A stretch of DNA of 64,000 nt from contig JAKSZP010006700.1 in NCBI GenBank assembly GCA_022478985.1, positions 62,001 through 126,000 on the forward strand, given 5' to 3'. Source of the stretch: Massospora cicadina. Its lineage: Eukaryota; Entomophthoromycota; Entomophthoromycetes; Entomophthorales; Entomophthoraceae. Within the stretch, counting starts at the first letter, position 1. Each line of letters starts with the position of its first letter. A program made the position numbers and the translations under genes. The notes beneath the pieces were generated by a model. The model saw only the letters and a list, made by a program, of their open reading frames with translations. It ran no database searches and was not told the DNA's origin. Of this stretch, positions 1 to 64,000 are shown one piece after another.

Positions 1-754
1 GAAGTATTAGGATACTTTTAATAATTCCAGGATACTATTAATGCTTGAGATGGGTCATATCAAAAGAACGGGGTACTTCTAAGTATCTCTGGCTGTATTG
101 ATTAGCTTAGAAACCTGATAAGCTGATTAAGGTAAGTGCTTTCAGTAACCTGGGCGTCATCTATGTTTTTTAAGCTCATATGGTCCATAATGGTTAGTTC
201 ATCATGTGAACCTAATATGTAGCAGCCTGTATCCTTATGTCCCTCTTCAGAGTCATCATTGGGTTTTTTCAATACAATTGAGATGAGCAATTGGCAATGT
301 TTCGCTTTTGGATACTTTTGGGTAAGTCAGCTTTAGAGGTAACTGACCTTAAACTGACCTTCCTTTTCCTTTTTGCAAATGCAGGGTTCTTTTTTAAACA
401 CACATCCTCAGTATAGTTATTTTTCTTATAGTAGTTGCATCTTGGGTTTCCGCTTTCTTAGACTTTGCTTCCTCTACAGTATACACTCTTGGCTTTTTGG
501 AAGCTTTTCATGAGGTCACTGGCTTGTGTATGTCAATTACATCAAGCAGGATCTCTTAAATGTTTAATATAAAGTAGCATCTTTTTTTGATAGATGTGAC
601 AACCATAGCTAGATTGGAGTTACTATGTAAAACAGCAATGACAGAGGTTAAAGCATCATCCAGAGTAAGCATATTTGAGGTCAACAGCGTTTGGCCTCTG
701 TAATAAAAGCAGTCAAAAAATTTGGCAAGGGTTTCTTTATTATTAACTTTTGGC
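1..754 (-). pseudogene. Gag C-terminal part of gypsy element J (broken)
   Basis: The minus strand encodes a decayed Gag. Translation from about 750 downward gives NNKETLAKFFDCFYYRGQ, then LTLDDALTSVIAVL, then a Lys/Glu-rich stretch. This follows the Gag of element C, which reads GEPTTAFAEQFYIAAQRL and LTLDYAIAAMLTGL at 18160-18300. The family is the retrotransposon capsid protein that packages element RNA. Several stops and frameshifts interrupt it, for example around 290 and 560. The rest of J lies beyond the left edge of the window. Confidence rests on similarity to C, not on an open frame. Confidence 0.5.
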
Positions 755-2430
755 GGTACTGTTTGTAATCCGCTAGGCTGGTGCGCATGTTTAGAACCAT
801 TAGCAACGGATGGACGATATGAAGATCATCAATCATTAATGAATAATAGTAATATAAAAATAGGAAGCTCTTGTTCCAATGGATACCACTTTATTATATA
901 CAAGAATAGCAGACTACATCCGCTAAATCTTCTCCTCACTTCTTCACTCTAAAACCTCAATCTTCTCTTACTACCAAAAAACCTCCCATTTTCCAGTCTC
1001 ATGTTCATCTCTTAATTTTCAGTATTCTCAGTCAGTTTCACCACTCAGATTAGTTAATCCTGTTCACTATACTTTTAGGGGTTTCGCTCCATCTTTAAGG
1101 CTCTGTTAGAATTTAATCTAATTGCCAAAATATTTATGCCTCTATTGACTCACTTTGTGTTGACACAATTTACTACTCAAACCTTGAGGCTCACTTTGAC
1201 TAATAAAATATGGTTCGCTGAAGTATATATATGGCTTATCATTCAGTAATAATAATTTTCTTAACAATTCTTGCTGTTGGGATTTTTGCCCATATTCCCA
1301 GCCTGCTAGATTACCAGGAATCGCTAGGGGAAAATTCCCTAAGGCGAAATGAATTGGAAATTGGTTGGACTGAGTTTCAGAGTAGCTACATTTGGGGTAT
1401 TTTGGGATATTTGCCTGATCTTGTCTGTTGGGATTGATATGAATGAATACTTAAGATCTCATCAGGTGGAGTTTCTGACGAAATAGGGGCATCTGATAGT
1501 GATTAACTATCAGGTGTACTGATTGGGATCATTCAGGTTTCATCACCGACTGATTGGGAATGAATAGCAAGTTGTGAAGTGAATGATGACACCTGCAACT
1601 AGTGAATAGATCAGTTGGTGTGTGACCTTCCTTGATGGGTAATAAGTCCCATTACCTAAGCAGGTCGCTAGCCAAATGTGGTTGGTTCTCTTGGATTGAG
1701 AGGAAAACATTAGGGACACGTTTTCCAACTCTTTCCATTTAGGTCTCAAGGATGTCAAATGATGGAATCCTAGCCAGGATGGGGAAGACCATCGCTGCCA
1801 AGATAAGGATGGGTGATTCAATGGACTCAGCTGCCGTTTCATCGTAGAGGTGTCAACTGAGGGTTAGATGACTGAATCCCCACTATAAATTCCCTAGGAT
1901 TCACTTATAATAAAAAAACAGCATTTAGTAAAACAGTAGTTACGAGAACAGAGTTATATAGTTCTATTATTCATCCAGTATATAGTTTAAGTAGTAAACT
2001 ATCATAAGCTTCCATTGTGATATACTTCTCAAGGATATTATTGCTGTGTGCAATAACTGTAAGACTCTTAGAGAAAAGAGTAAAGATCTGAGAGAGGATC
2101 TAAAGAAGTAGGAGACACAATTGAAGATTGCTGCTGACTGTGTGTTGGACTGAAGAGACTGTCACCAGGAAATCTCAGCTAAGATTGGGTTGGACAAAAT
2201 GAGGGAATGAATCCCTAGATCACGACATCTTAAGTATCTAATTGGGAATACTGGCCGAGCGTTGGGCCAAGATATAAGAATTCATACTCAACTATAGATA
2301 ATAGTCATAATACTATAATCAATCAATAATCTATTATACTATACAACTTGATGAAGTGCACAAGAAAACCAAACCTGTGCAGTAAAAAAATTACTAGGGT
2401 TGTTTGCCCATATAAACCAAATTAATAAGT
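755..2430. mobile_element. Unclassified insertion inside the J gag, possibly a decayed LTR-element 5' end
   Basis: The J Gag reading breaks off at about 2440 (KQAVMRIALCKC, matching KQAFMRLSMYEGE in element C) and resumes at about 750, so 1.7 kb has been inserted. On the plus strand the insert has TATA-like AT-rich sequence near 1883 and AATAAA-like sequence near 1908. A broken coiled-coil-like stretch (REKSKDLREDLKK, ETQLKIAADCVLD) lies at about 2070-2150. This could be an LTR followed by the start of a plus-strand gag. I found no matching second LTR and no clear TSD. Open frames at 1231-1437 and 1543-1842 match nothing I recognise. Confidence 0.3.
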
Positions 2431-3358
2431 TTTTACACTTGCATAGCGCAATTCTCATGACGGCCTGTTTCTATATACTCAGGCTTTTCTTGAGAAATGA
2501 ATTCTTTTACAAGTGCTTACCTAATTTCTCTCCAGGTATGTAGGTCATCCATATGAGGTGCCATAATCTCTTGATCCATAAAGTTTAAACAAGATAAAAA
2601 TATGCTTCACCTTTTGATAACTGGTCACACCTACAATCGCAGCTTAATAGATGTAGAGGAAGATGTGATACTCTCTTTGCTAGGTGTAAACTTGTCCTTG
2701 AAAGCGGGCTATAGCAGTGGCCTCTAATCTGGTAATGACGTATACTATGGGAGCTTCAGATTCAGTAATTTCTTTCAAATTTCTTTGTTCAACATGCCAT
2801 TGGAGTCAATGTTTTTGGTCCTGTAGAGGATTAAAGATTTAGCTCCATTTCCTCCAGGATTAGTCATGGCGTAAAGTCCAGCAGTTTAGACTTCTTTCAA
2901 AAAGATTTTATCACTTTTCGTTTTCTTAACTCAGATGTCCAAGATATAAATTTGTTGGTGGACAGATGAGCGGATGTTTGCAACAGCTTCTTTTCATTCA
3001 ACAACACACCAAGATTTTGAATCAAGTCTACCTTCATCTTTTTGCATTTGGTTCTCTAAAGAGGCTTGTTAGTCTTGACTTTTAACTCTTCAGTGAGAGT
3101 ACTTCAGCGCTTCTCAGCTTTGCTGAGGCGACTATAGATTTGGTTAACATCCCCCCAACTGAAGGGACTTTCCTCTCAAGCCTTCAATTTGTTGAGTTGC
3201 TCTTTAATGGAAAACTAGATTCTGAGTCGCTTGTTTGTTGGATTATGCTCAACTTAAGCTTCCAGAGAAATCATATTTTATAAAGACTAATGAAATAAAA
3301 GAGGTTTGATGGGCCTCCAGCTCATCAATTTTTAATAGGGCTTGATCTTGATTGGCCT
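2431..3358 (-). pseudogene. Gag N-terminal/middle part of element J (broken)
   Basis: On the minus strand, from 3358 downward, there is a charged heptad-like region (IKEQLNKLKA, SRLSKAEKR, LTEELKVK). Near 2560 follows a Gag-like stretch reading APHMDDLHTWREIR, close to VPYMDNLHTWADVK of element C at 18055-18100. A predicted coiled coil before the capsid also fits C, whose Gag starts with LEKQLASALSRIKELEQR. Several stops interrupt it. Element A has inserted directly upstream, so the same Gag continues at 9647-10260. Confidence 0.5.
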
Positions 3359-3363
3359 TATGG
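3359..3363. repeat. Target-site duplication of element A (left copy)
   Basis: TATGG lies immediately before the left LTR and recurs exactly at 9642-9646 after the right LTR. A 5-bp duplication is the usual product of a Ty3/gypsy integrase, so this confirms both outer boundaries of element A. Confidence 0.9.
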
Positions 3364-4384
3364 TGTGACGGATGGGGTCTCTGAAAACTGCCACAAAGCA
3401 GTTAGGCAAGAGTGCCCAAGTGAGATCTAGTACTAAAAAAAAGAGTGCCCAAGTGAGGGCCCACAGGCAGGATAGCCCTGCTGTTGAGAGATCCTGAATT
3501 TAACTATGCAGAAACCAATTTTCCACTAAGGTTTGGACCATAGTTAGGACAATGCTGGCGCTCAGGAGGAGAGCCTGACCCCCTGAGAGGGCGTACAGGG
3601 ACTGAATGGACCTGTCAAAGTCTGAACTGCTGTCCATGTGGGGGTTTCCAGGTTTGCTTAATAAAATGATTTGCAAATGTGCGAAACTAATTTTAGATTT
3701 TATTAAGTTTTATTTAATATTATAGAAGACGAAACTGCTTTACACAGTTTCGCCTGCTCAGATTTATACTGAGCTTATTGAGGAGAGTGGGTCTTGTTCC
3801 CGCAAAGTCCATGGGTGTCTTCCCGGTGGTGGGCCCTATTTGAGAATCTAGACCCTTGATTTCGGCATTGAGGCCCATTCTCAAACTTGGGTTGGGTACC
3901 CTCGGGGTTGCAGAAACTTTTCTGCATTTATTATTCAGCTTTAATTCACTCTTAAAGCCTGAGCCATTCCCTTTGACCATATTCCCCAATATTGGTTCAT
4001 TGCCTCTTTTGGGAATATTTTGTTCGGTGGCATCTGGTTGGCCAGAGCGCCATTTGCAAGTAGTTTTCATCCGTGTTGATACTCCCATATGTAACGGATT
4101 TGGCCTCCAATTGGTCAGAAATTCAAATCTGAGGGTCCAGTCCCTCATTGCTGCATTTAGCACTATTGGATTTGGCAGCATCTGGTTGGCCAGAGCGCCA
4201 TTTCCAAGGCTTCCCTTCCCCATCAGCCTTTTGATTCAATATTGCTTCCAATTTTGAGGCATCTGATATGTCAGATTGCCATTTACAATGATCGGAGTAG
4301 TTGAGCCCCTCTCCCCTGGCCCTGACTATCACCCTAGGGAAGATTAGGGCTATGTGGTGGTCAGGCAACGCCTTGAACATTACA
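3364..4384 (-). repeat. Element A 3' LTR (left copy)
   Basis: Near-copy of 8656-9641. It starts TGTAATG on the minus strand and ends CCGTCACA. Relative to the other LTR it carries an extra ~33 bp at 3425-3457, in which AAGAGTGCCCAAGTGAG is duplicated. A motif around CATCTGGTTGGCCAGAGCGCC occurs twice within the LTR (about 4030 and 4180). Many of the differences from the other LTR are C/T or G/A. Confidence 0.92.
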
Positions 4385-4794
4385 TCACCCTCCCCAGATG
4401 AGAGTCCCCTCCAGTTCCAGAACTCCTCCACCTTCTGTAGGCAGTTGCTGCAGTTGTTGGCTGTCTGCCAGGTGGACTCCTCCACTGGGCATCCTACCCA
4501 TTTGACTAGGTACCAGTGCTTTCTCCGCGAGATTTTTGACTCCAAGATCTCCTCCACCTCATACTCCGCCTCCCCCAGGTTTCTCGAGTGGACAGGCTCC
4601 AGCTTTGGGAGAGGGCCTTCAAACTTCCTAAGTTGTGAGACATGCAGCACCAGGTGCGCCCGCGATCCCTTGGGGAACTCAAGCTTGTATGCCACTTCGT
4701 TTACCTGGTGGAGGACTTTGAAGGGGCCCAGAGCGACTGGTCCAAATTTCCTACAGCTTGCCAGCACCGAGTAGTTCTTCGCGTTGATCATCAC
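4123..4794 (-). CDS. Element A Pol C-terminus: integrase tail with chromodomain, reading into the LTR
   Basis: Open frame of 223 codons. Residues 18-55 (GPVALGPFKVLHQVNEVAYKL, ending with HVSQL) form the usual integrase C-terminal GPF/Y-type module. Residues 78-125 are a chromodomain, with YEVEEIL, YLVKWVG and STW supplying aromatic-cage positions. Chromodomains of this kind direct integrase to histone-marked chromatin. The frame does not stop at the internal boundary. It crosses the polypurine tract, enters the LTR at residue 137 and continues with GDVMF...PDHHIALIF. Element B has the same extension in a shifted frame, so the read-through is probably genuine for the first ~17 LTR codons; the rest may be accidental. 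Confidence 0.85.
   Translation of the reverse strand: MMINAKNYSVLASCRKFGPVALGPFKVLHQVNEVAYKLEFPKGSRAHLVLHVSQLRKFEGPLPKLEPVHSRNLGEAEYEVEEILESKISRRKHWYLVKWVGCPVEESTWQTANNCSNCLQKVEEFWNWRGLSSGEGDVMFKALPDHHIALIFPRVIVRARGEGLNYSDHCKWQSDISDASKLEAILNQKADGEGKPWKWRSGQPDAAKSNSAKCSNEGLDPQI
4385..4395 (-). promoter_or_regulatory. Polypurine tract of element A
   Basis: On the minus strand GGGGAGGGTGA directly abuts the 3' LTR start TGTAATG. This is the expected position for the primer of plus-strand DNA synthesis. Element B has the counterpart AGGGGGGTGA at the same place. Confidence 0.8.
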
Positions 4795-4827
4795 TAGGTC
4801 TCCTTCCTTTAACTCCAGGGCCTAAGA

Positions 4828-5615
4828 TCAGTGAGTGTCAGCCTTCCTCTTCTTCATATCTATCGCTTTGACTAAGTTTGCATGCAGGGCTTTCAGGTTT
4901 TCCTTCATTTCTGTTGTCAAGTCATTGGCCGCTGGATTTGGACCTCTGGGGTGGGTTTTCATCATCTTTGGGTGGAACCTGTAGCTCGCCATGAATGGCG
5001 ACATTCCTGTTGACGAATGGGTCAAGTTATTATATGAGAATTGGGCTAGTCTTAGCCAGTCCGTCCAGCGTTCCTGTTGTGTAGTCATGTAGCATCTCAG
5101 GTACTGCTTGAGGACTTGGTTAACTCGTTCTGTCTGGCCGTCAGACTGCGGGTGGTAAGCTGTGGATCTGCTGGCTTGATCTGAAGATTCTCAAGTAGGT
5201 GTTGCCAAAATCAGGTGATGAATTGGGGGCCTCTATCTGATACTATCTCCTCCGGTAGACTGTGGCGGGTGAACACCTCAGTAACGAAGATATCCGCCAT
5301 GCCCTTTGCTGTGATAGTGGAGTTACAAAGAAAGAATTCCGCGAACTTGGTCGTTCTGTCTACCATCACCATCACAGCATCATATCCCTTTGATTTTGGA
5401 AGCCCCATTATGAAGTCCACGCTCAGTGAGGACCATGGTATTTCCGCAATCTGAAGAGGCATGAGTTTTCCTAAAGGCTTCTGCCTAACGTGCTTGGAAC
5501 GGGCACAAGTGACACATTTCTGGATGTACTCCCTTACGGCGCTAGGCATCCCTGGACAGGAGTAACTTCGGGCCAGGAGCTCTATGGTTTTCTCATTTCC
5601 AGGGTGTCCCGCCAA
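4828..5615 (-). pseudogene. Element A integrase core (broken)
   Basis: From 5615 downward: a zinc-binding region (AGHPGNEKT, then CVTCARSK) and the catalytic core. Core motifs are VDFIMGLPKSKGYDAVMVMVD with the first Asp and [13 protein letters not shown] with the second. Near 5150 lies the region with the third acidic residue (QTERVNQVLKQYLRC-like), read in another frame. The last part (LAQFSYNNLTHSSTGMSPF) is at 4980-5080. The enzyme joins element DNA to the host chromosome. At least two frameshifts lie between 5211 and 5088. Confidence 0.85.
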
Positions 5616-5921
5616 GGTGTTGTCGTAAAAAGCGCTTATCGCCTCCTCCTGGAGCTCGCGATTGGGCAGCCATGGGTGCCCTTTTGTGGAAAATGAGGCC
5701 TTTCCTTTTGCAGAAATTCTTATGTTGCTCGTTCTCTACCCTCTCCTCCAGGTCCTTCCACAGTGTTGTCCCATACTTTGAGCTTCGCTGGGCGGCCTGG
5801 AGCTTTTCCCTCAGTTCCTTAGTGGCATTCTGGATGACAGGGAACACATTTAAGGGCAACATAGTGGTGGTGTTGTATGCATTCAGCTCCTCCCTTGGGA
5901 AGGACTTACCTGGGTCCCTGC

Positions 5922-6601
5922 TTAAGAGATCTGGGATGAGGTTGCTTTCCCCGTCTTGTACACAATCCTAAAATCATAAGATGTCAGCTCTAGGTGCCAT
6001 CTGGCCTGCCGCGCTGGTTCATGCGCTTTGGGCTCATGTAAAATTCGAGGGCTCTGTGGTCCGTTCTGATAGTAAAGGGATGTCTGGCGTAGAGTAAGTG
6101 GTGCTGCCATTCCTCCAAGGCTGATACAATCGCTAAGAGCTCCTTGTCATACATGGGGTAGTTGATCTCGGCGGGCAGCATTTTCCTGATAAAGTAGCTT
6201 ACGGAATGGTCTACCCCATTTTCTCCCTCTTGTAGCAGGACTGCCCCAATTGCAAAGTTGGAGGCGTCAGTCTCCACTATTAAAGGACGTTTGGCGTCGG
6301 GATGGGCTAGTACTGGTGCCTTCATGAGGCTCTCCTTGATGGCTTGGAAGGCTGTCTCCTCCTCTTTTCCCCAATGGAATGTGACCTGCCCTGTCAAGCG
6401 AGTTAGGGGGGCCGCCGTCTTGGAAAGGTCTTTTGAAAACTTTCTTAGGAAGTTCACCACGCCCAGGAAACTTCTAACACCCGTTCTATCCTTAGGGGCC
6501 GACCACTCCCTTACTGCCTTCAGCTTGTCCTGGCATATGGCTGTTCCCTTTTGAAGACTACGTTCCCTAAGAAGGATACTGAGTCCTTGTAGAACTCGCA
6601 T
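5922..6601 (-). pseudogene. Element A reverse transcriptase thumb and RNase H (broken)
   Basis: Motifs in order: VRSFLGVVNFLRKFSKDLSK (connection), FHWGKEEETAFQAIKESL, then RNase H with IVETDASNFAIGAVLLQE (catalytic Asp), MYDKELLAIVSALEEW (Glu) and IRTDHRALEFY (Asp). It degrades RNA in the RNA:DNA hybrid. The last part (RQARWHLELTSYDFRIVYK) lies in a different frame at 5922-6110, so a frameshift is present near 6030. Confidence 0.88.
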
Positions 6602-7158
6602 TTAGATGGCTTCAAGCGAAGGTCCGCCTTGTTGAGGGCTTCCAGCATGCTCAGCACATCTCCTTTGTGGTCCTCCTTGGTCTTGGAAATCACAAGTATG
6701 TCATCCATGTACGCCACACAACATTTTCCAATTAGATTTCCTAGGGCGTTGTCTATGGTACGCTGGAACACTGCTGGGGCGTTCTTGAGGCCAAAAGGCA
6801 TCACCTTATACTCAAAAACTCCTAAGTGGCACTTGAAAGCCGTATATTGTCGTTGTTCAGCGATTACCAGAACTTGGTTGAACGCATCAACCAGGTCCAA
6901 CTTGGTGAAAACCTGGCTGCCTGAGATCATCTGAGAGATGGTCTCCATCAGAGAAATGGGGTAAGGGTCAGCCTCAGTGATTGCATTCAGATGCCGGTAG
7001 TCCACATATGGATGAAGCTCGCCACTTGCTTTTGGGACTAGTAGTATTGGCGACACCACTGGCGAATTGGATGGAACAATAATCCCGCACTCCAGCATTT
7101 CCTTGACATAGACCTCAAGGGCCGCCCTCGCCTTAAGGTTCAAAGGGTAGACGGACAA
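6520..7158 (-). CDS. Element A reverse transcriptase palm/fingers
   Basis: Open 212-codon stretch with the gypsy RT motifs in order: VSPILLVPKASGELHPYVDYR, FTKLDLVDAFNQ (first catalytic Asp), VMPFGLKNAPAVFQR and AYMDD at about 6700-6711 (the other two catalytic Asp residues, intact). It copies element RNA into DNA. Upstream and downstream parts of Pol are in other frames, so this segment is open but would not be made as a complete enzyme. Confidence 0.9.
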   Translation of the reverse strand: MSVYPLNLKARAALEVYVKEMLECGIIVPSNSPVVSPILLVPKASGELHPYVDYRHLNAITEADPYPISLMETISQMISGSQVFTKLDLVDAFNQVLVIAEQRQYTAFKCHLGVFEYKVMPFGLKNAPAVFQRTIDNALGNLIGKCCVAYMDDILVISKTKEDHKGDVLSMLEALNKADLRLKPSKCEFYKDSVSFLGNVVFKREQPYARTS

Positions 7159-7664
7159 CCCTTGGGGAACTCCGCATCATTTTTGAACTTGAAGGTGAAA
7201 GGGTAAGGACCGTTTGGGATGGTAGAGGGAGCTTGGTTTTTCTTGAACAGGTGAGCGTATGCACTAAATTCGTTGGGTATGTCCGCCTCCGTCTCCAGCC
7301 CTACTACTGAGTTCACCCCAGGCTTCCCTCCACCAGTGGTGAAGAACTCTAGTGCTACCGGGGGTTGGTTCTTGGGGTGTAGCAATACCAGGCGCTCCTG
7401 CAGTTTGAACTGAGGGGAGTACTTGTGCCACCACTCCATGCCCAGGATTATGGGATGAGGCAGATTTTTAATGGCACTGAATGACTCTTGGAAGGTGTGA
7501 GGCCCCTGCCGCAGCAGCACCTGGGTCTTGATCTTCAACTGCTGACCATTTTTGAGGTGTCTGCCAGCATTACGGCTCCCTTCCATTCCATTTCCAGCCT
7601 CATTTCTTTTGCTAATCCGTGATCTAGGTAGTTCTCTTCCGCTCCAGTGTCCACCAGCGCCCAC
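7140..7664 (-). pseudogene. Element A protease C-terminus and protease-RT linker
   Basis: Minus-strand frame with KTQVLLRQGPHTFQESF and HPIILGMEWWHKYSPQF, the late-protease strands (compare VVLGMRWWHHFCPQF in element B). It then runs through a linker to PNEFSAYAHLFKKNQA and GPYPFTFKFKNDAEFPKGCP just before RT. The first ~130 bp overlap the gag-protease frame below. A frameshift near 7540-7600 separates the protease active site from this half. Confidence 0.8.
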
Positions 7665-8350
7665 AGCTGATCCTCCTTCTTTCTTCCCCAGAGCTGTAAC
7701 GAATAGGGGACATAGAGATAAGAAGAGGTATTTCCTTTATTGATGGTAGCAACGCGCGCAGGAGTAGGGCGGAAGTTGTAGGAGGGACTAGGGTTTCCCT
7801 CTCTGTGGTTTCCCAAAGGGTTTACCCCATTGGAAGAGCCGGAGGGCGAACCATGTGTGGACTCTTGCGAGGGGTTGGAGACTGGCTCAGACTCAGCTCG
7901 GCGGCCACAGAACTTCCCCTGTTGTACTCCAGTATGGGTCTTCGCTTGCACTAACGCTAGTTGGCCCTCCACCTGGGTCACAATTGAAACCTCCTCATTG
8001 AGGGTAGCTCCCAGGCGAGTGGCACCCAATGCCGTAAGGATGTCTGGGCGGAGGTTCTGGTGGAACATTCGTGCTATCTGGGTAGAGGTGATCTTGGCAG
8101 CCTTGGCCAAAGGGCGGTAAACATGGGCGTACTCCATGACTGACATCTTTCCTTGAGTCAGGTTCAGAAGGGCGGACCACGCAGCATCTTTGGAGTCATT
8201 CAGCGTAGCTGCTCTCTCAACCAGTTGAAGACATTCCTCCAAGGTGGGAGGGAGCATCGTCTGGGTTTCCAGTAGCTCAGTGAGCCAATCCACTAGGTTT
8301 CTGGGCAGGGCGGTTACTATCTGGGCAATCTGAAGTGACACTGGGGCCAT
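7535..8350 (-). CDS. Element A Gag and protease active site
   Basis: Open 271-codon stretch. It is the continuation, in the same frame, of the leader that starts at 8935; the Met at 8350 is probably internal. Residues ~50-140 (KDAAWSALLNLTQGKMSVMEYAHVYR, then ARMFHQNLRPDIL) are the capsid-like Gag domain. Residues 141-220 are a low-complexity Ser/Pro/Asn linker with no CCHC zinc knuckle. Near residue 235 ALVDTGAEENY is the retropepsin active site (DTG). Gag and protease share one frame, as in Tf1-type elements that use a single Gag-Pol frame. Confidence 0.88.
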   Translation of the reverse strand: MAPVSLQIAQIVTALPRNLVDWLTELLETQTMLPPTLEECLQLVERAATLNDSKDAAWSALLNLTQGKMSVMEYAHVYRPLAKAAKITSTQIARMFHQNLRPDILTALGATRLGATLNEEVSIVTQVEGQLALVQAKTHTGVQQGKFCGRRAESEPVSNPSQESTHGSPSGSSNGVNPLGNHREGNPSPSYNFRPTPARVATINKGNTSSYLYVPYSLQLWGRKKEDQLWALVDTGAEENYLDHGLAKEMRLEMEWKGAVMLADTSKMVSS

Positions 8351-8935
8351 TCCTCCTGACGCCGTGGTCAGCTGGGCTTAGAGTTTCACACGCGAGAAGG
8401 TGGTGTGCAAGGTGCTCAAATCTCCTGGGGTAAGAGCCTTTCAGAACTCAGATGCGGACTGCTTGGGTTGAAAGTAGACGTTGGTATGCCCCTTTAAGGG
8501 AAGGAAACGGGCGACTTTTCGAGGGAGAAATAGAAGAGAGAAGATGACCATCAAACACGTGGTTCAGTGATCATACCACGCAGGCAGGGCGCGTTCAGAC
8601 GGCTTGTCCACCATATCCAGGAATAGAGACATCAAGTTAAATGAGTTTTATCTAATGTGACGGACGGGGTCTCTGAAAACTGCCACAAAGCAGTTAGGCA
8701 AGAGTGCCCAAGTGAGGGCCCACAGGAAAGATAGCCCTGGTGTTGAGAGATCCCAAATCTGCCTATGCGGAAACCACTTTACCACAAAGGTTTGGACCAC
8801 AGTTAGGACAATGCTGGCGCTTAGGAGGAGAGTCTGACCCCCTGAGAGGGCGTACAGGGACTGAATGGACCTGTCAAAGTCTGAACTGCTGTCCATGTGG
8901 GGGTTTCCAGGTTTGCTTAATAAAATGATTTGCAA
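8351..8935 (-). pseudogene. Element A membrane-spanning leader of Gag, encoded by U5 and the leader region
   Basis: From the ATG at 8935 the frame gives HMDSSSDFDRSIQSLYALSG, a hydrophobic segment (TLLLSASIVLTVVQTFVV), a second one (LSFLWALTWALLPNCFVAVF) and DPVRHIR at the LTR end. It continues across the primer-binding site to a third (TTCLMVIFSLLFL) and joins the Gag Met at 8350 in the same frame. Four stops interrupt it: 8650-8648, 8566-8564, 8443-8441 and 8380-8378. All are TAA or TGA, one C-to-T change from CAA or CGA. The first and last align with Gln codons in element B, where this frame is open. Function is unknown; membrane targeting of Gag is the simplest inference. Confidence 0.75.
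8644..8655 (-). promoter_or_regulatory. Presumed primer-binding site of element A
   Basis: The sequence directly after the 5' LTR on the minus strand is TTAGATAAAACTCATTT. It has no TGG and so is not a standard tRNA site. It aligns with element B (TTAAACAGAACTCATTT), where it is complementary to the RNA start. In A the complement of the predicted RNA start (AGCAGTTTCGTC at about 8997-8986, taken from the 3' LTR version) pairs at about 9 of 12 positions. The mismatches are mostly explained by transitions. Confidence 0.45.
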
Positions 8936-9641
8936 ATTCGCAAAACTAATTTTAGAATTTAATAAGTTTTATTCAATATTATAGAAGAGGAACTGCTTTA
9001 AACAGTTTCGCCTGCTCAGATTTATACTGAGCTTATTGAGGAGAGTGGGTCTTGTTCCCGCAAAGTCCATGGGTGTCTTCCCGGTGGTGGGCCCTATTTG
9101 AGAATCTAGACCCTTGATTTCGGCATTGAGGCCCATTCTCAAACTTGGGTTGGGTACCCTTGGGGTTGCAGAAACTTTTCTGCATTTATTATTCAGCTTT
9201 AATTCACTCTTAAAGCCTGAGCCATTCCCTTTGACCATATTCCCCAATATTGGTTCATTGCCTCTTTTGAGAATATTTCATTCAGCGGCATCTGGTTGTC
9301 CAGAGCGCCATTCGCAAGGATTTTCATCCTTGTCAATACTCCCATATGCAATAGATTTGGCCTCCAATTGGTTGGAAATTTGCATCTGAGGGTCCAGTCC
9401 CTCATTGCCACATTTAGTAATATTAGATTTGGCAGCATCTGGTTGGCCAGAGCGCCATTTCTGAGGCTTCCCTTCCCCGTCAGCCTTTCAATTCGATATT
9501 ACTTCCAATTTTGAGGCATCAGATTTGTCAGATTGCCATTTACAATAATTGGAGCAGTTGAGCCCCTCTCCCCTGGCCTCGACTATCGCCCTAGGGAAGA
9601 TTAGGGCTATGTGGTGGTCAGGCAACGCCTTGACCGTTACA
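8656..9641 (-). repeat. Element A 5' LTR (right copy)
   Basis: 986 bp, starting TGTAACGG at 9641 and ending CCGTCACA at 8656 on the minus strand. A TATA box candidate (TATAAAT, 9026-9020) is followed about 30 bp later by the predicted RNA start, then an AATAAA-like signal near 8972. The U5 part encodes the N-terminus of the leader protein. The U3 start encodes the Pol tail when it is in the 3' LTR position. Confidence 0.92.
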
Positions 9642-9646
9642 TATGG
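9642..9646. repeat. Target-site duplication of element A (right copy)
   Basis: TATGG, identical to 3359-3363. Confidence 0.9.
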
Positions 9647-10275
9647 ACGGAGATCTGTTCTTCCTCCTGGTGATGACTAGTAGAAGCTTGAGCTGCCATT
9701 CCACATGAGCTTCACTAACCTGCCGTTGGTGCTCTTCAGAGAAGACATCAAGCAATCGCTTGGCTTTTTTTGACTATTCTATGTCCTTTCAGAAGAGCTT
9801 CACAACTTCTCCACATACTTTTAACACAGGCGTCAATTGTACCCTTTTGATTATGAAGCTGAATAAAGTAGGAATGGTTCACTATAATTAAATAGTGTAT
9901 TTTTCCTATACTTAGTGATGCTAATTTATATGCCTGCTCGTAGGCCACCTGTAAGGACTCTTAGGTATGGATTTGATGGTGGAAGTTCTTCCTTATGGAC
10001 TCTTAATTTATGCGCAACATGGCAAAGCGTTGGTGTATGAATAACAATATATAGTGATAAATATTTGCACTTGACTCTTAACTCTCTGAGTGAGAAATGG
10101 ATTCATAAAAGTTAATGAGAGGTATGTCCGCAGCAAATGCCCATTTGCAATTGCCTCTTTACCATGGGTTCATGATTCTGCAAAGTAACTCTTTAACTCT
10201 ATATTTGAGATTCAAGTAAGATGAAAAGATTCAGGAATCTCCATATATTATTTTATCTTCTCCAGATGTGACGAT
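9647..10275 (-). pseudogene. N-terminal Gag part of element J, continued
   Basis: Minus-strand reading contains AYEQAYKLASLSIGKIHYLI and a 66-codon open stretch (9748-9948). It continues in the direction of the J Gag fragment at 2431-3358 once element A is removed. No domain is recognisable by itself. Its position between the J start (15495-15644) and the capsid part makes an N-terminal Gag segment the likely origin. The sequence between about 9950 and 10275 shows nothing further. Confidence 0.35.
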
Positions 10276-10294
10276 GAGTGGACTTCTTTTTTAT

Positions 10295-13000
10295 TTAACC
10301 GAGGTAAGCTGACCAGGGGAAAGAAAATACCAATATATGTAATGGGATAGGGAGAGGTGAAGCAGAGCGAGATTTAAGCACCCCAGAGTTCACGAGTTTA
10401 CCCCTGTTGCCAGACGGTACCACCAGGTATAAAGGGGTTGAATGCCTTACTCCAAAGAGGTTTCCCCTATTATGGAGCAGGTGTGGAGAAAGTAGTCTGT
10501 ATGCAGAAACCAGACTGGGAACCATAATTTTACAAAATGTTGTTGCTTTGGCATCTTGTATCCGTTTAGCCAGACTAGAAAGTGTTCCAGTAGGTGTAAA
10601 TGAAATCTGCTGATTGTCCCATGGATGGTGGGTACGGTTCCCTTGAAGGCAACCAGTGCTACGGTGTGGATTGACCACAGTGCAATGGCGACTATCAGGG
10701 AGCAGAATGATGGTGTTATTGGGGATTCAAGTAGGATTTTTAGGAGGTTTCTGGAGATTAAAAGCTCATGGTCATTTTGTTTATTAAAAGATGCGCAACT
10801 TCCCGCCATATGGCTCTAGATGAGGGGCATGCTTCGAGTCAGTGGTGCAGGGTGCCATCCCATCCACACACTGTGCACGCTGAATGAAGAGAGTTGGAGC
10901 GACCTGCTGCTATGCGGGTTCTTCTAAGGCAACGCCAGGTGTTAGCTCTTACCCTTAGCTGGAGGAGCGGATGATGTGTTAGACTCCATATTGCCTTCTT
11001 TGTTGTGAGATCATATGGGATTTCTAAAGCATCCAGGTAGTTGATTCTTATGATGAATGGGGCCACGTTGTGTGTGTCCCTCTGAGGGTGGTCCTCTGGT
11101 CTCCTTAGCGTGAAGTGAGCTCTGGTCCTTACCCTTCCCTGACTTGTGCCTAGGAAAATGATGGTCCACCCTATGGGCTATATGGTGCGGAGGAGGCGTT
11201 TGAAGTGAGGGGTTTCTATGTGGGCCCGCTGCATTGGGGCGGTTTGAAAGTTTGTGAGCAGGCTGAACGGGTTGTGTGGGTTAGATAGTTTGAGCGCCTG
11301 TGAAAAGTTGGCCCTCGCCGCTCTAGGCTATTGTTGTTGTGGGAGGTCTGGGGCTAGGACTTCCTCTATCTAGGTGCCCAATGTGCGGTTGGTGTGGACC
11401 TCAAAGTCTATTAGGACCATGCCTCAGCTGGAGCATGAGCCAAAGAGTGTTTCCACCCCTACAGGTGGCTTGGACCCATACCACAGCCATCCGTGGATAA
11501 GTGCGCGTATTGAGGATATGAATTCAGGTGAGAAGGAGATTGTGTGGGTGTTAAACCACAGCATCAAGAGGATGAGTAAATTGGTAACTTTTACTCGCCC
11601 TGTTAGTCCTAGGGATCTTCCCTTGAGAAAGGCGACGCAGTTGAAACCCTCTGTAGTAGATTGTTCTCAATTGTCTCATTAGCATACCCCCCTGTTTTCA
11701 GCCGTATCCCAAGGTGGCGGATAGGGTTGGTTGAAGGAGGTGATGCGAAGGGTAGGCTGAGTGGGTTGTTCCTTCGTGGGGGACTTTGAGGTTTGGGTGT
11801 TGTGGCCAAGTTGTTAGTGTACTTGCCTAGGAGGATATTTCCGTTTTCTACTTGTTGAGAGACACGTTGCTCACAATAAAATATTCCTCCAGAGTGCATT
11901 CCAGATGCCAGGCATCAATGTTGTTAGCTATACCTTTCACGAAGTCATCTGCAAAAGGTTATTATCTTGACTGTTTGTTGGCCTTGTGCGGTAATGCCCA
12001 TGAGGCGTGAGTCAGAGACGCAAAGAAGTGGATCAATACTGAAGTTATACAGCTTTGGGTTAATGGGTCCCCTTGTTTGAGCCCTCTGTGTGGTGTCATC
12101 ATGTTAGTTAGCAAGCCAGGGCCGCATACAGCCATTGATGCGGATTCTGTAAGGATAATCGCCCAGTTTATTAATATGTGTGGGAGCTTTAAGGCGAATA
12201 GGCATTAAATCAGTTATGGCCAATTAAAGCAGTCATATGCCTTCTCCTGGTCTAGGAATACCAGGGCTCCAGTTGCTTAGGACCGGAATATGTTGGCGCC
12301 AGAGTGTATATTGGTCCAGATTGAACGCCATGGTATGAACTCAAACTGATTGGGCAACAGGACATTGAAGTCTATTGCGCCTAATCTGGTGGCTATAATC
12401 TTTGTAAGTAGTTTTATATCAGTGTTAGAGAGAAAATGTGCACCAGTTGGCCAGGTCCAGTTTGTCGCCCTTCTTAAACAGGGTTAGACATAAATATCCT
12501 GGCCACCAGGTAGTAAAGTGTCTCCAGAAGGCACTGATTCATTGAGGCCAAGAGAAAGTGTGATTTGCTTGAAGTATTTTTTTAGAATATTTAGTTTATC
12601 CCATCAGACACTGGGCATTTCATACGTGGTGCACCACGGACTGTGTCCCAGAGCTCCTCCTGCGTAATTAGAGCTAGGAGGTTATAGTCCAGTGGTACGC
12701 TTTGTATTCCAGCAGTGTATATAAAATCTTTAATTTTTTGGGGGGGTCAGTTGGGGTGTCAAATTATAGTTTGGTGTAGTTTCAGTGTACTTCCGCCTTG
12801 GCCTCGGCTGGGTCCGTTGCCATGGTACTGTCATCTTTGCAGACCTGTGTGCATATGGGCTGGTTGCCGTGGGAGTGAAATTGGTGGAAGAAGTATGTGA
12901 AGCAGGTCTCGTCTCTTTTATGAACTTACCTTTTCTTGATACTTTGATTCTGTGCTGGTGTTTGAAGATAATGGCGTTTAGGTGGCGGATATTTCTGCCC
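10295..13000 (-). pseudogene. LINE3 reverse transcriptase and C-terminal Cys-His domain (broken)
   Basis: Minus-strand RT motifs, read across frames: FIPWRSIWTNIHSGANIF (about 12310), FLDQEKAYD (about 12250), LKQGDPLT (about 12080) and PFADDFV (about 11945, catalytic Asp pair). Near 11066-10839 is NTWRCLRRTRIAAGRSNSLH followed by SACTVCGWDGTLHH. This is a zf-RVT-type Cys-Cys-His-His region usual in L1-like LINEs. The C-terminal tail at 10447-10809 resembles the LINE1 tail at 52550-52860. Many stops are present, so it is inactive. Confidence 0.85.
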
Positions 13001-13243
13001 ATTTGCACCCCCAGTTGGAGCTATAGCTAGGCTTCAGGGTGTTGAGCTTGAGGTGCCCAGTTCTACCAAGGTGCACCCATTTTTGGCTGTTTCAGCGGTT
13101 TACCTATACAAGGCAAGATGGCGAGTTTATCTATTAGTTCAGCTCTAAAACTTTCCAGGTTTTGATTGGGTAAAATATGATTGGGGTTGCAAATTTTGGG
13201 TTTGTGACCTTATGTTCGACCCAGTCAGATATTTCAGGAAATA

Positions 13244-13980
13244 TCATGTTTTCTGGGTGTAGCTTCCTCCAGGTTGACGCCTGTTTGGGAGTTCAGGTTG
13301 GAAAAAGCTGCACCAAGACGAGTCATGGTAGGAGAAATTGATCTTTTTTGTTGAGAAGTTGGAGATGTTCAAGTGGTGGGTTTTTGGGGTGAGGATTAAG
13401 TTGATGCGGCTCATTAAGATGAGAATTCCCTCATGTATGTTGGGGCGGGTCATTTTGGGAAGAAGTGGTGACCAGGGGGAGGGTATCATGTAGGACAAAG
13501 GATGCATTAATTGCATAGAATTTGATGTGCCCTGGGGGGTATCCCCAGGGTTAGGCATTGGTCCGTGTTGGCGTTAGCCCAACGTTTAAAGTCGCCCAAC
13601 AGGATGGTATCTGGTCAGTTGGTGAGTGTTGGGACGGTTTTAAGGATTTGTTTCCTCTCAGCTGTAGTGCACAGTGCATATATGTATGCTATCAAGATTG
13701 TGTCCTCTTGGCATGTGATCATTGCCACCAGGACACGTCCCTGTAAATATGAAGAGGAGTTAGTGATTTTAAGTTTTTTTTTGCTTTGGACAACCACCCA
13801 CATTTTGACATCCATACCAATAGGGATGGTGAGACCCTGGCTGCTCAGGATTCCTCTTCCCCCTGTAGACAGTGGGTTTCTTGGATGACCAAGATATCAA
13901 CAGGGGGTTTTCACAGGAAGTCCAGATTTTTGCTTGGGATGCTTGAGCCCTAGCTCCCACAGTTTAACATCCCTATTGAT
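13244..13980 (-). pseudogene. LINE3 endonuclease domain (broken)
   Basis: Minus-strand reading begins near 13975 with GMLNCGS. It then gives PPVDILVIQETHCLQG (the APE-type QE-H motif), LIAYIYALCTTAERK, NVGLTPTRTNA (the D/N-F-N-type motif region) and SRINLILTPKTHH ending in FSYHDS (the SDH-like motif). The domain nicks target DNA to start reverse transcription. Parts lie in different frames (13769-13960, 13615-13815, 13244-13558). Confidence 0.8.
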
Positions 13981-13989
13981 ACTGAGGGC

Positions 13990-15364
13990 CTGCAGCGCCT
14001 CAGGAGCAGTTGGGAGGGCCGCCTGTCCCTAACACAGCGCCCATATTCTGGTACTTGCTCTGTGTCACTGTACCAGTCTACTCTGTGTCATTGTCTGATC
14101 TCTTATATTGTGCCAATTTCATGTGGGTCTTGCAATTTTTAGGGTTATTGTCAGATTTTCCCACTCATGACCCATGGTGGTTTTATGCGGTGTGCTGATT
14201 GTTTTCTGTGGTTGAATGGTTCAAATTTGTAGATGTGGTTCCCACATTTTTGCTCATAGTAGAACTGAATTATCCTGCTAAGCTCGCTTGATTGATACCA
14301 CATGGTGATTCAGTCAAATTGTTGAGAAAATTTTCAGCTTGGGCATTCTGCTCTGTTTGGTTGGCTCAGTTTATTTCCTCTATGTCCTTCTGAATTTGGC
14401 TGGGCTCAATGGAGGAGGATGCGAGTGATGCAGCCTTGGACGCTGCCTGCTTGAAGGCATTATGTACAATTTTGCATATTTTGGGTGACACTGGGTCTAT
14501 GAGGTTGTATGTTCCATCATCTCCTCAGAGGAAAGCGTGGTGGTGTCAACTATTTTTTGAAGTCTTCGTTATCTTTGTCCATGGCGTCATCGCAGAAATC
14601 TGGGGCCAAAATTCCCTCCTTCATGGGCATGCATGTTCCTTGTGCCCCTATGCTCTGCAGTGGTTTCAGATAGGCAGTTCACTTTCCAGTGTGATGCAGA
14701 ATATGTTTGACACTCCCCCATCTGGGAGGTGAAACACCACTGTGAATGGGATTTTTGTGAGGTCCTCAGCCACCTCAGGGATTGGGTTGATCATGGTGAT
14801 TGCCTTACCGATGCACAGGTTCAGCATTAGGTGGAACTGATGTAGTATGAATTGTTTGATTTCTTCATAGGCAGCAAGTCCAACTCAGAGCTCCTCCTAA
14901 TTACCTTGCGAGAAAGATTGGTAGGGAGCAAGTCAAAGGAGATAAACAAAGTGTTCACTTTGTTCCATCTGGTGCACACGGTGCTCAGAATTCATTTGCC
15001 CTTGTTGAGGGCAATTTCAACACAGACTTTTGTGGCGGCGTCTTAATCTTCTTTGGTTTCAAAGCCAATATTGATCCAGTTGTTGTGAATGGTATGGGTG
15101 GTGATGTATACCACAAGGGGAAAAAGGAGGCCTGTGCCTCACCCACTTTTTTTTACAGAGTTGGGGAATCAACCCCTAGGAAAAGTTGGAGCCCATGCTC
15201 TACTTTTGATAAGGGGTTAGCATACTGGATTTCCATGTACAAGTTTTGTTTAGTGGTGAAAATTACAAACCCAGATGGTGTCTGAGTTTATGGTTTCTTG
15301 GCAGCACTGGTTCCTAGTCCACCTCCAGGGCGTTTCTTGCCCTTTTGGCGCACCATTTTGCCCA
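13990..15364 (-). pseudogene. LINE3 ORF1 (RNA-binding protein, broken)
   Basis: Starts at the Met near 15364 with GKMVRQKGKKRPGGGLGTS, a basic N-terminus typical of LINE ORF1. The region down to about 13990 has no continuous frame. By position it corresponds to LINE1 ORF1 (47994-49261). A Cys-rich patch near 14240 (YYEQKCGNH) may be the remains of a zinc knuckle. The chaperone-like role is inferred from position only. Confidence 0.5.
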
Positions 15365-15494
15365 TTTCCTGATATGGATTTCGCCCAATTTAATTGTGAT
15401 TTGTTGAGATTGTGCATCTCTACTATGTGATTATCAAGTTTTGCTGTTAAAATTAAATTTTGGTAACTAATTTTATTGTTTATGAGAAAGAAAA

Positions 15495-15644
15495 TCTTAA
15501 GATGAATGTATTTCCCTTTTAATAATTTTCACCATTTCTATTGTGCACCCAGTTGGTAACAATATCAATCAGATAACTTCCATGGTGAGATCATTTAGTT
15601 GCAGGTATCATTAAAAACTGGCTATGCCCCTGTAAAGAGCACCA
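15495..15644 (-). pseudogene. Start of element J: primer-binding site and first Gag codons
   Basis: Minus strand from 15644: TGGTGCTCTTTACAGGGGC (15644-15626). This matches the tRNA-type primer-binding sites of elements C, D and H (TGGTGCTCACTACAGGG) at 15 of 17 positions. Leader sequence and the first codons follow. LINE3 interrupts J at about 15494. Confidence 0.5.
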
Positions 15645-15647
15645 GCA

Positions 15648-16396
15648 TTTTGAACTTCCATTTTTAAGCTCAATGTTGCAATGTTAAGAATCTCAACAGT
15701 CAATACCTGAAGCTGACTAAGTCGCACAACAATTATATTTTTATTTATAAGGGTTAAAATCACCAATTAGGTCCCATCATCAAGAGTATATGTCTAATGT
15801 TAAAACAGAGTAAGACTTATTGAATATAAATGCCAACATGAGATTTAGAATGAACGACATAACATTATTATAGTATAAAATAGGGTCTTTTATATCGCAT
15901 AAAAGATAAAATAAACCTCAAATGGAAAGGGATTAATATATATGGGGGGAGAAATATGGAAGGGAGGCTCTTGATCAGTCGATACAATCCAGATGGTAAA
16001 TTTCCTTTTTATTATACTTTTAATAGGGCAGAAATGGTGAATTTAATACACAGGGAAAGATGAGACTAATGGTCACTTAGATCACTGACAAGATTCTTAA
16101 TTCTTACCCTTTTCGAATTCATCTTAATTTTCTGCCTCAAGTGCCACCTTGGGTAGTTGTTGTCTGTTCTTAAAATGATTCATAATTCCATTAAAGCATG
16201 TTATCATTCTGGTGTATCTTAGGAATAATCTGACCCATTGGAATTTTGCGTAGAGTCAATTTGAGCTGTTTACTGATTCTCCAGATAATTTATTGAGGTA
16301 ATTTTTAACCCCTTCTCAGGTCCAGGTTTTAAAACTGGATGAGGAGTCAAAAAGTCGATATTCTTCCCATCATGTCCAATATCAGGATATCTGACA
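15648..16396 (-). repeat. Probable 5' LTR of element J
   Basis: On the minus strand it begins TGTCAGATATCC at 16396, close to the LTR start of element C (TGTCAGACATCT). It ends 3 bp before the primer-binding site. The length of 749 bp equals the C LTR (747 bp). Overall sequence has diverged and the other LTR is outside the window, so the call depends on the start, the length and the adjacent binding site. Confidence 0.45.
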
Positions 16397-16429
16397 GCAG
16401 TATTACAAACAATTTTTAATCATGCTGTC
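16397..16429. other. Short flank between J and the SINE
   Basis: 33 bp of AT-rich sequence with nothing recognisable. It probably belongs to the older element F that hosts the J, SINE and C insertions. Confidence 0.3.
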
Positions 16430-16447
16430 AAGAGAATGTTTAACAGG
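16430..16447. repeat. SINE target-site duplication (left)
   Basis: AAGAGAATGTTTAACAGG, repeated exactly at 16733-16750. An 18-bp duplication is the hallmark of target-primed reverse transcription by LINE machinery. LINE1 in this window also has an 18-bp duplication. Confidence 0.92.
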
Positions 16448-16732
16448 GGGGGTGGAAGGCGAGTCGGTAAGGGCGTACGGCTACCAACCTGAAGGTTGCG
16501 GGTTCGATTCCCGCCCTTCGCACATCGATCGGGGTGCCAGCCAAAGGAAGCTATTGGCGGTTAGTAGGTCTAATAACACGAAAACCTTACCCATGACGTA
16601 ACCAGAAAAATTTGAGTCCCGATCTGGAGGTGGAAAAACTTTCTTCAACAGAGTTGACCCTGTTCAGGTTTCATGTCGTTTCTTTCTTTCGGTAATGCCT
16701 GTCCCCTGGTCGGCTTGCCTCGGTTAAATAAT
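16448..16732 (+). mobile_element. tRNA-derived SINE with LINE-like 3' tail
   Basis: 285-bp element bounded by perfect 18-bp duplications. The head (about 16452-16522) folds as a degenerate tRNA: a D-arm (AGTC/GGCT), a CAACCTGAAGGTTG palindrome in place of a normal anticodon arm, and a perfect T-arm GCGGGTTCGATTCCCGC with B box GGTTCGATTCC at 16501-16511. The acceptor stem pairs at only about 5 of 7 positions. An unrelated body follows. The last ~30 bp (16701-16730, CCCCTGGTCGGCTTGCCTCG plus TTAAATA) match the 3' ends of the LINEs and half-LINEs here. It would be transcribed by RNA polymerase III and mobilised by the LINE protein. Confidence 0.88.
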
Positions 16733-16750
16733 AAGAGAATGTTTAACAGG
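16733..16750. repeat. SINE target-site duplication (right)
   Basis: AAGAGAATGTTTAACAGG, identical to 16430-16447. Confidence 0.92.
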
Positions 16751-16979
16751 ATTAACTGAAGATTTAGATCTATATCCATCCCTAGATAAGATATCGCTTG
16801 ATATTCACTGCTATTGAATAAAATTTGGGATGCACTTACAATGTCAATCAACGCAGAGACACAGGAGATTAAGCCCCTGTACGCATGCAATTAACATTTT
16901 TGCTCTGACCATCATGGTGATGTATTTTTTAAAGAAATTTGGAGGTATTGAAGCAAGTAAAACTGTAACTGTCATTTAG
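16751..16979 (+). pseudogene. Upstream fragment of gypsy element F
   Basis: A weak plus-strand reading (IFALTIMVMYFLKKFGGIEASK near 16895-16960) has the place of the segment just before the first RT motif. After element C is removed it would join the F RT motif at 23314 (SPWDSPVLLVK). The join depends on position and the reading is not conclusive. Confidence 0.3.
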
Positions 16980-17726
16980 TGTCAGACATTTTCCCTCACA
17001 GCTCCAAGAAAAAAAAGTTTTGGGTTGAAATGGACTGAAATGGGGAAATGTTTGAAATTTACACGTTTATGATGATAATAAGAGTAATTTAAATAATAAA
17101 AATGGTTTTATTAGCCAAAACACCTTGGCCAATAATTGGTGGAACCCCATAAATTGAGGTAACACTTTTACAAAAACCATATGGGCAAATAGCATGAAGT
17201 TGGGAAGTTGAAGTGCCCTGGCCATGTAGGGAACCTTGGGAGTCATTGGAGGTTTCTCCACAAGATATGCCCAGTTTAAAGTAAACACCTAAGTGGGGAC
17301 CACCCCCTTTCATAGGCTTGGTGGAGGTCCCCCATGGTGCAATATTTTTAGCTAATGGGGAATGGCTAAAATATATTAAATTATTACCCTATGGGTACAA
17401 CTTGCCTAAAATGATTCCCCATCCATCATTCAGCCTAAGTGAAGCGAGTTTTCCAAGCTTTGATAGGCCAAATTCATATATTTCCTAATTTGGACCATAC
17501 CAAGCTATTCCAAATGTATTAGTGAAATCCCTTTGCCCCTTAATATGACTTAAATACTGCATTGTAAAAATATCAAGAGGGATCTTTTTTCACTTGGCAC
17601 TGACACTAATAAACAAGTAAAACCCAGTTTTAGTTTATTAGTGTTTATACTTTTATTATAAAAAATCTTTTGGTGAATCCAGCTTAAATTAGCGCCAGCG
17701 AGCCAAAAAACAGCTGTATTTTCATA
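16980..17726 (+). repeat. Element C 5' LTR
   Basis: 747 bp. Matches 22568-23313 throughout, including TGTCAGACAT at the start, the AAATGGGGAAATGTT segment and TTTATTATA-AAA near the end. An AATAAA-like signal is not obvious. Confidence 0.85.
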
Positions 17727-17729
17727 AAG

Positions 17730-17746
17730 TGGTGCTCACTACAGGG
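17730..17746 (+). promoter_or_regulatory. Primer-binding site of element C
   Basis: TGGTGCTCACTACAGGG begins 3 bp after the LTR. Its complement ends in CCA and divides as T-stem CCTGT, acceptor AGTGAGC, discriminator A and CCA. That is a regular tRNA 3' end. The same sequence lies beside the LTRs of D (26039) and H (41338), and an altered copy lies in J. Confidence 0.8.
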
Positions 17747-17778
17747 GGTAACCTGTATACCACCAATATAACCTAAAA

Positions 17779-18800
17779 ATGGAGGTTTTCAAAGTAAGCA
17801 ATACTCCATCTCTTCCCACTCCAACTGAACCAAGAATAGTTGCTCTTGAAAAGCAACTAGCAAGCGCTCTATCCCGTATTAAAGAGCTTGAGCAGCGCCC
17901 TTTAAAATTCTCTCTTAAAGACAAGTTCACCCCTGATGAGGGGAGAATTGCTTCATTTTTGTATTTCTATAAATCTGTAATGCAAGACTCATTGGACAAG
18001 CAAAAATTAAACACATCCTTTCTTGCTTAAGTCGTCTAGCACAAGAGATGATAGTTCCATACATGGACAATCTGCATACCTGGGCAGATGTGAAAGAGGC
18101 TCTCTTAGCTGAATTTGGTTCAAAGAAGAATCTTAACAGGGATAAACAGGCCTTTATGCGCCTTAGCATGTACGAGGGAGAACCTACCACTGCTTTTGCT
18201 GAGCAATTTTACATCGCTGCGCAAAGGTTGTCAACGTCCAACAAGCTAACCCTGGATTATGCTATTGCAGCCATGTTAACTGGGTTAGCTTCTAAACTCT
18301 CCTTAGCTAGGCATTCATTTCATTAAACGTCACTTCAAAAGCATCCATGAGATAAAAGAGGCTCTGGTAGATGTTGCTTTTTTTCATCTATGTGCAACAA
18401 TAAAAGAAGCTGAGGTGGAACCTTCAGTTCTAACCATTGAGGATCTTTCACCTTTAGGACAATTGAGGGTGAGCCCACCTGTGCCTATCCTCCCAGTGAA
18501 ACCTGCTCCCTCAGTGCGGCTTCAAAAAGTTAGCACTCCCTCATGTAAATATGAGACCTCTAATGCAGTTAATACCCTGCTCTCACATAAGCTCACTAAA
18601 GACGCAGTACCTTTACCTCCAGCTAAGCTGGTAATTACAAGCCCTAAGGGTAACCCCTGCAATAATAAATCATTTTCTGAAAAGACGTATGATCAGAAGG
18701 TAGCTACCCAAATTCATGTATCTGTCCCCATACCTCTATTGCAAACTTGCCAGTTGTTGAGAACACCCTTGGGGATGAATCTTAGGGGGTTACAATGACG
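17779..18800 (+). pseudogene. Element C Gag (broken)
   Basis: Starts at Met 17779 with MEVFKVSNTPSLPTPTEPR, then a coiled coil (LEKQLASALSRIKELEQR), then LKDKFTPDEGRIASFLYFYK. After a frameshift near 18020 it continues at 18048-18326 with VPYMDNLHTWADVKEALLAE, EPTTAFAEQFYIAAQRL and LTLDYAIAAMLTGLAS. This is the capsid-type retrotransposon Gag domain. A Pro-rich tail (18415-18798) follows in another frame. No CCHC zinc knuckle is recognisable. Confidence 0.8.
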
Positions 18801-19079
18801 TTGGTTACTACATATTGGGAGCACCCATGGAAGTGGAGGTTCCTGATCATTTGAACGCTGAGGAGTAGACAAGACCACAATTTATGAGGAAACGTACCTC
18901 AGGTCTAATTCTAGGGTGCCTCAAAGTTATTGAAACTTCCAGTGATGCTTATCAGTTCTTGGCTGTCTTGATTTGACCTCTTCACAGGTCATAATCTGAG
19001 CACCATCTTGGATAAATATCATGAGACTACTCATAAACTAACCCCCTTTCAGGATCAAGGAAGCCTTGGCTCTGTCTCC

Positions 19080-19690
19080 TAACTTTGGAGGCGCTCTACA
19101 AAGATTGAAGTGATCATTCAAAAAGTCTGGGTGATGGCCATCCTGGATACTGGCTCCCCAGTTAACGTAATTTCCTCAAAGCTCATCTAAAATATAAAGT
19201 TAGAGCCTGACTTGCAATCAATCAAGAATTTAGAACTGCAGACATGAATAATATCCATGCTATTGGGGCAAACTCTTCTATTTCCATTAAAATTGAAAAG
19301 CTCATCTTATCAGACAGCAGTGGCTTTGGACAATAACACTTATGTTATTCTCATAGGTACCCAGTTATGATTAAATAAGAAGGAATGATCAACATGAAGA
19401 AAGGCGTCCTCTCATTACTCAACTATGAAGCCCCTTTAGTACTATCAATCAAAGATCCCAGAAAAACAAATACTCTTGCCTGGTTGAATACCCTTTTTCT
19501 GCTATGCCTTTTCACTACTCCACCTCTGGTCATAACACAAAGAAATTGCCCAATTCAGTGAATGTCAGGGGCGTTATCCCTTTTTATGCTGCAGATGATG
19601 TCTTGATTAAGTCTGGTGAACAACGAGTGGTTGACATATAAATCACGCTCCAAATCCCTCACCACTGTTTGTTGCAACTCGTAAGTATTG
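19080..19690 (+). pseudogene. Element C protease region (broken)
   Basis: Near 19135-19180 the plus strand reads VMAILDTGSPVNVISS, a retropepsin active site (DTG) followed by the usual hydrophobic strand. The enzyme cuts the Gag-Pol precursor. Stops follow within 20 codons. Downstream to 19690 only a weak linker is readable (VRGVIPFYAADDVLIKSGE). Confidence 0.7.
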
Positions 19691-20215
19691 AGGGTGGTTT
19701 CAATTGGAGCCTCAGGTATTTCCTGGCGTATTAGACTCAGACTACCAGAGGCCTGTTACTATTTTTCTGGGAAACCTCACCGGAAAGAACATGGTTATAC
19801 TAAAACACCAGCAGATAGGCCGAGACTTATTAATCCCAGTAGAGATATATTGCACATATCCACTGCATTGGCTATATGATGGATTTTTGATTACCCATGA
19901 ATAACCTGGTATGTACCTTAGCCAACGTCCATATTTCATATGAGATGGCCCCAGATAAGCTGGAAAAAGCACATACTTTACTAGAAGAATATAGCGACAT
20001 ATTCTCAAATTTTGATACTGATAATGAACACATGAAAGACTGGAGCCATTCCTTTGATGTGGTTGATGCCAGCCCCATTAGGCCCAAACCTTATTGCAAA
20101 TCAAAGGTGGAAGAACAGAAAATGAGAACAGAGCTCCAGCAGTTACTAGATGCGGGGTTACCAGTTCATCACAAAGTTCTTGGTCTTCAAAAAATTTTGC
20201 TAATTAAAAGATAAA
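19691..20215 (+). pseudogene. Element C protease-RT linker
   Basis: Two overlapping frames hold GASGISWRIRLRLPE..., GNLTGKNMVILKHQQIGRDL and then, from 19897, NNLVCTLANVHISYEMAPDK with LEKAHTLLEEYSDIFS and HSFDVVDASPIRPKPY. This is the stretch just before RT in gypsy Pol (H-x-D-x-ASPIR). Element G has the same section on the minus strand at 62162-62359 (LLCTLPNVHFMDALTPDDLE), which supports shared descent. Confidence 0.75.
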
Positions 20216-20900
20216 TGGAGGACATCAGATAGTCATGGATTACACAAATTAAATAACTTCACAAAAAAGGATAGATATCCTATCCTCCACATTGATGACA
20301 CCCTAGCACAGCTCTCCATATATAACTTCTTTTCCACAATGCACTTGGCTAGTAGCTATTGGCAAATTGACCTTTCTCCTCAATATCAGGAGAATTGCGC
20401 TCTTATTTGCAGTGATGGTATTTTCCAACCTACCCAATTACCTCAAGGGTTGTGCAATGCACCTGCAACTTTCCAGCATGCGATGTATCACATTTAACAA
20501 GACCTGTAATTAACTTGTGTCATCAGCTATCTTGATGACATCACGGTGCTCTCAAAAACCTTCAACGAAAATCTTGATTACCTGAAGGAGGTTTAAAACG
20601 CTTAGTAGGTCATGTATTAAGTTAAAACTCTCGAAGTGTACTTTCTTACAAAGGAAATTGGATTTCCTTTGGCCACTCCATTTCCCAAGAAGGAATTTAA
20701 CCAATACAGGATAAGGTCAAAGCAATCTCAAAAATTATTCCCCCTAAAAATTTACGGGATATTCTGGTATTTCTAGTGATGATGGGGTATTACCATCAGT
20801 TCAATCCCCAAGTACACCCAACTCAGCGATCCCCTTGTCCACCTATTAACCATGAATACCTTTTTCATTTGGGTGCTGAACAAAAGGCCGGTTTGAGACG
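20216..20900 (+). pseudogene. Element C reverse transcriptase (broken)
   Basis: RT motifs: KKDRYPILHIDDTLAQLS, FFSTMHLASSYWQIDLSPQ, QLPQGLCNAPATFQHAM and YLDD at 20528-20539 (catalytic Asp pair intact). Then FVFLVMMGYYHQF-like connection near 20770. The first catalytic Asp of FSxxDL appears as His (STMHLAS), so the enzyme would be inactive even without the stops. Confidence 0.8.
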
Positions 20901-21395
20901 CTAAAGCAACTGCTACAACAACGTCCTATCCTATGGCACCCTGATTATACTAAACCCTTTTTCTTGTTTACTGATGCCTCAAACTATGCCGTTTGGGCCA
21001 TCTTAGCCAAATTGGATGAAAACGGTGTAAATCATCTTGTATCATATTTCAGTAAGATGGTTCCAAAGGTGGAACGCGACTAGAATGTAGCGGAGAAGAA
21101 GTTCCTTGCTGTTTTGTTAGTTGTAAACAGCTACTGACCTTTCTTATACGGGACCACCTCTACTATGTTATGATATCACACTTCATTAAACTGATTACAG
21201 AACATGAAGGATCCTACTGGCCGGTTAGCTACTGGGTTCTAAAGCTCCAACAATATGACATCAAGATCAAAAACTGTGCTGGAACCCGTCACATGAATGT
21301 TGATGGGTTAACTCGGTATGCCAGTCCTTCACTTGGATAATAGTGAGGTGGAGAGGTTATATGACCTCTTAATGACCACCGATGATTAGAGAGGA
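20901..21395 (+). pseudogene. Element C RNase H (broken)
   Basis: Reads FFLFTDASNYAVWAILAKLD (catalytic Asp), GVNHLVSYFSKMVPKVERD and, near 21285, TRHMNVDGLTR, the end of RNase H. Stops interrupt it. Element G at 61208-60966 preserves the same section with a better reading. Confidence 0.75.
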
Positions 21396-22567
21396 TAGGA
21401 TGAGCCTATACAGAAAATGTTATCCTGGAACTCCTGCAACACCAAAGTGGAGAGTGGAAGATTGTACAAGCAGGTGGGGGCAAAGTGGCTACCTTATCTT
21501 TGGCCCTCAGAACGTGTACCTGTTATTCTGGAAGATCACTTCACCTTAGGTCATGGAGGAGCGAGAAAACCTATGAGTGAATTAAGGATCAGTACTATTG
21601 GGAAGGATTTATGGATACTATTGTTGAATACTTGGATGCCTACCTCACATATAAGAAGCAATCTGGTTTCAAGACTAGATACCAGTATCAACCAACTACC
21701 CCTCAACAACCGTTCCACACCATTAGTCTGGATATAGTAGGTCTCCTCAAAAAGACTACTGTTGGAAACAGATTTATCTTATTAGTATTGACCACTTTAC
21801 TAAGTGAGTTGAAGCCATGGCTCTTCCTGCCCTAACAGCCAAGGCCACAACCACCTTTTTACATCAACACTTTCACTTGTCATGGTTGTCCCCAAGTACT
21901 ACTCTGCGACAATGGTAAGAAATTCGCTTCCAGATTAGTCAAAATTCTGGCCACTTACATGGGAGCGCAACAATCTTTCTTGGCTCCATATAATCCCTCA
22001 ACCAATGGGACCATGGAAAGAGCAAATGTAACCTTGATTTCCAATCTACGTAAAATGGCCTCTTCTGATCCTCTTCATTGGGATCAATACATACCTAGTG
22101 CTCTTATGGCCTACCAGACTAGTTATCACCGGATCTTGAAAATGTCCCCATTTCATTTCTTGTATGGGCAGGAACCAGGAATACCTGCCCTTTTAGCTAA
22201 AGATTTATTCTACTCTAGAGTTGAAGAACCTTAAAAAGTCATGTATAGATTGACTCACCTCATCATTAAAATCCAATATGAGGCTATGTACAATTTAGCT
22301 AAAATGGTGACAAAAGAAGGGCAGGCTGAAAATGAGCTCCAAACAGCCTAACTTCATTACAAGGGTCTGACATGGTCCTATACTCCAATAACTGCATCAC
22401 TCCTAGAAGCGGCAAGCTAGGTAAATTTGGGAGGGTCCTTTCTTCATCGCTTATAAGAGAGGCAATGAGTACTATAAAAAGTCCTTGGCTACAGGGGTCA
22501 CCATCAATTGGATACATGGCCGCTTCATACTGCCCTATTCTCCCCCTAACATTCTTGAGGTGAATGA
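21396..22567 (+). pseudogene. Element C integrase and Pol tail (broken)
   Basis: Fragments in order: GHGGARKPMS-like zinc region near 21550, SLDIVGLLKKTTVGNRFILL (first Asp, 21725-21785), LLCDNGKKFAS (second Asp, near 21900) and APYNPSTNGTMERANVTLI (Glu, about 21980-22035), with WDQYIPSALMAYQTSYH after it. The tail continues to about 22560 with NVRHLPS-like sequence. No chromodomain is recognisable. The polypurine tract GAGGTGAATGA at 22557-22567 abuts the 3' LTR. Confidence 0.8.
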
Positions 22568-23313
22568 TGTCAGACATCTGCCCTCACGGTTCCAATCAAG
22601 TAATGCTTTGGGTTAAAATGAGCTAAAATGGGGAAATGTTGGACATTTACAAGTTTATGATGATAATAAGATTAATTTATATAATATTAATGGTTTTATC
22701 AGCCAAAAGACTTTGCATTTCTCGGTGGAACACCACAAATTGTGGTTATTTTTCAAAGAAAACCATATGGGCGAATAGCATGAAGTTGGGAAGTTGAAGT
22801 GCCCTTGCCACGCAAGGGAACCTTGGGAGTCCATCGGAGGTTTCTCCCCAGGTCATGTCCAGTTCAAAGCAAACACCTAAACGAGGACCACTTTCTTTTA
22901 TAGGCATGGCGGGGGTACCCCAAGTGCAATATTTTTAGCTAATGGAGATTGGCTAAATATATTATATTTTTACCCCATGGGTACATCTTGCCTAAAAATA
23001 AATCCCCACCCATCATTCAGCCTAAGTGAAGCAAGTTTTCCGAGCTTTGGTAGGCCAAGTTCGCATATTCATAATTCAGACCATACCTAGCTATTCCAAT
23101 TTTTATTATTGAAATCACTTTGACCCTCAATATGAATTAATACTGATGTTAAGATATTGAAAGGGATCGTTTCTCTTACTCGGTGCAGATGCTAATATTT
23201 TATACTACACCAAATTTCGTTTATCAGTGTTTTTAATTTTATTATAGAAAACCTTTTTGTGAAATCCAGCGTAGGTTAATACCAGAAAGCCAAAAACCAG
23301 CTGGATTCCCACA
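22568..23313 (+). repeat. Element C 3' LTR
   Basis: 746 bp, starts TGTCAGACATCTGCC and ends CCCACA. It matches 16980-17726 with many substitutions, so the insertion is old. Confidence 0.85.
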
Positions 23314-25512
23314 TGAAAGCCCATGGGACTCCCCAGTGCTATTAGTAAAAATAAGTACAGAAATAATTGAGTCATTATAAACTAACATACTCATTACCAT
23401 AACAAAAAAGTTGTTACCAACTGCTACAGATTGACAATGTTTTAGATTTTTGGGCGGTGCCAAATATTTCTAGCCATGGGTTTAATCTTTTGATTGGAAG
23501 ATAGAGTTTAGTGATGCTGAATATTAAAAGTGCGTGATGCTTACCTTATGGAACATATTAAAACCTACTTGAATGCCCCTAGGTGGGTATAATGCCCCAG
23601 AAACATTTTGATGAGTGTTGGACACTATTCTAGGTGAATGAAAATGTCATGCGTTCCTGTATAATTGGATGACATAAACATATTCTCTGAGATTTTGGAA
23701 CACTTAGAGCACTTGAAAGAACTGTACCGCTGGCTTACTGCTATTAATCTAGATTTAAAGTTTAGAAATGCAATATTTAAAGACTAAATAGAGTACCTAA
23801 GATTATAATATATGGTAAAAGCCTGCAACCTCAGCCTGGTAAGGTTAAAAATTAAAATGGCCACCCACTATAGATGAAACAGAAAATTTTTCCTAATATT
23901 AGTTGGATATTACTAACAGTCATTACTAACTTTAACTACATTGGGAAGTTCCTTTTGACTTCAAAAAAAGGGATGTAATATTTATATAAGCTTGACATTT
24001 TCATAGTGCACTTTAAACCTTCTGACACCATTAGTTAATAATTTAATGTTCTAATACCACAATTATGAGAAATAATTAAAATTATAGTCTAACGCATCCC
24101 TGTCAGACATTAGAATGTTACTTTCCATACAGGATGATGGCGCCAAATATATGGTTTCTTATTGTAGACAGTACTAAAGCTGTCATGAGTGGATTTTTTT
24201 TTTCGCAAGATAGGAGTGCTTGGCCAGGATCTATGCATACAAACGATTTGGGTGTAACTATAGTTAGTAAATTAAGCCCTTACTAATCACGCATTGCTAA
24301 ATTATTTGAAAAACCTTTAAGACTTAGAAGGTTGGCTAATGCACTGGGACCCTAAGATAAAGACGCATGATTTTTACATAATCCACTTTCCTAGAGCTAA
24401 ACACCAGCAGTCATATTGCTTACTTCAGATAATAACTGTTGCCATAACAGCAGATCTCACTGACATGATAAGAAGTTGATCAGCGGCAAATACTATTAGA
24501 AACCTCTACAATTAATATGAGCAATGTATGAGATGCTAGCCAAATTTTTTTGTAATATGATAAATTACCTATGTAAATCAGCTGAGCTAACATGAATTTC
24601 CTTAAGCATGATTTAAAGAATATCATAATCAACTTTTACAAGGAGGTAGGAACTGAGGGTTATTCGATACAATGAAATTCCTGCAGACTCATTACTCCTG
24701 GGAAAGCATTAATTTGTTCTCTTAGAAATAATCTCATGATGCCCTTAGTGCCAATTGAAAACCCCATTCCATAAAACACAACCTTTTCTTAGTGTAACTC
24801 AGATTCCATGCCACACTATGTCTATGGTGGTTGTAGGATCTCTACAGGCTGACACAGGACATTTCTAAGCTTACTATACTCACCATAGATCTCCTGATAA
24901 TGTTAGTGAAAGCGCAATTGTTCAAGGCTTGGGTGCAGTAACTGCTGCTATATTTATCATAAAGATCATTATCCAACAAAAATATTTGCCAAAGTTTATT
25001 TTCCCTGAAATAGGAATTTTACTTTCTATGTCATACCTAAGCTATTTGATTTGATGGCGGTATGCAGTGTATTAATGAGCCCTTATCATCCAAAGTCTAA
25101 CAGAACTTTTAAGATAGTTTATGGTACCCTAGTGAACATCTTATAAAAGATTGTAGCAGACCGGCATTAAAAGCTAAAGTTCACTTTAACCCACATTCGT
25201 TTTTGTACAACCTCAGTTATCATTCTGCAACTTGTGTCATCTAACTTTATGGAAGGAATCTAGCCTTACCACAAATGCTATAATTTTTGTAAAGATACTC
25301 TTCGAGTGAAACCTCAGCAATATCTGTCAAATCCAAAATTTTAAATGAATCAAACTTTAAAATAAAGCTTATTATACTAATCTGGTTAAGAAGGGCAAAG
25401 ACCTTGACTCTTATCTATTGTAATGATGTAAGCTGCTACAATTTGAGATATAAATATACTCGATTTATCACAATACCCTTGGCTTCAGATGAAAGAACAG
25501 ATTTTTTGATTT
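23314..25512 (+). pseudogene. Element F: decayed gypsy RT to integrase
   Basis: Immediately after C, the plus strand reads SPWDSPVLLVK (first RT motif). Near 23420-23460 comes LGGAKYF, then scattered fragments. Near 25080-25140 it reads MSPYHPKSNRTFKIVYGTLV, an integrase segment. No frame is open for more than ~60 codons. F ends directly at the LTR at 25513, which also starts element D, and its last bases (TTTTGATATG) resemble D's own 3' internal end. F is therefore probably a relative of D joined to it through one LTR. Confidence 0.6.
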
Positions 25513-26037
25513 TGATATGACTGGATGATAAGATTAAAATAACTGCAGCGGATAGGGTAATATTGGCTGAAACTGAGTAATAGCATAATATCAGTAAAAG
25601 CTCAAAATAAGGTGTTAAGGCGCTACTGAGCTCAGAATGAATAATTATTGGATCACCTCAAAATAAGGCAATACAGAGATGTTGACTCACAATGAATATT
25701 TAGTAAATCGCCTCAAACTAAGGTGATAGTGAAATTTAAGAATAATAGACCCTGCTGGGACCTTACAGTTAAGCAAAGAACCAATGAGGATACAGCGGTA
25801 AAATAGCCTAAGTAAGAGGATTGTTGGTAGGGTGGAAGGAACAGACCAGAACGAGTATGCTAATAAAATAATAAATAAAGTAAAATGGTGTGGTTAGAAC
25901 TAATTGCTTCATATCTTTTAAGTTCTTTAATTTAGTTATAAGGACCAGCAATCCCCATATTGTCCATCCGTTGCTCAGTGGGTTCAACCCTATGCAACTC
26001 CTGTGGCATATCTCAAAAAATTGCTGAAATTATAACA
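25513..26037 (+). repeat. Element D 5' LTR, also the apparent 3' LTR of F
   Basis: 525 bp, TGATATGACT...TAACA. It contains repeated blocks around CTCAAAATAAGG and CTCAAACTAAGG (about 25600-25720). The primer-binding site follows after one base. F's integrase end and A-rich end run straight into it on the left. Confidence 0.78.
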
Positions 26038-26038
26038 T

Positions 26039-26055
26039 TGGTGCTCACTACAGGG
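26039..26055 (+). promoter_or_regulatory. Primer-binding site of element D
   Basis: TGGTGCTCACTACAGGG, identical to that of element C, one base after the LTR. Confidence 0.8.
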
Positions 26056-26099
26056 AGCCCATTGATCAACCACCAAATAATAAAAATCTTTAGTCGCTG

Positions 26100-27960
26100 G
26101 CCATGTCACATCTGGCCTGCATTGATGTGGAATCCTCACAACACACTGCACCAGCCAAATATGTAGAGCAAAAACTTGCTTTAGGTGTGGTGCTCAAGGA
26201 TCAGGATGAGCTCTCTCAGGAGTGTAGTGACATAATGAATCATCTCAATGGCACATTCAGTCATATGTGGGTACTTGAACAACAAAACAGGAAGCTTGCC
26301 ACTAACCTGGATGACACTACCAAATTATTACATTGTGCAGAACGAAAAAAGAACAGCACCTCTCACCCTCAGCACGCTCATTGGGGAGCGGACAAACTAT
26401 AAACGCCCGCATGGGAAGATATGTTAATGATGAGTGTGATGCAAAACACCAATTCAAAGAGCCTTTTATCAGAACTGCAGGCAGTGGGATCTACTCCGCC
26501 CATGATAGCAGCCTCAGAAATAATTCTTTGGTGAACCAATTCCCCCAGGTGATGGCCATACTGCACACCAAAGGGACCCCTGCTACCTCTGAATCAGCGG
26601 ACAAGCTTTCCGCTGCTGGCCCTACTGACCCAGAATCTCAACGAGATACTGGCTGGGTCTCAACCAATTCCTCGTATGTTCCAAAGGCTTGCAGTTATTA
26701 GTGGGAGGAAGAGGTTTGTATTGATAAGCTGTCTCTGTTTGATCACGATGTAACATTCATAGGTTCTTTAAATAAAATCTGAGTCTGCGGCGGAAGGAGC
26801 CTCAGTTCAGCACAGAACTAAATTGCTGATATCCGCCTTGGATGTTGGAAGCGATGACCAAGTCACTTGCTAACTTACAAGCAGTTCCATTACATACCAA
26901 GAAGTGAAGGTTACAATGCTTCAGCTGTTTAAAGGTACTGCAAAGATGTCACAGCAAAAGGCTGAGTTCTTGAACATTGGGTTGCAGCATAATGAGACCC
27001 TCACTGTGGTTGATAATTAATTTATGGGTGAAGCCCACATGTTAATTGGGTTGGGGACTTAATTGAATCCAATGTGGTCATTATGATTACCTCCTTGGTG
27101 AAGCCATGCTGAAAACTTTACAATGTCATGGTACCAAATCTTGGAGGACGACGTAAACTGCTCAAGATTATTCAATTCTTGCGCCATCTATCCGCGCTAC
27201 TTTATTCTTCCTAATACAGAGCTGAAACATATCGCCGACATTGTCTGACCTTCTTATTTGGGGGAATTCTCCCAATCTGTTTATATTCCACCTAGTAACC
27301 CACAGCCTTATTAAAAAATTATTCGCCTTGTCCTTGGCTGTGTTACCCCCAGCATTTATATTCCGATCTGGACCTGCTAATGATATTCACCAGCAACTTA
27401 ACATCTGACCTGGACCTATTTATGCCAACTTTCAGCAGTCAACCTATCAAACTGTCTCTGGTTACACTGAATGCCAACATCTAAATTATTGCCTGGCCCA
27501 TCTTATGAGAACCACAAACTTGGACCTCCAGGGACAAATTGTTTTTGCGGTTTCCCTGGCCACCTTACATGGAGCTTCCCTAACCGTCATGTTCACTACA
27601 TACAGCAGGATCAGTACTATCAGGGAAAAGATGGAGTGGAATAGAGATGGACTTTCTACCTCTCCTATCTTAAACCCAAACGTCCCGCCTGAACCTATTG
27701 AAGTATATTCAGCGAAAGTCCCTTAGTATTATGATTAGTTCCTATATCAGCAGCCAGTTGGAGGAATAAATTTACTGACACAAGCACAAGCCAAGGCTGC
27801 GGCAGGAGAGGGACCTCAGGAGCAACCAAAGCCTTACGCCTGTCAGATATTTGAACAAATTTCTTCAGACAAGCCTGGCCCATCCTCAGATGCACCTTCC
27901 TTGAAAGGAGTAAATGTCGCCCTCCTGGTAGACACTATTATTAGAGAACCCGAAAGTCAG
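26100..27960 (+). pseudogene. Element D Gag (broken)
   Basis: Met 26103 starts SHLACIDVESSQHTAPAKYV, then QKLALGVVLKDQDELSQ and a coiled-coil-like region to ~26400. Further fragments are readable to 27960. At about 27535-27590 it reads CFCGFPGHLTWSFP, a CCHC zinc knuckle that has lost one spacer residue and its last Cys. A Pro/Gln-rich tail follows (NPNVPPEPIEVYSAKVP). The presence of a zinc knuckle separates D from A and B. Confidence 0.65.
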
Positions 27961-28576
27961 TGAGGGAATATAGGCTTCCTGGGAAAAGAGAACCCTTAAA
28001 TGTCCACATACTAAACAGTTAAAATTCCTTTTAATTTTGACTGTACATACTCTTTTATTTTTGTAGCAAAAAATGATTTCGCGCTATGATAGATATGGGC
28101 ACACCTGGTCAACATATTAAATACTAGGTTGATGGAGAAGTTGACGTTAAAACATGATGTGGAACATCAAATGGTGTATGGGACCGCTGGAGCAGAAAGC
28201 ACTATCTAGGAGGGAGCGTACAATGCGCTACCCTTGCAGTTTGGGTCTGTTTTTTATCATAGCTTTGGTGATAGTGTTACTGAACAATAATTATGACTTG
28301 TTAATCAGAGCCTTGTTTAGGAGACAATTTGGTGCTGTTGATATGATGGAGACGACCTTCAAAATTTTTGGGCAGCGGATCACAATTTAATTTACCTCCA
28401 GAGGAGTATTGAAGTATCTAGTGCATATATGACACTTCAAACTTGCTTATAATGATGAGATAACTTTTGTTTACTACCATCAACTAAAAAAGAAGACCTA
28501 GGCCTCCACTAGCTATTATGTGAATACCAGAGGCTGCTTCTCAGAGCTTCTTAGTCCTTATCCATCCCTTATGGCC
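27961..28576 (+). pseudogene. Element D protease region (heavily decayed)
   Basis: The plus strand has VKIPFNFDCTYSFIFVAKND near 28020-28075, which has the spacing of the strands before a retropepsin active site. The DTG itself is not preserved. I see nothing else readable up to the insertion of element E. Confidence 0.35.
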
Positions 28577-28769
28577 TGTAAATAGCGATTCTATAACTCT
28601 CCTGTTCCCATGGTAGTGCATGGTGCACAGGGCCAACACCAGGGAACTGCCATTAGTAACACAGTTATTAAATCCCAGCAGAGGGTGCTTGAGCTGTAAT
28701 AACCTAGGTTGAGGGTGGTTATCAGTGGATGGAGGAACCAAAATTAAATTAATAACAAGATGGGAGTGA
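28577..28769 (-). repeat. Element E 3' LTR, first part
   Basis: Matches 35633-35818 (CTCTCCTGTTC, GCTTGAGCTGTAATAACCTAGGTTGA). It breaks at the half-LINE1 insertion and continues at 30692. Confidence 0.85.
28754..28769. repeat. Half-LINE1 target-site duplication (left)
   Basis: AACAAGATGGGAGTGA matches AACAAGGTGTGAGTGA at 30676-30691 in 14 of 16 positions. The undisturbed LTR copy at 35809-35824 has the same sequence once (AACAAGGTGGGAGTAA), which proves an insertion. Confidence 0.85.
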
Positions 28770-30675
28770 TTTTTTCTTTCCACTTGTCTTTAATTTCGAG
28801 CAATTTTAGAAAAAAACAAGTCAATTTTCCACCACTGCCTCACCGCACCAATCTCCAAATTTATGTCCTTGGATCCACCACCTGCTGCTCCATACTGGTG
28901 CAGCATTGCTTCACCCACTAGCGTTTACCGCCCAGAAGGAAAACGCATGTGGACTGGTTTGTCCAGTCTGCCAAATACATGCAGCCACTATGTCCCTCCA
29001 GAAGACTTAGCACTTTACCTTGCACGAGCCCACCTAACCTGCCTCACCCCCTAGACCTACCCCAATCCAATATTCATTTTTGCCTCTGCATTGATTATGA
29101 TCAACTCTTTTTGTACGCTGACAAAGTGATAATCGAGCTGGCAATGGCTACCTTTGTTCCAGCAGGGTTTATCAACTTCTGCCCTTATAAGGAATATTTC
29201 AATATTGGATTCCCCACCGAAGAGGATGCAGCTGCTGAAGCAGCTACGCCATTAATATAAAAAAACACCCCCATTAGCACCACCCAAACACGCCCCCAGA
29301 TAATATCACACTCATATTAACCTTTGCAAACCTTCATCACACCTTCCCCCTCAAACACTTTATGATGAGTTGATGTCAGGGTTGTCCACTTACAGCAAAG
29401 ACCTTATCCTCCAATTCATTGTCCTAAGTAGTGCTGAACGCCTCGTGGCACCTCAGGCAATGGCCACCATTACCCCCACCAGCTGAACATTGCCTAACAC
29501 GTTTCACTGCATGCCTATATCCCATCCGCACCCAACCATCTCTTTTGGGCCCACACTGACAACGTCACACAATTTTCCCCATATGCTATGAATTGGACCA
29601 CACCAAAAAGGCATGTCAATATAATTTACACTATGCAAAAATGGCCAACTCCATCCAAGAGACCATACTAACAGCGTTTGAGTGGGATTTTGGCTGCCCT
29701 CACCCCCACAGACCATGAGCTCATTGATCACAAGCAAACTCTAGAACATCAAACCCAATATGACCAATGCACACCCATGACAATCAATCAGTTGCAGGAT
29801 TGGACCAAGGTTCAATCCATAAAATCTCTCGCCCCAAAACAATCCCAACTGAGATCGCCTACCACCATATCTTCCCAAATCAACCAAAATCCCTGTGATT
29901 TATTAGATGAAGTGTCAGAATTAGGTGAGATTGTCACATCTCTGGCTAAACCAATTTATTTACTACTTTTATAATTTTAGAATCTGATGCCCCACTACCG
30001 CCCAAACAATATGTTCTCAAACCCGATGCTACCCCTTTCCAAAACGACCAACAGCTTGCTGAGGCCGTGGTGGCCTCACCAATAAATCACCGTATTTATA
30101 ATAACGTGATAAATTCTGTCACAAAATTTAAAAAAGGGCTGCACCCCCTTGTTCCCCTCCGATTTTCCTCCTACTGCACAAGAGGAAATCCAATGCCTCA
30201 ATGAAACTGCCGCCACTGCTGTCAAACGTGTTGCTGAACTGGCAGATTTTTCCTCATCCACATATATTACCAGAGCCAAAACTAAGAAATTAGAATAACT
30301 TCTCAACGTCTGCATTTATGCCAAACACCCTGTTACCAAACTCATAAAGGCTTTGATCCAGGCTTAAATCGCCAATCTTAACAACTATCTACTGCACTTC
30401 TACCTGCATCCTGCGGATGCTCCTACCTCCTTGATCTCAGCATTAATCCGCCTCTATAATGCTGATCCTGATGATGACCCGCCCAATCCCCCATCCCCTT
30501 CCGCCATGATGGGATAAGCGGCTTGCCACTAGGCCACCTGGTGGGTAATTTATTTTTTCTTTTGTGTCTCGCTGCCCAAAAAGGGCGGTCAATTCATATT
30601 TTATTTTTATTTGGTTTAGTTTGGAGTTTCAATTTTGATATTTTCCATCCACTGGTCAGCTTGCCTCAGTAGAAA
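28770..30675 (+). mobile_element. Half-LINE1: RT-less non-LTR element with one long broken ORF
   Basis: Begins TTTTTTCTTTCCACTTGTC, like the 5' ends of LINE1 and half-LINE2. It encodes one ORF1-like protein and ends CCATCCACTGGTCAGCTTGCC plus an A-rich tail, the tail shared with LINEs and the SINE. There is no endonuclease or RT sequence. It is not a 5'-truncated LINE, because the 5' end is present and the protein has its own C-terminal domain, shared with half-LINE2. It must depend on a LINE for movement. Confidence 0.82.
28850..30520 (+). pseudogene. Half-LINE1 ORF (ORF1-like protein, broken)
   Basis: N-terminal segment at 29050-29260: LPQSNIHFCLCIDYDQLFLY, then FVPAGFINFCPYKEYFNIGF and EEDAAAEAATPLI. 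It matches half-LINE2 (FIDFRPYKGYFDLGFTCEAD) and LINE1 ORF1 (SRGWLDLGFKSKKAADEAT), probably an RNA-binding fold. The C-terminal domain at 29980-30520 includes DAPLPPKQYVLKPDATPFQN, LNETAATAVKRVAELADFSS and LHPADAPTSLISALIRLYNA. It ends DDDPPNPPSPSAMMG and stop, against ESPDPPSPSAMIR and stop in half-LINE2. Several frameshifts are present. The function of the C-terminal domain is unknown. Confidence 0.7.
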
Positions 30676-31393
30676 AACAAGGTGTGAGTGAACCCCAAAG
30701 TGAGGTTCATACCCAAGCAATGCTCTGAGTGGGAGTGTAGAGAAGGTACAGGTTGGAGGGAACCTGGGCGGCCAAACGGTGCATGAGAGGAAAGGTTTAC
30801 TGCTGTTAAAATTAAATTGCTAACGTTTCATGAAGATCCTCAAACAGGTCCACGCACAGGTTCATCCAAGATAACTTATGTAAAAAGTATACTAGAAAGG
30901 AGTTTATATTATAAAGAAGTTGACCAATGTCTGAGATTGGTCTCAAGGAAACAATTTTAAGGAAATTTGGTGAAACAATCAATCAAAGGAAGTGGTTCTA
31001 AGCCGAGGTGCACCAATAAGAGCACACTTCCATCAGGCCTTAAACTATACTTGGTAATTGACCAAACTCAGGTTATCAACTGTAGGCAAGGTTGACCTGA
31101 GCTAGAAAATTTGAAAACCAGACAGGTTTCAAGACCCTGTCTGCCAAAATACTAATCAAGCCAATTATTACTAATCAAAAGGCCAGTTTGTTTTAACGCA
31201 CCTGCTGTTATACAGGGCCAAAATACTCTTACATCCCTAGGACCAACCTAAGCATACCTCGCCTTAACCCAGCGATGATCTAAGGTATGCTTGAGGTCAG
31301 GGAGGCCTGCCAACTTCACCTTCTTGGCCTCCTGACATGCAGCTTTGTCCTTAGTGTATGCCCCCATTATAATGTCATCTTTAAGCCATGACA
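30676..31393 (-). repeat. Element E 3' LTR, second part (begins with the right copy of the half-LINE1 duplication)
   Basis: Matches 35820-36518 (GGTTGGAGGGAACCTGGGCGG, CGCACCTGCTGTTATACAGG, TCCCTAGGACCAACCT). On the minus strand the LTR begins TGTCATGG at 31393, directly after the polypurine-like GAGAGGGTAA (31403-31394). Confidence 0.85.
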
Positions 31394-31720
31394 TTACCCT
31401 CTCATCATTTTGTGGCTCTAACCCCCTTAAGGGGCTTGCGCCAGGGAAAATCTTCTTGTGGTCTGGGGCCAACTTCGTAGCGGCAACGGTTTGCTTTGAC
31501 TGAGATCTTGGCAGCCTGGGGAAAATACTTATAGAAAATGTCGATTAGGTCATGGGTATATGTGCAGTTTCGTGCTGGTACCCAAATGTTTTCCGCTGCA
31601 CTAAATCCCTTCCAGGACACCAGATACTCAAGCCTTTTTTTCTCAGCTAGAGACTACTATTTCCTCTACTTCCCAATCTGCCGCCTCAAACCCAGAAAAG
31701 ATAAGCCTCTAGATCTCTAG
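31248..31720 (-). pseudogene. Element E chromodomain and LTR-entering Pol tail
   Basis: Minus-strand frames give a chromodomain reading MSWKGFSAAENIWVPARNC (31620-31560) followed by LIDIFYKYFPQ. A second frame (31472-31248) crosses the LTR boundary at 31393 and continues ERVMSWLKDDIIMGAYTKDK for ~50 more codons. As in A and B, no stop separates Pol from the LTR. Confidence 0.65.
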
Positions 31721-32960
31721 TGGTGGTTTAAACAACATCAATTGGCTCTTGTGAAAGACAGAAAAGATCTGAAACAAAACAGGAAGATTCATCCGATATG
31801 AGGTGTGGCCCACCTTTCTAACTACGCGGTAAGGGCCAATACTCTTTAGTCCCAGCTTTTTGCATAATGCTTGATAGGGGTGTTTTGAGCATCAAGCATC
31901 ACGTAATCTCCTTCTTTGTAAGCTGGACCCACTTGTCTCTTACCATCAGCCTTCTTCTTATAAACTTTCATTGCCGCCTCCAAACTTGTAGGAACCCCCT
32001 GGGGTACTTTCTTGATAGTCTTAAAAAGTCCACCACTGCATCAAATTTAGAATTACAGTTGGGCTCCATGTTGAGCGGGGTAAACCTATGGTTGGTGAAA
32101 AATGAGGAACAACCAATTGATGCATGTAACGTGTTGTTATAGGTAAACTGGGCAATAGGAAGGTGAGAAACAGATCCTGAATGATCCGTGGCAATGTAAC
32201 ACCACAAATCTGTTCTAAGCACTGGTTCACTCATTTGGTCTGCTCATCTGATTGGGGGTTATAGCAGTTAAACGGCAGGGGAAATCTGAAGAGCCTTACA
32301 TATATCTTCCAAAAGACGGAGGTAAACTGGGGTACCTGATCACTTTAAAATTCTTGGGGGACCCCATGAAGCACAAAAACATGAGTGAAAAAGAGCCTAG
32401 TCATCACAACCACAGTTATTGTAGTTTTGCAAGGAGTAAAATGGGAGAACTTCGTAAAACAGTCCATTACTACCATGATGGCATCAGAACCATCAGAAAC
32501 AGGTTATTTCACAATGAAATCCACCGATAGGGAAGTCCAGGGCCCTTCAGCCTTTTAAACTGGTACCAACAACTCCATTAGTGGTTGCCAATTTTGTTTC
32601 AGTTGATTGCATATCAGGCACTCTTTACAAAACCTGCCCGCCTGAGTAGATATGCCCTTCCATTTGTATGTTCATCGAATTAGCTCCAAACTCTTTGCCT
32701 TCCCAGGATTATCAACGGTGATTTCGTCATGATCGTCCCAGATGATTTTCCAGGTGAAGTGGTCTGGCAGGAACCCATAGGCGCCCCTGGAACACCACCA
32801 TATCGTCCTTTACATGATAACCACCTGTTAGATCCATCTGATTCAGCGCGCGCTTAGCGAGTACAATAGTATACTTGGCCATCAACGGCTGAGAAAGGAC
32901 TACCTTTATGAACATATCATATTCCTATGCATTTTCCAGAGGAGCAAGCGCTGGACCATT
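31721..32960 (-). pseudogene. Element E integrase (broken)
   Basis: Minus-strand fragments, high to low coordinate: a zinc-binding region at 32915-32600 (VFQGRLWVPAR and Cys residues near 32600), the core with DCFTKFSHF-like sequence near 32440, SDQVPQFTS near 32330 and NPQSDEQT near 32260. Then LPIAQFTYNNTLHASIGCSS (32170-32110). Frameshifts and stops throughout. Confidence 0.7.
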
Positions 32961-33480
32961 GGCCAAGGAAGAGGGAGGTCGAGACACAATATTACTAGGT
33001 GGAATCTTTAACTGGGTATCTGCACCTCTACCTCTTTTGGGTTAGGAGCTAATGCAGGGTTGCGGCAAAAAGAATCCGCCAGACCATTCTCCTACCCCTT
33101 GATAAACTTATAAGATAATGCAAATGAAGAAAGGACCTCATGCTAGTGGGTTTGCCGTGGGTTTAAAACATGAGATGTGTGGTAGTACAGTAAGGCATGG
33201 TGATCTGTGCGTACACAGAAAGGTCAGGAAGAGCTATGCAGGTGATGACGCCAATAAGTCAACGCCTCCGCCACTGCTAATAACTCTTTGACATAAACAG
33301 CATAGTTTAATTCAGGCAAAGACATCTTCCTAAATATATATCCCACCGTATGCTCTATTCCATCTTCACCTACATGTAATAAGGCAAACACTATGGCGAA
33401 GTTGGAGGCATCAGTAGACACAATGAACTCCTTTTCAGAATCAACATGGCGAAGATGGATGTGGACAACATGGTGCACTT
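32961..33480 (-). pseudogene. Element E RNase H (broken)
   Basis: Open 84-codon stretch (33478-33224): VHIHLRHVDSEKEFIVSTDA with SNFAIVFALLHVGEDGIEH, then GYIFRKMSLPELNYAVYVKE and LLAVAEALTYWRHHL. This is the gypsy RNase H with first Asp and Glu motif. GAVLLQ of relatives is FALLHV here. The C-terminal part lies in other frames. Confidence 0.8.
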
Positions 33481-34330
33481 TACTTCTTGGAAAACATCTT
33501 CCAAAATGGGGACCACTGAATCACTTTTTCCCCACTCGCCTCATACAAGGGTGCTGCTACTTCAGAAAGATTTGGTGTAAACTTTTTGAAGAACGTACAC
33601 ACATCCTCAATAGCTCCTTATTCCTTGACCAAAGTTGGGGTGGGCCACCTACAAATCGCCTTCTCCTTGTCTGGAGTTATCATGTGTCCTTGAGCAAACA
33701 CGATGTTGCCCAGAAAGGCGACCTGGGACTTTAGAATTCACACTTACTGATCCTCAGTGTAAAGTTGGCTGCCTTCAACCACTCCACCACTTGCCAAAGG
33801 TGTACTTCATGGGACTCCTGATAGTGGAAAATACCATAATATCATCCATGTAGGCAGCCACACATACCCCCAGCATGTCCCCAAAGCCACATCATTGGGG
33901 CGATGGAAGATAGCTGGGCCGTTTTTCAGCTTAAAGAGCATGACTTGAAACTGGAAATAATTCTTTCTGGTACAGAATGCGGTTAGCCATTTTTGCCCTT
34001 TTTTAATCTAGAACTGATTGAACGCATTTAGGCAATCCAGTTTGGATAAGGCTTACGCCTTCTTCACATAGCGTGCAATCTGTGACTCTAAAGGGATGGG
34101 ATGTAAATCTGGTACAGTAACATTGTTTAGATCCCATAATCTATGCAAGGGCATAAATTTTCATCGGCTTTCTCCATGAAGAGAAGTGGGAAGCATAAAG
34201 GGGAGAATTGCTTAATAAATTTCGCCTTTGTCTAACTGCTCCTTGACCCACACATATAAGGGCGCTTTCTCGCATGCAGTCAATAGATAAATTGGGAAAG
34301 ATATTAGCACCAGATCAACTGTGAGATTGA
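33481..34330 (-). pseudogene. Element E reverse transcriptase (broken)
   Basis: Minus strand reads VAAYMDDIMVFSTI with an intact YMDD at 33852-33841. Further motifs are visible in pieces, for example MLFKLKNGPAIFHRPN near 33950-33890 and LSKLDCLNAFNQF near 34060-34010. Stops and shifts prevent any long frame. Confidence 0.75.
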
Positions 34331-35632
34331 ACTCGCAATCAACTCTGAATGAGCAGGTAATTTATTGACTGAAGCCAAATCAAACGAAGATTCCAGACCC
34401 TCCAAACAGGAAGGTAAAGGTACTTACAGTGAGGGCTTCAACACTGAAGCGAAACTGAGAGTGTGGATGTTGGGCCAGTGAGAAAATCGCCCTGAAAGTT
34501 AGCCTCAGACAAAAAAGCAATTAATGTACGACTATTCTTCAATGCTAAGGATAGGGTATTGTCTCTAAAGTTGGTCCTGACGTCAAGCTTTCGCCTATTC
34601 CACTCCGAAAATAATGGGATATAAACGGTTTTTTGTTGCTTGGGAACGGTCCGTCAAAAGATATTTGCCTACTTGATAATTAACTAAACCTAGTAACTTC
34701 AAGATGGAAATACCTTGAGAAGCCCCTCCCCTAACCATATTACAGGCAAGTAACTAAGCTCATGGTAGTCGGCTAGGTCTTGGTCCCTAAAATTCTCAGA
34801 GGCTCCAGGATCCACCAGGATAGTAGTGCTAATTTTTACTGAGGATGATGAAAGGGTAGCAGTTAACAAAAATATTCAGAATGACCTTTATTAATAACGG
34901 ACAACGTGAACCCTACACCATCAAACTCTTCTTCATGGTCTAACACGCCCCAGGGTACGTTTCTGTATCAAAGAATGGAGAGGGATATTTGGCTACCCTC
35001 ACTACAGAGACCACATATCCCAGAATATCTTCAGCAACTGCATAAACGTTTCTACATTGTAATTGTAACTCCTTCTCCACCTTTTGGGTTCTCCAGATAG
35101 TTTTAGTGGTCAAGCGTGGGTTCTCTGGAGTGATATGATACACAGAAATGGGGTCCAAATCTGAGCCATAAGAGAAGAAATATGGTTTGATTGTATATAT
35201 GGCAACATCGTTATAAAACGTGTTTTTGGTTTAAAATACTATCCCCATTTTGGCAACGAGTTGTCTGACTTTATTCAAGGCCATCACCCCCAGGCCTGCC
35301 ATCAAAAATACCGCCTGCACCGACTGAACTAATTGCTAAAGAAACCCCAGTTTATTTGAATTACTTTTATTATTTTTGGTGGAAAGTCAGTTAATCACAA
35401 CTCTCAGGCCATGAAGCGTCTATATCCAATGGTTATAAGCAAGAAGGGTTGTACTTTCCAATTGGAGGTAGCAAGAATAACGCCAAGATGTTCCAACATT
35501 CGATAAAAAGAGTAAACAGTGATGAACCTCACCATGTCCAAGGCCAAAAGCTGGCGCACATAATTTGCACTTTGTGAAAGTCCCACACGGAAAAAGATTT
35601 AAGCATGTAAAATAAAGAGGATGGTTGACTAA
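34331..35632 (-). pseudogene. Element E Gag and protease (broken)
   Basis: Near 34830-34755 the minus strand reads TTILVDPGASENFRDQDLAD. The position and surrounding residues match the protease active site of A (ALVDTGAEENY), but the catalytic DTG is DPG, which should be inactive. Gag fragments lie at 35158-34940 and 35586-35404. The latter (DMVRFITVYSFYRMLEHLGV) is hydrophobic and sits where A and B have their third membrane segment. Confidence 0.55.
35619..35632 (-). promoter_or_regulatory. Presumed primer-binding site of element E
   Basis: After the 5' LTR the minus strand reads TTAGTCAACCATCC. No TGG is present. GTCAACCA is nearly complementary to TGGTTAAC in the R region of the same LTR (36057-36050, 7 of 8 pairs). 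This is consistent with self-priming but short. Confidence 0.35.
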
Positions 35633-36518
35633 TGTAGAAGAGTGTCTATAGCTCTCCTGTTCTCAACGTGGAAGTGCTTGGTGCACAGGACAACGCTAGA
35701 GAACTAGTTATTTTTAATACATTTACTTAAGCCCAGAAGAGATTGCTTGAGCTGTAATAACCTAGGTTGAAAGCTATTAATAGAGGGAAGAAAAAAATTG
35801 AATTAACAACAAGGTGGGAGTAAACCAAAGTAAGTTTCATACCCAAGCGGTGCACTGAGTGTAAATATAGAGGAGGCACAGGTTGGAGGGAACCTGGGCG
35901 GCATAACAGTGCATGAGAGGATATATTTGCTATTGTTAAAATTAAATTGCTAGCGTTGCATGAAACATCTCAAAGAGGTCCACACACAGAGTTGTACAAG
36001 ATAACATATATAAAAAGTATACTAGCAAAGAGTTTTTATTATAAGGGAAGTTAACCAATGAGAAGATTTGGTCTTAAGGAAACAATTTTAGGAAATTTGG
36101 GGGAACAAACAATCAAAGAAAGTGGTGCTAAGCCGAGGTGCACCAATAAGCGCACTCTTCCATCAGGCAGTAAAATATACTTTGTAATTGACCAAATCAG
36201 GTTATTGACTGTAGGCAAAACTGACCTGAGCTAGAAATTTTGAAAACCATACAGGTTTCAAGACCCTGTTTGCCAAAATACTAATCACATTTTTTATTAA
36301 TAAATAAGCCAGTTTTTCCTAACGCACCTGCTGTTATACAGGGCTAAACTTCTTTTATATCCCTAGGACCAACCTGGGCATACCTCGCCTTAACCCAGCG
36401 TTGATCCAAGGTATGCTTGAGGTCAGAGAGTCCTGACAACTTCCCCTTCTTGGCCTCCTGACATGCAGCTTTGTCCTTAGTGTTTTTCCCATTATGATGT
36501 CATCTTTAAGCAATGACA
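35633..36518 (-). repeat. Element E 5' LTR (right copy)
   Basis: 886 bp, TGTCATTG at 36518 (minus) to CTACA at 35633. An AATAAA signal on the minus strand lies near 36037. The last ~200 bp include a hydrophobic reading (SIFFFPLLIAFNLGYYSSSN) in the place where A and B encode membrane segments, but with stops. Confidence 0.85.
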
Positions 36519-37700
36519 TTGCCACCAAGTGATAGTGAACACCAAATTGGAGATAGAAGTACCAACTGGACTCTATGGGGAAATTATTGGCCCTTATCAG
36601 CAATTGCAGTTTGAGCCCCATATAGTTCAAGGCATTATACTACTGGGACACAGGGAGATAAAGGATTTTTTATAAAATCTCCAAAAAGGACCCTTGAAAA
36701 TCCGCCATCATCAAATAGTGGCGTATCTACACTTGACCTTGTTGAAGAGATCCTTTGGGATCATGAGTTTGGGTTGCTTGATGTATTTGGTCTACCCACC
36801 AAGCCACAGATCGGATTAATGTTAGTGGTTTGCACAAAGAATTAATTGGGTTATTGGAAGAACAAAAAGACCAGATGGTGGCTTTATTTCAAAAATATAA
36901 GGAGATTTTTGCTGTTGATGACCACGATTTTAGAGTGCGCTTGGGGGTGGTCTATTGAATGGACACTGGAGATCATCCCCCCATTAGGTCTTAGCTTATC
37001 CACCAATAAAGGGCAGCTGAGGAAGTTGTCGCCTAGAAAATTGATAAAGTTTCTGGAGCTAGGGTTGCTCAAATCGTCAAAGAGTCCATGGGCTTTGCCC
37101 GTTCTATTTGTAAAAAAGAAAGACGGTACCAATTGGGTGGTGATAGACTGCCAGAAGCTCAACAGTATCACCAAAAAGAACTCATATCTCTTGCCACAGA
37201 TCAACAATGATTTGGATTGGTTAGATGGAGCTTGTTACTTCTCAGCGATGGATTTGATATTAGGTTACTGGCAAATCGAGTTGCCCATTGCAAAACAGAT
37301 TAAATTCTCCATAATCACATCCAAGTGGCTTTTTCAACTGACACATATGTTTCAAGTGCTATGTAACGCCCTAGCTATGTTTCAATGGGCCATTTACACC
37401 ATCTTAGGAGATCTGAAGCTGTTGTGCGTTCATATGTACCTCAACAATATCAAAGTTTTCTCTCAAACATTTTCTGAGCAACTTTTCCATTTGGAGGAAG
37501 TATTCCACCGGCTGGCTGAGGCCAAAATCAAGATCAAGCCCTATAAATGCCACTTCTCTAAGACCAACTTAGTACCTTGGGTTTGTGGTAGACGTGAAAG
37601 GGCTGAAACCTCTCCTGGCCAAAAAGGAGGCTATGCAAAAATGACTCTTCCAAGCAGTAAGCACGCATACAATTAACTTTGGGGATGGTTGGTTACTACC
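36519..37700 (+). pseudogene. Element D reverse transcriptase (catalytic Asp pair lost)
   Basis: Open 276-codon stretch from 36846. Motifs: SPWALPVLFVKKKDGTNWVV, LNSITKKNSYLLPQINNDLD, FSAMDLILGYWQIELP (first Asp kept) and VLCNALAMFQWAIYTILGDL. In place of YLDD the sequence is YLNN at 37437-37448 (CTCAACAAT). Both aspartates have become Asn, each by one G-to-A change, so the enzyme is dead. The part before 36840 is readable only as fragments. Confidence 0.82.
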
Positions 37701-38240
37701 AACGCTTTATATCCAACTTCAGCTGTATTGGAGGTTCGCTGTTTGAGTTAGTAATTTTGATGCCTTGTTTTAAATAGACGAAAAGTTGACAATGTCACTT
37801 TGATACACTCTGGACAACGTTAATCAGTGCGCCAGTGTTAAGCTACGAAAATTATGAGAAAAAGCTTATCATCCAAACAGATGTATCTGTTTCCGCAGTT
37901 GATGCGGTTCTATCCTAAAAGAATGATGAGGGGGAGGAGCACCAAGTTGCATACTGCAGTTGGAGCCTAAAACTGCCATTAATTCAATTATACCATGAGC
38001 AAGAAGGAGTGCTTAGCGGTGATCTACGCATATTAGCAATTTAGGGTGTATTTTCATTTAGTGGGTTGAAAGTCGCAATGGATAATGCTTTGTTATGTTA
38101 GTTGCAAAATCTAAAGGAGTCTGAAGGGCGTCTAGCCCGATGGGCCATCAAACTGCAGGCTTATGACTTCTATATCTCCACTGACCTGGAGCAAAGCACC
38201 AGAACGTCGATTGCTTATCAAGATTACCAACAGTTGCAAT
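37701..38240 (+). pseudogene. Element D RNase H (heavily decayed)
   Basis: Between 37850 and 38230 the plus strand reads IIQTDVSVSAVDAVL-like sequence (the TDAS motif), MSKKECLAVIYAY, then GRLARWAIKLQAYDFYIS near 38130-38180, the end of gypsy RNase H. Stops throughout. Confidence 0.6.
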
Positions 38241-39483
38241 CACAGTGGATCTGAGTGATGTGATGTACAATAAAGCGCTTAGTAGAAAATATGATGACAA
38301 ACCTCCTCAAGTCATAAAGTTATTCAATGAGATGCAAGTAAATACCTTTCAGCAGAACGTGAGTTATATAAGAATATTTGAGATTCTACTGTGAGCTTTC
38401 TGTGACCCTTGGCACAGTCAAGAATTGTAATGAGTGCACACAAGGCAGTCAGACATGGTGGAATGCATAAAACATTAAAATTGTTAAACCCTTGGTAATA
38501 GTGGAGAGAATGAACTTTGACGTGTCTCTAAAATTTACTGCTGTCACCAGTATCAAGTGGAAAAACTGTTCCCCAGAAGGCCCAAACCAACTCGAAAAAG
38601 TACATTTTGCTTGACATATAGTTTCCATTGATATCGTTGGCCACTTTCTGAAGGGAGAAAACTGGTCTATATACATTCTTGTGGAAAGCGATCACTTGAC
38701 CAGGTGGGTTAAGCACTTGAGATACGGGATTTGGAGGCAGTCACAGTGGCCAAGTTCATAATTTGAATGCATAATCCAGCGACATAGCTATTCGCTTTAT
38801 ATCCTCACTGATAACGTAGTAAAATTTATATCTCACATCCTGCCAAAGATAAACGAGCTTATGGTTATCTAAGGGGTTTTGACAATCCCATATCACCCAA
38901 GTACAACGGGATGAATGAGCGAGTTATGGGACCTTGGTGAGCATACTATGGTAATTGGTTACAGATCATTCTTCCAATTGGATTCCCTCTTTTCCAACGC
39001 CATCTTTGCCTAAAACATTAGCTATTATTCTGCCACAGGTAAGGTCCCTTCCAGTTACTATATGGATGGCACCCAGCTCTACCTGCCTTCATATATGCTT
39101 GCGTGAAGATACTAGCAGAAGTGATCTGCAACGTTACTTGACTAACCTGGCTAATAATTAACTTGGGAACTGAAGCATACTCTATCAGCTTGGCTAAAAG
39201 ATAAATAACCAGGCCACCGATTAAGTATGGCTTAGTGGACTAGACCAGTTTAATGAATGAGAGATGGCTCTGGTACTGAACAGCACAGGTTTGGTCAAAA
39301 GCATTTGTTGGCTAACATTTGGGTTGATCCTTATGAGATTTTTGAGAAAATGGACATTGATGCCTACACTATCAAGGACCCTGCAAGCGGTCAGATCATT
39401 AAACAAGTGCATGCAAAGTTCCTCCAGGCATATAAACAATAAGAAATTTAGCATCCGTCAAATGGAGGGTAAAGATAAAATTT
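38241..39483 (+). pseudogene. Element D integrase and Pol tail (broken)
   Basis: Readable pieces: VSIDIVGHFLKGENWSIYIL near 38630-38690 (first Asp), ILTDNVVKFISH near 38800-38830 (second Asp) and YHPSTTGMNERVMG near 38890-38930 (Glu). The last open piece (39257-39442) reads LANIWVDPYEIFEKMDIDAY, then TIKDPASGQIIKQVHAKFLQ. The A/G-rich GGAGGGTAAAGATAAAA (39464-39480) precedes the LTR and is the probable polypurine tract. Confidence 0.7.
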
Positions 39484-40070
39484 TGATATGACTGGATGAT
39501 AAGAATAAAATAACTGCAGCGGAATAGGGTAATATTCTCTGAAACCATGTAATAGCATTACATTGGTAAAATCAGCTCAAAATAAGATGGTAAGGCGCTA
39601 CTGAGCTCAGAATGGATAATTATTAAATCACCTCAAAATAAGCCAATACAGAGATGTCAACTCACAATGAATATTTAGTAACTCGCCTCAAACTAAGGTG
39701 ATAGTGAGATTAAAAAATAACAGACCCTGCTGGGATCTCACAGTTAAGAAAAGAACCAATGAGGATACAGCGGTAAAAATAGCCTAAGTAAGAGGATTGT
39801 TGTCAACCAAAGTCAATGATATAAAATCGAGATGAAAAGGATGGTGAAGGAGGATTGTTGGTAGGTTGGAAGGAACAGTCTCTAACGAGTATTCTGATAA
39901 AATAAACAAAAATAAAGTGATGTGGTTGGAGCTAATTGATACATATATTTTAAGTTCTTTAATTTAGTCACAAGGACCAGAAATCCCCATATTGTCCATT
40001 CGTTGCTCAGAGGGTTCAACCCTGTGCAACTCCTGCGGCATATATCAAAAAAATTGCTGAAATTATAACA
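39484..40070 (+). repeat. Element D 3' LTR
   Basis: 587 bp, matches 25513-26037 with an extra ~60 bp near 39800-39860 (AACCAAAGTCAATGATATAAAATC...). Ends ATTATAACA. Confidence 0.8.
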
Positions 40071-40587
40071 ACTGAATGCTAAGCATATGGGCTGGACCTT
40101 TAGAAATGATAGAAGACATACGCGAATGCATAAATGGTATAAAATTGATGTATGTGTGTATCAGAAAGAGTCCACGCTAAGCTACTCCACATAAATCCAT
40201 ATAAAAAAGGAAGAGGGATAAAGTGAAAAATTAGTAATATTAATAGTAATAGTAATGGTAGTGGTAATAGTAATAGTAGTAATAGATAAAACATTTGCAC
40301 ACAATAATAGAAATCAATAAAATTAATTTACTAGTTAGAAACATTTCATAGCTTAATATACCCTTCACACCCCACTGCTCCTTGTTACCCTCATTGTCAG
40401 CATGGCTCCTTAATTACTTTTTACAACGCTCACCGTCTGAAGAGGTGTCTCCTCTACAATTAATCACTGACTACTTGACCACCTCAACTTAACAAAGCTC
40501 CCTGTTCACAAGTTTAGGTCCAAGCTTGGGAAAGGGCAATGAATGCAATAATTTGAGTGAAACTATGCTACATGGGAGAAAAGAGCT
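40071..40587. other. Intervening sequence with a microsatellite
   Basis: No coding sequence is recognisable. 40231-40286 is an impure AGTAAT/AGT-type trinucleotide repeat; the Leu-rich open frame on the minus strand at 40100-40300 is an artefact of it. The rest is AT-rich and unassigned. Confidence 0.5.
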
Positions 40588-41334
40588 TGTCAGATATATT
40601 GTCATAAGTGTGAGTGCTAGTGTTTATGGGTCAGTATACCAAAGTGGAAATTATTGCTCAGTTAAGGGAAAAAGTCAGAGATTTTATATAAGTGAGCAAT
40701 AAGCCTGTCAGTGTTTGTATCAAAGAACAGCATAAATTTTTTCGTTATCAGACCAGAAAACGTTCAAAAGTCATCCTCTGGGTTAAGCCTTCTGGCTTTG
40801 AAATTTATTGTTGCTAAATGAGCCTTTATACCTTAAGCGGGAAAGGATTTATAAAGGAGATTCAGGAATTTTCACCAGATGAGACTCCATATTGACACCA
40901 AAGGCTGCCATCCAGACGCCCTCACAGAATTTAAAAGCACCATTCCTGAATTCAATCAAAGGAAGTGGCTGCAGCTTGAACCCATAATGGAGGAGAAGTG
41001 ATAATCATGAACAAGAGGATATAAGAGAACCTTATCTGCCTCAGGACACCTATTCGACCCTATAATTATTGAAATCTTTAACAAATGAACATTATTTGTA
41101 TTTCCCTAACGAAAATATATTTATATTTTGCCAATTCACATAGTTACAACAACTAGTATTGTAGTCCAGAATAGCGCAAATAAACCAGATCCTGAAGAAG
41201 AAAAAGTGCTACGCTATCACCTCTCTCCAGACATTCTGATCAGTCAAGCAATCCTAAAGACAGCACATGACTTCAAAGCTTACTACTACAGGCGCCCACA
41301 ATTTAGAATTAGGCTTTCCTTGGTGAAAGCCCAA
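40588..41334 (+). repeat. Probable 5' LTR of element H
   Basis: Starts TGTCAGATATAT, like the LTRs of C and J. It is 747 bp long to a point 3 bp before a perfect primer-binding site. The 3' LTR has not been found, so this depends on start, length and the site. Confidence 0.45.
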
Positions 41335-41337
41335 AAC

Positions 41338-41352
41338 TGGTGCTCACTACAG
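41338..41352 (+). promoter_or_regulatory. Primer-binding site of element H
   Basis: TGGTGCTCACTACAG, the same as in elements C and D; the next bases (TGG) diverge. Confidence 0.75.
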
Positions 41353-41399
41353 TGGATCCATGAGCTGAAAATAGTGAAAACGTCAATCACAGATCATGT

Positions 41400-44300
41400 A
41401 AAATAATGCTAATTTGGATACTCTCCCTATGTGAAGGATTAGAGCATTGCTCAATGGGTAATACTTAACAATTTGTTGCATACCAATTCATCCTGGGAGC
41501 CTAGAATTCTGGAAACTTTGTGTTGAATCTTCCCATGGTGAGCACCAGTGTGTTCTAGCTCCAAACCACCAACTTAGCTGACACCATCCATCAACTTCTA
41601 GATGGGATCTATTCCGCTGAGACCTAGTCTAATTTTTTTAGCTTCTTCTGTCCCCTCCTACATGCAAAGATTTTTATGGATTGGGTGCATTAGCTAGCAA
41701 TAAGTTTTGAGGAGAGCCTCACCTTTGGAAGTTTTTACATCCAGCCCTCCATCAACTTCTCCAATTGGTGGGGTGACATCATCAAAAAATATTATGTCAG
41801 CTGTGATCTACTGAGCCTTAACTCCAACTTGGTCATATTTTTACAAAGCCGCCCCCTTTTATTTTCATGCAACTTGTAAGCTATCTTGGACAACCTTCAC
41901 CTCATCAATGACGCCCAAAGATAAACAGCCTTATTGGACATTGGGATCTTTGTATTATGGATATCTACCTTACTCACTAACTACAGGGTGTTGTCTCTAA
42001 GGTACACAAGACATCTAAAATCCCACGTTGGAGGCTACCACCCAAATCCAAACTTTAGAATCCATCTTGATGCAACGATTAGCCATGTAGAATGTCTGCT
42101 TACTCAACTTTAATGCTGAAGTGACATCATCATTGAAGGGTCATGGGTCCCAAAGGCCCTCAAGGCTGAGAAGGTCCAAGAGGTCTCAAGGGGCTGAAGT
42201 ATGACTCACTTCCAGAAAGTTACCTGGCCCCCATGATCATTGGTCACCCATACCCCTGACTTATGGCTGCATAGATCCTATGCACTGAAAGCTGCAAAAA
42301 TGAAGGACCTTCAAGAAACAAATTAATTGCATTGACTGAGGGTGCGGAGTTTACCCTGGTAGGAATCCCATTGATCCTGCCGTCACCCTAGGCGCATTAA
42401 ACTTCAAGATAAAAAAGTATAAAGTTTATGAAAATTATTGATAAACGCTTTAATTGATGATATAAAAAATACGCAAATTTGGACACATATCAATTTCTGT
42501 AAGTTTGAAATTATAAACTTAAATTCATAACCTAAAAAAAAGACTAGCCACACTCTCAATCTGTGTTGTATGTTTTTGTGTGGCAACATAAACTGGATTC
42601 AAAATCAAGTGTACCAGTAGGTTCCCATGCATATTCTGAGTCAGTATCTACTGAGCCTAGCCATATTAATGAATCTGGGATCCATGAACTCTCTGTACCA
42701 TTAGATCAGCTTCAAAGCTAGTTTAAGAAACAATATGTTCCAGGACAAAAAAGCATTGCATCACTTTGATGCTCTTATAAGCACTATGGAAGAAGCAACT
42801 AATCATCAAAATATCAAGCATATCCGCTCCTGCATGTGTGGGTAAGCTCGTGACTTATGACCCCCACCTTCATGAATGCCAGACCTGGTCCCAGGTTAAG
42901 ACCACTACCATACAGGGAATTTGGCACATATAAGACCATCTCTATTCAAAAACAAGCTTACTCAGCCATTTGCATAGCAAGGGAGAAACCCTTCTGATTT
43001 TTCAAGTCGCTTTTATGCTAGTGCGTAACTGATAGTTACTACTAATTAAAACTTATTAGATGACACTATTCTCGCCATCCTTTCCACATTAAAACCTTGG
43101 CACAATGTCCAGCTCCTCATAATAGAATTAAGTAAACCTTTACCAGCTTTCTATGGCACCAAATAACACTCAACATGATCCCCACATCAGCTTTGAACAA
43201 GTACCCCTCTATAGGTTGAGCCCCTCCTAGACCTAAAGTGCATGCACTTGAGGTTAATGGAAAAGATGTGACCACTAGCTGCTACTACAAAGGCCGCTAA
43301 TACACTAAGAAAAGGTCTACAAACATCAGGAAAAAGATGCAGAACGCGAACCATTGGGAAATTAGAGATCAGCATGAAGAAAAAGGTTCTCTGTGCTGAC
43401 GTTCCCCCAGTTATGCCTCTATTTAATTCTGAAAGCACCCACGGAGGACACCATTAGAGAACCCTGGCAAATGAGTTATAGTTCCAATTATAAACTTCTT
43501 GACCTGCTTATTAATCATATTATTTGCTAATTTTTCTTTCCCTATAACCACAATTCAATATTATTCACTTGTGTTGCAATTAAAGTTCACAAAATACCTG
43601 CACTCGCCATAATAGATAGAAGTTCTCTAGAGAGTTTGATCTCGTCCAAACTAGTGAAGAAACTTAAGGTTTCGCCTAATCTGCCCCATTACACCAAGTA
43701 TGACACTTCTGGGCCTCAATGCACCCAATCCATAGGGCCTGTCCAGCTATTTTCTAGTTCAGGACAAATTTTTATATGCCTTGACTATAGTTCAAAATAA
43801 TCCTATCTTTGGGTTACTGCTAAGCAACCATTTTCTCCAAGAATACAATGTTATCATTTATTATGTGAAAGTAGTTTTAATCCTTGTTTGGTACCTGCAA
43901 ACCCTTAATATTTTAAACCCAAAGAGAGAAAAGAGAGAATAAAGGCTCAGAACTTCTTAATAGAATCTAAAGACTGGATTGATTAGCTTACCTACCATTT
44001 TTCGGATTTCACATGAAAGTTCCCTTCCGTGTAATGGATTGTTCTGAAAGAATGCCAGTATATTTGTCAAAGCCAAGGTAATCCTCAGGGGTCACAGATT
44101 ATAGTAAACACAGATTCATGTGAATATACCGCCTGTTAACATTTTTAGAAATCTGTTGGGCTTAAAATCCAACTTTAAGTGAAATCTTAACCTGCATGTG
44201 CATTATGAGCCAGCACATGATGGCTACATCTCTATAAGACTAGCTACCCTGAATCTTAAGTCACATACCATTGGATTTAGTAATTAAATCACCTATATAT

Positions 44301-44580
44301 GCTTAGTACAAGTTGATAATAACAACTTATTTAAATTTTTATGTGAGCTTCGTGACTTTGGTTTAGAAGAAACTTCAACTTTAGCACTAGTCACCACTCC
44401 ATAAGGAAGATTTTACCCCAGAACAAAAAGAAGTATATTAGACCTTAGATATTCTGACTTATTCTCTATTCCACGTATGACTTTGGCAATATGAAGGGGG
44501 TTGTGCACAATGTAGAGATGGGGATACTTCACCCCTACGGTTGCGCCAGTACTTGTAGAGCAAGATAGAAGTGGCAAAGT
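41400..44580 (+). pseudogene. Element H Gag and protease region (decayed)
   Basis: Fragments only. TTNLADTIHQLLDGIYSAE near 41565-41620 could be an N-terminal Gag segment. Near 42990-43110, PSDFSSRFYASA followed by NLLDDTILAILSTLKPWHN matches the capsid pattern of C (TTAFAEQFYIAAQ, LTLDYAIAAMLTGL). A basic region follows to 43440. Between 43450 and 44580 no protease active site is recognisable. The sequence is too decayed for exact limits. Confidence 0.45.
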
Positions 44581-45380
44581 CCAACCAAACTCAATGAGCT
44601 GTTGACCTCAGGGTTGTTTGTACCCTCACGAAGTCCTTGGGAGTCTTTAAATCTTATTGTTAAAAAATGATGGGTGACATTGTGTCATCAAGGATTATCA
44701 TAAGCTCAATGCAGTGACCCATAAGTATATCTATCACCTCCCTTAAATTAATGAGTCCCTTTGTTTCAGGCTGGTGCTAATATTTCTCCAAGATGAAACT
44801 TTCTAGCAGGTACTTGCAGATTGAGCCAGCATCCAAGAGTTAAGACAAGTATGTCTTTATCACTAATTAAGGGCTTTCTGAACCAACCTGCATGCTGCAG
44901 GGGCTATGTAATGCAATGCCACCTTTCATCGAGCTAAGGACTGGCTTCTAGGTGATTTGAATATGTCTTGCATCCTAGTATACTTCTAAATATTACCATC
45001 TTATACAAAAATCTTTTAACAGCGGTTGAAGCATCTCAGCTAAGTTTTCAATTGCCTCTGGGATACGTCCCTGAAGTTCAAACCCGCCAAGTTCTTGTTC
45101 TTTCAGAAAAAGAATTTTTTAGAGCATAAGGTCATTAAAAAGGAATTAGTCCTTGTCATAAAAGGTCCCCTATCTAGAAAAAAAATTTCTCCCTAAAGCT
45201 TTAGAGGCATACAAGTGTTTCTACTATGGTAGATTATTACAGGCCGTTTATACCATACTTTGCTGAATTGGACAAACCTTAGTATATTTGCTACACAAGA
45301 CGGTCCTCATAAAAAGAACACAGAACAGGGTTAGGCTTTTAATCTACTTAAGACTGCAAAATCTCCTTTCTCAAAAATTA
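44581..45380 (+). pseudogene. Element H reverse transcriptase (decayed)
   Basis: Readable pieces: KLSSRYLQIEPASKS near 44790-44835 (the Y-x-Q-I motif), MLQGLCNAMPPFIELRTGF near 44890-44950 (the LPFGLCNAP-FQ motif) and, near 45225-45280, YRPFIPYFAELDKP, the connection domain. It is interrupted at 45381 by half-LINE2 just before RNase H. Confidence 0.6.
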
Positions 45381-47275
45381 TCTCTCTTTCCACTCAGCGT
45401 AACTTTCCAAGAAAATCTATGAAAAAAGTAAATTTTGATCACACACCATATTTTCACTCTGATGTCCTCAGATTTCCCCCTGAATGCTCCAAAGTGGGGA
45501 AAGCAGAAACTCCTTCACCATTTTCCATCCACTGAGAAAATGTGCTCAGACTAGCTCGTCCAGTCATGCCAAACCCCTGGACAATTCATTTTTTCCAAGG
45601 ATCTCGATGCCCACCTTGCTTGAACCAAAGTGGTGCCCCATTGCCCCCTGGTGCTCCCCCAGAGCAATATGCATTTTGGCCTAAGGGTTGATTATGGGAA
45701 ACTTTTCCCCTACCACAGCCAAGCCATTATCAAATTGGCTCAGGTGGTGATGACTCCCACCAGTTTTATTGATTTCCGCCCCTATAAGGGGTATTTTGAT
45801 CTTGGGTTCACCTGTGAAGCTGATGCCGCCACAGCGGCAACTGTGCCCCTGGTTTTTTGGGACCCCTCTCCCCACAATTTAGACCTGGCTCCCAGCGGAT
45901 ACCACTTTGGTGGTTCAGTTTGCTGGTTTGCCCACCCACCTCCCCCTGAAATGTTCCACAGGAGCTGATGGATGGTATGGCCGCTATGGCTCCAACACCA
46001 TCTTACAATTTGTGGTCCCAAATGGGGCCAAACGCCTCTCTGGGCCTCAGGTGTGTTCCAAAATCAGCCCAGAATTTAGTAAAATTGCCTTGTCAATTCC
46101 CCCTTGTGCCATCATTCCTTATGCCACTGACCATCCGTACAGGGCCCACATCGAGGTCAGGCAGATGATCTGTCCACACTTTTTCGATTTGGACCACCTA
46201 AAACGTAATTGCCCTTCCTTAGCTGCTTCTTACAGCTCTGATTTTTTGTCTTCCATCCTACAATCTTCTGCCCACCCTGCGCCAGTCTTTGTATGGGGTA
46301 TAACCTATCTTCCCCTCCCTCAAAGCTGTTGCTGCAGCCACGCCCACAGCCACCAATTAGCCTCCTCTTCTCCCCAGTGCCACAAATGCTCAATCTAATC
46401 AAGCACCAGCTTAGACCCCAGTTTGCTCCCATGCGTCCTCCAATGAACCAACCGAACCTCAGGCATATGCCAATTCTCAAATCTAATTCAACTAAAATCA
46501 GAGGGATATATTGGTTGAAGTTGATGAGTCTAGCAATATTATGAAGATTCCACTATTCAACTCGAGCAGTTTGCATATGCTGACCATGACGCTAAGCTAC
46601 CCCCTTGTTTATTCGCCCCCAAGTGAAACGCCAAAACGTTCCATGGTGACCACCAGCTGGCTGTTAAAGCAACAGCTAAGACAGATGGTTGTCCTCTCCA
46701 CAAAGCTGTCACCAAATCAGTGGCAATGCTCACAGGAGGAATCCCTCCTCCATTATCCCCTCCATCACTAATACTCTTTAAAAGAATAAGTTGATTGAAT
46801 CTCAAAAAGCTGCCAATGATGCAATCCAGCATGTGGCAGTGGTAGCACGGACTCCAGAAGTCAAGATTACCTGCACCAATATCAAACATTTTTGAAGCTC
46901 CCCAACACACGCATTAAGCTAAACAGCTTTGATCAATTATATTATCTCTCTTATGGTCAACCGCTGTCTTCCTGCCACCCCAATCATCAAAAAGTTTAAT
47001 CTCTGCATCCCGCTGATGCCCTGACGCATTTGCTCTCCACTGTAGCCTTACCCTTTTTGGGGGAAATTGATGCCTAGGATGAGTCCCCTGATCCCCCATC
47101 CCCTTCTGCCATGATAAGATAAGCGGTTCCCACTTTCCCACCTGATTGGTTATGTTCGCATTTTGTGTGTCATCTGCTCATTTTGGGCGGTTTCTTACTT
47201 TTGTTAGGAATATTTATTTGTTTGCTCTTTGAGCTTTGGTAACGTCCATCCCCTGGTCGGCTTACCTTATATAAA
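45381..47275 (+). mobile_element. Half-LINE2: second RT-less non-LTR element
   Basis: Begins TCTCTCTTTCCACTCAGCG, aligned with half-LINE1 (TTTTTTCTTTCCACTTGTC). It ends CCATCCCCTGGTCGGCTTACC plus an A-rich run, the shared tail. It contains one ORF1-like protein, a zinc-knuckle remnant and the same C-terminal domain as half-LINE1. Interruption of the H RNase H region at this place fixes its limits within about 10 bp. The TSD is not clear (CAAAAATTAT against CAAAAAAGATT). Confidence 0.8.
45480..47120 (+). pseudogene. Half-LINE2 ORF (ORF1-like protein, broken)
   Basis: 45630-45960 encodes LPQSNMHFGLRVDYGKLFPY, then FIDFRPYKGYFDLGFTCEAD, homologous to half-LINE1 and LINE1 ORF1. After a shift at 45965 it continues NTILQFVVPNGAKRLSG and, at 46150-46205, HIEVRQMICPHFFDLDHLKR with NC next. 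That is a CCHC knuckle with its second Cys changed to Phe and Gly to Asp. The C-terminal domain at 46590-47120 has APK-NAKTFHGDHQLAVKATA-like sequence. It ends LHPADALTHLLSTVALPFLG, ESPDPPSPSAMIR and a stop. The protein probably bound its own RNA. Confidence 0.75.
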
Positions 47276-47560
47276 ACAAAAAAGATTCCACTAATCTTTC
47301 AGCCAGTTTTGATCCATTTAAACCTTTGCCAACCCTTTATGTTATTTATTGACGCCAGTGATATTGATGTAGGGAAATTTATGCCTAACCATATAAACAA
47401 CAAGTAGATCAACCTGTGGCCTATTTAAGTAAGACCCCAACGAAAGCTCTAAAGAACTACAGTATTACTTAATTTGAATTTTTTGTATTACTCGTGGTAT
47501 GTTGGAATCAGGGTGGTGTGTAAGCTCGCTGGTGCTAATTTGCCCCAGATTTTGACAATA
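47276..47560 (+). pseudogene. Element H RNase H remainder
   Basis: After half-LINE2 the reading resumes with FMLFIDASDIDVGKF (47335-47385), QQVDQPVAYLSKTPTKALKN and YSIT. These are the gypsy RNase H motifs in order (DAS, PVAYLSK, NYS-T). Stops follow; the integrase of H is not visible. Confidence 0.7.
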
Positions 47561-47737
47561 AAGCAGGAGAATGGTTATCTCACTGAGTTAAAAAAGAATA
47601 AAAATGGGGTTTCTCTCTACTGAATAAAAAGATACATTTATAACTTATATAAAAGTTGGGTTTTTATCAGTTTTTATTATGTGGCAGCGAGGTGATTGAA
47701 ACTAAACCGTCATCCAATCTCACTGCTTAGTATTTAT
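47561..47737. other. LTR-like AT-rich segment
   Basis: Contains ATAAAAAGATAC, TTATATAAAAG and TTTTTATTATG followed by TGGCAGCGAGGTGATTG, which could be an LTR end with a second type of primer-binding site. No partner LTR was found, so this stays tentative. Confidence 0.25.
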
Positions 47738-47755
47738 ATTGATATGGGGCTTGAT
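47738..47755. repeat. LINE1 target-site duplication (left)
   Basis: ATTGATATGGGGCTTGAT, identical to 53020-53037. It sets both ends of LINE1 exactly. Confidence 0.95.
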
Positions 47756-47993
47756 TTTTTCTTTCTCGTTGCAATCACTATTGCAACCTATTAAATTCAA
47801 GACTGAATCTAGTTTAATAATCTCACAGAGGAGATTAGTCTGCGCCCATGTCAGGGAGCAGTTGGGCAAGCAAGGTAAGAGGAGCAGGTGGAAGGCCCGC
47901 GGCCTCCAACGTTTGAAAACGCCCCAGAGAATCTGGCGGAATAGACAAAATTCTTAAAAAACTGGTGGCCACAATTTCCCCAGAGATACTCGT

Positions 47994-49261
47994 GTGGCAA
48001 GCGCGATGCAACCAGTACATCAACACGCCACACTCCCAGCCACTTTTGCCGGTGGAATTTGGAGTTCATGTGTATATCTGAACATCCAAAAAACGGCCTT
48101 ATGGGAAAAATTTTATGAAGATGTACACAAAGTTTTCCTGACCGCAGTGTACGTTGCACCTCACTCCATGTCGCGCGGTTGGCTGGACCTAGGTTTCAAA
48201 AGTAAAAAAGCAGCAGACGAGGCTACAGCGGTGCGCATAGTGGTTGACCTCCCCAAAGGGCAATGGGTCGTTGAAACCAAATGCACCAGATGGACAAAAT
48301 CAAACCAAATTTTCCTCACGTTTGACTTTTTGCCTACTATGGTACAACGTGATATTTTGGAACAACACCTGAAAGATGGTCTCGCTGTATACGGCGAAAT
48401 ACAATCTTTTAAAATGCAATGCTTTACGCTGATGCCACACCTGTGCACTGCCAAAGCCATTGCAGTTCTGACCCCAACTGAGGAGATAGCGAAGGACCTA
48501 ACCTAGATCCCACACTCCACCTTTATTGATATTGCAGGGCACACCACCCACCCATTCCGGGTAACTGTGGACAGCGCGCCCCCCATTTTCACCCACTGTG
48601 ACGCATTTGGCCATAAGGCACACGCATGCCCCATCAAGGAGGGCGTCACATTCCAAGAGCACTCCTCGGCGGCCATGGCCAGCGGAGAGGTGCACTAAAA
48701 ACCAACCGCAAGCACCAAGGAGGCTTTCTCATGGGGAGCACAAGACTGCTACCTATTGGTAAAGCCTATCTCCCCGCAGGAGTGGAAGAAGGCCTAGCAG
48801 GCCCATAGGGCTGCGGCCAAGGAAGCGGCCAAGGCCACCACCACTAACCACACTCACAATGCTAGGAGGACATGGAGACCTTCGCAGCAGAAGCAACTCA
48901 GGAATCCATCATCCAATCAGATTGGGAAGCCCATGCTGAGTGGGCCAGTCAATCCGAGGATCTGATGGGAGACTTGATCTCACCCAATTGTTGCACCAAG
49001 CTCCGGTCAAAACTGACTTGGGACCTATCCCAACTGAAAATTTTTTTTGACCCACTCGATGGTGCACTGAACTCATCTGCACAGCAAAAAATTCGTCCGA
49101 CGTCAGGAAAACAAAAAGTGAAGGCCAAAGCCAATGCGACTCTTTCCACAAAAATCAACAAAAACTCTGATAGCGTTGCTGCTAACACCCGCGCTGCTGT
49201 GAAAGCCCATGGGGACCTAGAAGAGGCTGGTGGGCCTGGGGGCCCACCCCCTCACACCTAA
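47994..49261 (+). pseudogene. LINE1 ORF1 (nucleic-acid-binding protein, broken)
   Basis: First part (47994-48506, 170 codons): SSCVYLNIQKTALWEKFYED, SRGWLDLGFKSKKAADEAT and QIFLTFDFLPTMVQRDILEQ, an RRM-like pattern. After a stop the same frame gives PPIFTHCDAFGHKAHACP, a CCHC zinc knuckle whose first Cys is Phe. A Lys/Ala-rich C-terminus follows (48872-49261, KQKVKAKANATLSTKINKNS). It ends with TAA at 49259-49261, 6 bp before the ORF2 Met. ORF1 proteins coat LINE RNA and act as chaperones. Confidence 0.82.
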
Positions 49262-49267
49262 GGTGCG

Positions 49268-50520
49268 ATGGGGAAAACCTTCACTCTAGGGACGCTGAAT
49301 ATCGCCGGACTCAAGGCCTCCCCATCCCAAGCTAGGAAACTGAGTTTTTACAACACAATTTACCCTTGGATATCCTGGCCATCCAGGAGTCCCACTGTCC
49401 ACGAGGCTCTGAGGAAGCTTGGAAAATAATGCTCCTCCCATCCCTATCCTTTTGGTTGAAGCACTGTGGGGTGCTAATTTGGAAATTTTTTTTCAAATTT
49501 ACATCCTCAGAAACATTCCTAAATGGCTGAGTGCTCGTCATCACCTTCTCATGGGCTGACGTAGCACATGCAATCGTCATCATCTATGCCCCAAACAGTG
49601 CACATGAGCGTTGGGAATTTTTCTCATCAGTCAAATCCCTCCCGCTACCCCCTGATTCTTTCCTATTCAGCGGCATGAACTGTTGGCTAACCTCACCAAC
49701 GGACCGGTGGCCTCCCTCACCCCACGCCCCACAGGGTCACATAGAACTACGCGTTCTAAAGGCCACCCTTGGGTTAATGGATGCGCTGCCGTGACATGCC
49801 CCGCTGCTCAAAAACATGACGCATTCCCACATCCACAATGGCAATTAAGGTCCATGACCCACATTGACCTTATTCTAACGCCGGCGAAATTCCAATCCCA
49901 CATCTCCCACTTCATAACAACGAAAATGGAATTCTCTGACCACTGACTGGTCTCGATAACCTACCACCTACCAGTCACAGTTGCTAAGGCCCCACATTGG
50001 TGCAAAATCTGCCCCCCGAGCTTGCGTTACCAGGATTTTCCATGTGGGTGGAAGAGGCAACTTTGGTAAAATCGTTTGTTGCACCGTTTTGTGTGGACCC
50101 CATTTCCACATGGGCAACTTTCAAAGAGGACACCATCCGCCACTATTGCCATCTCTCCTCCAGATGCTCAAGAGCCACATCGACAGTTATCTCGCATACT
50201 CTGGTGGAATTGGCCCACTTGGAGTCCAACATTCCAGCTACAGGATACAGCCCTGCATGGGGCCGGAAGTGGGCGGAGGCAGCCGCCCACCTCAATGCAC
50301 TCGAAAGGCAACACAAACATCAGGTTTGTGTCCAATACAGGGCCACACGCATCACTAAAGGTGACAAGTGCACCACATATTTCTTTAAAAAATTTTTGCA
50401 CCACGCCAGAGTGTGGCCTGCACACAGGTGCAAAGATCGGATAATTCCATTGTGGACACACTGGCCAAAGTGGCAATTAAAAAGTAAAAATATTACTCCG
50501 AGTTATACCAAGCCAAACTA
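49268..50520 (+). pseudogene. LINE1 ORF2 N-terminus: APE-type endonuclease (broken)
   Basis: Met at 49268 begins GKTFTLGTLNIAGLKASPSQ (the N-IAG motif). Then LDILAIQESHCPRG (catalytic Glu), VIIYAPNSAHERWEFF, FSGMNCWLT (normally GDFN; the Asp is lost) and HIDLILTPAKF with FSDH near 49935 (the final SDH motif). The domain cuts one DNA strand to prime reverse transcription. Frame changes occur near 49350, 49540 and 49780. The linker to RT runs to about 50520. Confidence 0.85.
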
Positions 50521-51510
50521 ATTCAGCTGGCTGAAGTGACAGAATTTCTCGACTGAGCTCATATCTGAACCGTTTTCTGATACCCAGAAATAATGAATTT
50601 AATTACTCTGAACAAATTATGGACAGCCATTCATGGTGCGCTAAACCAAAAATGCCCAGGCCCAGATGGCATTCCATATGAGTTCTACAAAAAATATTTC
50701 AAATATATATCCCCATTGCTGCTCGCCTCACTTAACCAAAGCCTGTTGGAAACGCGCCTCCTACCAGGAGGACATGAGGCCTTTACTGTCACACTCTACA
50801 AGAAAGGGGATAAGCTTAACTTAGCCAACTGGCGCCCCATTTCTCTAACAAACACAGACACCAAAATTATAACAAAAATCATGGCTAACCGTTTAGGGAC
50901 TGTAGCATCTGCCACCATCTCCCCAGAAAAATTTGGTTTCATCCCCAGAAGGTCAATTTGGGATAACGTGCACTCCGTGGCTAATGCATGTCAGTCCACA
51001 GCCTCAGGAGCACTGGTATTTTTGGACCAACAAAAGGCCTATGATAGAGTAAACTGGGAATACCTAAGGCCTGCCTCCATCAATTACGCCTACCCCCCGC
51101 TTCATCAACTGGGTGATGCTGCTCACAGAATCTGCAACAATGGCAGTGCGTGGTTCAGGCTTCCTAATGGAAGTAGTCCGCCCTCAAAGGGGCTTGCGAC
51201 AAGGCGACCCCCTCAGCCCACTCTTATAAAACTTCAGCCTTGACCCACTACTGCGAAATGTGAATGCCCAACTCACTGGGGTCCATGTGCCAGGCCAAAC
51301 CCCAGTCAAGATGATGGCATTTGCAGATGACTGCGTGGTGGGGGTGTCTAATAATAAAGATGCAAGCGCGCTTGAAGCCCTCATCCAGGAATATTCCCAG
51401 GTAAGCAACGCGACACTGAACGCCTCCAAAACCAAAATCATCCTTCTTGGTCAGTTTCAGAACTGCTGGGCCCCAGCAATTAGTTCCCAACCTGGCCCAT
51501 CTGCTCGCCC
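50521..51510 (+). pseudogene. LINE1 ORF2 reverse transcriptase (broken)
   Basis: 50593-51243 is open: QKCPGPDGIPYEFYKKYF, LANWRPISLTNTDTKIITKI, GFIPRRSIWDNVHSVANA and LVFLDQQKAYDRVNWEYL (first catalytic Asp). In the next frames lie LRQGDPLSPLL near 51200 and MMAFADDCVVGVSNN at 51312-51356, with the catalytic FADD intact. A shift near 51100-51190 and a stop before 51243 break it. Confidence 0.9.
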
Positions 51511-52887
51511 ACGCCCACGCCTTACTAACTCAACACACACCACTCCACTGGTGCTCCCCTTCATGCCACGTCCTACCATAGGACCAGTGCGCCATCTGGG
51601 CGTGTGGATGGAGGCAGGCGGATACGCGTCAGCATTAATGGAGTGCCGTATACTGGACAACGTGACGAAGCGAATCGCCTCTTTCAGAGCCCACCCTACT
51701 ACCCTCACTGGCAGGGTTGTTCTAGCCAACTCTATGCTCCTATCCAAAGTCTGGTTTGGAGCCCACGCCATCCCCTTCTCCCAAGCTTCTTCAAATCCCT
51801 GTATGCCTTGCTGCAAGGATGGCTTTGGTCAGGCCGCCCTCCACCAGTATGGCTAGAGGTCATTTTTGGCCCTCATCATCAAGGTGGCATGGGCCTGCTT
51901 GACTTCAAAGCCCATGCTGCCAAGATACTGGGCACCTGGATCGCGGCCATCACCGCTCCTACACTCCCATCCCAACACTGGTCCTGTGCAGCCCGCTCCA
52001 ACTTCTCCCGAGCCTTGGGCCTCAACAATCCATCAAACTTTCCACTCCCTGATGAAATACCTCGCATCACACACATCAGCCACAGGTCCTCACGGGACTA
52101 AAACCCACTACAAACGAATCCTACTCTCCATGCGAAGCGCAGAGTGGAGAATTTGTATTAGCGGACATACAACCCAAAGAGGCCGCCCCTCTCCTCAGTT
52201 CACACAAGAGGTACAGGGGCTACCCATCCATGATGGCGTGATCCCCATTCGGCCCCATGTCCTATCCAGGGTGGACTACCTGGACATGATAGACATCCCT
52301 TATTCCACTGAGACCCAAAAACTATCTGGAAATACGCACACCATCCTCTGTTGCAGCCTCAAGTCCGCTCCCATGTGTGGCGGTGCCTGAGGCGGGTGTA
52401 TCGTACAGCTGAGCGCTCTAACGCTTTACACTCATCCTGTGTCATGTGGGGCCAGTACGGAACGCTTTTCCACCGCCTGGAGAAGTTCCCCACCTCTAAA
52501 GTGATATGGCGCGAAGTTCAACGTCTGCTGGGCCAGGATCAAACGCATCCCTTCAGTCTGTCAAGAGATATGTTTGCTCTATCAATGGCCTCCTCCCTTC
52601 CACCCTCCCTCTGTGCTCTGGTGGTTGCAATCGCCATGTGGACCATCCACACGATTTTCTTAGATGCCATCGCAGGCTCCACCCCCACCCTCCCAGAAAC
52701 TGTCCACAGATTCCGGTCTCATTTGGTGGACCACTTTCAAGCGTGGATATTTGGATACCTCCCACCGCGTCGCCAACAGCTGGTCTCCTCCTGGTTCCCA
52801 GTCTGGTTCATTAAATCAGACCCTTTCCTCCACACGTGCTCAATAGTGGCTACGGCCCCTTCACACGTCCCCTCACCCTCCCCATAA
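51511..52887 (+). pseudogene. LINE1 ORF2 C-terminus with Cys-His region (broken)
   Basis: Includes RPTIGPVRHLGVWMEAGGYA and VLANSMLLSKVWFGAHAIPF (L1-like thumb region), then GGMGLLDFKAHAAKILGTWI. At 52370-52480 it reads HVWRCLRRVYRTAERSNALH followed by SSCVMWGQYGTLFHRLEKF. LINE3 has CTVCG at this point, so the second Cys of the zf-RVT motif has become Trp here. The tail (52560-52887) is hydrophobic and ends VPSPSP and a stop. Confidence 0.85.
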
Positions 52888-53019
52888 GTGGCGTTCCCTC
52901 TGGCAACAAGAGATAGCATCGCTTCTCTGGGGTGCCTCCCCTGGTACTAAGTTTATCTTTCCTGAGTCATATTTGGAAGTGTCCGTCCCATGGTCGGCCT
53001 TCCCTGCAATAAATTTAAA

Positions 53020-53037
53020 ATTGATATGGGGCTTGAT
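53020..53037. repeat. LINE1 target-site duplication (right)
   Basis: ATTGATATGGGGCTTGAT, identical to 47738-47755. Confidence 0.95.
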
Positions 53038-53499
53038 GTGCTATAGGTATCGAATCCAATAATAGCTTTAAGCCTAAATAGGATTATGGACGTTCGTCAT
53101 ATCAAGCTTTCAAAGCTTACTCTCATTTGACTGGAATAGCTAACTGAGGGTTGTGAGTAGGTATGACATGCCCATGAGGCAAAGATTTTATATATTGGAG
53201 CCAATCATCTTGAGGGAAATAATTGCACCTTGTGAGAACCCCTCAAAGGCTATAAATGGGGGTGTTGTGGCGTAGGTGCTGAAAATATTTTAGAAGTGGG
53301 CTGGGAAAAACCTCCAATGGTCTCCCCAGATTTTGGCGCATTTTTTGATGCAATTTAATAATCTAAATTTGTACTATTTGCACGTGATGCATTAATAATA
53401 GTGTTAACCCAATTTTTGGGGTTCCACTGGTAATTGATCAGGGTCTTTATGGCCGATTCTACTTGGATTAGAAAAATGAAACATTATCAATATCATCTG
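53038..53499. other. Unassigned sequence between LINE1 and element B
   Basis: 462 bp with no clear coding or repeat feature. It is continuous with 47561-47737 once LINE1 is removed and with 59498-59780 once B is removed, so it is probably remnant of the same older element. Confidence 0.3.
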
Positions 53500-53504
53500 G
53501 GAGA
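53500..53504. repeat. Element B target-site duplication (left)
   Basis: GGAGA, repeated exactly at 59493-59497 after the right LTR. Confidence 0.9.
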
Positions 53505-54328
53505 TGTGACGGTTGAGGTCTATCCTCAGCATCACAAAGCCCTGATCTTTGGTAAGACAGGGCAGGCTGTGTCTGTAGGTATGGAGGAGGAGGGGGCGCT
53601 GGTTCTGGCAAGGACGCCTAAGGGGCTGTAGCTTGGAGTAGGCCGAGGAGCAAGATGGGCGTCCAAGTCGGGACAAAATGGAAAATGAGTAAAATGGGTA
53701 GTTTTGAGATTTGATTTGGATTTGAATTGAGAATGGAAGGAAACAGGTGCTTGGGAGTTTCGCAGTTCGATTGGGATTCAAATGGAACTGGCGTGGCCCG
53801 ATGAGGATTGGAACTGGCACGGAATCATTGAGTAAAGATTCCGCGATCCTGCTGTAAAGTTTACACCAAACATCATTTAAGATGGCACCATAAGCTTATA
53901 TTATATTTTATTTTAGCTTTTAACATGTGTATATAGGGAAGGAACTGTGAGCTGGAGGCTCCTCAGTTCTGTTTTCTATCAACTTGGCTAAATATTAAAT
54001 AAAAGAACTTAAAATTCATATATTTATAATTTGGGTTTATTTTAAAGATATTGCCTAACTGCAGCCATGTTTGGCTTAAATCAACAAGAGTTGGACTTTG
54101 AGAGTGAGCTTGGGAGGGCTATTGCCTCCCTCTATACCTTGTCTTGGAGTCAAGGCATGTTGCTGGGGTTAAGTATACTTGCAACTGTCTTCCAGGGGGT
54201 GCTTATCCTATCTTGTAGCGCACGCACCAGGAGAGTAGTATCAGGAGTCATGTCAGCCCTATGGTCTTTAACATGGATCCTGTTGCCCAACTCATTCGTG
54301 GCTCATTGGAAGGAGCCAGTGCGTTACA
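53505..54328 (+). repeat. Element B 5' LTR
   Basis: 824 bp. TATA box TATATA at 53930-53935, predicted RNA start about 53961-53965, AATAAA at 53998-54003, leader ATG at 54067. So U3 is about 53505-53960 and U5 runs from shortly after 54003 to 54328. The last 262 bp are coding for the Gag leader. Confidence 0.93.
53930..53974 (+). promoter_or_regulatory. Element B core promoter and self-primer sequence
   Basis: TATATA (53930-53935) lies 35 bp before AGTTCTGTTT (53965-53974). The latter is the perfect 10-nt complement of AAACAGAACT at 54331-54340, just after the LTR. In Tf1 the first nucleotides of the RNA fold back onto such a site and are cleaved to prime minus-strand synthesis. The 3' LTR has the same pair of elements (TATATA 59099-59104, AGTTCTGTTT 59134-59143). 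Confidence 0.7.
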
Positions 54329-54735
54329 TTAAACAGAACTCATTTACTTTCCTGTCGTTATGGTGGCAAGCAAAAGAGGTGCCAGAAAAAGTTGTGTTTC
54401 CAAAGTGGTATAACCATACTGCAACACTCTTAATAGTAATATTCTCCACCGCCTTTTTGCTTCATGAATTTTACCGGGTTTTAGAGTGTGTGTCCCAAGA
54501 TGGTGGGAAAGTGGTAGGGCCTGGGAAGGACAAAGGAAGAATATCCACGGTTTTAAAATCGGAAGACTTGAAACTGATCCACCAGACGTTTAGTCAGGTT
54601 CAGTTTCAGGGACGTTTGACAAAGGCAGCGGGTGGAGAGGATTCGTTTGCCTTGCAGTTAAGTCAGGTTCTGTTGGCACTTCCAGTAAAGCAGTCAAACT
54701 GGGTGCGAGAACTTTTAGAAGAACAGTCAGGTTAC
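54067..54735 (+). CDS. Element B membrane-spanning leader fused to Gag N-terminus
   Basis: Open frame from ATG 54067 (Kozak-like GCAGCCATG); the frame stays open to 54969, but after ~54733 it is out of Gag register. Residues 1-29 are polar (QQELDFESELGRAIASLYTL). Hydrophobic segments lie at about 30-50 (GMLLGLSILATVFQGVLIL), 57-79 (VVSGVMSALWSLTWILLPNS) and 118-132 (ATLLIVIFSTAFLL). The LTR ends within residue 88, the primer site encodes KQNS (89-92), and from ~160 it is Gag (LKSEDLKLIHQTFSQVQFQG). Element A has the same frame and the same segments. No domain name is known to me; membrane anchoring of Gag is inferred. Confidence 0.8.
54331..54340 (+). promoter_or_regulatory. Self-priming primer-binding site of element B
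   Basis: AAACAGAACT begins 2 bp after the LTR end and is the exact complement of AGTTCTGTTT at 53965-53974. There is no TGG as in tRNA-primed elements. It lies inside the leader-Gag reading frame. Confidence 0.72.
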
Positions 54736-55290
54736 CCACATCGGTGGAGGAATGTCTGGATTGGATTGACCGTGCAGCATGTCCAGATGAGGCGCAGGAT
54801 TCGGCCTGGGCGGCGTTACTGCAGTATGGTCATGGGAAGAAGTCAGTGGAGGAGTATGGCCAGATGTTCCGCGCATTGGCAAGAGCAGCAAATGCACCTG
54901 AGTCTCAGCTTCCGCGCATGTTTCGCCAAAACTTGCAAGCTGATTTATTATTGGCAATGGCGGCGGTGAAACCTGCAGCGACGTTGGAGGAAGAGGTGGG
55001 TTTAGCCTTGCAGGTAGAGCGACAGTTGAGTTTGGTATGGGCCCGTCAGAATTTGTGCGACCCCCAGGGGGATTCCGAGGACAGAGTGGTGGAAGAAGGG
55101 CAGGTTCAGAGCCCATACATGGTTCTAAGGGGTTTAGCTATGTGGAGGAAGGGAAGAAGAGTCAAGGAAATCCTGAGGGTATTGTTGAGGTGCGGGAGAC
55201 AGGGATTCCCATCGAGATTACCGCTCAGGATCCTGAGGCTCAGAATAAGAATGCTCCTTATAATTTTCGCAAGAAGCCAGTGAATCCAGT
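54736..55290 (+). pseudogene. Element B Gag capsid region (shifted frame)
   Basis: From about 54736 Gag continues in another frame: SVEECLDWIDRAACPDEAQD, SAWAALLQYGHGKKSVEEYG, MFRALARAANAPESQLPRMF and RQNLQADLLLAMAAVKPAAT with LEEEVGLALQVERQLSLVWA. This is the capsid pattern found in A (SAWSALLNLTQGKMSVMEYA). A single-base indel near 54733 separates it from the leader frame. No CCHC knuckle is present. Confidence 0.85.
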
Positions 55291-55680
55291 GCCTCAAAAT
55301 AAACCGCTTACTCCATCTTATCCTTATCTGATTTTGCCCGTCAATGTGCTTGTGAGGGATGAAGGAAGGGATTGCGGTGAAGTTCTAGTTTTGATTGACA
55401 CCGGAGCTGGGGAAAATTATGTTGAGGAGAAGTGGGCAAGAAGCCATGGATTGTCATTACAGAAGGATGGATGGGTGACGTTGGCAGACGCCTCCAAAAA
55501 ACGGCGTTATGGCGAGTGCAGGCCAAGGTCCTGTTGAGGCAAGGCCCGGAGGTATTCAGGGAGGAGTTTCACGCCGTAGCTCACCTGCCACACTTGGTGG
55601 TGCTGGGGATGAGATGGTGGCACCATTTCTGCCCACAGTTTGATATGAAGAGAGAGGGTTCTGTTGTCGCCTAGAGGTCA
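55037..55680 (+). pseudogene. Element B protease (broken)
   Basis: 55037-55537 reads a Gln/Gly-rich linker, then LTPSYPYLILPVNVLVRDEG and EVLVLIDTGAGENYVEEKWA. That is the retropepsin active site DTG at about 55397-55405. After a shift near 55500 the second half continues at 55510-55674 as VQAKVLLRQGPEVFREEFHA and LPHLVVLGMRWWHHFCPQF. Order and spacing match element A. Confidence 0.85.
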
Positions 55681-55692
55681 GGGGACGTGTGA

Positions 55693-56710
55693 ATGGACGT
55701 TTCAGTCATAAGGTTCGTTGGTGAAGCACATGGGCGGAATCACCTCAAGTGTGCCAGTGGAAGGATTGCCGAGGGAGTATCAGATTTTGCGGAGGTGTTT
55801 GAGCCTAAAGGTGATGCGTCTTTTTCGCCTACAGGGGATTTTGCATTTGGATGCCGGTTCAAGGAAGGCTCTGAGCTACCAAAGGGCTGTCCAGTCTATC
55901 CGTTGAATCCATGGGCCCGAGAGGCATTGGAGGATTATGTCCATAAGATGCTGGATATGGGTTTGATTGTGCCTTCCAAGTCGCCGGTGGTTTCGCCAGT
56001 CCTGTTGGTTCCCAAGTCAGGGGGGAGTTACGTCCTAGTGTTGATTTCCGACGCCTTAATGAGGTGACGGAACCTGACCCCTATCCCATGCCACTCATGG
56101 AGAACATTCTGCCCATGGTATCCGGGTGTGGGGTGTTCACCAAATAAGATTTAGTGGACGCTTTCAATCAAATTCCTGTTTGGCCTGAGCACCAGCAGAG
56201 GCTTACAGCATTCAAATGTCATTTGGGAAACTTCGAATACAGGGTTATGCCATTTGGGCTACGCAATGCCCCTGCAGTTTTCCAGCGCATGATTGATCAT
56301 GTATTGGGGGACTTAGTGGGTAGGTGTTGTGTTGCTTATATGGATGACATCCTGTTGTTTTCCAGATCGGCACAGGACCATGTGAGGGATGTGAAAAGTG
56401 TGTTGGAGGTAGTTAGGAACGCGGGCTTGAAGTTGAAGCCGTCCAAGTGCGAGTTCAATAAAATCGGTGTCCTTCCTAGGGAACGTGGTCCTCCAAGAAG
56501 GATAGCGATCTGTCCTGATAAGTTGCGGGCGGTGCGGGAATGGAAAGCTCCTGGGAATAGGACTGAAGTGCGAAGCTTTTTGGGGGTGGTGAATTTCGTG
56601 CGGAGGTTTTCTAGGGATCTGGCCCAATGGGCTGTGCCGTTGACAAGACTGACAGAAAACGTGCCGTTCGTTTGGGGGAGGCTGAGGAGAGGGCATTTCA
56701 GCAAGTGAAG
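55693..56710 (+). pseudogene. Element B reverse transcriptase (broken)
   Basis: Linker VSDFAEVFEPKGDASFSPTG, then ELPKGCPVYPLNPWAREALE, MGLIVPSKSPVVSPVLLVPK (to 56067). After a shift, DLVDAFNQIPVWPEHQQ (first catalytic Asp; 56148 on, after a stop), RVMPFGLRNAPAVFQRMIDH, AYMDD at 56337-56348 (intact), GLKLKPSKCEF and VRSFLGVVNFVRRFSRDL. Shifts occur near 56030-56060 and 56470. The TAA at 56145-56147, in FTK-stop-DLVDAF, matches Leu or Lys in element A. Confidence 0.88.
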
Positions 56711-57302
56711 ACGAGTCTGCTGACAGCCCCGGTTCTGGCACACCCTGACCCAAACAAACCATTTGTGGTAGAGACTGACGCGTCAAATTTTGCACTTGGA
56801 GCTGTGTTGTTGCAGGAGGGTAAGGATGGGGTTGAACATCCTGTCTGTTACTTCATTTGGAAGATGGCACCAGCTGAAACCAACTATCCAGTTTACGATA
56901 AGGAACTTTTGGCAATAGTTGCAGCTTTAGGGAGTGGAAACACCACCTATTATATGCCAGGCACCCAGTTGTCATCTGAACGGACCATCGAGCCTTAGAA
57001 TACTATAAGTCCCCATGCCTGATGAACCAGAGAGGCAGGCCCGGTGGCACTTAGAGTTGGTTCAATATGACCTGTGGATCGAATATAAGCTGGGAAAACA
57101 AAATATCTTTCCAGATTTATTGAGCCGTGATTCTGGACTGGTGTTTTCTGATGAGGAGTTGAGGAAGTTTAATACAGCCACGATGTTGCCACAGAACCTG
57201 TTTGCAACTATCCAGGGCTGGAGAGAAGGAATGGCAGGAAGAATCCGGACTGCACAGCAAAGATGTGAGCTGGGCCAACGGATAAGAGAAGAGACAGGAT
57301 AA
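56680..57302 (+). pseudogene. Element B RNase H and linker (broken)
   Basis: 56680-56930: LGEAEERAFQQVKTSLLTAP, FVVETDASNFALGAVLLQEG (catalytic Asp) and PVYDKELLAIVAAL (Glu). A frame change follows, then 57015-57300 with RQARWHLELVQYDLWIEYKL and GKQNIFPDLLSRDSG, the RNase H end, plus ~50 codons of linker (LPQNLFATIQGWREGMAGRI) as in element A. Confidence 0.87.
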
Positions 57303-58296
57303 GGTGAGGCAAGCAGGGGGCATGCGGGATTCTCAGTTCGGGGTGGTATCATACGCCATGAGGGAAGGATTTGGGTCCCTGTGAAGAGTCTGCAACAAGA
57401 GGTAATGGCAGCTAATACGACCATCCTCTGGCAGGTCATCCCGGTCAAGAGAAGACGTTAGATCTTGTTTGCCATCACTATTTGTGGAGAGGTGTGGGTG
57501 CGGCGGTGCGGAAGTATGTTTCACGTTGTGTGGTTTGCGCCAGGGCAAAGGCCCAACGGGTGGCACCAGGGGGAAATTGAAGCCACTTCAAATTCCTTCT
57601 AGACCATGGTCCTCAGTGAGTGTGGACTTCATCACAGGACTGCTCAAGTCACAGGGGATGGATGCCTTGATGGTGGTGGTGGATCGCCTGACTAAATATG
57701 CAGAGTTTTTCCCTTGTTGGTCAACCATTTCTGCAAAGGTGGCAGGACAGATTTTTGTAAATGAGGTTTCTCCAGACATGGGGTGCCTGAAGAGATTGTG
57801 TCGGATCGTGGTCCACAATTTACATCTAAATTTTGGCTCCACATGTTGGGGAATCTAAGGATCAAGGCTTGCCTTTCGTCAGCATACCATCCTCAGTCAG
57901 ACGGCCAAACTGAGAGAGTAAATCAGATATTGGAGCAATATTTGAGGTGCTATGTCTCAGGGCGGCAGGATGACTGAGTATATTGGGTGAAGCTGGCTCA
58001 ATTTGCTTATAACAATCATAAGCATTCATCCACGAGTATGACCCCGTTTTTCGAAAATCACGGCCAACACCCAGAGGGTATGGGGCCCAGGGAGCAAGGT
58101 CGGAATCCAGCGGCAGATGAGCTGTCACGACATACCCGGGACACCCTGGAGCTCCTGAAGAAGAATTTGGTGGTGGCGGTCGTGGCTCAGAAGAGGGAAG
58201 GCGGACCGGCATAGATCTGAAGGTAGAGCTTTCAAGAGAGGTGATTGGGTCTTAGTGAATGCTCAGAACTATGCCTTGCCTGTAAGGAGCTAGAAA
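57303..58296 (+). pseudogene. Element B integrase (broken)
   Basis: Zinc region at 57425-57560 (HPGQEKT-like, then CVVCARAKA). Core: SVSVDFITGLLKSQGMDALM (57615-57675, first Asp), [20 protein letters not shown] (57786-57845, second Asp) and [20 protein letters not shown] (57878-57940, Glu). Then LAQFAYNNHKHSSTSMTPFF (57993-58052). Shifts near 57300, 57410 and 57775 and a stop near 57978 break it. Confidence 0.87.
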
Positions 58297-58644
58297 TTGG
58301 GGCCGGTAGCATTGGGCCCATATCAGGTAGTGAGGGCGGTGAACGAGGTGGCATTTGAGCTGAAGCTCCCAGAAGGGTCAAGAGCCCATCCGGTGTTGCA
58401 TGTAACGCAGCTCAAGCCATTCTTTGGCCAGCCACCTGAAAGGGTTTCTCCTTTATTTCCAGCTGGAGGAGGAGCGAAGAGTATGAAGTTGAGGAGATTC
58501 TTGACACCAAAGTGGTGTGAGGACTTCATTTATTCTTGGTACGTTGGGTGGGTCATCCTATTAAGGAGTCCACATGGCAGTCAGCTAGGGATTGTGCCTG
58601 ATGTCCTGAGAAAATCCAAGAGTTCTTCCTGTCTAGGGGGGTGA
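58297..58644 (+). pseudogene. Element B integrase tail and chromodomain (broken)
   Basis: MGPVALGPYQVVRAVNEVAF and RAHPVLHVTQLKPFFGQPPE are the integrase C-terminal module, as in A. The chromodomain begins YEVEEILDTKV (58476-58510, other frame). It continues through a stop to YVGWVILL/VRWVGHPIKE and STWQSARDCA near 58570-58600, then EKIQEFFLSRG at the polypurine tract. Loss of one G from the G run at 58636-58641 would explain why the frame now ends at the LTR border instead of continuing GDVTVEVYPQHHIALIF as in A. Confidence 0.78.
58635..58644 (+). promoter_or_regulatory. Polypurine tract of element B
   Basis: AGGGGGGTGA directly before the 3' LTR (TGTGACGG). Same form as in A (GGGGAGGGTGA). 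Confidence 0.8.
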
Positions 58645-59492
58645 TGTGACGGTTGAGGTCTATCCTCAGCATCACATTGCCCTGATCTTTGGTAAGACAG
58701 GGCAGGCTGTGTCTGTAGGTATGGAGGAGGAGGGGGCGCTGGTTCTGGCAAGGACGCCTAAGGGGCCGGAGCTTGGAGTAGGCCAAGGAGCAAGATAGGC
58801 GTCCAAGTCGGGACAAAATGGAAAACGAGTAAAATGGGTAGTTTTGAGATTTGATTTGGATTTGAATTGAGAATGGAAGGAAACAGGTGCTTGGGAGTTT
58901 CGCAGTTCGATTGGGATTCGAAATGGAACTGGCGTGGAACCGTTGAGGATTGGAACTGGCACGGAATCATTGAGGATCGGAACTGGCATGGAATCATTGA
59001 GTAAAGATTCCGCGATCCTGCTGTAAAGTTTACACTAAACATCATTCAAGCTGGCACCATAAGCTTATATTATATTTTATTTTAGCTTTTAACATGTGTA
59101 TATAGGGAAGGAACTGGGAGCTGGAGGCTCCTCAGTTCTGTTTTCTATCAACTTGGCTAAATATTAAATAAAAGAACAAAATTCATATATTTATAATTTG
59201 GGTTTATTTTAAAGATATTGCCTAACTGCAGCCATGTTTGGCTTAAATCAACAAGAGTTGGACTTTGAGAGTGAGCTTGGATGGGCTATTGCCTCCCTCT
59301 ATACCTTGTCTTGGAGTCAAGGCCTGTTGCTAGGGTTAAGTATACTTGCAACTGTCTTCCAGGGGTGCTTGTCCAATCTTGTAGCGCACGCACCAGGAGA
59401 GTAGTATCATGAGTCATGTCAGCCCTATGGTCTTTAACATGGATCCTGTTTCAACTCATTCGTGGCTCATTGGAAGGAGCCAGTGCGTTACA
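58645..59492 (+). repeat. Element B 3' LTR
   Basis: 848 bp, near-identical to 53505-54328. Differences include an extra AGGATCGGAACTGGCATGG-type repeat unit near 58975 and single-base changes in the leader region (59234 on). Confidence 0.93.
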
Positions 59493-59497
59493 GGAGA
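59493..59497. repeat. Element B target-site duplication (right)
   Basis: GGAGA, identical to 53500-53504. Confidence 0.9.
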
Positions 59498-59780
59498 GGT
59501 AAAGTTCTGAAAGCACCAAGTCAGAGTTGGTGCAGGGGTGAACTTCCTATCATTGGGAATATTTGCACCCAAAACAATCTTTTTCTTAAGCTAAAGCAAT
59601 TGTCTGAAATTACCTCTTCAATAATGTGGGAGAGGAATAAGGGCTTAGGAATTGTCCATGTACTCAGTTTACGGTGATACCTGAAGCCAATAATTTTATA
59701 GAATATTCATTACCTCTACTATAAGTGAAAGTTAAGGGTCCGTCACAAATAGACTAAGCTTGTTGCTTCTAAATGTAATA
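59498..59780. other. Unassigned sequence between B and G
   Basis: No coding or repeat feature recognised. Continues 53038-53499 after removal of B. Confidence 0.3.
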
Positions 59781-60940
59781 CAGTTAGGGTTTACAGGACC
59801 AGGCCAGAAATTTTGCTTGTAGTTAGGAGAGCCCGTAACTCATTATCAGCTTGTCTCTCTTTTGTAACAGTTTTAACTAAGCTTTTCATAGCCTCAAATT
59901 GAAGCTGAGTGATACGTTGAGCCAATTTTCTCATGTTTTTCTCATGTTCCTCAACTTTTAGAGGAGAAACATCTTTATCTAAAAGGGCAGGTATACCTGT
60001 TTTTCGCACATACAGAACATAGAGTTGTGACATTTTCTGGATCTGGCAATAAATATTCCAGTATGCAATTAGTGCACTAGTAGGAATTGATCCCAGTGAA
60101 TTGAAACAAAAATGACATTAGAGCAGGATAAAGAATCAAGGTTTCATTTGCTCTCTCCACCGTCCCATTGGTAGAGGGATTATACGAAGCTGAGAAGAGT
60201 TGTTGGGTTCCCATGGACGTGTCCAGGATATCAACTACTCTGGAGGTGAAGTTCTTACCATTGGCACAAAGTAAAACTTGAGGACATTCATGAAGAGTGA
60301 AAATGATTTGATGTAAAAACGTGTCTGTGGCCTTGGCCGTTTGCGCATGAAGAGCCACGGCTTCAACCCACTTAGTAAAATGGTTAATGACTACTAGGAT
60401 AAACTTGTTTTCCCAAGTAGTCTTAGGGAGAGGACCTACTAAGTCGAGGCTGATGGTGTGGAATAGTTTTGAGGGGTAGTTGGTTGAAATTCAAATCAAG
60501 CCTTGGAACTGATTGCTATTACGCTTGATGCATGCATCCAAAAATTTGACTATAATTTCATAATTTCTTCCCAATAATGCCGATCCCTGATCCATTAATA
60601 GGGGTTCTTTGCTCCCCCATGGCTTAAGGTCGAGAGAGCTTCCAGGATAACAGGTAAACGTTCTGAGGGCACGAAGGAAAGGCAGCCACTTTGCCCTCAC
60701 CTGCTTGTACTTTTTCTACTCTTCATTTTAGTTTTGTGGGAGAGCTGAGCTAACATTTTCTGGACTGGATCATCCTCATCATCCCAGTCATTGATGATCA
60801 TTAGAAGGTCATATAATCTCTCTACCTCACTATTGTTCAAATTTAGGATAGGCAGCTGAGTTAACCCATCGACATACATGTAATTAGTTCCCAAACAATG
60901 TTTAATCTTCATGTCATTATGCGAAGGCTTTAGAGCCCAG
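59781..60940 (-). pseudogene. Element G integrase (C relative, broken)
   Basis: Minus strand, 60912 to 59791: MKIKHCLGTNYMYVDGLTQL (end of RNase H), a zinc-region remnant near 60600, then 60358-60077 with VLLCANGKNFTSRVVDILDT (second Asp region; CDNG is CANG, so the Asp is lost) and SASYNPSTNGTVERANETLI (Glu). The tail (60033-59791) reads GIPALLDKDVSPLKVEEHEK, like GIPALLAKDLFYSRVEE of C. No 3' LTR is visible before 59780. Confidence 0.8.
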
Positions 60941-61340
60941 CGTGCTTACCTCCTAGTACAAACCTTCATATTATGTAGCCATTTAAAAGAAGCATGTTCA
61001 GTAAACACAGTGAAAGTAGTGCAATACAAGAAAGTGCGTTAGTGTTTACAGCTAATAAAATAGCAAGGCACTCCTTCTCTGTGACGCTGTAGTTGCGTTC
61101 TGCCTTTGACAGCATCTTAATAAAATAGGATACATCATGATCTGCGCCGTTTTCATCTAAAGGTGCTAAAATGGCCCCAACGGCATAGTCTGAGGCGTTG
61201 GTAAACAAGATAAAAGGTTTAGTACAATTTGGGTGGCGTAGGATAGGACGTTGTTGCAGAAGTTGCTTCAGCGTTTCAAATGCAGCCTTTTGTTCTGCAC
61301 CTCAATGGAAAGGAATGTTTGTGTCAATAGGCGGACAAAG
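60941..61340 (-). pseudogene. Element G RNase H (broken)
   Basis: 61208-60966 is open: MFTNASDYAVGAILAPLDEN, GADHDVSYFIKMLSKAERNY and SVTEKECLAILLAVN. Equivalent to FTDASNYAVWAILAKLDEN of C; the first catalytic Asp is Asn here (TNAS), again a G-to-A change. Confidence 0.82.
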
Positions 61341-62095
61341 GGCTCGCTGAGCTGAGCGAACTTTAAAATAAACTGATGGTAATATTCCATCATGACCAGA
61401 AATACCTGAATATCCTGTAGATTCTTAGGGGCAATTTTGATATGGCTTCAATTTTGACCTTTGAGGGTTTGGTTTGTACTAGGGAAATGGCGTTTCCAAG
61501 GAAATATAAATTCATATGAAGAAGTGCACTTGGAGGGTTTTGTCTGATGTTGAAGTCACATAAGCGTCGAAAACTTCCTTCAGGTGAGAAGGAAGTTCGT
61601 TAATGGTCTTTGAAAACAGTGTTGTTATTGAGATAGATGATGATGCAACTTAACTTCCTGTCCTGCAGAATATGGTCTGTGGCTCGAGGAAAAGTTGCGG
61701 GTGCATTGCACAATCCTTGAGGAAGTCGTGTGGGTTGGAAAAGACCTTCACTTCAAATGAGAGCACATCTCTCCTGGTCTTTGGGGAAAAGGACCATTTG
61801 CAGATAGCCAATAGCAAAGTCCATGGTGGAGAAGTTAAAGCAAGAGATTTGGGCCATGCATCATCAATGCGGGGATAGATAGCTATCCTTTTTTGTGAGG
61901 TTATTTAATTTGTTGTAAACCATGAATATCCGATGACCTCCGTTTTTTTGATAAGCAAGTGAGGGGAAGACCAAGGGCTTTTAAGGAATAGTAACTTTGC
62001 GTCGAGTAACTGCTTGAACTCAGTCCTCATATGCTATTCTTCCACCTTTGCTTGTGGTAGGGTTTTGACTGAATGAGATGGGAATTAATCACATC
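61341..62095 (-). pseudogene. Element G reverse transcriptase (catalytic Asp pair lost)
   Basis: Minus strand, broken. Near 61635-61615 it reads IIIYLNNNTVFSKTINEL; relatives have YLDDITVLSKTFNE. YLDD has become YLNN (61635-61624) by a G-to-A change in each Asp codon. Other motifs are visible in pieces between 62090 and 61340, such as the LPQGLCNAPATF region near 61715-61690 and a connection segment near 61430-61370. Confidence 0.75.
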
Positions 62096-62599
62096 AATGG
62101 AATGGCTCCAGTCTTTCGTTTGTCCATATTCAGTATCTGACTTTAAGAATATGTAGCTATATTATTCTAGTAAAGTATGGACTTTTTCCAGATCATCTGG
62201 GGTCAGAGCATCCATAAAATGGACGTTGGGTAAGGTACATAACAGGTTATCCGTTGGCAAGCCCAAATCCATTGTAGAGACAATGAAGTGGATACGTTCA
62301 ATGTCATCCATTGGAACTAGGAAGCTTCTGCCAATCTTTTGGTATTTTTGTATGACCATGTCTTTTCTGGTGAGGTTTCCCGCAGAAGAATAATAGGTCT
62401 ATGGTAAGATGTGTATAGTATCCCAGGCAATACACGAGGCTCCAAGGGGCTAACGACCTCAATACTTATGAGGTGCAACAAGCAGTGGTGTGGGATTTGG
62501 AGCGTGAACTTTTTTTAGCACTAGTGGTGCCCAACCCAAAAGGGGGAGCTGCAATGCATCTTTATTTGCAAATGAGCGAAATAAAAGGATTATTGTAAA
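62096..62599 (-). pseudogene. Element G protease-RT linker
   Basis: 62359-62162 reads MVIQKYQKIGRSFLVPMDDI and LLCTLPNVHFMDALTPDDLE with KVHTLLE after it, matching MVILKHQQIGRDLLIPVEIY and LVCTLANVHISYEMAPDKLE of element C. The part up to 62599 is decayed. LINE4 interrupts G at about 62600. Confidence 0.75.
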
Positions 62600-64000
62600 G
62601 TCTAAATTTTACTTGGGGAAGGCCGACTATGACACAGAAACTTCCAATATGTAAACTAACAAGCACTAATATAAATTAGAGGCAACCCAGAGAAGCAACG
62701 CTGTCTCCTGTTGCCAGCGGGAACGCCAAATAAAGGAAGGGGGTATCATGCGTAGAGGCTTGTGCTACTATTGAGCACATATAAAGGAAAGGGTCTGAAG
62801 TGATGAACCAGACTGGAAACTAGAATGAGACCACAGTCATTGATGGGATGGTAGGTACCCAAACAACCATTCTTGAAAGTGGTCCATGAGGTGCGACTGG
62901 AAACGGCGTACAGCTTCCTGGAAAGTGGGAGTAGAGCCTGGAATGCATCCAAGACAACCTTGTGGATACTCCACATTTCAATTGCTACCACTAAGGCTCA
63001 GAGGGAAGATTGTTTAAAAAATTCAAGGACAAAGAGAATATTTCCATAAATAGGCTAAAGGTCTGTGTTTGCTCCTGGAAAAAAAGACGTTGAACCTCAC
63101 GCCAGATCGCTTTTGACGGAGGGCCCTCTTCCAGGCGGTGGACCAAACTCCCATACTGGTCACACACAACACATGAGGAGTGTGATGCATTGGAGCGCTT
63201 GGTAGTATTGTATGCTCATTTTAAGCAGTGCCACACATGGGAACAAACATGCGGCTGCAAAAGAGGGTGATGGGCGTTCTTCCAGATAGTTTTCTAGGTT
63301 TCTAGGGAGTAGGATGTCCAAAATGTCCAGATAATCCACTCTGGTCATGATAAGGGGACCTCCTTGGTATCAAACTGTTCTGAAAGTCTTGGCGTTTGTA
63401 CTTCCTGTTTGAAGCGTGGAGTAGGGCAACCCCTCTGGGCGGGTGCCCACTGATGCAAATTATCCACTCAGCGCTCCACATAGAGAGAGGAGAATTCATT
63501 TGAAGTGGGGCGACGTCCCACGCGGGCCCACAATAAAGGGATATGAGTCAAAATAAAAACAGAAAATGAGAATGGGTAGGATTGCTGAGTCCCATGGCGC
63601 CGGAAAAATTGGAGAGGGCATTGCATGACCAGTGTTGGGCTTGGGGTGTGGGGTGGTGACTGCAGCGATCCAGGTGCCAAGTATTTTGGCGGCATGGGCC
63701 TCAAAGTTGAGCATGACCATACCACCACTATGGCGAGGGCCAAACAAGACATCCAGGCGCACTGGCGGTGGCGGCCTAACCAAAGCCACACTTGCAGGAG
63801 GGCATATAATGAGGTGAAGATTGATAGAAAAAGTGATTGCATGGGCCACAAACTGAACTTTATATAGGAGCATAGAGTTGGTTACACAACCCTGCCTGGT
63901 AGGGAAGTTTGGTGGGCACTGAGGGGGGCGAGGCGTTTTGTGACATTGTCCAGGATATGATGCTCCATCACCAATGAGGCGTACCCTCCTGCCTCCAGCC
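62600..64000 (-). mobile_element. LINE4: 3' part of a LINE, continuing past the window
   Basis: On the minus strand the element ends CATAGTCGGCCTTCCCC plus AAGTAAAATTT (62630-62605), the tail seen in LINE1 (CATGGTCGGCCTTCCC). The coding part matches the LINE1 ORF2 C-terminus. 63873-63496 reads PPPPVRLDVLFGPRHSGGMV and MLNFEAHAAKILGTWIAAVT (LINE1: GGMGLLDFKAHAAKILGTWI). A Cys-His remnant lies near 63250-63150, and the tail at 62991-62746 has VVAIEMWSIHKVVLDAFQAL. Frames are broken. RT and the 5' half are outside the window. Confidence 0.85.

Follow-up and report, generated by a model that had tools for sequence, protein, structure and literature searches.

Chromoviruses of Massospora cicadina whose LTRs appear to encode the start of Gag and, in several families, the end of Pol

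Introduction

Can the LTRs of a retrotransposon carry the two ends of its own polyprotein? LTRs are usually treated as non-coding. A stretch of 64,000 nucleotides from Massospora cicadina (assembly GCA_022478985.1, contig JAKSZP010006700.1, positions 62,001 to 126,000 of the forward strand), here called the window, holds two LTR elements, A and B, for which the original prediction proposed such an arrangement. According to that prediction, the last ~260 bp of the LTR (U5) encode the N-terminus of a leader that runs in frame through the primer-binding site (PBS) into Gag, and the first codons of U3 encode the end of Pol. Here we describe a computational analysis of both elements and of related copies in the same genome.

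Results

Layout and class of the two elements

Element B is complete, and its features in the window are as follows.

53505-59492, plus strand: element B, likewise a chromovirus, with TG...CA ends and a 5-bp TSD, GGAGA
53505-54328, plus strand: 5' LTR, with TSD GGAGA at 53500-53504
53930-53935, plus strand: TATA box (TATATA)
53965-53974, plus strand: predicted RNA 5' end and self-primer, AGTTCTGTTT, 35 nt past the TATA-box start and complementary to the PBS
53998-54003, plus strand: AATAAA, probably marking where R ends
54067-54328, plus strand: LTR-encoded part of the leader, from its ATG through codon 87 to the first base of the next (262 bp)
54329-54501, plus strand: remainder of the leader outside the LTR, holding a third hydrophobic segment (about residues 114-139)
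54331-54340, plus strand: PBS, AAACAGAACT, complementary to 53965-53974 and in frame as part of IKQNS
54502-55283, plus strand: Gag region, which a frameshift near 54730 interrupts in the window copy
58500-58649, plus strand: Pol end, a chromodomain remnant with stops, read by eye in a damaged frame; last codons EFFLSRGVM
58636-58641, plus strand: G run of the polypurine tract (6 G)
58645-59492, plus strand: 3' LTR, with TSD GGAGA at 59493-59497
58646-58690, plus strand: coding start of U3, VTVEVYPQHHIALIF
58647-58649, plus strand: stop codon TGA of the Pol end, just inside the LTR

Element A lies on the opposite strand.

3364-9641, minus strand: element A, a chromovirus, with LTRs at 9641-8656 and 4384-3364 and TSD TATGG
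8656-9641, minus strand: 5' LTR, with TSD TATGG at 9642-9646
8985-8994, minus strand: predicted RNA 5' end and self-primer, decayed to AGTTCCTCTT in the 5' LTR; AGTTTCGTCT in the 3' LTR
8656-8896, minus strand: LTR-encoded leader, from its ATG, 80 codons and one base (241 bp)
8644-8653, minus strand: PBS, AGATAAAACT in the window copy and AGACGAAACT in most of the other copies examined
7535-8377, minus strand: open frame of Gag and protease, both Pfam matches being below the family cut-offs
6520-7176, minus strand: reverse transcriptase (RT)
5990-6601, minus strand: RNase H, from Pfam
4123-4821, minus strand: integrase end, chromodomain and tail in a single open frame, the tail extending 86 codons into U3
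about 4414-4563, minus strand: chromodomain, within the preceding frame
3364-4384, minus strand: 3' LTR, with TSD TATGG at 3359-3363; the U3 start codes VMFKALPDHHIALIF

The domain order of A, from Pfam and open frames, is Gag-PR-RT-RH-IN, the integrase core being placed from open frames; Pfam finds Chromo (E 4.8e-13) and SH3_Tf2-1 (E 5e-13) at 4123-4794 on the minus strand. A chromodomain at the integrase C-terminus and this order place A among the chromoviruses (Ty3/gypsy, Metaviridae), and RT precedes the integrase and chromodomain, the reverse of the Ty1/copia order. The nearest relatives of its RT are ENA proteins (62-65%), and a viral scan with the RT gave no match.

The LTRs match as protein

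The U5 ends translate as LWALTWALLPNCFVAVFRDPVRHI in A and LWSLTWILLPNSFVAHWKEPVRYI in B, and the U3 starts of the 3' LTRs as GDVMFKALPDHHIALIF in A and GDVTVEVYPQHHIALIF in B. The two LTRs have no significant similarity as DNA (blastn, best E 0.099), whereas 35 of 80 residues are identical between the leader proteins (E 1e-18 in a one-sequence search). In tblastx the best group (E 1.8e-10) comprises both LTR ends in their coding frames, together with a 22-codon piece from a different frame; for the weaker pieces E is 0.003 or worse. The idea that the LTRs of A and B code at both ends is thus borne out, as is that of a U5-encoded leader of about 260 bp. The HHIALIF motif placed at the U3 start is present in the 3' LTRs of both elements; the 5' LTR of B reads HHKALIF.

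In both elements the frame opens in the last 80-87 codons of the LTR and continues through the LTR end and the PBS into Gag, as predicted. Among copies picked by U3 DNA alone it is whole in 19 of 39 for B and in 10 of 20 for A, the latter fetched from 39 U3 matches outside the window; a looser rule gave 23 of 39 for B, and the lower count is used because four of these end in the wrong frame. In two further copies, L016 and L056, leader and Gag share one frame and no stop separates them; in L016 this open frame has 724 codons, starts with the leader, takes in a weak Gag match and reaches RT. Amino acid identity between these two is 0.45 for the LTR part, 0.38 for the rest of the leader and 0.36 and 0.47 for Gag, a comparison in which the LTR part of the leader behaves no differently from the internal parts. 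The genome also contains solo LTRs in which the leader frame is whole.

The 5' UTRs of A and B (98 and 102 nt) have no AUG, which is weak evidence, as 219 and 136 of 1000 shuffled versions are also AUG-free. In B, an upstream AUG is found in 3 of 39 copies and the leader ATG is kept in 38 of 39. Many A copies share a TGA after the leader (TGA, CGA and CAA in 12, 4 and 4 of 20); it looks like CpG decay, since the other copies have CGA or CAA there. In this chromovirus group the LTRs encode the start of Gag and, in several families, the end of Pol.

Selection on the leader frame

Further families were sought with a motif pattern built to omit most A and B copies, which hit 94 places, a few of them A- or B-like in appearance, compared with none for the reversed pattern. 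Sixteen stretches were fetched from these places. They are mostly decayed copies picked by protein motif, and many hold stops; two, L105 and L110, deviate from the usual end past the motif, and L110 was excluded from one count. The codon counts took in A, B, L119, L106, L108, L111 and L112; the other 12 of the 16 stretches were omitted, being either too damaged or too similar to one of the rest.

Between families, leader dN/dS is 0.10-0.35 in 12 of 21 pairs, several with dS of 2-3, and the other nine are saturated at synonymous sites. This is the check that the original prediction proposed, and its outcome supports selection on the U5-encoded protein. With the eight codons fixed by the search pattern removed, pN/pS is 0.53 (0.46-0.60); with them kept, and in gap-free columns, it is 0.48 in frame compared with 0.84 and 1.46 out of frame, where the values look near neutral. 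Differences by codon position number 649, 483 and 899, third positions differing most. Within family A, U3-picked copies give 0.36 in frame compared with 0.90 and 1.03 out of frame. In U3-picked copies of family B the leader value is 0.36 (0.22-0.63), compared with 0.45-0.53 for non-coding U3 and 0.39-1.17 for parts of the 5' UTR, so that within this family alone the leader does not fall clearly below non-coding regions. Earlier within-family values of 0.21 (A) and 0.24 (B) weakened on U3-picked copies and were set aside, because most copies had been picked by protein and only gap-free matches used (36 of 38 loci for B and 30 of 30 for A).

The Pol tail in U3

The Pol frame runs into U3 in the window copy of A and in F1, F1b and F3, represented by one copy each; outside the window, the frame was decided by the final residues of the chromodomain region. 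Among four further 3' LTR copies of family A the tail is in frame in two (L059, L065) and out of frame in two. Family B differs, the tail being in frame in only 2 of 18 copies. A tract of six G leads to SRGVM and a stop in 10 of the 18 and a tract of five G to SRG and a stop in five; one has another change with a stop, and two read through. A translated tail is therefore unsupported in most of these 18 B copies, and the proposal that the U3 start encodes the end of Pol stands for A, F1, F1b and F3 only. Nor can the one-base loss postulated at 58636-58641 restore the Pol end of B: the chromodomain is read in frame 0 mod 3 and GDV in frame 2 mod 3, and losing one base does not bring the two together.

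Self-primer and PBS

The RNA 5' end of every element was predicted from sequence, and all matches given here are of that end to the PBS. In B the match is 10 of 10 in 34 of 36 sequences, some places being counted in two loci. In A, with G-U pairs counted, it is 10 of 10 in 5 of 14 copies and 9 of 10 in 6 of 14; in the window copy it is mostly lost (6 of 10 with G-U, 5 of 10 by letters). It is 9 of 10 in F3 and 7 nt in L112, with no clear match in L103, L104, L110 or L116. Both sites, RNA start and PBS, have a different sequence in each of A, B and F3. That the two sites stay complementary while changing between families points to self-priming. By prediction, the RNA begins about 100 nt upstream of the leader ATG, and transcripts should therefore include the leader.

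Character of the leader

Two features go beyond the original prediction, the self-priming PBS and the hydrophobicity of the leader. By the GES scale, the LTR part of the leader of B holds two hydrophobic segments, at residues 30-48 and 61-79. The whole leader has three segments on GES and two on Kyte-Doolittle in B, and four and three, respectively, in A, at matching positions in the two elements. The third, past the LTR, is strongly conserved among four sequences drawn from three families. When the first 160 residues of B are shuffled, three Kyte-Doolittle segments arise in 5 of 2000 cases; A itself has three and B two.

No relative of the leader was found in Pfam, in a protein search whose query ends in the frameshifted part, or among the 7,997 best candidates scored in a further protein search. 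A PDB profile search with relatives gave weak matches to capsid C-terminal domains (E 0.027 and worse) at about 240-304, and among the 60 of its 76 rows that were listed none fell in the leader; its best-scoring row was a designed repeat protein (E 0.0011). A row for the leader alone (E 0.58) was disregarded as weak. The AlphaFold model is poor (pLDDT 49.7). By its position at the start of the Gag frame, the leader occupies the place expected for a matrix domain, and its hydrophobic segments suggest that it may span a membrane.

Discussion

How far is this arrangement new? In the usual Tf1/sushi layout, Gag coding starts downstream of the LTR and the PBS. The elements described here resemble Tf1/sushi chromoviruses (Tf1, Tj1, sushi, Tcn1) in their integrase C-terminal chromodomain, Tf2-1-like SH3 domain and self-complementary PBS, the match reaching 9-10 of 10 in 11 of 14 A copies. 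They differ in a Gag that starts in U5 with a hydrophobic leader and in a PBS that is coding, a variant that does not touch what defines the Tf1/sushi group; we found no Tf1/sushi element with such a leader in the literature searched. The Ty1 gag stretch inside the LTR is short, compared with 80-87 LTR codons with two hydrophobic segments here, and Ty1 belongs to another superfamily. It nevertheless shares with the present elements a gag that begins in the 5' LTR, according to the available text of its description (PMC3522557). The available parts of other accounts describe self-priming from a PBS adjoining the LTR in Tf1/sushi elements (PMC6317226, PMC4600332) and, in the CRM and Reina chromoviruses of plants, a Gag-Pol ORF that extends into the 3' LTR (PMC3605345, PMC3059260), as the Pol frame does here; those parts describe no LTR-encoded Gag start for CRM or Reina. 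In CRM group A, as excerpted there, the CR motif itself lies inside the LTR and the PBS is complementary to tRNA-Met, unlike the tail after a complete chromodomain and the self-complementary PBS seen here. Troyka (PMC12440569) and LTR models (PMC3601003), in the parts available, have no bearing on the leader. LTR coding as such thus has precedents in Ty1 and CRM/Reina, and it is the LTR-encoded, membrane-type Gag leader that looks new.

Could the LTR ends be conserved as DNA? Promoter, polyadenylation, dimer and integrase-end signals do occur in U5 and at LTR ends, and the protein signal is weak within family B alone. We nevertheless regard this explanation as very improbable, given that the A and B LTRs match as protein without significant DNA similarity, that third codon positions differ most and that wrong frames give higher pN/pS. 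For the tail of B the balance is even: it may be an untranslated leftover of Pol, the integrase part being retained only in A, F1, F1b and F3, as the stop or frame break in 16 of 18 copies suggests. Against this, the B tail still matches A as protein, one sequence of 18 residues is common to 32 of 39 U3-picked B copies, which may simply be young, and in a nanopore-based assembly, if this is one, the lengths of G runs could be in error.

The leader might also be a true LTR-encoded N-terminus of Gag that never enters a membrane, acting as a hydrophobic assembly or matrix domain or being removed by the protease. Hydropathy alone cannot discriminate here, Kyte-Doolittle finds just two segments in B, the structural model is of low confidence and no sequence relative has been found. 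We consider this reading rather unlikely, in view of the extended hydrophobic segments that A and B have at corresponding places, the strong conservation of the third and the rarity of three such segments in shuffled B sequences, a number that A attains and B does not. Still less probable is a separate or short product that shares its frame with Gag and acts apart, as an env-type or fusogen-like accessory, for example in cell-to-cell transfer. Its precedents, in the parts of the reports available, are the short transmembrane protein sORF2 of env-less LTR elements of the Drosophila MDG1 group (PMC11952523) and a predicted transmembrane helix in an extra ORF of a sunflower Athila element (PMC11728184). 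The elements described here are likewise env-less, with a predicted transmembrane-type protein; sORF2, however, is a separate small ORF, whereas the hydrophobic part here is fused to Gag and lies in the LTR. The stop-free frame from leader to Gag in L016 and L056 argues against a separate product, and the stop in the A copies does not look like a conserved end.

We therefore favour, as the probable reading, self-priming chromoviruses of the Tf1/sushi kind that encode one polyprotein across their LTR borders and whose leader is a multi-pass membrane anchor. Transcription would start in the LTR, 32-35 nt past the TATA box, and the first AUG, some 100 nt on in U5, would open the hydrophobic leader. 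Translation from it would continue over the LTR end, the PBS and the third hydrophobic segment, which extends to about residue 140, before reaching the capsid, protease and RT parts. In families A, F1, F1b and F3, Pol would not stop at the chromodomain or the polypurine tract but take in 15-17 or more codons at the start of U3. Synthesis of cDNA would be primed by the RNA's own first 10 nt, paired with the PBS. Reverse transcription would regenerate both coding pieces, since the template for U5 is the 5' end of the RNA and that for U3 its 3' end. As self-primer, PBS and a few codons are one sequence, RNA start, priming and protein must change together, as comparison of the families indicates that self-primer and PBS have done. 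The leader itself would replace the matrix domain and tether Gag-Pol to the membrane on which particles assemble.

The LTRs of these elements thus hold the start of a polyprotein, and in several families also its end, under selection, and a gene model begun at the PBS would lack roughly 90 N-terminal residues of Gag. More tentatively, this may be a chromovirus lineage whose Gag opens with an integral-membrane matrix domain, encoded for the most part in the LTR and on through the PBS, and whose capsids the leader assembles on a cellular membrane. If so, each solo LTR with a whole leader would be a promoter with a ready membrane-anchor frame opening into flanking DNA, providing a means of making new host membrane proteins and perhaps a step towards enveloped particles without env. 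First-look leader candidates in the genome number thousands (17,297 and 13,705, with 150 of each set scored). The whole-leader solo LTRs offer a testable route to new chimeric genes, and a membrane-type Gag leader in an env-less chromovirus would bear on the origin of membrane-assembling viruses from capsid-forming elements.

Elements A and B

The assembly holding the window comprises 1.47 Gb in 16,968 contigs, and two elements with distinct LTRs, A and B, are located in the window as follows.

53505-59492, plus strand: element B, with TG...CA LTRs and a 5-bp duplication, GGAGA
3364-9641, minus strand: element A, with the duplication TATGG

The two LTRs of B share 93.5% identity, those of A 90.1%. 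For A, Pfam recognises reverse transcriptase (RT, 1.6e-35), RNase H (6.4e-34), a Tf2-1-like SH3 domain (5e-13) and a chromodomain (4.8e-13), with Gag and protease scoring under their family cut-offs. Both elements belong to the chromoviruses and are old and damaged.

The surroundings hold other repeats. Direct repeats that have diverged to 81-90% identity form three further pairs (16980-23307, 30673-36523 and 25509-40070), which look like the LTRs of other elements of greater age. A second Ty3/gypsy-like lineage is marked by integrase matches at 59601-62507 and 19643-22576, places 74% alike on opposite strands, and LINE-like reverse transcriptase remains (Pfam RVT_1) lie at 50581-53004 and 62616-64000, with 51606-53004 70% alike to 64000-62616 on the opposite strand. 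Elsewhere in the genome a single cox1 match was found, of 56 residues (L123, G000:C13519:9504-9671); a lone exon embedded in this way in other sequence is consistent with a mitochondrial gene rich in introns.

A Gag leader encoded in the LTR

In both elements the Gag frame begins inside the LTR, probably in U5, with a hydrophobic leader, open from an ATG at 54067 past the LTR end at 54328 in B, and from 8896 past 8656 on the minus strand in A. Ty1 Gag likewise starts in the LTR (PMC3522557), and A and B resemble it in this respect; for a Ty3/gypsy element, searches of open-licence papers turned up no hydrophobic Gag leader encoded in the LTR. The A and B LTRs have no significant DNA similarity in blastn (best E 0.099); their leader proteins are identical at 35 of 80 aligned positions (E 1e-18). 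The top tblastx group between these LTRs joins both LTR ends in coding frames with one 22-codon piece in another frame, the remaining pieces, some antisense, having E 0.003 and worse. Relative to its 5' LTR, the A 3' LTR carries an in-frame partial duplication in the leader (3364-3640), near LTWAL...LTWALLPN.

Searches of the genome with the leader proteins gave 17,297 candidates for B and 13,705 for A, of which 150 each were scored (identity 90-100% and 83-100%). Among loci with a gap-free match, the majority chosen by protein similarity, the LTR part is stop-free in all 19 distinct B sequences (36 of 38 loci) and in 29 of 30 A sequences; among copies chosen by U3 DNA the leader frame is intact in 19/39 for B and 10/20 for A. 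Some of the intact B copies are solo LTRs flanked by target duplications (L086, L077, L074), and their frame, open to the LTR end, leads on into the neighbouring DNA. A degenerate pattern for WxLTWxLLPN, its proline codon set to exclude most A and B copies, matched 94 genome places, against none for the reversed pattern. Most of the 16 stretches fetched among these continue to recognisable FVA...P(V/I)xH-like ends (L105 and L110 less clearly), and most show decay. No leader of A, B or F3, a further family, matches the three direct-repeat regions of the window at E 0.01.

Selection on the leader codons

Codons were compared between families for seven sequences (A, B, F3, L111, L112, L106 and L108; 21 pairs). 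Leader dN/dS lies between 0.098 (A-F3) and 0.348 in 12 pairs, several with dS of 2-3, and synonymous sites are saturated in 9 of the 21. With the eight pattern-fixed codons removed, pN is 0.383 and pS 0.727, a ratio of 0.53 (0.46-0.60), with 649/483/899 differences at the three codon positions; over gap-free columns including the fixed codons, pN/pS is 0.48 in frame versus 0.84 and 1.46 out of frame. Within families the in-frame value is 0.36 for A (0.21-0.65; out of frame 0.90 and 1.03) and 0.36 for B (0.22-0.63; out of frame 1.06 and 0.63). The selection signal is weaker inside families than between them, and family B alone proves little, since its non-coding controls (U3 in three frames, 0.45-0.53; 5' UTR, 0.39-1.17) come near the leader value.

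The Pol tail in U3

Pol ends in the 3' LTR in CRM and Reina elements (PMC3605345, PMC3059260), and Pol of the window A copy similarly reaches into its 3' LTR, the chromodomain frame reading on through 86 codons of U3; the first 15-17 of these are common to B. This tail is in frame in two of four additional A 3' LTR copies (L059, L065) and in one copy each of the families F1, F1b and F3, with F3 having the initial part of the motif only. The five pooled tails (A, B, F1, F1b, F3) give pN/pS 0.42, with 36/37/75 differences by codon position. For B, where the chromodomain frame was assigned from its last residues, six G give SRGVM* in 10 of 18 copies and five G give SRG* in five; another change brings a stop in one, and two read through (L003, L087). 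In size, contig number and Ty3 and L1 content the assembly is similar to that of Massospora cicadina MCPNR19, described as 1.488 Gb in 19,694 scaffolds, GC 41%, from nanopore and Illumina reads (PMC9584336, PMC10515909); if the two correspond, the G-run lengths in B may contain nanopore errors.

Probable self-priming

The primer-binding site (PBS) begins two nucleotides past the LTR and doubles as coding sequence for IKQNS or IRRNS; it reads AAACAGAACT in B and, in most of the A copies examined, AGACGAAACT. Its complement, the putative self-primer at the predicted RNA 5' end, lies downstream of the TATA box, 35 nt from its first base in B (AGTTCTGTTT) and 32 nt in A (AGTTTCGTCT). The match is 10/10 in 34 of 36 B sequences, certain places being counted in two loci. 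Counting G-U, five of 14 A copies match at 10/10 and six at nine positions, and the window copy at six (five as letters); most A copies show decay of the middle CpG. F3 pairs AACTTCGTCT with AGACAAAGTT (9/10) and L112 pairs AGTTCCA with TGGAACT; no clear match was seen in the stretches inspected at L103, L104, L110 and L116. Self-primer and PBS vary jointly from family to family, as self-priming, described as typical of Tf1/sushi chromoviruses (PMC6317226, PMC4600332), predicts. An AATAAA downstream of the predicted RNA start places the leader ATG probably within U5.

The leader as part of Gag

At L016 a single open frame runs 724 codons from the leader ATG to the end of the available stretch; along it Gag is matched weakly (E 0.074), and where the stretch stops an RT start is matched at 1.7e-5, under the cut-off. 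Alignment with L056, L053 and L119 shows the leader conserved over the LTR end and PBS, together with a third hydrophobic stretch, LMVIFSxxFLL. The LTR-encoded part evolves like the internal parts (L016-L056 identity 45%, and 38, 36 and 47%, respectively). Many A copies (L039-L068) share a stop after the leader, SEF*QAL, the codon being TGA in 12, CGA in four and CAA in four of 20 readable copies, the pattern expected if a single CpG codon had decayed repeatedly.

By the GES scale three hydrophobic segments are present in B (30-48, 61-79 and 114-132) and four in A, of which three lie at positions corresponding to those of B; the Kyte-Doolittle scale gives three in A and two in B, and three arise in 5 of 2000 shuffles of B residues 1-160. 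Confidence in the structure model is low (pLDDT 49.7), yet the model is helical at the hydrophobic segments. Profile positions about 240-304 weakly resemble retroviral capsid C-terminal domains, and the leader therefore occupies the place expected of a matrix domain. From its hydrophobic segments, the leader is likely to span a membrane.
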